Source of the DNA: an uncultured Clostridia bacterium
GTDB taxonomy: Bacteria > Bacillota > Clostridia > Christensenellales > UBA3700
NCBI GenBank assembly: GCA_944383935.1
Contig: CALWRK010000005.1
Location: forward strand, 1 to 33,907
Direction of reading: 5' to 3'
DNA: 33,907 nucleotides
The position numbers were made by a program, and so were the translations under genes. Within the stretch, counting starts at the first letter, position 1; every line of letters begins with the position of its first letter. Of the stretch, positions 1 to 33,907 are shown piece after piece. The notes beneath the pieces are model-generated. The model worked only from the letters and a program-made list of their open reading frames with translations, ran no database searches and had not been told where the DNA came from.

Positions 1-2
1 AC

Positions 3-3563
<3,561 letters not shown>

Positions 3564-3582
3564 TCTTTGCAAAAAAACACAC

Positions 3583-3618
3583 GGGCTGCAAGGCAAACCT
3601 TGCAGCCCTTTTCTTTTT
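3583..3618 (+). terminator. Rho-independent terminator of the PFOR gene
   Basis: A perfect 11-bp stem (GGGCTGCAAGG at 3583-3593 with CCTTGCAGCCC at 3598-3608), loop CAAA, then a T-rich tract. It lies 20 bases past the PFOR stop codon. Confidence 0.95.
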
Positions 3619-3620
3619 CC

Positions 3621-3780
3621 GCGCCCTTTCGTCACGAAAGCGCTTAGGGAGTTGAGAAAGATATCTCCTTGCTTTGCTCAGCGCTGTTTTTCGAGGTATC
3701 TTCGGATATCTCGCCGCGAAGCCGGCGTAAAAAAACGAGGTATCAAGAGATCCCTCGCGCACTGAAAGCCGCCATATCGA
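3621..3780. repeat. Intergenic stretch with successive small hairpins and a reiterated GATAT-CTCG motif
   Basis: No credible gene lies between 3564 and 3816. A CTTTCG/CGAAAG hairpin (3626-3640) is followed by a 9-bp stem with a UUCG tetraloop (CGAGGTATC 3692-3700, GATATCTCG 3705-3713, one wobble pair) and CGCCG/CGGCG arms (3712-3716, 3723-3727). CGAGGTATC recurs at 3735-3743, and related pieces occur at 3659-3668 (AGATATCTCC), 3749-3757 (GATCCCTCG) and 3771-3779. This looks like a degenerate interspersed (REP-like) element, but only a genome search could show multiple copies. Confidence 0.4.
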
Positions 3781-3816
3781 GTCGGACGTCCGATAGATAC
3801 TCCCAGGTATTAAGGG

Positions 3817-4215
3817 TCAATCGGAATCCTCTTCTTTTACGGGATGAAGCATGAAATTGCGGAGAATTTTACAGTTCATTCTGCGTGCGGCGGCGCGGAT
3901 GGCAAAGATGTCCGCCAGCCACCAAAAACCGCAGGCGGAAATGGTAAACAGCTTCAAAAGTCCCAATTTGACGTTGCGGCAATAAAAGCGGTCTATGCTG
4001 AGCACTCCCAAAAATACGGAAAGTATTTGCGCTGCGCGCGGGGAGATGAGTTTGAGCGAGGAGAGTTTTTCTATCTGCTCTTCCGGCAGAGCAAGGAGTG
4101 AGTTATACAATGTCATAACGTCCTTTACGTTAAAACATTTCTCTCTGGATGCGAGGAAATAGTCCAATTTAGATTTCTTGTCGTGCATGACAAGCGGAAA
4201 TTCCAATTTTTTCAT
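3817..4215 (-). CDS. TM2-domain small membrane protein
   Basis: A 132-residue protein. The second half has the TM2 pattern of two short membrane segments around a polar turn: SVFLGVLSIDRFYCRNVKLGLLKLFTI, then an aromatic ACGFWWLADIFAI segment. The cytosolic N-terminal half is charged (MKKLEFPLVMHDKKSKLDYFL). TM2 proteins are small membrane proteins of mostly unknown role, so no function is assigned. A longer reading from a GTG at 4242 is unlikely because that codon lies inside the -10 region of the promoter at 4233-4261. The ATG at 4215 would sit about 11 bases after the expected transcription start. The gene is divergent from spmA. Confidence 0.75.
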   Translation of the reverse strand: MKKLEFPLVMHDKKSKLDYFLASREKCFNVKDVMTLYNSLLALPEEQIEKLSSLKLISPRAAQILSVFLGVLSIDRFYCRNVKLGLLKLFTISACGFWWLADIFAIRAAARRMNCKILRNFMLHPVKEEDSD

Positions 4216-4232
4216 ATGCCCTGACCTTTTAC

Positions 4233-4261
4233 ATATTATCACGCGACCGTTGGCTTGTCAA
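4233..4261 (-). promoter_or_regulatory. Sigma-A type promoter for the TM2 gene
   Basis: On the minus strand TTGACA (4256-4261) is followed after 17 bases by TAATAT (4233-4238); a GATAAT reading two bases upstream is also possible. It predicts a very short leader for the gene starting at 4215. Confidence 0.65.
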
Positions 4262-4302
4262 GTATCTGTCGATAACCGGCATACGCACATTACAAGAGGG
4301 GC

Positions 4303-4339
4303 GAGGTGATATTTCCCATATCTGCGCCATAAGATATGG
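4303..4339 (+). promoter_or_regulatory. Displaced ribosome binding site plus hairpin covering the spmA start codon
   Basis: GAGGTGAT (4303-4310), a strong anti-SD match, lies 25 bases before the ATG at 4336, too far for normal initiation. Between them is a perfect 8-bp inverted repeat, CCATATCT (4316-4323) and AGATATGG (4332-4339), whose right arm contains the start codon. No better ribosome binding site lies next to the ATG, and an in-frame TAA at 4330-4332 excludes an upstream start. Confidence 0.5.
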
Positions 4340-4932
4340 TAATGAACGCCGTATTTTTTTTAATGCTTATACTCTCGCTCATCGCCCTTACGATCGCTTC
4401 TCCGCAGACGGCGTTTTCCGTCATGCTGAACGGAGCAACGGACGCGGTGGAACTGGCGCTTTCCCTGTTTGCGGTGTATTCGGTATGGCTTTCCGTATTG
4501 GAAATCATGGACAAGGCGGGGATAAGCAAGGCGATAAACAGACTGTTTTCTCCGCTATGGAAGAGGATTTTCAAGGGCGAGAGCGAAAAGGCGACGGAAT
4601 ATATCTCCCTAAACTTCTCCGCGAATCTGCTGGGTATGGGTTCGGCAGCCACGCCCATGGGGATAAAGGCGATGGAACAAATGAGCAAGAACCGGGAAAA
4701 AGCGAGCGACAACATGATCTTGTTTTTGGTATTCAACGCCACGTCCATACAACTTATTCCCGCCACGGTGATAGGTATGCGCGCACAGGCGGGCGCTGCG
4801 GATGCGGCGGACATCATCCTCCCTTCCCTGCTTGCCACGTTGCTGTCCACCGTATCGGGAGTGATACTTGCCAAGGCGTGCGCCAAGATGAGCGGCATCT
4901 TAAAGAAGGGACTGCCGCTTGCATGCCGTTGA
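4336..4932 (+). CDS. spmA: Spore maturation protein A (SpmA)
   Basis: A 198-residue membrane protein of the nucleoside-recognition (Gate) family. In Bacillus and Clostridium, SpmA and SpmB are needed for full spore core dehydration and heat resistance; the transported substrate is not established. Visible features are a hydrophobic N-terminus, the long LSLFAVYSVWLSVLEIMDKAGISKAINRLFSPLWKRIFKG segment, and the conserved FSANLLGMGSAATPMGIKAMEQM and FNATSIQLIPATVIGMRAQAGAADAADI motifs. The gene overlaps spmB by 10 bases, which suggests translational coupling. ATG 4342 is an alternative start two codons later. Upstream sequence has a CATACGCA element (4280-4287) vaguely like a sigma-E -10, but the -35 region is poor. 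Relatives also occur in non-sporulating Bacillota, so the gene alone does not prove sporulation. Confidence 0.93.
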   Translation: MVMNAVFFLMLILSLIALTIASPQTAFSVMLNGATDAVELALSLFAVYSVWLSVLEIMDKAGISKAINRLFSPLWKRIFKGESEKATEYISLNFSANLLGMGSAATPMGIKAMEQMSKNREKASDNMILFLVFNATSIQLIPATVIGMRAQAGAADAADIILPSLLATLLSTVSGVILAKACAKMSGILKKGLPLACR

Positions 4933-5435
4933 GCGCATATATCCTGCCCCTCTTCATCTTGGCGGTGATAGTTGCGGGTTTTTTCAAAAAAGTGCCGATA
5001 TACGGCAGTTTCGTTGCGGGAGTAAAGGGAAGTTTGCAGCTTCTCTTATCCATAATGCCCTACTTCACGACTATTTTGATAGCGATAGAACTGTTCACCG
5101 CAAGCGGCTTGGGGGAAAAGCTGACGCAAGTGCTGAAACCGCTGTTCACGGCTATGGGCATACCCGCGGAACTTTCCCAACTGGTAATACTCCGTCCGCT
5201 GAGCGGCAACGGTTCCATAGCCGCGTTACAGACGATAATAGACGAATACGGCGCAGACAGCTATATCGCCCGCTGCGGAAGCGTGATAGTGGGCGCGAGC
5301 GAGACCACTTTTTATGTGGCTACGATATACTTTTCCACCGTGAAAGAATATAAGCTCAGATACGCCATACCCGTATGTCTTTTGGCGTCCCTCATAGGCG
5401 CGGCGGGTGGGTGCGCGCTGTGCAAAATAATGTAA
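4923..5435 (+). CDS. spmB: Spore maturation protein B (SpmB)
   Basis: A 170-residue integral membrane protein, the partner of SpmA. It starts at the ATG at 4923 inside the last codons of spmA; the same frame is open far upstream, but that part only shadows spmA. Family hallmarks are the N-terminal hydrophobic segment (ILPLFILAVIVAGFFKKVPIYGSFVAGVKGSL), the ILRPLSGNGSIAAL motif, and the C-terminal GASETTFYVATIYFSTVKEYKLRYAIPVCLLASL. A two-gene spmAB unit ending at a terminator is a common clostridial arrangement. No dacB-like carboxypeptidase gene precedes it here, unlike in Bacillus. Confidence 0.94.
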   Translation: MPLSAYILPLFILAVIVAGFFKKVPIYGSFVAGVKGSLQLLLSIMPYFTTILIAIELFTASGLGEKLTQVLKPLFTAMGIPAELSQLVILRPLSGNGSIAALQTIIDEYGADSYIARCGSVIVGASETTFYVATIYFSTVKEYKLRYAIPVCLLASLIGAAGGCALCKIM

Positions 5436-5468
5436 AAGACCGCAAGGCGTCCGCCCTGCGGCCGTTTT
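5434..5468. terminator. Bidirectional terminator between spmB and the lipoprotein gene
   Basis: CCGCAAGGCG (5440-5449) and CGCCCTGCGG (5452-5461) form a stem with one mismatch. TTTT follows on the plus strand (5465-5468) and AAAA precedes it (5434-5437), giving a T run on the minus strand too. It sits between convergent genes. Confidence 0.75.
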
Positions 5469-5484
5469 AATTTATAGCCCGGAT

Positions 5485-6468
5485 TTACTCCGCTATCTCG
5501 ATGCTCGCCACAAAATCCGTATTGGCATACACGTCGGCATACAACGTGAGGTCTTTGTTTATAACGCTTATCTCGTCGTAGTAGACCATGACGTCTTCCG
5601 CGAAAAATTCAAAGGACTTCATGCGGTCTTTGGTGGTGGACGTGATGCTCACGCGCTCTTGGCGCATGGCGGATATCACGTTCCAGTTATAGGCGATGTC
5701 CTCGTCGTATCCGTATGAGAATATATCGCTTCCCTTGGGCAGACTTGTCAGCGCGTCCCCCTCCGGGTCATGCCAGCTGTCGTATTCGTTTCCGTCCAAA
5801 TCGTACACATACCTATACGCCACCTGCGCTATGTCCTGGTAAATCTTGAACCCGGAAGTCGCGGAAGTTATGTCCGAATAGCTGTCGGATATATCCGAAT
5901 AAGCGGTAAGCATATCGTACCACAGCGTGAGCAGATCGCCCATATCATAGCCGCCCACGGTATAGGTCATATCCTCCAAATCCGCCGCCGCGCCGTCGCC
6001 GTCCGCCGCGCCGTACTTCACCCATTCCACGGTGAGATTGCCGCTGCCGTCCACACTGCCCTTGGCGGAGGCGTAAGCTACGGGAGCGATATCCGAGTTA
6101 TTGTAGGTGTCCTCGTTTACGGGTAGATATATGGTGGCGGTAGTGGTGATGACCTCCCCTTTCTTTTCTATATCCAAATAGGCGTCCTCATACATCCAGG
6201 TGAAGCCCTCTTCTCCGTCCAACCAGCCGGGCGTACTCTCATCGCCGCGAGTGGCGCCGTTGTAGTAATAGTGAGTTATGTCAAAGGAGGTGGTGTAGTC
6301 ATACTTGGCAGTTTCAGTCATTATCGCTTTGAGGTCGGCATTCACCTTTTCCGCGTCTGTCAGCAATCCGGCATAGAAGTCCTCCATGGAGGCGGTACAC
6401 GCCGCCAGCACGGTTACGCTTATGACAAGCGCTATGACTACCGCAAGAAATATAACTTTACGCTTCAT
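5485..6468 (-). CDS. Uncharacterised lipoprotein, last gene of the uronate operon
   Basis: A 327-residue protein with a clear lipoprotein signal: charged MKRK, a hydrophobic core and the lipobox LAAC with the lipidated cysteine at C24. The mature part is acidic and rich in Tyr, Trp, Asp and Ser, with no domain I recognise. It begins inside the last codons of the symporter gene (11-base overlap) with AAGGAGG 8 bases before its ATG, so it is probably translationally coupled to the symporter. It is anchored outside the membrane, so a role in capturing or sensing the imported sugar is a guess from context. It does not look like an ABC solute-binding protein. A second unrelated-looking lipoprotein of similar size starts the operon (20329-21483). 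Confidence 0.75.
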   Translation of the reverse strand: MKRKVIFLAVVIALVISVTVLAACTASMEDFYAGLLTDAEKVNADLKAIMTETAKYDYTTSFDITHYYYNGATRGDESTPGWLDGEEGFTWMYEDAYLDIEKKGEVITTTATIYLPVNEDTYNNSDIAPVAYASAKGSVDGSGNLTVEWVKYGAADGDGAAADLEDMTYTVGGYDMGDLLTLWYDMLTAYSDISDSYSDITSATSGFKIYQDIAQVAYRYVYDLDGNEYDSWHDPEGDALTSLPKGSDIFSYGYDEDIAYNWNVISAMRQERVSITSTTKDRMKSFEFFAEDVMVYYDEISVINKDLTLYADVYANTDFVASIEIAE

Positions 6469-8083
6469 CGTTTCCGCCCTCCTTGTTTTCGAAGATATCG
6501 TCGGACGCAGCTTTCATATCCTCCGCTACCGACTGAGCCATGCTGTCGGGGATTTCCCCCACGCCTGCGCCGCCCTCGGCTGCAAGCGCCATGCCCTCCG
6601 TCTGCGCCGTGACCACGTTGCCTTCATCGTCTAGGATCTCGCCCTCGGCAAGTCTGCGCTCGGCAAGGCGCACCTGTATCTCCGCCATCTTCTTGCCCGA
6701 GAGCTTATAGAACAGCATGGGCACGATGGAGATGAGGTTGAGCACTGCGGGAATGAGCGTATACATGAGGAACAGACCCGACTGAGTGAACTGCGACTGC
6801 ACGGGATGGTGATCGTTGAGGAATCCCTCCGGTTGAGCGAACAGGAAGAATACGAGCAGCCACGAAAGGAAATAGTCCTTGAATGCAGAGGACATATTGC
6901 TGCGCAAAGACATGATTGCGAAGGTGACGCCCTCGTTTCTATTGCCCGTCTTTTCTTCCCAATAGTCCAGCGTATCCGTAGCCATCAGGTGAGGCACGAC
7001 GTTCAAGATACCTACCGGCATCATGGCGATGAACATCATTATAGCCACCGTGTACCACTGATTTCCGCCCGCGATGTAGATTATATACACAAGTGCCAGC
7101 GCCACAGAGTGCCATATCGTAGCCATTATAAACAGCTGCTTTGCGTCCATCTTGGATTTGAGTTTGGGCGCCAGGAGCATACCTATAAGCGAGGCGATTG
7201 CGCCGGGGAGGGAGAACCATATCTGCAAGCCGGAATCGTTGAAGATGTAGGTGACCACATATATGATGGACGCCGACACCAAATTCCTGAAAAATGTGAG
7301 CAGATTGGATAGTATCAGCAGCAAAAATTGTCGGTTTTTGAATAGGTACTTAAATCCTTCCCACCACGACAGCTTTTCCACCGTGGGCGCCAATCTTTCC
7401 TTTATGCTCAAGCTGCCCAGTACCATGAACAGGGTACCGAGGACGCCGATAACGATTGCCACCAGCAAGTACACGACGGTGTAGTTGTTGCTGAACAAAA
7501 GTCCGAAGGATATAAGCACAAGGGCGGACTGTTCGCCGATGGAACCCAAAATACGGCTGATGGAGATGAGCTTGGTGCGCTCTTGCGTGTTAGGGGAAGC
7601 CACTGCGGGGATACCGCCCATGGGCACGCCCACGATAGAGGATATCGTACAATAGAGTATGTATGTTATCCACATATAGGCTATTTTACCAGCGCTTTTA
7701 AAGCCCGTTACCGGGATGAACAGGGCTATGGTTATAATGCCCCACGGCACAGACGCGAATATCATATACGGGCGCATCTTACCCCACTTGGTGCGCGTTT
7801 TGTCGATGATAATACCTATGCTGGGGTCGATGATCGCGTCGAATATCTTCGAAACGAGGAACATCATACCCACGGCGGTGGGATCGATACTCACGCACAC
7901 GGTATAGTAGAACAGCAGGTAACCTTGCACAAGTCCGGTGATGGCACTGCTTGCGAACTGCGCCATGGAAAAGAAGATGTAGTCGCGCGGCTTCAAGTAC
8001 TTCTTGTTGAGTTCTTCCGCCTGCAACGCGTCATCTTGTTCGGGCATGATTTCCTGCGGCTGCTGTTCAACTGCGTTTTCCAT
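6458..8083 (-). CDS. GPH-family (MelB-like) sugar:cation symporter
   Basis: A 541-residue transporter of the glycoside-pentoside-hexuronide symporter family in the major facilitator superfamily, a group that includes glucuronide carriers. Visible family signs are PRDYIFFSMAQFASSAITGLVQGYLLFYYT in the first membrane segment, SKIFDAIIDPSIGIIIDKTRTKWGKMRPYMIF (loop 2-3 motif with the cation-site Asp residues), and KEDYWEEKTG-like LDYWEEKTGNRNEG in the central part. About 12 membrane segments can be counted. The C-terminus carries an unusual acidic, Ala-rich tail of about 60 residues beyond the last membrane segment. AGGAGG lies 7 bases before the ATG. Given the neighbours, the substrate is probably a glucuronide or uronate-containing oligosaccharide. 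No ABC or PTS importer is present in the operon. Confidence 0.88.
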   Translation of the reverse strand: MENAVEQQPQEIMPEQDDALQAEELNKKYLKPRDYIFFSMAQFASSAITGLVQGYLLFYYTVCVSIDPTAVGMMFLVSKIFDAIIDPSIGIIIDKTRTKWGKMRPYMIFASVPWGIITIALFIPVTGFKSAGKIAYMWITYILYCTISSIVGVPMGGIPAVASPNTQERTKLISISRILGSIGEQSALVLISFGLLFSNNYTVVYLLVAIVIGVLGTLFMVLGSLSIKERLAPTVEKLSWWEGFKYLFKNRQFLLLILSNLLTFFRNLVSASIIYVVTYIFNDSGLQIWFSLPGAIASLIGMLLAPKLKSKMDAKQLFIMATIWHSVALALVYIIYIAGGNQWYTVAIMMFIAMMPVGILNVVPHLMATDTLDYWEEKTGNRNEGVTFAIMSLRSNMSSAFKDYFLSWLLVFFLFAQPEGFLNDHHPVQSQFTQSGLFLMYTLIPAVLNLISIVPMLFYKLSGKKMAEIQVRLAERRLAEGEILDDEGNVVTAQTEGMALAAEGGAGVGEIPDSMAQSVAEDMKAASDDIFENKEGGNDEA

Positions 8084-8113
8084 AAATTTCCTCCTGATTT
8101 ATTTTATATGGGG

Positions 8114-10048
8114 TTATTCCTCGGGCTGCTTCAAATGCTTTTTGAAGAAGTCGCCCTCCGGATAACTCATGACGAACGCGCCCGTGGACGACCATGCCTG
8201 CAAGAGGGAGCCGTCCGGATGGATGGGGCTGTAAAACTCCACGGGTGTGTAGTTGCCCTTTCCCACGTTGTATTCAAACCACCTGAGCAGCGGATACTTG
8301 TAGTCCATGCCGTAAGCCAGCTTGGCATAGGCGTAGATGTTGGACCAATACGGCCAGTCGCCGCCGTTGTGGTAGTATGCGGGCAGAGAGGATTTTTGCA
8401 CTATATCCCACGCCCTCTTGTAGTAAGGATATACGCTCATGGTGCCCCAGTCGCCCATACCCTGCTCCTTGTTGTTGCGCGTTTCCAGCCACTTTTCCAT
8501 ATTTTCCAGCATACGCCTTGCGCGCGCGTCGTCGGCTATGCCGAAAAGTGCGGTTATGACGGTATCTATGGACAAGTTGTCCTCCGTGAAGTCGCCGTCC
8601 ACATAGTTATTGTACCAGCCTTTTTCCTCATTCCAAAGCAATTTGTTGATCGCATCTTTAACCGAGCTGTAATCTCTGTAAAAAGCCTCTCTCCTATCCT
8701 TATTCCCCAGCGCGCCGCTTATCTCGGACGCCGCTTGCAGCGCCCTGCAATAAAGCGCCTCGTCATAGGTGACGTAACCGCCCCTGAACACGTTGTCGCA
8801 CCAGTCGCGGCGGTTGTACTTGCCGCCCTTGACCAAAAGTCCCGTGTCGTCCACTTCCTTCTTGAATCTGTCCAGCACCGCGCAGACGAGCTCGTATACC
8901 GTAGCGCCGTTCACTCTCTCAGAGAGTACGGATTTGTCCCCCGTATGCACCACATAGTCGTACGTCATTATGACAAAGAAGGAGGGGGAATCGTAGTGGT
9001 TGCCCCAATGGCACTTGAAGTTATACCTCACCGCCGTGCCGCACTCCCCTTTCTTGTTTATGCCGTGCGCCAAGGTGATTATCTCATTGCGCACCAGCTC
9101 GGGCTTTACGGGAAGCACGGACAGCACCGTCCAGTAGCCGTCGCGATAATAGGTACGGGCGGGAAACTGATAGACTATGCCCGCCAAAAAGCCCTTGAAC
9201 TTACCCAATTCCTTATAGTTGGACAGCGAGCAGTTGAGCAGGGACTTGTAATACGTCTGCTCCATTAAATCGGTGACGTGTGCGGGAGGGATGAGGGAAT
9301 CTATGTACTCCGCCGCCTCCTTCATGGCCTCGTCAAAGTGCCTGAGCCTCTCCTTCACGTCGCAGAAGGTGTAGTCGCCGCGCGTGCCCGCGCTTATCAC
9401 ATAGCGGAACACTCCCACTTCTCCGCATCTCACCTTTCCGCCCACGGAAAATTGATTGAAAAAGCCGCGATCTGCTTCTCCCATCTTTCCGCCCTTTGAG
9501 AGGGCGGCGTCTATGTAGAAATCGCCCATCACCTTTCCGCGCAGGATGAGCGCCTCGCCGTCGCGCTCTTGCGTCTGCTTCTTCCCGCTCAAAAATCCGC
9601 CCGCTATCCTGAGCAGATTGCCCGCGGTCAGACGCGCGCCCGGAAGCTGATCCACATACGACTGGTAGTTGATGCCGAAGTTCATCACCGCCTCGAAGTC
9701 CGTATCCTCCTTGGCGTCCACGGAAAACTGCACATATATGCAGTTGTGGGCGTTGTCCAAAAACTGCGTGATGTGTATATCCGCCTTGTCCGTATATACC
9801 GTGGTTATCTGGCGCCTTCCCACCATATCCGCTTTCTTGTCACGGATATAGTCCAGCGGCACTCCGTCCACGGTGAGCAGGGTGTAGAATTTGCTGAACA
9901 CCTCGTATTTGTTCATAACCGCATAGCGCGAGATGGCGCCCCTGCCGTCGAACTGCGCGGTTATGGCGTTATTACCCGCGTCGTACAGCGCTTCTTCCCA
10001 CAGCTTGCCGTAAGCGGTTATACCTCCGCCCTTGTATTCGTTCTTCAT
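8114..10048 (-). CDS. Cytoplasmic glycoside hydrolase-like protein, probable (alpha/alpha)6 barrel
   Basis: A 644-residue protein without signal peptide, so it should act inside the cell. The N-terminal third (about 1-220) is beta-rich. The rest looks like a six-hairpin glycosidase barrel with conserved aromatic and acidic segments: PARTYYRDGYWT, FKCHWGNHYDSPSFFVIMTYDYVVHTGD, GKYNRRDWCDNV and, near the C-terminus, YYHNGGDWPYWSNIYAYAKLAYG, a pattern shared with several inverting glycosidase families. I cannot assign a CAZy family from the sequence alone; glucosidase-, rhamnosidase- and glucuronidase-type families are all possible. It lies between a sugar oxidoreductase and the symporter, which fits cleavage of the imported uronate-containing sugar. 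The gap to the upstream gene is 12 bases. Confidence 0.65.
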   Translation of the reverse strand: MKNEYKGGGITAYGKLWEEALYDAGNNAITAQFDGRGAISRYAVMNKYEVFSKFYTLLTVDGVPLDYIRDKKADMVGRRQITTVYTDKADIHITQFLDNAHNCIYVQFSVDAKEDTDFEAVMNFGINYQSYVDQLPGARLTAGNLLRIAGGFLSGKKQTQERDGEALILRGKVMGDFYIDAALSKGGKMGEADRGFFNQFSVGGKVRCGEVGVFRYVISAGTRGDYTFCDVKERLRHFDEAMKEAAEYIDSLIPPAHVTDLMEQTYYKSLLNCSLSNYKELGKFKGFLAGIVYQFPARTYYRDGYWTVLSVLPVKPELVRNEIITLAHGINKKGECGTAVRYNFKCHWGNHYDSPSFFVIMTYDYVVHTGDKSVLSERVNGATVYELVCAVLDRFKKEVDDTGLLVKGGKYNRRDWCDNVFRGGYVTYDEALYCRALQAASEISGALGNKDRREAFYRDYSSVKDAINKLLWNEEKGWYNNYVDGDFTEDNLSIDTVITALFGIADDARARRMLENMEKWLETRNNKEQGMGDWGTMSVYPYYKRAWDIVQKSSLPAYYHNGGDWPYWSNIYAYAKLAYGMDYKYPLLRWFEYNVGKGNYTPVEFYSPIHPDGSLLQAWSSTGAFVMSYPEGDFFKKHLKQPEE

Positions 10049-10060
10049 GATCGCCCTCTT

Positions 10061-11248
10061 TTATTTCTTTACTCCGGAGACTTTCTCCTCTTCTATGCGC
10101 TTTTGCAGCTGCGCGTAATATCTGTCCTCATCAATGGGGAAGTTGACCACCTCTCCCGTCCAGCCGGAGAGATGGATGGCGTTTGAGAACATCAAACCCA
10201 CTATCCCCTCCTGTCCGGGCGCTATCAGCTTGTCGCACTTGCCCAAAACGCGCAGGGTGAAGTTTCTGATTATCTTCATCTGCTGCCCCACTCCCGCATT
10301 GGTGATGACTTCGGATAGGGGCTGACGATAGACGTGCTTTTTCGTCTTCATCTTATAGGTGGTCCAATCGCGCTTTACGCCCGCTTCGCGCTCTTTGGCG
10401 CACTTTGCGGAAAATTCCGGCTCGGACATCTCATTTTCGATAAATTCCAACTTTTTGAGTCCGCCGCCGCTTATGACTATCTTTCCCCTGTCGCCGGAAA
10501 TTTCCAGCCTGTTCGTGCCGGGGAATTCATGTGTGGAAGTGATGAACACGCCGGACGCGCCGCCTTCGAATTCGCAGTACGCCGTCACGTCGTTTTCCAC
10601 GTTTATCTTTCTTCCCACCGTTTCCGCGGTACTCCACACCCTTTTGATCGGCTTGCCCGCTATCCAAGTGAACAAGTCCAGCTGATGGGGGTCCTGATTT
10701 ATGAGCACTCCGCCGCCTTCGCCGCCCCAGGTGCCGCGCCAGCCGCCCTGGTCGTAGTACGCCTGCGAACGGTACCAGTTGGTTATTATCCACACTATGC
10801 GCTTCAAATTGCCCAGCTTTCCGCTCTCCACCAACTCCTTGGCTTTGCGATAGGCGCTGTTCGTGCGCTGATTGTAGAGTACGCCGAATACCTGCTTGGG
10901 ATGACGCGCCGCGCACTCGTTCAGTTCCCTGACCGCCTTGGTATATACGCCTATGGGCTTGTCGGAGAGGACGTGCAGTCCCTCTTCCAGCGCCATCGTG
11001 CCTATCACGGGGTGGAGGTAGTGAGGCGTATCTATTATGACCGCGTCCACCTCCCCGCTCTTTATGAGATCTTCGTATTTTTCATACGTCTTTACTCCCC
11101 AGTCGCGCGCGGCGTTCACCAGCTTTACCTTGTCCACATCGCACACCGCCGTAAGGACGGCGTTCTTGTCCCCGCCCTTGGCAAGGGCAGCCGCATAGCC
11201 GCCGCCCTGTTTTCCTATACCTATTATTCCGTATCTTACCTTATCCAT
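10061..11248 (-). CDS. Gfo/Idh/MocA family NAD(P)-dependent sugar oxidoreductase (copy 1)
   Basis: 395 residues. The Rossmann motif GIGKQG is at residues 10-15. The family's EKP catalytic motif appears as DKP (96-98), a tolerated variant, and the C-terminal domain has the signature GGWRGTWGGEGGGVLINQDPHQLDL with H188, the usual catalytic histidine position. Members oxidise or reduce a ring or chain hydroxyl of sugars, inositols or glycosides. The start overlaps the TIM-barrel gene by 8 bases, so the two are probably co-translated. It is clearly paralogous to the protein at 12185-13318 (same WR-x-x-W-x-GEGGG-x-LINQ-x-x-HQLDL block). The substrate is unknown. Confidence 0.88.
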   Translation of the reverse strand: MDKVRYGIIGIGKQGGGYAAALAKGGDKNAVLTAVCDVDKVKLVNAARDWGVKTYEKYEDLIKSGEVDAVIIDTPHYLHPVIGTMALEEGLHVLSDKPIGVYTKAVRELNECAARHPKQVFGVLYNQRTNSAYRKAKELVESGKLGNLKRIVWIITNWYRSQAYYDQGGWRGTWGGEGGGVLINQDPHQLDLFTWIAGKPIKRVWSTAETVGRKINVENDVTAYCEFEGGASGVFITSTHEFPGTNRLEISGDRGKIVISGGGLKKLEFIENEMSEPEFSAKCAKEREAGVKRDWTTYKMKTKKHVYRQPLSEVITNAGVGQQMKIIRNFTLRVLGKCDKLIAPGQEGIVGLMFSNAIHLSGWTGEVVNFPIDEDRYYAQLQKRIEEEKVSGVKK

Positions 11249-12182
11249 TTATGTCCACCCCCGCTTGTCCGAGTAGTTTTTTGAGTCCGTTGTACTGCCA
11301 CAGGAACATGGTCTTTCTGTCTGCCGTCTGGAAGCGCTTCATGCCCTTGTTTTTGTCTATCATGCGAAAAACGCGGTGCCACTTGGAGATATAGGGGATA
11401 GCCCAAGTGACCCAGCACAGGCACTGGAACAACACCTTGTGGTCGGCATATTTGCCCGTATGCGGCTCCAAGGTCATAAAGCCGTCGTAACCCCTGTCCG
11501 CCACCAAGTCTTTGAGCAGCTTGGGATAGTTGCCTTCTCCCATACCTACGGGCACTTCCACGCGGTACTTGGAGCAGTCCTTGATGTGGTAGTATACGCA
11601 ATGCTCCTTTACGATATTGTAACTCTCCCATGCGTCGTAGCCGCACTGTATGTAGTTGGACGCGTCATAGCACAGCTTGAACTGCGGGTCGGAGATAGCC
11701 TTATACAGCTTGACGCAGCGATTGGGTTCGTCGCCGTATATGCGCTTTTCGTTCTCGTGTATGAGCACGACATCCGTACCCTTCACCTTTTCCAAAAAGC
11801 CTTTGAGCTTTTTCACCACGGTGTCGTAAGCCTTTTCGTACTCGTCCTTTTTCAGACGGAAAGAAAAGACGCGGATATACTTGCAGTCCATTATTTTGCA
11901 TATCTTTACCAACTCTTCCAGCTTTTTCAGCTGCGCTTCATACGCGTCGTCGTCATCCCAGCGTATCTTTCCGATGGGGGAGCCTATGGAAGAGAACTTC
12001 ACGCCGTACTTGTCCAGCGTGGGCTTGACCTGCTTTTCGAACTCCTCCGCCGTGTAAGAGGCGATATTTCTGCCGTTTACCACGCGCGGACACATATACG
12101 TTTCGCCCAGCTCCTTTACCAGCTTGCACTGGGTCTCCAAATCGGGCGACACTTCATCGTAAAATCCCGATATCTTTACCAT
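11241..12182 (-). CDS. Sugar phosphate isomerase/epimerase-like TIM-barrel protein
   Basis: 313 residues from the ATG at 12182, chosen because GGGAGG lies 9 bases upstream; a TTG three codons earlier (12191) would overlap the preceding stop codon. It belongs to the xylose-isomerase-like TIM-barrel superfamily (IolE, hydroxypyruvate isomerase, EndoIV fold). The expected metal ligands are visible: E143 (LIHENEKRIYGD), D173 (LCYDASNYIQCG), H199 (YYHIKDC) and E239 (MTLEPH). The N-terminus GFYDEVSPDLETQ and the SSIGSPIGKI stretch are typical of a subgroup found beside Gfo/Idh genes. Known activities in this fold include isomerisation, epimerisation and elimination on 3-keto-glycosides. It is sandwiched between two paralogous dehydrogenases, so it probably acts on their oxidised product. 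Confidence 0.85.
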   Translation of the reverse strand: MVKISGFYDEVSPDLETQCKLVKELGETYMCPRVVNGRNIASYTAEEFEKQVKPTLDKYGVKFSSIGSPIGKIRWDDDDAYEAQLKKLEELVKICKIMDCKYIRVFSFRLKKDEYEKAYDTVVKKLKGFLEKVKGTDVVLIHENEKRIYGDEPNRCVKLYKAISDPQFKLCYDASNYIQCGYDAWESYNIVKEHCVYYHIKDCSKYRVEVPVGMGEGNYPKLLKDLVADRGYDGFMTLEPHTGKYADHKVLFQCLCWVTWAIPYISKWHRVFRMIDKNKGMKRFQTADRKTMFLWQYNGLKKLLGQAGVDING

Positions 12183-12184
12183 TT

Positions 12185-13318
12185 TTAACAACCTCCCTTA
12201 TTTTTCTCCTCCGCCGCGTGAGCGCGCAGAGCAGCGGTATATGCCTTGCCGTCTATGGGCAATGTCATCTTCTTTCCCGACCAGTCGGAAGCGTAAACGG
12301 CGTTTATAAGCATAAGTCCGTTTATCCCCTCCTCTCCCGGCGCCAGCAGACGTTCTCCGGTATTCATACAGTGCACAAAATCGTTGAGTATATTGCACTG
12401 CTGTCCGTAAAGTCCGTCCCTTATCAAGTTTATCAGCCCGTATCTTACCGTATATTTTTTATATTTTTTATCCCTCTTGTTGCCGTAGTCGCGCGTGGAT
12501 TTTGCGTTTATCTGTGCTTCGTCGTTTTCCAGAAGATATATCTTCGCCTTGAACTTCCCCGCCCTGATAAGCCCCCTATCTCCGGCTATCTCCGTCATGT
12601 TCACCCCGGGCACTTCATGCGCGGAGGCGGTGAATACGACGTTGAAGTCCTTGTAAGCAAAGTTCGCCAGCACCTCGTTTTCCGTGCTTATCTTCCTGTT
12701 CACCGTGCGGCATGAAGCCTGCACGCTCTCGGGCATACCCAATATCCACTGCATCAAGTCCAGCTGATGCACGCATTGATTTATGAGCGTACCGCCGCCC
12801 TCTCCGCTCCAGCTTGCGCGCCAATTACCCATATCGTAATACACCTGCGAACGATACCAGTCTGTGACGGTCACGCTCGCACGGCGAATGGCGCCCAACT
12901 TGCCCGTCTTCACCAACTCGCGCACGCGTGCATATACCCTGTTGGTGCGCTGGTTATACATTATACCGAACAGCGCGCCGCTGTTTTTTGCGACTTCGTT
13001 CAGCTCCTGCGCCCACTCCACCGTAACGGAAACGGGCTTTTCCGTGAGTACCGCTATGCCGCGCAAGAGGAAGAATTTGGCTATTTCCACATGGCTGTAA
13101 TGGGGAGTGGCGACCACGACGGCGTCGAGTTTTTCCGCCTCCGCCATCTCCTTATAGTCCTCGTATGCGGGCACTTTAAGCCTTTCTGCCCGTTTACGAG
13201 CCGCCTTATCCGTGTCGCATACGCACGCAAGGAAAGCGCCCTTCACCCTGCCTGCGGCAAGGTTGGCGGCGTGTTTGGAGCCCATTCTGCCCACTCCGAT
13301 TACGGCTATCTTCCTCAT
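12185..13318 (-). CDS. Gfo/Idh/MocA family oxidoreductase (copy 2)
   Basis: 377 residues. The Rossmann motif GVGRMG starts at residue 8. The catalytic EKP is at 93-95, and NWRASWSGEGGGTLINQCVHQLDLMQW carries H183. The stop codon precedes the TIM-barrel start by 2 bases, and its own start overlaps the GDPD-like gene by 4 bases (ATGA). It resembles copy 1 along the whole length, so the pair probably arose by duplication and may act on related substrates or oxidise and then re-reduce the same sugar around the TIM-barrel step. The substrate cannot be read from sequence. Confidence 0.88.
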   Translation of the reverse strand: MRKIAVIGVGRMGSKHAANLAAGRVKGAFLACVCDTDKAARKRAERLKVPAYEDYKEMAEAEKLDAVVVATPHYSHVEIAKFFLLRGIAVLTEKPVSVTVEWAQELNEVAKNSGALFGIMYNQRTNRVYARVRELVKTGKLGAIRRASVTVTDWYRSQVYYDMGNWRASWSGEGGGTLINQCVHQLDLMQWILGMPESVQASCRTVNRKISTENEVLANFAYKDFNVVFTASAHEVPGVNMTEIAGDRGLIRAGKFKAKIYLLENDEAQINAKSTRDYGNKRDKKYKKYTVRYGLINLIRDGLYGQQCNILNDFVHCMNTGERLLAPGEEGINGLMLINAVYASDWSGKKMTLPIDGKAYTAALRAHAAEEKNKGGC

Positions 13319-13950
13319 TTAATCAGCCTCTTTATCCACTCGCGTATACGCGCGGGGTTATTGCACGTTAGATTGTACAATCCCAGTTTAACATATTTTT
13401 GCGCGTCTGCATCCGAATTTAACGTATAAAGCGAAACATTTATGCCCGCCGCCGTGCAGTCGGTCAAAAATTTCTCGCTTACCAAATACTTTCCCGCGTT
13501 TATGCCCGCCATATGGACGGGATCCTGCGCAAGACGCTGCTTTATCCTCTCCACATACCCTTCTTTGAAGGGAATGCCGCTGAGCTTATTGAAAAACACT
13601 CTGCCGCCGGAGAGTTGCTTTGTTTCTTCTTCGTCTATCACCCAGCCGGTGAAGAATATCTTATCCTCTATCCCCACCTTTCGCGCCAAGGCAAGCACAT
13701 CCTCTAAAAGCCCGCGTTCTTTCATATCGCAGTTGATATACAGTCCGTATTCCTTTGCCTTTTCAAAGGCGTATTCCAGCGAAAGACGCCTTTTGGAGAA
13801 CAGCGCGGGCAGATGGCTTATATACAGCCTCTTTCCCCTCTTCCTAACATCCACTTCCAGCGCGTCGCACCCGTATTCGGGAATGCGGGAAAAGTACATC
13901 TTACTGTTCCGTCCCGTACCGTGTGCTCCCCCATGAGCCGTGATAAGCAT
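13315..13950 (-). CDS. Glycerophosphodiester phosphodiesterase-like protein
   Basis: 211 residues with the GDPD TIM-barrel layout. N-terminal ITAHGGAHG corresponds to the canonical AHRG motif with Arg replaced by Gly. CDALEVDV supplies the two acidic metal ligands (about E48 and D50), and ISHLP supplies the second histidine, although the Asp normally following it (HD) is Leu. GLYINCDMKE matches the K/E-containing strand motif. The protein is shorter than most family members (about 240-300). GDPDs release glycerol 3-phosphate from deacylated phospholipids or teichoic acid. The altered motifs and sugar-operon context leave another phosphodiester or lyase-type substrate possible. GAGGGAG lies 6 bases before the ATG. 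Confidence 0.72.
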   Translation of the reverse strand: MLITAHGGAHGTGRNSKMYFSRIPEYGCDALEVDVRKRGKRLYISHLPALFSKRRLSLEYAFEKAKEYGLYINCDMKERGLLEDVLALARKVGIEDKIFFTGWVIDEEETKQLSGGRVFFNKLSGIPFKEGYVERIKQRLAQDPVHMAGINAGKYLVSEKFLTDCTAAGINVSLYTLNSDADAQKYVKLGLYNLTCNNPARIREWIKRLIK

Positions 13951-13983
13951 ATTTTTCTCCCTCTCGTATCTATGTATTTTATC

Positions 13984-13999
13984 CTGTCATGCATAACAG
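13984..13999. promoter_or_regulatory. Operator-like imperfect palindrome inside the operon
   Basis: CTGTCATGCATAACAG is a 16-bp palindrome with one mismatched pair. It lies in the widest internal gap of the operon after the lipoprotein-kdgA gap (13951-14004). A TAAAAT that could serve as a -10 follows it on the minus strand, but no good -35 is present. A regulator site or an internal promoter is possible. Confidence 0.3.
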
Positions 14000-14004
14000 A
14001 ACTT

Positions 14005-15294
14005 TCATTCTTTTATGTCGGGTATCTCGGACAAATCCACCTTTCTGCCGCCCTGCTTGCGCGAAAGCTCCGCCGCAGCCGCGACGCGATGACTTTCTAT
14101 GGTGTCCCGTATCCAGGTATATTGCTGCTTACTCTCGTCCAAGCCCTTCAACAACCCCACGGTCGCCTTTATTATGCCCTCATCCCCTCCGTAGTGCCCC
14201 TTGATTACGGGAATGATGTTCACCACTATCTTTTTAGTGCGCTTATCAAAGAGTTTCAGCTTTATCACGCTGCCCGTATCGTCTGCGTAAAGCTCCCCCA
14301 AACTGCCGCGTATCTCCGTATGGCGATGGTCGTTTTCGTTAAACGCGTTCACCGTCATCACTATCTGAGTGCCGCTTTCCGTTTCCATCTGCAAGGTCTG
14401 CAAATCCGCCACGTCGTTGTCGCACTTATACACGCAGCGCGCCCACATCTTGCCTCGGGGATCGTTTTTGAGCGCATCGATTATGTCCTTCTTCTTACCC
14501 GAAGTGCAAAAGGCGTATGTGCCCCACTTGAACTTGTGCCTGCCTATGAAAGGTCCCTTGTTCCTGCCCACATACTGATAGAGGCAGTCGTATATACACG
14601 TCTTGCTGTACTTGCAGTCAAAGCAGTTGTCCGCACTGCCTTCGGGAGCGTTCTCCCTCTTGAAGTGATACAATCCGCCTCGACAGGATACGCTCTTACA
14701 CTTGCTGCCGGTGAACCAATACAGAAGATCCAAGTCGTGGCAGCATTTTGCCAGCAGCATGGGGGAAGTTTCCTCCTCCTTGCGCCAGTTGCCGCGCACA
14801 TAGCTGTGGGCGAAGTGCCAGTAGGCGATATTCTCGTCGTGCTTGATGAGCATGATGTCCCCCAGCACTCCCGAGGCGATGAGTTTGCGGATATACTTGT
14901 AGTAGTTGGAGTACCTGAGCACATGACACACCAGCACTTTAAGTCCCTTTTCCCTCGCCTTTTTCTCTATTTCAAGGCACTCTTCTATGTTCGGACTGAC
15001 CGGCTTTTCCAAAAGCAGGTTGTAGCCCAAATCCAGCGCCTGCATGGCGTGACCGTAGTGGTCCCTGTCCTGGGTGGCTATGACCATGACGTCCGCCACC
15101 TTACCCTGCGCGAAGAAATCCCTCTCATCCGTAAAGCACGCCTTGTCGGGTACGCCCCACTTGTCCTTGACGTTGTCTATCTTGGCTTGATATTTGTCAC
15201 AGACGGAAACTATCCGCACCCCCTCGGTTTTGGCGAGATGACTGCCGTAATTTCTCCCCCTTGAACCCAAGCCCAGCACAGCGACTTTCAGCAT
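14005..15294 (-). CDS. Gfo/Idh/MocA family oxidoreductase (copy 3, cysteine-rich subgroup)
   Basis: 429 residues, longer than the other two copies and clearly of a different subgroup. The Rossmann motif GLGSRG starts at residue 8. The catalytic EKP is at 96-98, and H186 lies in AKCCHDLDLLYWF. The subgroup signature HFAHSYVRGNWRKEEETSPM precedes it. An insertion around 218-240 holds C224, C227, C233 and C237 (C-x2-C-x5-C-x3-C), a likely metal-binding knuckle. It starts 16 bases after the uxuB stop, with GGGAGGG upstream. A role in converting an incoming uronate derivative or glycoside before the core pathway is inferred from context only. Confidence 0.87.
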   Translation of the reverse strand: MLKVAVLGLGSRGRNYGSHLAKTEGVRIVSVCDKYQAKIDNVKDKWGVPDKACFTDERDFFAQGKVADVMVIATQDRDHYGHAMQALDLGYNLLLEKPVSPNIEECLEIEKKAREKGLKVLVCHVLRYSNYYKYIRKLIASGVLGDIMLIKHDENIAYWHFAHSYVRGNWRKEEETSPMLLAKCCHDLDLLYWFTGSKCKSVSCRGGLYHFKRENAPEGSADNCFDCKYSKTCIYDCLYQYVGRNKGPFIGRHKFKWGTYAFCTSGKKKDIIDALKNDPRGKMWARCVYKCDNDVADLQTLQMETESGTQIVMTVNAFNENDHRHTEIRGSLGELYADDTGSVIKLKLFDKRTKKIVVNIIPVIKGHYGGDEGIIKATVGLLKGLDESKQQYTWIRDTIESHRVAAAAELSRKQGGRKVDLSEIPDIKE

Positions 15295-15310
15295 AATTTT
15301 CCCTCCCGTA

Positions 15311-16132
15311 TCACACTCCCGAGTAGGCGGAAAAACCGCCGTCTATGGGGATGACTATGCCGGTGACGAAACTCGCCTGATTGTTATCCGTCAGCCATTT
15401 GAGCGCGCCCATTATCTCGCTTGCCTCTCCGAATCTGCCCATGGGCGTGCCGGCGAGTATCTTCTTCGTGCGCGCGGTGGGATTGCCCTCCTTGTCGAAC
15501 AAAAGTCCCCTGTTCTGATTGGTGACGAAAAAGCCGGGAGCTATGGCGTTTACGCGTATGCCCGACTTGGCAAAGTACACCGCCAGCCACTGGGTAAAGT
15601 TGGATATGGACGCCTTTGCTCCGCTGTATGCAGGGATACGCGTGAGCGGACGATATGCGTTCATACTGCTTATATTGACGATATTGCCCTGCCTTCCTAT
15701 CATATCCCCCGCAAACACCTGGGTGGTGAGGAAGGCGGAAAGGAAGTTGAGGCGGAACACGAAATCCACTCCCGCCGCTTCCAAATCGAAGAAGGATATA
15801 TCCCCTTCCTTCATCTCGCAATGCGTATCCTTGCTCGCCGTACCCTTGGGGGAGTTGCCGCCAGCGCCGTTTATGAGCAAATCGCACTTGCCCAAATCTT
15901 TGAGCACCTGCTCGTGCGCCGCTTGCAGGGACGCCTTGTCCAAACAGTCCGCCTTATATGCGACTGCTGTGCCGCCCGCGCTTTTTATCTCGCTTTCCAC
16001 CTTCTGCGCCGCGGGCAAATTTATGTCCAGCAGCGCGACTTTCGCGCCCATCGCCGCATATTCCTTGGCTATCTCGCCGCACAGCACTCCGCCCGCGCCC
16101 GTGATAACCGCAACTTTACCGCTCCATTCCAT
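15311..16132 (-). CDS. uxuB: SDR-type fructuronate reductase (D-mannonate oxidoreductase)
   Basis: 273 residues, a short-chain dehydrogenase. The cofactor motif TGAGGVLCG is at 11-19 and NGAGG at 88-92. The catalytic Ser is near 155 (NISSMNAY), with Y169 and K173 in YSGAK. Its NGAGGNSPKGT stretch and long loop resemble the Bacillus YjmF-type enzymes, which reduce D-fructuronate to D-mannonate. This is a different fold class from the E. coli UxuB of the long-chain family, so the symbol denotes function, not homology to E. coli UxuB. It lies directly after the mannonate dehydratase gene with AAAGGAG upstream, which supports the assignment. Confidence 0.85.
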   Translation of the reverse strand: MEWSGKVAVITGAGGVLCGEIAKEYAAMGAKVALLDINLPAAQKVESEIKSAGGTAVAYKADCLDKASLQAAHEQVLKDLGKCDLLINGAGGNSPKGTASKDTHCEMKEGDISFFDLEAAGVDFVFRLNFLSAFLTTQVFAGDMIGRQGNIVNISSMNAYRPLTRIPAYSGAKASISNFTQWLAVYFAKSGIRVNAIAPGFFVTNQNRGLLFDKEGNPTARTKKILAGTPMGRFGEASEIMGALKWLTDNNQASFVTGIVIPIDGGFSAYSGV

Positions 16133-16148
16133 ACTTTATCTCCTTTGA

Positions 16149-17204
16149 TTATTTCTCTTTCTTATATCCGCCGGAAACAGCTTCCGCCAGCCCGTAGAGG
16201 TACATCGCACCCAGCGCCCTGTCATACAAGCCGTAGCCCGCTCTTCCCTCTTCTCCCCAAATCATCCTGCCGTGATCGGGACGCACCCAGCCGTCAAAGC
16301 CGGTATCGTATAACGTCTTGACTATCTTGTACATATCCAACGAGCCTTTCACGCTGATATGCCCGCTCTCTTCAAAGCACCTATCCCCGGTTATCTTTAT
16401 ATTCCTCAGGTGCACAAAAGGGGTTCTGCCGGCAAAGGTTTTGAGCATATCCGCCACGTCGTTGTTCGGATTCACGCCCAAACTGCCCGTGCACAGGGTA
16501 AGCCCGTTGTAGGGGCTGTCCACTATGTTCAGCAGGCGACGCAGATTCTCCTTATTCGTGACTATCCTGGGCAGTCCGAACATCCCCCACGGCGGATCGT
16601 CCGGGTGGATTGCCAATTTTACGTCCGCCTGTTCCGCTACGGGTACCACTTCCTTCAAAAACACGGTGAGATTCTTCCACAACGCCTCTTCATCCACGCT
16701 CTCATACTTGTGCAGCAGCTCCTTCATGCCGTCCTTTGTATAGCTGCTGTCCCAGCCGGGCAGAGAAAGCTCGCTGGTGAGCGGATTCATGCCCAGCACC
16801 GTCTTGTGGTCGTACGCCAAGGCGTTGGAGCCGTCTGCAAGCGGCTTTTTCAGCTCGCTCCTCAGCCAGTCGAACACGGGCATGAAGTTGTAGCACACGC
16901 ACTTTACGCCCGCTCTTCCCAGGCGCACGATGTTCTCCTTATATACGTCGATGAGTCTGCCCGCGTCCCTTGCGCCCAGTTTTATGTCCTCGTGCACGGG
17001 TACGCTCTCCACCACCTCGAATTTGAGATTGTGCGCCCCCGCCAGGCTCTTTATCTTTTCTATACTCTCTTCGCTCCACACTTCCCCCACGGGAGTGTCG
17101 TATACGGCGGACACTATGCCGTCTATGCAGGGGATTTGCTCTATCTTATCCAGCGTTACGGGATCGTCCTCCCCGTACCAGCGGAAAGTCATGCGCATAT
17201 TCAT
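16149..17204 (-). CDS. uxuA: Mannonate dehydratase
   Basis: Dehydrates D-mannonate to 2-keto-3-deoxy-D-gluconate (KDG). The 351 residues match the shorter Gram-positive UxuA length. The TIM-barrel N-terminus MTFRWYGEDDPVTLDKIEQIP is characteristic of the family. Conserved stretches include CYNFMPVFDWLR, the HPDDPPWGMFGLPRIV metal and substrate segment, LTLCTGSLG, and the C-terminal HVRNIK-like FVHLRNIK and GWVRPDHGRMIWGE. The ATG overlaps the uxaC stop codon (ATGA) with GAGGAG just upstream, so it is tightly coupled to uxaC. Confidence 0.96.
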   Translation of the reverse strand: MNMRMTFRWYGEDDPVTLDKIEQIPCIDGIVSAVYDTPVGEVWSEESIEKIKSLAGAHNLKFEVVESVPVHEDIKLGARDAGRLIDVYKENIVRLGRAGVKCVCYNFMPVFDWLRSELKKPLADGSNALAYDHKTVLGMNPLTSELSLPGWDSSYTKDGMKELLHKYESVDEEALWKNLTVFLKEVVPVAEQADVKLAIHPDDPPWGMFGLPRIVTNKENLRRLLNIVDSPYNGLTLCTGSLGVNPNNDVADMLKTFAGRTPFVHLRNIKITGDRCFEESGHISVKGSLDMYKIVKTLYDTGFDGWVRPDHGRMIWGEEGRAGYGLYDRALGAMYLYGLAEAVSGGYKKEK

Positions 17205-18586
17205 CTCTTCTCCTCCTCTATGAGCCTATGAGCGTTGTAATACGAAAGGTCTTTTGCCACAGACACGGCGCAGCCGCTCGCCTTTTCCGGCGTGACGTGC
17301 GAGAGAAACTCGCAGAGGATGCGCCTGAAATAGTCGTGGCGAGGATAGGACAAGAACGATCTGCTGTCTGTGAGCATACCCACAAGATTGTCTATGCAGG
17401 AAAGTTCCGCCGCAGCCGCGAGCAGTTCCGTTATCCCCCTTTTATGGTCGTTGAACCACCAGCTTATGCCGGGCACCGCGCCGCGAAACGCGCCGCACAG
17501 CGTGATAAGTTCGTAGTAGAGGGTGGGATTTAGCGAATAAACTATCGTCTTGGGCATACCGCCTCTCTCTTGCACCAGGTTGAACATACGGCGGAGCGCG
17601 GGGACGGAGATATTCTCTCCCACGCAGTCGAAGCCGCTGTCGCGTCCGCACCTATTCAACATCTCGTCGTTGGAGTTGCGCGTCACGCACAGGTGCAACT
17701 GCATGACTATGCCGCGCTTTTCATATTCCCTCGCGAGGAATATGTAGAGGTTGCCCATAAGTTTGTCGCAGCTTCGGGTACGGGCATTTTTCCCATCCCC
17801 CGTCAATATCTCCGCAAAACTCGCGTTAAGGCGCCGCTCGTCAAACTCGAACTGTTCGGGGAATCCCTCCACGCCCACGTCGCTGAACTTGCAGCCCATG
17901 GAGCAGAAATAGTCCAGCCGCCTGAGTATGGCTTGCTTATAGTCGTCGAAATTTTTGATATTCACGCCCGCCGCCTTTCCCAGCTTTTTCACATACTCCT
18001 TGAAATCGGGTGCGTGCATATTCACCAAATTGTCCGTGCGGAAGGAGGGCGTCACCTTTACTCCGTACCCTTCTTCCCTTAAAAGTCTGTGGTATTTCAA
18101 GTCGTCGCAGGGGTCGTCCGTGGTGGCGATGTATTCCACGTTATTCATAGCTATGGCTTTGCGGGGAGAGAGTTTTTCCCGTTCTATCACCGCATTGCAC
18201 TCCTCCCATATCTCCTCGGCGTACTCGGGGAGAAAGGGCTTTGTCACGCCGAAGAACTTTTCCAGCTCCATGGCAGTCCAATCCCACACGGGATTTCCGG
18301 GGGAACGGGACACCGCGTCGCAGAAAGCCAAATACTTCTCCTTTCTGCTTTTGCCGCCCGTTATATACTCTTCGTCTATGCCCGCCGCGCGCATGAGCCT
18401 CCACTTGTAGTGGTCGCCGTCAAGCCACATCTGACCTATATTTTCAAAGGGCTTGTCCTCGTATATCTCCTTGGGCGAGAGGTGACAGTGATAGTCCACA
18501 ATGGGCAAATCTTTCACCTGTCCGTATATCTCGCGGGCATAGTCGGACGTGAGCACGTCCACGATGTTACCGTTGCACTCTGCCAC
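17201..18586 (-). CDS. uxaC: Glucuronate (uronate) isomerase
   Basis: Isomerises D-glucuronate to D-fructuronate (and D-galacturonate to D-tagaturonate); amidohydrolase-fold enzyme. I chose the GTG at 18586 because GGGAGG lies 8 bases upstream and it yields 461 residues, the normal length. The longer reading from 18634 only adds 16 residues that overlap kdgK. H33 and H35 in VDYHCHLSP are the usual metal ligands. Other conserved parts are TTDDPCDDLKYH, KVTPSFRTDN, GMQLH-like IVMQLHLCVTRNSN, and the C-terminal GMLTDSRSFLSYPRHDYFRRILC. The gene start overlaps the end of kdgK by 20 bases. Confidence 0.96.
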   Translation of the reverse strand: MAECNGNIVDVLTSDYAREIYGQVKDLPIVDYHCHLSPKEIYEDKPFENIGQMWLDGDHYKWRLMRAAGIDEEYITGGKSRKEKYLAFCDAVSRSPGNPVWDWTAMELEKFFGVTKPFLPEYAEEIWEECNAVIEREKLSPRKAIAMNNVEYIATTDDPCDDLKYHRLLREEGYGVKVTPSFRTDNLVNMHAPDFKEYVKKLGKAAGVNIKNFDDYKQAILRRLDYFCSMGCKFSDVGVEGFPEQFEFDERRLNASFAEILTGDGKNARTRSCDKLMGNLYIFLAREYEKRGIVMQLHLCVTRNSNDEMLNRCGRDSGFDCVGENISVPALRRMFNLVQERGGMPKTIVYSLNPTLYYELITLCGAFRGAVPGISWWFNDHKRGITELLAAAAELSCIDNLVGMLTDSRSFLSYPRHDYFRRILCEFLSHVTPEKASGCAVSVAKDLSYYNAHRLIEEEKR

Positions 18587-19589
18587 TTGCGTCACCTCCC
18601 ATAAGTTTTTCCGCCTCTTTGAGGGAGAGTACATTGAAATCCCCCTCCACGGTATGTTTTATCGCGGAAGCCGCCACCGCCAGCTCCACCGCCTCTTGGG
18701 CGCTCCTGCCCGAAGAAAGGGCATATATGAGTCCCGCGCCGAAGCTGTCGCCTCCGCCCACTCTGTCCACTATATCCAAATTGTACTTTTTGGATATGTA
18801 CGCCTTTTTGCCGTGCACCAGCACCGCAGACCAGTTGTTCCTGCTGGCGGAGATACTCTCGCGCAGAGTGAACGCCGCATATCCGATGTTGGGGAACATA
18901 GCCGTGACCCTTTCTCCCAACTGAGCATATGCGCTGGCGCTGAGATGTCCGCCAGTAATGTCGCTCCCCTCCGCGGTAAGCCCCAACACGTCCTTGCAGT
19001 CCTCTTCGTTGGAGATGAGCACGTCCACATAGCGCAAAAGCTCGCGCATTGTCTTGCCCGCCTCCTCCCTGCTCCACAGTTTGGCGCGGTAGTTGAGGTC
19101 GCACGACACCGTCATACCCCTCTTTTTCGCCGCCTTGACCAATTTAAGCGTGGTCTGCGCCACATTCTCCCCAAGAGCGGGTGTTATGCCCGTAAAGTGC
19201 AGCCAACCCGCACCTGCCAGCACTTTGTCCTCATCCACCATATCGGGAGTTATCTGACTTATTGCAGAATGCGCCCTGTCGTAGATTACGTTGCTCGCGC
19301 GCACTCCCGCTCCCTTTTCGCAAAAGTATATACCCATTCTGTCGCCGCCGCGCAGGATACGCGAGGTATCCACGCCCCAGCCGCGCAGCTCCTTTATGCA
19401 CTTATCCGCGAGCACATTCTCGGGCAGACGGGTAAAAAAAGCCGTGTCCGCGCCCAGCTGAGAGAGGGATACGGATACGTTGGCTTCTCCTCCGCCGTAC
19501 ACCGCCTCGAAGGCGTCCGCCTGCATTATGCGCTTATAGCCGTAGGGCTGCAAGCGCAGCATTATCTCCCCGAAAGTGACTATCTTCAT
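18567..19589 (-). CDS. kdgK: 2-keto-3-deoxygluconate kinase (PfkB family)
   Basis: Phosphorylates KDG to KDPG with ATP. 340 residues, typical of the ribokinase/PfkB fold. The N-terminus MKIVTFGEIMLRL and YGGGEANVSVSLSQLG match the first signature. The second signature VDRVGGGDSFGAGLIYAL, around residue 282, carries the catalytic Asp; the first Gly-Ala-Gly-Asp variant is GGGD. The start overlaps the end of the aldolase gene by 4 bases (ATGA). Placement between aldolase and isomerase makes KDG the likely substrate, although other PfkB sugar kinases share these motifs. Confidence 0.92.
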   Translation of the reverse strand: MKIVTFGEIMLRLQPYGYKRIMQADAFEAVYGGGEANVSVSLSQLGADTAFFTRLPENVLADKCIKELRGWGVDTSRILRGGDRMGIYFCEKGAGVRASNVIYDRAHSAISQITPDMVDEDKVLAGAGWLHFTGITPALGENVAQTTLKLVKAAKKRGMTVSCDLNYRAKLWSREEAGKTMRELLRYVDVLISNEEDCKDVLGLTAEGSDITGGHLSASAYAQLGERVTAMFPNIGYAAFTLRESISASRNNWSAVLVHGKKAYISKKYNLDIVDRVGGGDSFGAGLIYALSSGRSAQEAVELAVAASAIKHTVEGDFNVLSLKEAEKLMGGDASGRVQR

Positions 19590-20233
19590 CTCGCGCCACC
19601 TCTAATCTGTTTCACCTTGTCTATAAAGGCGTGTGCGGTGCGCGCGACTTCCTCATAGTCCCCCCTTTTGGCGCCCGCGGTGAGAAAAGAACCTGCGCCT
19701 ACGGCTGCAGCGCCCGCCTTGAACCAATCTTGAACATTGTCCGCGCTCACGCCTCCCGTAGGCATGATATCCGCCTGCGGGAAAGGACCTTTCAGCGCCT
19801 TTAAGCCGGAGGGCTTATATACGTCCCCGGGGAAGAGTTTGACCAGTCCCGCGCCCGCTTCCAGCGCCTGTTGAAGCTCCGTAGCCGTACCTATGCCGGG
19901 GATACAGAGCACGCAATATCTGTTGCACAGCTTTATCGTTTCGGCATTGAATGAGGGCGCGACTATGAACTGCGCTCCCGCCAGCATCGCCGCCCTTGCC
20001 GTTTCCGGGTCGAGCACGGTGCCCGCGCCCACGATTACCTTGTCGCCGTATTCCTTCACGAGCGAGGAGATCACTTCGCTTGCCCCGGGCATGGTGTAAG
20101 TGACTTCTATCACGTCCACTCCCCCGGCTATGCACGCACGCGACGAGCGCACGCCCTCGTCGCAACTTGCGCCCCTTATCACGGCGATGACGCCGCTTGC
20201 CTTGATTTGTTCAAGAATTTGCTCTCTCTTCAT
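19586..20233 (-). CDS. kdgA: 2-keto-3-deoxy-6-phosphogluconate (KDPG) aldolase
   Basis: Splits KDPG into pyruvate and glyceraldehyde 3-phosphate. 215 residues, the normal length of the trimeric class I aldolase (eda-type). E43 in VIEVTYTMPG and the Schiff-base lysine K132 in LVKLFPGDVY are in place, as are GAGTVLDPE, VAPSFNAE, IPGIGTATE and MPTGGV. A GGAGGGAG site lies just before the ATG. The gene follows a hairpin that ends the lipoprotein transcript, so it may have a weak promoter of its own in the AT-rich 20240-20298 (TTGATA present, -10 uncertain). Confidence 0.95.
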   Translation of the reverse strand: MKREQILEQIKASGVIAVIRGASCDEGVRSSRACIAGGVDVIEVTYTMPGASEVISSLVKEYGDKVIVGAGTVLDPETARAAMLAGAQFIVAPSFNAETIKLCNRYCVLCIPGIGTATELQQALEAGAGLVKLFPGDVYKPSGLKALKGPFPQADIMPTGGVSADNVQDWFKAGAAAVGAGSFLTAGAKRGDYEEVARTAHAFIDKVKQIRGGAR

Positions 20234-20286
20234 TCTACTCCCTCCGCTTCCCCCCGCGGAACCATATAAAATATTATTTATTTATC

Positions 20287-20322
20287 CTAATATATCAAAG
20301 GCAGACGCTTTTGCGCCCGCCT
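20287..20322 (-). terminator. Hairpin between lipoprotein gene and kdgA; probable partial terminator
   Basis: On the minus strand a 10-bp stem (arms at 20313-20322 and 20299-20308, two G-U pairs) with a TTTT/AAAA loop is followed by TTTGATATATT, an imperfect U tract. It lies 6 bases after the lipoprotein stop codon. Leaky termination would lower expression of the downstream genes relative to the lipoprotein. Confidence 0.65.
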
Positions 20323-20328
20323 CGTAAG

Positions 20329-21483
20329 TTATTCTCCGTCCGCCGCTCCGCTCTTGATGTAGTCGGTGAGATATTCCAGTTCCTTGTCCATAGAGCAGTC
20401 TGCGTCCGAGTAGGAGAAGTAGACGTTGTTCACCGCTTGTGCCATGCCGGAAAAACTCATTACCCTTCCATTCCATGCTTCATCAACGGTATAGCTTTTG
20501 AACAGTCCGCACGACCATAACTCAAAACTTATGCTTATTCTTTCCCAAACAATCTCCGATGCCGAGTTATCACTCTTCAAAAACTCTATGCTGCGCTCGT
20601 CCGCGTTCAACTTTTCCAAGTTGAACATCATGGTTATCTTGTAATAATCGCCGTCCGTTGCCTTTTCTATCGTCGCTCCGGACACAACGCCGTCGGCAAG
20701 AGTGTTTATATTGCCCTGAATGAGCCTGTCGTCAACTTCGCAAGTTTGAATGTCGTTTTTAATAGCCGCTATAACTTCGTCAAGAGATTTGCCGTTTTCC
20801 GCGACGATACCCGACTTGTGGATCTCTTCTCCATTGCCGCCGAAGTCTTTCCCCTTCTTCCACTGCGTAGTCAAAAGATCTTCGCCTAAAAGCTGCGTCC
20901 CGGTAAAGGTAGTTACCTCCTTTCCGTCGCCGCTCAATTCAAAGCGATAAAGTCCGGACAGCTCGCCCGTATTCGCCACAAAGCGCAGTCTGGCGCTTTC
21001 CAAAGAGCCTTCTATGATACTGCCGACCAAGCCGGAAAAGCTGGAGTTGTAGATGTGCTTTATCGTATAGTGATATTTTTCACCCTTATAATCTCCGTCC
21101 GCCCTCTTTTCCTTGTGATATTGCTGATATGCCATGGTGCCCTTATCTCCATTGAGCACGGTATCGCCCACCTTGTTTTGGAACATGGCGTATTGCGAGG
21201 TCTGACCCCAGTTGTAGCTGGCGAGCGCCCACAGGTAAGCCGCTTTTGTGGCGTCATCCAACGAGGTGGAGTTCAACACATCATTCACTTGCGCAGAATA
21301 ATATCCGTCGAAAGCAGGTTCCGTGTTATAGCCGCCGAAGTAGGTTTCATCCGCCATGGGAGGCGCGCCAGCCACCGTGCACGCGGACAGCACCGCCGCC
21401 GTCACCGCGATAAGTACAACGACAGCCGTCAGTGCAAAAACCTTCTTTTTGCCGAAAACTTTATAAGAAAATCGTTTTGCCAT
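20329..21483 (-). CDS. Uncharacterised lipoprotein, first gene of the uronate operon
   Basis: 384 residues. A basic N-terminus (MAKRFSYKVFGKKKVF), a long hydrophobic core and the lipobox LSAC with C35 mark a lipoprotein anchored to the outer face of the membrane. The mature part is mixed alpha/beta in character, with several Trp and Tyr residues, and I recognise no domain. It is the promoter-proximal gene, separated from kdgA by a hairpin, and so is probably made in larger amounts than the enzymes. A similar signal peptide is present in the operon's last gene, but the mature parts do not obviously align. A carbohydrate-binding or sensory role is only a contextual guess. Confidence 0.75.
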   Translation of the reverse strand: MAKRFSYKVFGKKKVFALTAVVVLIAVTAAVLSACTVAGAPPMADETYFGGYNTEPAFDGYYSAQVNDVLNSTSLDDATKAAYLWALASYNWGQTSQYAMFQNKVGDTVLNGDKGTMAYQQYHKEKRADGDYKGEKYHYTIKHIYNSSFSGLVGSIIEGSLESARLRFVANTGELSGLYRFELSGDGKEVTTFTGTQLLGEDLLTTQWKKGKDFGGNGEEIHKSGIVAENGKSLDEVIAAIKNDIQTCEVDDRLIQGNINTLADGVVSGATIEKATDGDYYKITMMFNLEKLNADERSIEFLKSDNSASEIVWERISISFELWSCGLFKSYTVDEAWNGRVMSFSGMAQAVNNVYFSYSDADCSMDKELEYLTDYIKSGAADGE

Positions 21484-21515
21484 ATTTTCCCTCTACCTCC
21501 TGAGTAGGTAACTTT

Positions 21516-21544
21516 ATTATAAAATACGCGCATAGAGATGTCAA
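21516..21544 (-). promoter_or_regulatory. Perfect consensus sigma-A promoter of the lipoprotein/uronate operon
   Basis: On the minus strand TTGACA (21539-21544) and TATAAT (21516-21521) are separated by exactly 17 bases. The predicted start near 21509 gives a leader of about 26 bases with AGGAGG and GAGGG before the ATG at 21483. Such a strong core promoter suggests that control, if any, is by a repressor. No obvious operator palindrome overlaps it. Confidence 0.88.
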
Positions 21545-21775
21545 TAACGCGTAAAATAGTGTTTTTGACATAGTTAATTAATATTTACTTTACGAAAAAA
21601 TCTATAATCGCTTGTAAAATTGAAAAATATAACGAACATATAAGCGGAAATTTACTGTAAACTTACCCTTTTCTTACCTTTAAGGCGAAATAAAGATGTC
21701 TATTTTATCCATATATTTGACACCCAAATCGTCCATAAAATAGCGCAAATTTCTATATCTTCCCGCCGCCTGAGA
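21545..21775. other. AT-rich intergenic region upstream of the uronate operon
   Basis: The gap between the lipoprotein gene and nadE is 353 bases. Apart from the promoter at 21516-21544 and the nadE terminator, it holds AT-rich DNA with a TTAATTAA palindrome near 21574-21581 and an ACGCGT near 21547-21552. I see no gene, riboswitch or clear operator in it. Confidence 0.5.
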
Positions 21776-21807
21776 GAAAAAGCCGCGCTTCAAGGGGAAA
21801 CGCGGCT
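21776..21807 (-). terminator. Terminator of nadE
   Basis: On the minus strand AGCCGCG (21801-21807) pairs with CGCGGCT (21781-21787) around a 13-base loop, followed by a TTTTT run. A second weaker hairpin (TTTTTCG/CGAAAAA arms, 21811-21834) lies between it and the nadE stop codon. Confidence 0.8.
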
Positions 21808-21836
21808 GTATTTTTCGACTTTTTGTGCGAAAAATT

Positions 21837-23795
21837 TTACCTATCCTGCTCGTAAGCCTGTTTGAGTTCTCTCCTCCAAATTTCCGCAAAAGCGTCGCTG
21901 GGCATCCTCCAATCCGCCCTGGGAGAGAGGGTGACGCTACCCACTTTGGGACCGTCGGGCAGGCAGGAGCGCTTGAACTGCTGGGCGAAGAAACGGCGGT
22001 AAAAGTTGTCCGTCCACTTATATATATCCTCTTTCGTAAAGCCCTTATTCCTGTCCGTTCCGTCCTCGCCGATGACGAAGGCGTGCTTTGCAAGGCGATA
22101 TACTTTTGCGGGAGAAAATCCCCTCCTCACCACGTTATACAATATGAAGTCGTGCAGCTCGTAAGGTCCGACTATGTCCTCCGTACGCTGGGCTATCTCC
22201 CCGTCCTTGGGCGGGAGAAGCTCGGGCGAGATGGGAGTGGCGCATATGGACAAGAGTGCGTCCCTGACCTGCTTATTCCCGCAGTTGAGGGCGTAGTAAT
22301 TCACAAGATGCTTTACCAGCGTCTTGGGCACTCCCGCATTAACGCCGTACATGGACATATGGTCGCCGTTATATGTCGCCCAACCCAAAGCCAGCTCGGA
22401 CAAATCCCCCGTCCCCACGACCATGCCGCCCGTCTTGTTTGCCATGTCCATGAGCACCTGAGTGCGCTCCCTGGCCTGTGCATTTTCATACGTCACGTCT
22501 TTCACATCCTCGCTATGTTCTATGTCCGCAAAGTGCGTTAGCACCGCTTTTTTGATATTTACCTGTTTTAAGGTGGCTCCCAATGCGTTCGTCAGCTTTA
22601 TCGCGTTGGACTTGGTGCGCTTTGTGGTTCCAAAGCAGGGCATGGTAACGGCTATGACCTTTTCCCTGCTCCCCCATACCCTATCCGCGGCATTGCACGC
22701 CACGGCGAGCGCGAGCGCGCTGTCCAGCCCTCCCGATATTCCCACCACCAGCGTCCCGACATGGGCGCGCTTCATGCGCGTGACCAAGCCCGACGTCTGC
22801 ATGGTGAGTATCTGCGCGCACCTGTCCTCGCGCGCGCCGCCGTCCTCCGGCACGAAGGGCATGGCGGGGACATACCTGTGTGTGAGAGGAGTCTTTTCCT
22901 TTTTCAAATCGAAATACGCCGTCATACAGCCGCCGCTTTGCGTCACGGTGTTGCGCCTGCGCCTCTCCGCCGCCACCGATTGCACGTCCGCTTCCGTTAT
23001 GAGCATATCCGTGCCGTCGAACATTTGACTTGCCTGAGCCAAGATATTCCCGCTTTCCGCTATTATCTTATGTCCTCCGTACACCGCGTCCGTGGTGGAT
23101 TCGCCGCTGCCCGCTCCGCAGTAGACATATACGCACTCGCACCTACCCGACTGCGCGCTTACCAGTGTGCGGCGATATCCGCTCTTGCCTATAACCTCGT
23201 CGCTTGCGGAGAGGTTGAGTATGACGTGCGCTCCCGCCTGAGTCAGGTAAGTGGAGGGAGGAGCGGAAACCCACATATCCTCGCATATCTCCGCCGCCAA
23301 GGTAAGTTCGCTCATGGAACGGCATCTGCAAACCACTCTTCCGAAAGGGAAGGGCTTGCCGCCGAGAGAGAGGCTTACCATTTTGCTTTCCCCGTCGAAT
23401 GCGGTAAAGTGGCGCGTTTCGTAGAACTCCCCGTAAGAGGGGATATTTGTCTTGGGATACGCCGCGACTATTTCGCCGCCGGCGACGATAAAGGCGCAGT
23501 TATACAGCTTATCTTCCACGCGCAAAGGCGCGCCTACGGCGATGACGACGTCCAGATTCGCCGTATCTTTTGCCAAAGACAGGAGGGCTTTTTCACAGGC
23601 GTTGAGCAGTTTTTCCTGCAAGAACAGATCTCCCAGCGTATATCCGCACAGGGAAAGTTCGGGGAACACCGCGATTTTTGCTCCCTCTTTCACCGCCCTT
23701 TCCGTCCACATGACGATATTTTGCGCATTCGCCGCCACGTCCGCAAGCTCCATATGCGGAGTTACGGCGGCTATTTTTATAAATCCGTCCTTCAT
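21837..23795 (-). CDS. nadE: Glutamine-hydrolysing NAD(+) synthetase
   Basis: Makes NAD+ from deamido-NAD+, ATP and glutamine. 652 residues, the normal two-domain length. The N-terminal nitrilase-type glutaminase domain (about 1-280) shows the catalytic triad: E46 in FPELSLCGYTLGDLF, the Lys in YPKTNIPSYGEFYE (about 115) and the Cys in AEICEDMW (about 171). The C-terminal synthetase domain has the ATP pyrophosphatase P-loop GISGGLDSALAL near residue 352, GTGDLSELALGWATYNGDHMSMYGVNAGVPKTLVK, and the C-terminal KRSCLPDGPKVGSVTLSPR. A GAGGAG site lies 8 bases before the ATG. It is a single-gene unit, divergent from the ABC exporter and supplying the cofactor used by the dehydrogenases nearby, as in any cell. 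Confidence 0.97.
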   Translation of the reverse strand: MKDGFIKIAAVTPHMELADVAANAQNIVMWTERAVKEGAKIAVFPELSLCGYTLGDLFLQEKLLNACEKALLSLAKDTANLDVVIAVGAPLRVEDKLYNCAFIVAGGEIVAAYPKTNIPSYGEFYETRHFTAFDGESKMVSLSLGGKPFPFGRVVCRCRSMSELTLAAEICEDMWVSAPPSTYLTQAGAHVILNLSASDEVIGKSGYRRTLVSAQSGRCECVYVYCGAGSGESTTDAVYGGHKIIAESGNILAQASQMFDGTDMLITEADVQSVAAERRRRNTVTQSGGCMTAYFDLKKEKTPLTHRYVPAMPFVPEDGGAREDRCAQILTMQTSGLVTRMKRAHVGTLVVGISGGLDSALALAVACNAADRVWGSREKVIAVTMPCFGTTKRTKSNAIKLTNALGATLKQVNIKKAVLTHFADIEHSEDVKDVTYENAQARERTQVLMDMANKTGGMVVGTGDLSELALGWATYNGDHMSMYGVNAGVPKTLVKHLVNYYALNCGNKQVRDALLSICATPISPELLPPKDGEIAQRTEDIVGPYELHDFILYNVVRRGFSPAKVYRLAKHAFVIGEDGTDRNKGFTKEDIYKWTDNFYRRFFAQQFKRSCLPDGPKVGSVTLSPRADWRMPSDAFAEIWRRELKQAYEQDR

Positions 23796-23835
23796 ACTCT
23801 TACTCCTCAGCGTAAAAATTTTTACCCGAAAACGC

Positions 23836-23864
23836 TTGTTTATTGCGCCTATATACTATATAAT
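23836..23864 (+). promoter_or_regulatory. Promoter of the ABC exporter genes
   Basis: TTGTTT (23836-23841), 17-base spacer, TATAAT (23859-23864). It shares its -10 with the divergent nadE promoter. A perfect 14-bp palindrome, GTAAAAATTTTTAC (23812-23825), lies just upstream and could be an operator, though simple A/T composition weakens this. Confidence 0.65.
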
Positions 23865-23889
23865 ACAACATAGTAAATTTTCATTTCAA
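23860..23889 (-). promoter_or_regulatory. Promoter of nadE
   Basis: On the minus strand TTGAAA (23884-23889), an 18-base spacer and TATTAT (23860-23865). The leader would be about 58 bases. It overlaps the divergent ABC promoter at the -10 elements, so the two genes may compete for polymerase. Confidence 0.65.
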
Positions 23890-23906
23890 GCATTTTTCGG
23901 TGGGTA

Positions 23907-25664
23907 ATGAGCGGAAAGAGCAAATCGGGAGAGTTGAAGATGACATCCTTCTTCGCTCCGTATAAAAAAGAGTTGATAGTGGGACCCTTCTGCAAATTGG
24001 TGGAAGCGGTGCTGGAATTGCTCATTCCCCTCATCATGGCAGAGATAATAGACAACGGCATAGCCAAAGCGGACTGGAAATTCGTGCTGGAATACTCCGG
24101 ACTCATCGTTCTCACCTGCACTGCGGGACTTTGCTTTGCCCTGGTGTGTCAAATATTCGCCTCCCGCTGTTCTCAAGGGTACGGCACGGACGTGAGAAAC
24201 GCCCTGTTCAAACATATAAACACCCTCTCTCCCGAACAGTTCGACGCCTTCGGCACCCCCTCCCTCCTCACCCGCCTTTCGGGCGACATAAATCAGCTTC
24301 AAGTGGCGGTGGCAATGCTTATAAGGCTGGTGGTGCGCGCGCCGTTTATAATTATAGGTTCGGTGATAATGGCGATCATTCTCAATCCCAAACTCTCCGT
24401 GGTGTTTATAATCGCCACGCCCATAATAGCGGTGGCTCTCTTTTTCATAATGCGCAGCACCATACCCAAGTACAAGAAGGTACAGCGGAAGGTAGACGAC
24501 CTCTCTGCGGTGACGCGCGAAAATCTCTCCGGCGTGCGCGTCGTGCGCGCCTTTGCCAAGGAAGAGGAAGAACGCGAACGCTTTAACCGCGAAGCAAAAC
24601 AACTCGCCCGCGCCGCAAGCGTGGTGGGGGCCGTTTCCGCCCTGCTCAATCCCGTATCCCTTTTGATAATCAACCTCGCCATAACGGCGGTGGTCTATTT
24701 CGGCGGCGATATGGTGAACACCGGCTCCATGACCCAGGGCGAAGTCACGGCGTTTGTCAACTATCTCACTCAAATCTCCCTCGCGCTGGTGGTGACTGCC
24801 AACCTCGTGGTGATATTCACCAAGGCTTCCGCTTCGGGAGCGCGCGTGAAAGAGGTGCTTAACACCTCCCCTTCCATAGTGGACGGCGAGGGCGTGGAGT
24901 GGGGAGAAGAGGGCGCGCCCAGGGTGGAATTCAAGAACGTATCCTTCGGCTACGGCGGGAATAACGACGTATTGCAGGACATCTCTTTCAAAGTATATCC
25001 CTCCAAAGTGGTGGGCATAATAGGCGGAACGGGCAGCGGCAAGTCCACGCTTGTAAACCTCATGCCCCGCTTTTACGACGCAAACAAGGGGGAAGTGCTC
25101 ATCGACGGCAGGAACGTGCGCGACTTCAAGCTCAAACAGCTCAGGGACAGGATAGGATATGTCCCCCAGCGAACGGTACTCTTTTCCGGCACGATACGCG
25201 ACAATATGCTTTGGGGCAACCCGGGAGCCACCGACGAGGACATATGGCAGGCACTGCGCACCGCGCAGGCGGAGGAGTTCGTGATCAAACTGCCAAACGG
25301 CCTAGATACCCCCGTAAACCAGGGCGGCAAGAACTTCTCCGGAGGACAACGGCAGAGGCTGACCATAGCGCGCGCGCTCGTACGCCGTCCGGAGATAGTC
25401 ATAATGGACGATTCTTCCAGCGCTCTTGACTTTGCAACTGATTTGAAACTGCGCACGGCTATCCGCCACAACCTGACGGATACCACCACGTTTATAGTAT
25501 CTCAACGCGCCACTTCCATACGTCACGCCGACCTCATAGTGGTGCTGGACGGCGGAAAACCGGTGGGTATGGGCAGGCACGACGAGCTTATGCGCAACTG
25601 CGAAGTATATCGCGAAATAGTCCATTCTCAAGAAGACAAGGAGGGCGAACATGACGAAAGATAA
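23907..25664 (+). CDS. Heterodimeric ABC exporter subunit with degenerate ATP site
   Basis: 585 residues: six membrane segments (about 20-310) fused to an ATPase domain (about 335-575). Walker A GGTGSGKST is near residue 374, the signature FSGGQRQR near 473, and Walker B reads IVIMDDSSSALD near 497. The catalytic Glu after Walker B is Asp, as in the degenerate-site subunit of heterodimers such as TM287/288 and BmrCD. The gene overlaps the next by 14 bases. An alternative start is the ATG at 23940 (MTSFFAPYKK), which has a better-spaced GGGAGAG; the first ATG has GGTGGG only 2 bases away. Likely multidrug or lipid-like substrate export. Confidence 0.93.
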   Translation: MSGKSKSGELKMTSFFAPYKKELIVGPFCKLVEAVLELLIPLIMAEIIDNGIAKADWKFVLEYSGLIVLTCTAGLCFALVCQIFASRCSQGYGTDVRNALFKHINTLSPEQFDAFGTPSLLTRLSGDINQLQVAVAMLIRLVVRAPFIIIGSVIMAIILNPKLSVVFIIATPIIAVALFFIMRSTIPKYKKVQRKVDDLSAVTRENLSGVRVVRAFAKEEEERERFNREAKQLARAASVVGAVSALLNPVSLLIINLAITAVVYFGGDMVNTGSMTQGEVTAFVNYLTQISLALVVTANLVVIFTKASASGARVKEVLNTSPSIVDGEGVEWGEEGAPRVEFKNVSFGYGGNNDVLQDISFKVYPSKVVGIIGGTGSGKSTLVNLMPRFYDANKGEVLIDGRNVRDFKLKQLRDRIGYVPQRTVLFSGTIRDNMLWGNPGATDEDIWQALRTAQAEEFVIKLPNGLDTPVNQGGKNFSGGQRQRLTIARALVRRPEIVIMDDSSSALDFATDLKLRTAIRHNLTDTTTFIVSQRATSIRHADLIVVLDGGKPVGMGRHDELMRNCEVYREIVHSQEDKEGEHDER

Positions 25665-27432
25665 GCACTCTTACAGTTCGGCAAAAACCCTCTTCCGTCT
25701 GCTCTCTTTCACCAAGGGATGCAGGGGCAGATTTGTCCTCACTTTCCTTTTTGCGGTGCTCGCGGTGGTGTTGCAGCTGGCAGTGCCCATACTGGTGGGC
25801 GATGCGATAGACTGCATGATAGGCCCCGGAGAGGTGGACGTACAAAGGGTGCTGCAATATGTGATATGGCTGATACCCGTGGTGGCGGGCGGTGCGTTCT
25901 TCCAATATATGATGAGCCTGTGCGCCAATTCCCTCACCTATAACACGGTGCGTTCTTTGCGCGAACACGCCTTTGCCCGCCTGTCGCGTATGCCGCTGTC
26001 CTATATAGACTCGAAGCCGCACGGCGATCTGATTGCTAGGGTGGCTTCCGATATAGAAGTTATAGCCGACGGTATGCTCCAAGGCATGACGCAGCTGTTC
26101 TCCGGCATAGTCACCGTGCTGACCACGATAATATTTATGTTCATGCTCAACTGGGTGGTGGCGCTCGTGGTGGTGGTGCTCACTCCCCTGTCCTTATTCG
26201 TGGCGGCGTTTATAGCGCGCGGTTCGCACAAGTACTTCACCGCCCAGGCGGCAAGGCGCGGGGAGCTTTCCGGCTATTGCGAGGAATCGCTGGGCGGCAT
26301 GAATGAGATACGCGCTTTTTCCCACGAAGAGGACGCGCAGACGAAATTTTGCGAGATAAACTCCCGCCTCTACACCTGCGGCTTGAAAGCGCAGATATAC
26401 TCCGCGCTCGTGAACCCCGTTACCCGCTTCCTCAACTATCTGGTATATGCGGCGGTGGGGCTTTCCGGCGGACTTATAGCCGTCCTTATGCCCTCTTTGG
26501 GCGCGGTGGGCGGCGCCGCGATGACGGCGGGCAAACTCTCTACATTCCTCATGTATTCCAACCAATACACCAAACCGTTCAACGAGATAACGGGCGTGCT
26601 CAGCGAAATGCAGAACGCCATGGCGGCGGCAAGGCGAGTGTTCGATATGACGGACAACCCCATAGAGAGCGACGATTCCGCCCTGCCCGTCTTGAATAAC
26701 GTAAGCGGCAAAGTGGACATAGACGACGTGTCTTTCTCCTACTCTCCCGAACGTCCGCTCATCACCTCCTTCGATCTGCACGTCACCCCCGGCAAGCGCA
26801 TAGCCATAGTAGGTCCCACCGGCTGCGGCAAGACCACTTTCATAAACCTGCTTATGCGCTTTTACGATGTGAACGGAGGCAGCATAAGCGTGGACGATCG
26901 CGACATACGCGGCGTTACGCGCCATTCCCTGCGCGCCGGCTACGGCATGATATTACAAGATACATGGCTGTTTTCCGGCACAATACGCGAAAACATAGCC
27001 TACGGCAAAAAGGACGCCACCGACGAAGAGATAATAAACGCCGCAAAACTCGCCAGCTGCCACACTTTTATTATGCAATTTAAGGACGGTTACGACACCG
27101 TGATAGACGAGGATTCCCTCTCTCAAGGTCAGCGGCAGCTGCTGTGTATCGCGCGCGTAATGCTCACCCGCCCGCCCATGCTCATCCTGGACGAAGCCAC
27201 TTCCAGCATAGATACGCGCACGGAGATGAAGATCCAAAAGGCGTTTGCCTATATGATGCAGGGCAGGACCTCATTTATCGTGGCGCACAGACTCTCCACG
27301 ATAAGGAATGCGGATCTGATACTCGTGATGAAGGACGGCAATATCATAGAACAGGGTACGCATACCGCCCTGCTTGAACAAAGAGGTTTTTACAGCGAGT
27401 TATATAACTCCCAGTTTGCCGACGAAAAATAA
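25651..27432 (+). CDS. Heterodimeric ABC exporter subunit with catalytic ATP site
   Basis: 593 residues with the same fused layout as its neighbour. Walker A GPTGCGKTT is near residue 387 and Walker B MLILDEATSSID, with intact catalytic Glu, near 510. The signature is LSQGQRQ, the variant usually found in the partner of a degenerate subunit, so the pair should form one consensus and one degenerate ATP site. AAGGAGG lies 6 bases before the ATG, inside the end of the upstream gene, so the two are translationally coupled. The substrate is unknown; drug, peptide or lipid export are all possible. Confidence 0.94.
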   Translation: MTKDKHSYSSAKTLFRLLSFTKGCRGRFVLTFLFAVLAVVLQLAVPILVGDAIDCMIGPGEVDVQRVLQYVIWLIPVVAGGAFFQYMMSLCANSLTYNTVRSLREHAFARLSRMPLSYIDSKPHGDLIARVASDIEVIADGMLQGMTQLFSGIVTVLTTIIFMFMLNWVVALVVVVLTPLSLFVAAFIARGSHKYFTAQAARRGELSGYCEESLGGMNEIRAFSHEEDAQTKFCEINSRLYTCGLKAQIYSALVNPVTRFLNYLVYAAVGLSGGLIAVLMPSLGAVGGAAMTAGKLSTFLMYSNQYTKPFNEITGVLSEMQNAMAAARRVFDMTDNPIESDDSALPVLNNVSGKVDIDDVSFSYSPERPLITSFDLHVTPGKRIAIVGPTGCGKTTFINLLMRFYDVNGGSISVDDRDIRGVTRHSLRAGYGMILQDTWLFSGTIRENIAYGKKDATDEEIINAAKLASCHTFIMQFKDGYDTVIDEDSLSQGQRQLLCIARVMLTRPPMLILDEATSSIDTRTEMKIQKAFAYMMQGRTSFIVAHRLSTIRNADLILVMKDGNIIEQGTHTALLEQRGFYSELYNSQFADEK

Positions 27433-27436
27433 ATTG

Positions 27437-27465
27437 TTGACTGCCGCCATATCTTGTGATACAAT
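27437..27465 (+). promoter_or_regulatory. Promoter of ilvN/H
   Basis: TTGACT (27437-27442), 17-base spacer, TACAAT (27460-27465), in the 60-base gap after the ABC genes. The leader is about 21 bases, too short for a T-box or peptide attenuator. Confidence 0.8.
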
Positions 27466-27492
27466 ATATTAAATACCATTTAGAGGCGCAAT

Positions 27493-27987
27493 ATGAAACA
27501 GATAATTTCCATAGTCGTAAAGAATAATTCCAGCGTACTGGCGCGCATCTCTTCGCTGTACGGCAGGCGCGGCTTTAACATTGATTCCCTCTCCGTGGCT
27601 GCCACGGACGACCCGGACATCTCGCGCATAACCATAGTTACGCGCGGCGACGACTACGCTTTGGAACAGATAGTAAAGCAGACGAAAAAATTGCAAGAAA
27701 CCATAGAGTGCTATCCCATCGTGGAAGAAGAAAGCGTATGCCGCGAACTGCTGCTTGTAAAAGTGGTGACGGACTCTTCTTTCGACAACACCCTGGTCAA
27801 CCTCTGCGACAAGTACGGCGCGCAGATATTGGACATCTCGGAAAACTCCGTCATACTCGAACTGTGCGGTACCAGCTCCAAGATAGACGAATTCTTAGAC
27901 GCCATCATGAAATCGCGCGTGCACTACGACATAAAGCAGGTATGCCGCACGGGTATAGCCGCGTTAAAGCGCGGAGTGAGAAAGTAA
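27493..27987 (+). CDS. ilvN: Acetolactate synthase small (regulatory) subunit
   Basis: 164 residues, the normal length of the regulatory subunit (also called IlvH) of acetohydroxyacid synthase, first common step of branched-chain amino acid synthesis. The N-terminal ACT domain (about 1-75) has the typical SSVLARISSLYGRRGFNIDSLSVAATDDPDISRITIV, with the valine-binding Gly-x-Asn region. The second half (VCRELLLVKV to the C-terminus) matches the second ACT-like domain. GAGG precedes the ATG. The catalytic subunit gene (ilvB) and the rest of the pathway are not adjacent, which is unusual. Confidence 0.92.
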   Translation: MKQIISIVVKNNSSVLARISSLYGRRGFNIDSLSVAATDDPDISRITIVTRGDDYALEQIVKQTKKLQETIECYPIVEEESVCRELLLVKVVTDSSFDNTLVNLCDKYGAQILDISENSVILELCGTSSKIDEFLDAIMKSRVHYDIKQVCRTGIAALKRGVRK

Positions 27988-28002
27988 TACGCCCACTCAA
28001 AG

Positions 28003-28042
28003 ATAAAAATTTCGCCGCGAAATTTTCGCGGCGATTTTATTT
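28003..28042. terminator. Bidirectional terminator between ilvN and the surface protein gene
   Basis: A stem of TCGCCGCGA (28012-28020) with TCGCGGCGA (28026-28034), extendable through the A/T loop. TTTTATTTA follows on the plus strand, and AAAAATTT precedes, giving a T run for the minus strand. Confidence 0.85.
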
Positions 28043-28058
28043 ATCCTTTCCCCCTACG

Positions 28059-30188
28059 TCAGACTGTGGGATACGGCACCTCCATTTTCTCGATATAGGT
28101 AGCGCCGACAGAGTAGTTTTCCTTGCTTATGGCGTCGTACTGCTCTTGCGTTCCCTCGTATTGAATTACAAAAGCATTGCACCCGGAAAAGCACGCTCCG
28201 CAGATAAACGTCACGCTCACGGGGATGTAGATCTCTTTCAAATTGGTGCAGTTTGCAAAGGGAGGATTGTCGCTTCCGCCCGAATAGCTGCCCAGTCTTT
28301 CTATCCCCCGAGGCAGGACTATCCTCTCCCCCAAGTACCCCTTGAACGCTCCGTTTGCAAGCTGTTTCAAAGAGGAATTTTCCTCGAAGATTATCTGCGC
28401 CGTGCACCCTTCAAACGCGCCCGACTCTATGGTGGTGACCGTGCAGGGGATGGTAACGCTCTCCCCCGTGAAGTTTCTGAACGCGCCCGCTGCTACGGTG
28501 GTGATCTTTATATTCCCGTTGTACGCGGGAATGACTATATTCGTGTCAGTTGCGCTGCCCACGCCCGTGACCATGAAAGAAAGAGAGGAATCAAAGCGCA
28601 GTCCCGAAGTGGCGTACTCCTCCGCCGGCTGATATCCGCCGCATACCGTGCATACATGATCGACATATATATGCGTTTCCGACATGGGAATGATCAACGC
28701 CGCCTCCTGCGTCTGCTCTCTGCCCTCTGCGTCCGTAAAGTATCCGAAACAACGGCTGCACCGCCAGTGCTCCGCCATGCCCGTTGCGTTGCAAGTAGCT
28801 TCCGCTCCTTCTACATGATATAGGATATGTCCGCCCTTTATCCCCACGCCCGAAGTTATCTCCCTTTCGTCCGCATCCAAGTTCTTGCCGCAGTCGGGGC
28901 AGAACCAGTATTCGATATTGCCGTCGCTTTCGCAAGTGGCTTCGACTTCGGAATGATACGCCTTATTTGCATGGGCTATGGCGGGGATTATCAAACTCCC
29001 GCTTGTGAGCTCATATCCCTCCGCGTCCGCATAGATTTTATCGCACAGCGAGCACGTCCAGTACTCGATATTGCCGTCGCTTTCGCAAGTGGGTGCAACA
29101 GCCTCCGTATGCGTCATATCGTGCGCAAGACGGGGAATTACCGTATTTTCCATCTCCTCCGTACCCGCCTCGTCCGCAAAGTACAAGGCGCACGCGGTGC
29201 AGCGGTAGTGCTCTGCAATGCCGTCGCTTTCGCAAGTGGGTGCAACAGCGGAGATGTGAGTCATGCTGTGTCCCGTGGCGTCCACGCCCTCTTCTTCCGT
29301 GTGTGTGCACACCGAACAGGTGCGAACCCTATGCCCTTTTGCGGTGCAGGTGGGAGCCGCGTCTTGCACCCATTCCCCATAGCTGTGCGCGCCGGTGGCT
29401 GGAATGGTAAGCTCCTCCACGGTTATCTCGGTGACAGCCTCTTCGTCGGCAAAAAGCAGCGTGCATACCGAGCACTCCCAATACGCCTTTACTCCGCTTG
29501 CGCCGCAGGTGGCGGGTATTTCCGTATGCGCGGTGAGGGTGTGCCCCAAGGGGGATATGGTCTGTTCTTCATGCCTGCCGCATACCGTACAGTCGCGTTC
29601 GGATACTCCTCCCTCCGTACAGGTGGCGACTACTTCCGACCACTCCGACCAGGTGTGCTCTTCCGTGGCGGGTAGGGAGATGTCCTCTTGCGCAATCTCC
29701 TCCTCCGCCCCTTCATCGGCAAAATATTTGAAACATACCGTGCAATAATAGTATTCTATGTTGCCCGCACTGCCGCAAGCGGCGGCGAGCGCAGGATAAT
29801 GGGTGAGAGTGTGCGCGGCGGGGATATCCTCCCTCTCTTTCAGTCCGCATATGCTGCACGCGCGCGTCCGCGCCCCGTCCTCGGTACAGGTGGCGGCGGT
29901 AGTCGTCCATGCGCCCCAGGTATGTGTGCCCGTAGCCGCCACGACTATGTCGTCCGCGGCTATCTCTGTGACGCCGGCGCTGTCGGAAAACAGCTTTCCG
30001 CACCCCGTGCACTCCCAATATTCAATATTGCCCGCCTTTGCGCAGCCGGGCGATATGGCGGCATGATGCTGCATGGTATGCGAGTGCTCTTCTTCACACG
30101 CAAAGAGTGCGAACATACACCCGCACATGAGTAAAACAGTTGCGAAAATAAACACAAACGAAAAAATCTTATGCCTGTTTTCGTTCAT
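28059..30188 (-). CDS. Secreted modular surface protein: CxxC repeat modules plus BspA-like LRR domain
   Basis: 709 residues. A basic N-terminus and hydrophobic segment end at LFAC (C31), a near-lipobox, so it is either a lipoprotein or signal-peptidase cleaved. Residues about 36-505 form alternating modules. Type A (about 50 residues) follows H-x3-H-x5-ATC-x3-GNIEYW-x-C-x2-C-x3-FAD; type B (about 38 residues) follows TWGEW-x6-TCTE-x-G-x4-C-x-VCG. The order is A-B-A-B-A-B-A-A-A-A. The last third (about 525-709) is a BspA-like leucine-rich repeat (LRR_5) region with IVIPAYNGNIKITTVAAGAFRNF and ANGAFKGYLGERIVLPRGIERLG. The paired cysteines may bind metal or form disulfides. No cell-wall sorting signal is seen. 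Adhesion or substrate binding is the usual inference for such proteins. Confidence 0.8.
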   Translation of the reverse strand: MNENRHKIFSFVFIFATVLLMCGCMFALFACEEEHSHTMQHHAAISPGCAKAGNIEYWECTGCGKLFSDSAGVTEIAADDIVVAATGTHTWGAWTTTAATCTEDGARTRACSICGLKEREDIPAAHTLTHYPALAAACGSAGNIEYYYCTVCFKYFADEGAEEEIAQEDISLPATEEHTWSEWSEVVATCTEGGVSERDCTVCGRHEEQTISPLGHTLTAHTEIPATCGASGVKAYWECSVCTLLFADEEAVTEITVEELTIPATGAHSYGEWVQDAAPTCTAKGHRVRTCSVCTHTEEEGVDATGHSMTHISAVAPTCESDGIAEHYRCTACALYFADEAGTEEMENTVIPRLAHDMTHTEAVAPTCESDGNIEYWTCSLCDKIYADAEGYELTSGSLIIPAIAHANKAYHSEVEATCESDGNIEYWFCPDCGKNLDADEREITSGVGIKGGHILYHVEGAEATCNATGMAEHWRCSRCFGYFTDAEGREQTQEAALIIPMSETHIYVDHVCTVCGGYQPAEEYATSGLRFDSSLSFMVTGVGSATDTNIVIPAYNGNIKITTVAAGAFRNFTGESVTIPCTVTTIESGAFEGCTAQIIFEENSSLKQLANGAFKGYLGERIVLPRGIERLGSYSGGSDNPPFANCTNLKEIYIPVSVTFICGACFSGCNAFVIQYEGTQEQYDAISKENYSVGATYIEKMEVPYPTV
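28919..29249. repeat. Near-identical direct repeats within the surface protein gene
   Basis: A 21-base core beginning TGCCGTCGCTTTCGCAAGTG occurs at 28919-28939, 29072-29092 and 29219-29239. The last two copies are identical over 31 bases (29072-29102 and 29219-29249), spaced 147 bases or 49 codons, one type A module. This points to recent module duplication. Confidence 0.85.
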
Positions 30189-30249
30189 CTCCTATCCCTC
30201 AAGTATCTGATTTTTTTGTATTATATGGTGCAAACCCTTTATTTATTAT

Positions 30250-30278
30250 ACTATATTATAATTTTTTCGCAATGTCAA
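30250..30278 (-). promoter_or_regulatory. Promoter of the surface protein gene
   Basis: On the minus strand TTGACA (30273-30278), 17-base spacer, TATAGT (30250-30255). The leader is about 55 bases. The rest of the 267-base gap (30189-30455) is AT-rich and, besides the terminator at its far end, shows nothing I recognise. Confidence 0.8.
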
Positions 30279-30405
30279 TATCGACCTTAAATTTTTTACA
30301 CTACATTAAATATATATTAAATAATTCCGCGCAAGAAGAATAAAAATTTTCTCTCAGCGTTGATTTTTACAAAAAAAATTTTTACATTAGAAGCATACCT
30401 TTTAT

Positions 30406-30429
30406 ACAAAAAAGGCGCGCAAAGCGCCC
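30406..30429 (-). terminator. Terminator of the DUF4130/radical SAM unit
   Basis: On the minus strand GGCGC (30424-30428) and GCGCC (30414-30418) form a short G/C stem with loop TTTGC, followed by TTTTTT. It lies 27 bases past the DUF4130 stop codon. Confidence 0.8.
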
Positions 30430-30455
30430 GTCAGACATACGCTGCCGTGCAGCCG

Positions 30456-31175
30456 CTACATATTCGCATAGCGGCGCGGCATATGCTGCTTCATGAGTTT
30501 TTCGTTTCTTCTGGGCTTTATCTCCACCGTATCATAGAAAATCTTCCACAGCCTGCGGCACAGTTCCTCTTCATCGTCTATATCTCCCGGCGTGAAGTCG
30601 TCTATCTCCGCCAAACTTAACTTGCCCTTGGCATATGTGACGCCCAGCTTGTGCACATTGTCGTATATAAAAAAGTCCTCGTTGGGAAACCGCCCTACAA
30701 AATGCCTGCCTATGAGCGGCAGAATGTTGTGCGTGGGTTGCACGACGCTCACCAGCACCCCGGAGATAAGGGAAAATTTCAGACGTTCCAGACACATACG
30801 CGCCTCTCTGCCCACCGCCCTGCTTATCTCGCTTATACGCGCCACGTCTGGATGCGCCAAATCTCTGCAGACGGATATGCCCACCGCCATACCGCGCACT
30901 ATAAAGCGGATTACGGCGAGTTCTTTATCCTTAAAATCGGACAGATACGCGTTGCGGATCATATTCTCAGCCGCGCTGCCCATGGTGCGCGCCACTCCCC
31001 GCGCCACGCGCGCCGCCTTCACCTTGTCTGTGTATATGCGCTTGCTCGGCAAAAGGGTGGCGTCCGTAAGTACTCCCGCAGGTATGAATTTGTCCTCATA
31101 GCAGGTGAACACGCAGGTGAGCAGTCCGTTGTATGTGCCGTCGTAGATATAGCTTATGTCCTTATTTTCTCTCAT
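30456..31175 (-). CDS. DUF4130 (TIGR03915-type) probable DNA metabolism protein
   Basis: 239 residues. The N-terminus ISYIYDGTYNGLLTCVFTCYEDKFIPAGV is the hallmark of the DUF4130 family, whose genes lie beside the radical SAM family seen next to it here and, in other bacteria, are fused to a uracil-DNA glycosylase-like domain. Conserved later segments include HNILPLIGRHFVGRFPNEDFFIYDNVHKLGVTYAKGKL and the C-terminal EELCRRLWKIFYDTVEIKPRRNEKLMKQHMPRRYANM. No glycosylase domain is present. AAGGAG precedes the ATG, and the gene starts 9 bases after the radical SAM stop, so the two form one transcription unit. The molecular function is unproven; a DNA-repair or base-modification role is the family-level proposal. 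Confidence 0.88.
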   Translation of the reverse strand: MRENKDISYIYDGTYNGLLTCVFTCYEDKFIPAGVLTDATLLPSKRIYTDKVKAARVARGVARTMGSAAENMIRNAYLSDFKDKELAVIRFIVRGMAVGISVCRDLAHPDVARISEISRAVGREARMCLERLKFSLISGVLVSVVQPTHNILPLIGRHFVGRFPNEDFFIYDNVHKLGVTYAKGKLSLAEIDDFTPGDIDDEEELCRRLWKIFYDTVEIKPRRNEKLMKQHMPRRYANM

Positions 31176-31184
31176 ATGTGCTCC

Positions 31185-32429
31185 TTAACCTCTTATGGGC
31201 AATGCTCCCACATCCGTATCGTCGAATAGCGAAAGTTGACGCGCGTTTTCTCCGCGTATGAGTTCCACGGTAACGGCTGCCGGATCGTCCGCCGCTCGCA
31301 GCTTCACTCCCGCCGCGCCGTCTATAAAATACTTTGCCCTCTTCACCACCACTCCGAGGCGTTTGAGGGAGGATAGATCCAGCTTCCTCTGCTTCCTCGC
31401 CACAACTATCCTCTTTGCCGATTTCACCCCTATCCCCGGCACGCGCAGCAACAACTCGTAACTCGCCCTATTCACGTCCACGGGAAAAACTTCCGGATGA
31501 TTCACCGCCCAATTACACTTGGGATCGAGAAATTCATTAAAGTAAGGGCGGCTCTCGTCCAATATCTCCTCCGCCTTGAAGCCGTAAAAGCGCATGAGCC
31601 AATCCGCCTGATACAGCCTGTGCTCCCTCAACAGCGGCGGTTTACTGTCCAATGCCGGGAGCAGGGAATTGTCCGCAACGGGGATATATGCGGAATAGAA
31701 CACCCTCTTTAATTTATACTTGTCATACAGCCTCTGCGTAAGGCTTATCACCTGAAAGTCGCTCTCCGGCGTAGCTCCTATTATCATCTGAGTGCTCTGC
31801 CCCGCGCGCACAAACCCTTCGCTCGCGCCGCCGTGCAAATGCCTGTCGCGGATATAGCCCATGGGCGCGAGGACATCCCTCTTTTCCTTGTCCGGAGCCA
31901 GCAGTTTAAGCCCTCGCGAGGACGGCAATTCTATATTTGAAGACAGCCTGTCCGCCAGCCTGCCCAGCACCTCCAAGAGATGCGGGGAAGTGCCCGGTAT
32001 CGCCTTTGCGTGTATGTATCCGTAAAATTTGTACTTGTTGCGCAGCAGTTCCAGCGCCTTTATCATCATCTGCGTGGTATTGTCGGGACTGCCCAACACT
32101 CCACTGGACAAAAATAACCCCTCTATATAGTACCTCTTGTACAAATTTATGGTCAGATAGGCTATCTCTTCGGGAGTAAAGGTGGCTCGCGGCACGTCGT
32201 TCGACACCCTGTTCACGCAGTACGCGCAGTCATAGCAGCAGGCATTGGACAGAAGTATCTTCAATAAAGATATGCATCTCCCGTCCCCGGAAAAGGCGTG
32301 GCATATGCCGCCCATGCTCGCAGAGCCCATTCCGTCCTTTCCCGATATGCGCGACACGCCGCTGGACGTGCACGCAGCGTCGTACTTCGCCCCGTCGGTG
32401 AGTATCTTCAATTTTTCTTCCAAGGTCAT
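31185..32429 (-). CDS. Radical SAM protein, putative DNA modification/repair (TIGR03916-type)
   Basis: 414 residues. The radical SAM cluster motif is C64-x3-C68-x2-C71 (CCYDCAYC), preceded by a conserved cysteine-containing N-terminus (KYDAACTSSG, GICHAFSGDGRCISLLKILLSN). The SAM barrel follows (EGLFLSSGVLGSPDNTTQMM, YGYIHAKAIPG). A helix-hairpin-helix DNA-binding motif sits near residue 328 (VPGIGVKSAKRIV), which supports action on DNA. The C-terminal tail is variable. The start codon is only 6 bases after a TAAAAT -10 element, with no ribosome binding site, so the mRNA is probably leaderless. Two SOS-box-like palindromes lie in and near its promoter. The exact DNA lesion or product is unknown for this family. 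Confidence 0.9.
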   Translation of the reverse strand: MTLEEKLKILTDGAKYDAACTSSGVSRISGKDGMGSASMGGICHAFSGDGRCISLLKILLSNACCYDCAYCVNRVSNDVPRATFTPEEIAYLTINLYKRYYIEGLFLSSGVLGSPDNTTQMMIKALELLRNKYKFYGYIHAKAIPGTSPHLLEVLGRLADRLSSNIELPSSRGLKLLAPDKEKRDVLAPMGYIRDRHLHGGASEGFVRAGQSTQMIIGATPESDFQVISLTQRLYDKYKLKRVFYSAYIPVADNSLLPALDSKPPLLREHRLYQADWLMRFYGFKAEEILDESRPYFNEFLDPKCNWAVNHPEVFPVDVNRASYELLLRVPGIGVKSAKRIVVARKQRKLDLSSLKRLGVVVKRAKYFIDGAAGVKLRAADDPAAVTVELIRGENARQLSLFDDTDVGALPIRG

Positions 32430-32435
32430 GGAACT

Positions 32436-32464
32436 ATTTTAACATATGTTCGTAATCTGCGCAA
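32436..32464 (-). promoter_or_regulatory. Promoter of the radical SAM/DUF4130 unit, placed for a leaderless transcript
   Basis: On the minus strand TTGCGC (32459-32464), 17-base spacer, TAAAAT (32436-32441). The ATG at 32429 follows after 6 bases, so transcription should start at or within a base or two of the start codon. Confidence 0.6.
32439..32452. promoter_or_regulatory. SOS-box-like palindrome 1 (candidate LexA site)
   Basis: On the minus strand CGAACATATGTTAA matches 12 of 14 positions of the Bacillus LexA/DinR consensus CGAACRNRYGTTYC. It contains the perfect palindrome AACATATGTT. It lies in the spacer and -10 of the radical SAM promoter, where a bound repressor would block polymerase. 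Confidence 0.5.
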
Positions 32465-32483
32465 GTACTTTTGAGAAATTTTA

Positions 32484-32497
32484 CAAACAAATGTTTG
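32484..32497. promoter_or_regulatory. SOS-box-like palindrome 2 (candidate LexA site)
   Basis: CAAACAAATGTTTG matches 12 of 14 positions of the same consensus on the plus strand. It is 45 bases centre-to-centre from site 1, about 20 bases upstream of the radical SAM -35 and 30 bases upstream of the divergent promoter. Confidence 0.4.
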
Positions 32498-32527
32498 CTT
32501 TAATTTCGGACGATTTGAAGAAAAATA

Positions 32528-32557
32528 TTGCATTATCCCGCGCATACATGATATAAT
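32528..32557 (+). promoter_or_regulatory. Promoter of the DUF1624 gene, placed for a leaderless transcript
   Basis: TTGCAT (32528-32533), 18-base spacer, TATAAT (32552-32557). The ATG at 32566 is 8 bases further on, with no ribosome binding site. Confidence 0.65.
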
Positions 32558-32565
32558 ACCCGCGT

Positions 32566-33621
32566 ATGGGCAAGGGAAAATATTCAAAAAAGCGCGCCAT
32601 TCAAGCGCAAGGTACGCCTCATGCAGATGAGAATGAAAAAGACCTCATCTCTTCTGCCATGCAAAATGCTCTTCCCGATTTTGAAAGCGTTTCCGACCCC
32701 GACGCGGCAGTGGATGGGGGTAATGCGGAAGGCGAAGAAAAAAGCAATGCTAGGGCGGGTATAGTTGAAAAAATAGCGGCAACTTTCCGCGGCGGCGACA
32801 AGCTGCGCGGTTCTTCTCGCCGCATATGGGAGCTGGACTTTATCCGCGGCGTATGCGTGCTTTTAATGGTATTTGATCATCTTATATACGATTTGGGGCA
32901 CATCTTTGTCCCCGCGTGGATAAAGGCGAATCCGGACATGGAGTGGCTCGTCTATGTGCAGGATATGGCGGTTGAATATTGGAATTCCGCTTTCCACACC
33001 TCCTCCCAGCACGTCGTGGTTTGGATATTCTGCTTTGTATGCGGCATATCCTGCTATTTTTCCCGCTCCAACTTAAAGCGCGGCATCATGGCGGCAATAT
33101 TTGCCATGCTCATCACGGTGGTAACAAGCCGGCTGGGCATGATCATCCGCTTTGGCATACTGCATATGTTCGCCTTTGCCATACTGCTCTGGTGGCTGAT
33201 AGACACCGTCTGCCGCCACAAAAAACTGCGCACGGCGGTGGTATCTCTGGTGCTGGGCATAGCCATCTTATGCATAGATTACGCCATGTCCGCTCTCTAC
33301 GACTCAGGCACGCGCTTTACCGCGGACAAGACGTGGTTTTTCGTTGCCGAATGGTTGAATGCGGGCGTGGGTTCTGCCGACTATTACCCCATATTCCCCA
33401 GCGTGGGATATGTACTTATCGGCTCTTTCTTCGGCTATCTGCTCTACAACAAGCGGCGCTCCCTATTCCCGCGCCTGGGCAAGTATTCTTGGCACGCCCC
33501 CTTCGATTTTTGGGGCAGAATCGCACTTTGGGTATATGTGTTCCATCAAGTTGCGGTGGCGGCTGTCTTGGCGCTGCTGAGCGTGTTGATATTTACGCCG
33601 GGTAATTTTGTAATAATATGA
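32566..33621 (+). CDS. DUF1624 / heparan-alpha-glucosaminide N-acetyltransferase-like membrane protein
   Basis: 351 residues. After an unusual polar, acidic N-terminal extension of about 85 residues, the family hallmark RIWELDFIRGVCVLLMVFDHLIYDL starts the membrane domain. It has about seven to eight hydrophobic segments, including HVVVWIFCFVCGISCYFSRSNLKRG, LGMIIRFGILHMFAFAILLWWLID and the C-terminal WVYVFHQVAVAAVLALLSVL. Relatives transfer acyl groups across the membrane onto sugars or wall polymers; the bacterial substrate is generally unknown. The gene has its own promoter with the ATG at the expected transcription start. The next ATG (codon 32) also lacks a ribosome binding site, so I keep the first ATG. 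Confidence 0.85.
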   Translation: MGKGKYSKKRAIQAQGTPHADENEKDLISSAMQNALPDFESVSDPDAAVDGGNAEGEEKSNARAGIVEKIAATFRGGDKLRGSSRRIWELDFIRGVCVLLMVFDHLIYDLGHIFVPAWIKANPDMEWLVYVQDMAVEYWNSAFHTSSQHVVVWIFCFVCGISCYFSRSNLKRGIMAAIFAMLITVVTSRLGMIIRFGILHMFAFAILLWWLIDTVCRHKKLRTAVVSLVLGIAILCIDYAMSALYDSGTRFTADKTWFFVAEWLNAGVGSADYYPIFPSVGYVLIGSFFGYLLYNKRRSLFPRLGKYSWHAPFDFWGRIALWVYVFHQVAVAAVLALLSVLIFTPGNFVII

Positions 33622-33622
33622 T

Positions 33623-33688
33623 AAGCGAAAAATGAAAATGTCATAGTTGGAAATCTTCTAGTTTTTGGTTCATTTTCATTTTTCGCTT
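33623..33688. repeat. Perfect 18-bp inverted repeat after the DUF1624 gene
   Basis: AAGCGAAAAATGAAAATG (33623-33640) is repeated in inverse at 33671-33688 around a 30-base spacer, starting one base after the stop codon. It may act as a terminator for both directions. No separate T run follows on the plus strand, but the right arm is T-rich. Confidence 0.7.
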
Positions 33689-33697
33689 TGTGCCGTA

Positions 33698-33907
33698 TCA
33701 ATGCGGGAGGCAAACGCCTGAATAGCGGCATCTTTCCGCCCGCTTTTGCACGATAACTCCTAGCACATACCACAGGGTATGCGCGTCGTCCTTCTCGCAC
33801 AAAATCGCACGAAAATCTACCACTCTCAGCCGCTTGCCTCCCACCTTGCTCCGGCAGGGGAACCCCCGCCATTCGCTCCGCTTGAGCCGCTGTTTCCCCT
33901 CTTTTTG
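33698..33907 (-). ncRNA. Candidate structured RNA, truncated by the window edge
   Basis: On the minus strand several helices nest. There is a 9-bp hairpin (33776-33784 with 33763-33771, CTGT loop), enclosed across a purine-rich internal loop by a 10-bp helix (33795-33804 with 33744-33753). A 7-bp hairpin (33864-33870 with 33853-33859) precedes them. A GCGGG/CCCGC helix (33739-33743 with 33703-33707) encloses an AGGC-GTTT-GCCT hairpin (33708-33719). G-U pairs occur that would be A-C mismatches on the plus strand, which favours the minus strand as the transcript. Size and style recall clostridial structured RNAs such as the raiA motif, but I cannot confirm a family. A 69-codon open frame over the same span (stop at 33698-33700) is an alternative reading. 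Confidence 0.45.

Follow-up and report, generated by a model that had tools for sequence, protein, structure and literature searches.

Described dehydrogenases and TIM barrels that act on glycosides provide the points of reference for the locus considered here. The closest dehydrogenase is P2B11, a protein of the Gfo/Idh fold found in a glucuronate context, whose structure is deposited as 'P2B11 glucuronide-3-dehydrogenase' (PDB 8TDI) and whose primary paper is said to be that of Nasseri et al. in Nature in 2024, from the Withers group. In the pairing of the dehydrogenase DgpA with the C-glycoside eliminases PuCGE/DgpC, oxidation is followed by elimination; AtOGE (8bvk) and 8TCD, 8TCR, 8TCS and 8TCT are xylose-isomerase-like TIM barrels that carry one metal held by Asp, His and Glu ligands, have an H-N-H motif and are genomic partners of 3-dehydrogenases. 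The catalytic residue of AtOGE, His134, lies two residues past the first metal ligand, and the H134A variant is dead (PMC10628242). AtHYD (8ro4), a 2-hydroxy-3-keto-glucal hydratase of a comparable pathway, has a Glu metal ligand and an E-L-H motif (E-T-H in homologue L183), and E. coli YcjR/YcjS/YcjQ form a 3-keto-glucoside 4-epimerase system that combines dehydrogenases with one barrel, for epimerization and not cleavage.

Here, we describe an operon from an uncultured Clostridia bacterium of the gut, contained in a window (the whole stretch of DNA analysed) of 33,907 nucleotides. We consider it moderately probable that this operon joins glucuronate catabolism to a non-hydrolytic front end, in which two dehydrogenases, GfoA and GfoB, and the TIM barrel between them would free glucuronic acid from conjugates.

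A glucuronate operon with three Gfo/Idh genes

The operon occupies positions 5485-21483 of the minus strand and contains uxaC-uxuA-uxuB-kdgK-kdgA, a gene for a xylose-isomerase-like TIM barrel and three genes of the Gfo/Idh family; across the entire 14-gene string, the spacing between neighbours is -68 to +95 bases. The features relevant here are:

6458-8083, minus strand: GPH-family cation symporter (TIGR00792, 263 bits, cut-off 231)
8114-10048, minus strand: 644-residue (alpha/alpha)6-barrel glycosidase-like protein, GH94/GDE/GH78 superfamily (Pfam)
10061-11248, minus strand: GfoA, 395 residues, P2B11-type glucuronide 3-dehydrogenase by 8TDI homology and clade, proposed oxidizing step
11241-12182 (ATG start), minus strand: HENEK-type TIM barrel, proposed lyase/hydratase (AP_endonuc_2, PF01261)
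12185-13318, minus strand: GfoB, 377 residues, paralogous P2B11-type dehydrogenase by 8TDI match and clade, proposed 3-keto-glucuronate reductase
13315-13950, minus strand: 211-residue protein, accessory in the window's lineage
14005-15294, minus strand: GfoC, 429 residues, distant Gfo/Idh protein with a Cys cluster
15311-16132, minus strand: UxuB, SDR-type D-mannonate oxidoreductase (NF006132, 406 bits, cut-off 281)
16149-17204, minus strand: UxuA mannonate dehydratase (PF03786, TIGR00695)
17201-18634, minus strand: UxaC glucuronate isomerase (PF02614)
18567-19589, minus strand: KdgK-type PfkB kinase (PF00294)
19586-20233, minus strand: KdgA, KDPG/KHG aldolase (PF01081)

The original prediction had seen a glucuronate operon here, and UxaC, UxuA, an SDR-type mannonate oxidoreductase, a PfkB kinase and a KDPG aldolase were all identified. 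The three Gfo/Idh genes and the TIM barrel lie where they had been placed, on the minus strand, and what had been called 'overlapping or nearly so' is a 2-base gap between the GfoB and barrel genes and an 8-base overlap between those of the barrel and GfoA. The ATG start of the barrel has a good Shine-Dalgarno sequence, the longest open reading frame (11241-12191) starting at a TTG three codons upstream. The GPH symporter is the probable importer of the intact glycoside.

GfoC had been grouped with the other two dehydrogenases, but the tree described below places it outside the P2B11 clade; its best solved match, 6z3b (E 2e-14), covers 207 residues only, and it aligns with GfoA and GfoB at about 27% identity over 210 residues only. 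The 211-residue protein, not named at that stage, has no Pfam or NCBIfam match and, judged by eye, looks GDPD-like, while the (alpha/alpha)6 protein is assigned to superfamily level only, since its single-sequence AF2 model has a pLDDT of 33. Among 80 related loci, the genes for GfoC and the 211-residue protein are present in 37 and 39, respectively. These three proteins are lineage-specific accessories that may serve to trim or adapt a particular substrate.

GfoA, GfoB and their relation to P2B11

GfoA matches 8TDI over its full length (residues 1-389, phmmer E 2e-101), with 45% identity over 404 columns, and GfoB likewise gives a full-length match (E 1e-70); the bit scores to 8TDI are 343 for GfoA and 242 for GfoB, whereas the solved protein next in rank reaches 131 and 104. 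DgpA, which together with DgpC had been offered as the nearest model, is a distant relative of GfoA (7xr9, E 1.5e-12; 9m37, E 1e-15) and gives way to P2B11 in that role. In a quick tree of Gfo/Idh proteins, the outgroup branches of which are long, GfoA, GfoB and P2B11 fall in a single 56-row clade (SH-aLRT 99), outside which lie GfoC and the inositol, UDP-sugar and sulfoquinovose enzymes. GfoA and P2B11 group with a support of 98, P2B11 in a subclade separate from GfoA, and GfoB has its own clade, sister to theirs. The two window proteins are paralogous, as had been claimed, with 43% identity, and both have a catalytic Lys in a KP motif and an Asn...His pair (K97, N184 and H188 in GfoA; K94, N180 and H184 in GfoB), at positions that at least 95% of relatives keep and that are identical in P2B11. 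Overall, 72 of 77 family-conserved residues are identical between GfoA and P2B11, K97 and N184...H188 among them.

The proposal of 3-keto-glycoside oxidation on a uronate-bearing substrate is therefore strongly supported for GfoA and GfoB, since no other solved protein comes nearly as close to them as a glucuronide-3-dehydrogenase and since their phylogenetic placement agrees; for GfoC it is not supported. Substrates may vary across the P2B11 clade, since the P2B11 subclade is apart from GfoA and since, of 20 Clostridia loci picked by the dehydrogenase only, uronate genes are found in seven, with none in the stretch read of the other 13. The locus closest to P2B11, L161 (66%), combines uxaC-uxuA-uxuB, an HNH barrel, a second Gfo, a P2B11-type Gfo, a HENEK barrel and an MFS transporter; in comparison with P2B11, the window adds a second P2B11-type paralogue, GfoB, and has no HNH eliminase.

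The HENEK-type barrel and its genomic partners

E143, D173, H199 and E239 had been named as ligands of the barrel, and these residues are correct in numbering from the ATG (E146, D176, H202 and E242 in P0001); they form a predicted metal site that is invariant in 17 homologues, with identity down to 52%. Structure prediction gave the anticipated metal-site TIM barrel (AF2, pLDDT 91; xylose-isomerase-like fold), with fold matches that are non-selective. The top matches are all xylose-isomerase-like barrels with Z of 22-26, so that no one family stands out; YcjR and UlaE occur in the list of fold matches, and AtHYD, at Z 24.2, is tied with UlaE, IolE and IolI, only families among the matches displayed being counted. 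The fold comparison does not pick among eliminase, hydratase, IolE and epimerases.

What sets the barrel apart is its motif. In the hhalign register against HNH eliminases, Glu145 of 'HENEK' (ATG numbering) occupies the catalytic-His position, giving E-N-E where AtOGE and the 8TCD type have H-N-H, with Glu replacing both the catalytic His and the His that binds the metal, and with identity of about 17% in a profile alignment; HENE is present in 96 of 99 barrel relatives. The first metal ligand is a Glu, as in PuCGE/DgpC, but the window barrel is without the catalytic His of that system and no small second-subunit gene was seen in the operon, while the comparison with AtHYD reaches an hhalign probability of 46% only. 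The barrel had no match among solved sequences at E 0.01, and a profile search returned none of 8bvk/8tc*. With Glu in place of the catalytic His and no close solved relative, membership of the characterized 3-keto-glycoside eliminases, as originally suggested, or of the hydratase is not upheld, and because that His is absent, the elimination step proposed for the barrel is argued from genome context, not from family membership.

This context is extensive. Dozens of genomes share the order UxaC-UxuA-UxuB-(GfoC-GDPD)-GfoB-TIM-GfoA, their proteins being 50-95% identical, a conservation that is far beyond chance. In the 80 related loci, the barrel has a P2B11-type dehydrogenase as a neighbour in 74, two of them in 55 and uxuA/uxuB in 71, several of the misses being due to short contigs. 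Conversely, the 20 Clostridia loci picked by dehydrogenase only contain a HENEK-family barrel in 16 cases, an HNH barrel (matching AtOGE, 8bvk, and 8tcd/8tcr/8tcs/8tct) in 10 and at least one barrel in 19, counting same-strand genes no more than 4 kb away. In a sample of 391 Clostridia genomes, 54 encode a P2B11-type dehydrogenase (E 1e-100 or better). An HNH (His-type) eliminase is absent from 11 of the 12 genomes searched of the window's family, which leaves the HENEK barrel as the operon's sole lyase candidate in this lineage; in three genomes, the same HNH model does find genuine eliminases (E 1e-92 to 1e-100).

A proposed route and its alternatives

In the proposed route, the GPH symporter would import a glucuronide and GfoA, by homology to P2B11, would use NAD+ to oxidize the bound glucuronyl residue at its C3 hydroxyl and so form a 3-keto-glucuronide. 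The barrel would then eliminate and/or hydrate, GfoB would convert 3-keto-glucuronate to glucuronate with the NADH from the first step, and the product would be burned by UxaC, UxuB, UxuA, KdgK and KdgA, the families of which are established. More tentatively, and on balance doubtfully, HENEK barrels may be a class of 3-keto-glucuronide lyase/hydratase not described before, performing both elimination and hydration through a Glu-Asn-Glu site that takes the place of the catalytic His, such that one barrel and two paralogous dehydrogenases, one oxidizing and one reducing, would achieve complete redox-neutral glucuronide cleavage, fused to glucuronate catabolism and widely distributed among Christensenellales of the gut and other Clostridia.

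An unlikely alternative has the barrel as a hydratase only, converting a 2-hydroxy-3-keto-glycal uronate to 3-keto-glucuronate, with elimination falling to an HNH barrel in loci that have one and to something else in the lineage of the window, or with the glycosidic bond cut by the (alpha/alpha)6 protein. Clusters with two dehydrogenases and two barrels (L161, L164, L165, L168 and L100) would fit such a division into oxidation, elimination, hydration and reduction, and the (alpha/alpha)6 and HNH genes, present in 44 and 13 of the 80 loci, never share one; on the barrel tree, however, each of the two genes changes only about three times, and the exclusion was rejected as independent evidence. 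AtHYD, moreover, has E-x-H, not E-N-E, and clusters exist in which HENEK stands alone with no (alpha/alpha)6 gene nearby (L110, L124 and L126).

Less probable again is redox epimerization after the E. coli ycjQRS route, in which GfoA would oxidize a uronide at C3, the barrel invert a neighbouring carbon and GfoB reduce, turning an unusual uronide into a glucuronide or glucuronate. The window fits the ycj logic, likewise two paralogous dehydrogenases with one barrel, and epimerases share the E/D/H/E metal set of its barrel, as does the E. coli ycj system; YcjR and UlaE appear among the fold matches, and the barrel's sole NCBIfam match, scoring 25 bits against a cut-off of 317, is to a model of L-ribulose-5-phosphate 3-epimerase. 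The sequences have no close relation to YcjR/YcjS/YcjQ. However, the name of P2B11 refers to a glucuronide, in 10 of 20 loci its clade adjoins barrels of the HNH eliminase type, and the joint occurrence of HNH and HENEK barrels in some clusters suggests a single lyase pathway.

A reading as inositol, inosose or levoglucosan catabolism, with the Gfo proteins as IolG or levoglucosan dehydrogenase and IolE or IolI as the barrel, is very improbable and is contradicted by curated cut-offs. The weak similarity to the IolG model (96 and 113 bits) lies far under its cut-off of 355 and the levoglucosan scores (52, 59 and 33 bits) under one of 650, the barrel has no match to the IolE NCBIfam model, and the tree sets IolG apart from GfoA and GfoB. 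A separate IolC-IolD-IolE-IolA-IolG operon of this genome, on contig C26, does pass (IolG 465, cut-off 355; IolE 411, cut-off 290). The outcome named beforehand as refuting a glycoside-cleaving role was thus not seen. The BT_2158 glycoside 3-dehydrogenase and BT_2159 disaccharide 3-dehydrogenase models give at most 58 bits against NCBIfam cut-offs of 750 and 650. A genome without glucuronide hydrolases was considered and rejected: it carries two GH2 relatives of the beta-glucuronidase LacZ4, below the curated cut-off, and hydrolysis of glucuronides may thus also occur.

Drugs, hormones and toxins leave the liver chiefly as glucuronides, many plant glycans are capped by glucuronate, and the reactivation of glucuronides in the gut is usually gauged by counting beta-glucuronidases. 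If the operon works as proposed, with GfoA, the barrel and GfoB releasing glucuronic acid, it would represent a second, non-hydrolytic route that is invisible to glycosidase annotation and common in gut Clostridia, and one that could also act on bonds beyond the reach of hydrolases. The HENEK barrel family would then offer a testable case of the same chemistry carried out with a different catalytic residue.

A glucuronate operon with added dehydrogenases

The window comes from contig C5 of a 1.37 Mb genome bin (88% complete) and carries a 14-gene operon on the minus strand, running from 21483 to 5485 with intergenic gaps of -68 to +95 bases. The gene order is lipoprotein-like protein, KdgA, KdgK (18567-19589), UxaC (17201-18634), UxuA, UxuB, the Gfo/Idh dehydrogenase GfoC (14005-15294), a 211-aa protein, GfoB (12185-13318), a TIM barrel (11241-12182), GfoA (10061-11248), a 644-aa (alpha/alpha)6 glycosidase-like protein, a GPH symporter and a second lipoprotein-like protein. 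The operon's two ends are:

5485-6468, minus strand, lipoprotein-like protein, no Pfam match, fast-evolving (20-34% in other genera)
20329-21483, minus strand, lipoprotein-like protein, no Pfam match, fast-evolving

Re-reading the window confirmed the gene coordinates of the original prediction, as well as its four ligand residues in the barrel when counted from the ATG at 12182. UxaC, called from ATG, shares 68 bases with KdgK, and its true start probably lies further downstream. Outside the operon, 31185-32429 encodes a radical SAM protein with a helix-hairpin-helix motif, probably of a putative DNA modification/repair type.

Placement of the dehydrogenases

When all solved proteins were searched, GfoA matched 8TDI, 'P2B11 Glucuronide-3-dehydrogenase', over its full length (E 2e-101, 343 bits; runner-up 131) and GfoB matched the same entry (E 1e-70, 242 bits; runner-up 104); identities to P2B11 are 45% and 37%, respectively, and 43% between the two paralogues. 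The phylogenetic placement called for by the original prediction agrees: in a maximum likelihood tree of 71 rows, obtained by a quick search and with some long branches, GfoA joins P2B11 with support of 98, GfoB forms the sister group (95) and all are united at 99. GfoA/P2B11-type relatives share 77 positions at 95% conservation or more, and P2B11 has the same residue at 72 of them, including the catalytic Lys and the Asn...His pair. The genome's own IolG, the L. plantarum inositol dehydrogenase, 3q2k, SqgA and GfoC all fall outside this clade. The solved proteins that GfoC resembles are a mixture of Gfo/Idh members, with similarity (~1e-14) confined to the N-terminal 200 residues. GfoC has conserved features of its own, including a Cys cluster, NCFDCKYSKTCIYDC, within an insert missing from GfoA, GfoB and P2B11; several of its Cys are conserved among 37 relatives, and the cluster is possibly a metal site.

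Assignment to inositol or levoglucosan enzymes, the outcome that the original prediction had set against itself, did not occur, as the operon's Gfo proteins score far below the thresholds that NCBIfam sets for inositol, levoglucosan, BT_2158 and BT_2159 enzymes. A separate myo-inositol operon in the same genome (IolC, IolD, IolE, IolA and IolG; L181, contig C26, 3028-10259) serves as an internal control: its IolG and IolE exceed their cut-offs, and the operon studied is therefore not an inositol operon.

A distinct barrel family

Structure prediction gave the 313-aa barrel a confident fold (pLDDT 91) of the xylose-isomerase-like type, although comparison singled out no family, with AtHYD (a 2-hydroxy-3-keto-glucal hydratase), UlaE, IolE and IolI tied near Z 24; sequence and profile searches found no close relative among solved sequences. 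Barrel relatives at 92-93% identity occur in gut metagenomes, those of chicken among them, under the names Christensenellaceae or Clostridia. The E/D/H/E set is invariant, as is an H-E-N-E-K motif in 17 close relatives, and HENE is present in 96 of 99. In profile alignment, E146-N-E148 (numbered from the longer reading frame, 11241-12191) falls on the H-N-H of the HNH eliminase family. In AtOGE the second His is the residue essential to catalysis and the first serves as a ligand; the catalytic His is retained in C-glycoside eliminases (PMC10628242). The window's barrel has E-N-E and lacks this His, whereas AtHYD has E-L-H. It is thus a family of its own, sharing fold and metal set but with another catalytic residue, and should not be classed with the known eliminases or the hydratase.

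Genomic context and a candidate route

Across 80 loci picked by the barrel, 71 have uxuA or uxuB within 9 kb, 74 a P2B11-type dehydrogenase and 55 two of these; only part of the tree has GfoC (37 loci), the 211-aa protein (39 loci) or the (alpha/alpha)6 protein (44 loci). Conversely, 20 loci of Clostridia genomes picked by the dehydrogenase alone contain a HENEK-family barrel (16), an HNH barrel (10), either or both (19), a second Gfo (10) and uronate genes (7). These HNH barrels match AtOGE and 8TCD/8TCR/8TCS/8TCT, whose entry codes neighbour that of 8TDI. The window's dehydrogenase and barrel are thus part of a recurrent module of 3-dehydrogenase and barrel(s). The locus closest to P2B11 (L161) unites uxaC-uxuA-uxuB, an HNH barrel, a second Gfo, a P2B11-type Gfo, a HENEK barrel and a transporter. 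A genome search found no HNH eliminase in 11 of 12 genomes of the window's family; G098 has one, as do two genomes from another family, at E below 1e-90. Genome G189 offers a natural experiment on which parts go together, its gene set being split between a locus with the barrel, GfoC, the 211-aa protein, the (alpha/alpha)6 protein and the symporter (L089) and a second with GfoA, GfoB, an HNH barrel and uronate genes (L200). In other genomes, carboxylesterase-type genes adjoin the pair (L094, 17238-18305; L124, 13644-14846), which suggests esterified uronide substrates there.

From the established gene identities, clade, motif and context, a route may be proposed in which GfoA, by analogy with P2B11, would oxidize a glucuronide at C3; chemistry and context suggest that the barrel would then carry out elimination and/or hydration, GfoB would reduce the product with the same cofactor and glucuronate would pass to UxaC. 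Rival readings are that the barrel is a hydratase only, or that the set performs a ycj-like epimerization. As to the substrate, the GPH symporter argues for a small glycoside imported intact, which the (alpha/alpha)6 protein may trim. Two GH2 proteins in the same genome (L195, contig C16; L196, contig C88) are nearest the beta-glucuronidase LacZ4, scoring 535 and 489 bits against a cut-off of 950.

Oxidation/elimination of C- and O-glycosides is already known, as is the deposited glucuronide-3-dehydrogenase structure. New, as far as the compared data show, are a barrel family in which Glu takes the place of the catalytic His and which in this lineage lacks a classical eliminase as helper, the paired P2B11-type paralogues, and the fusion of such a pathway to a complete glucuronate operon in Christensenellales.
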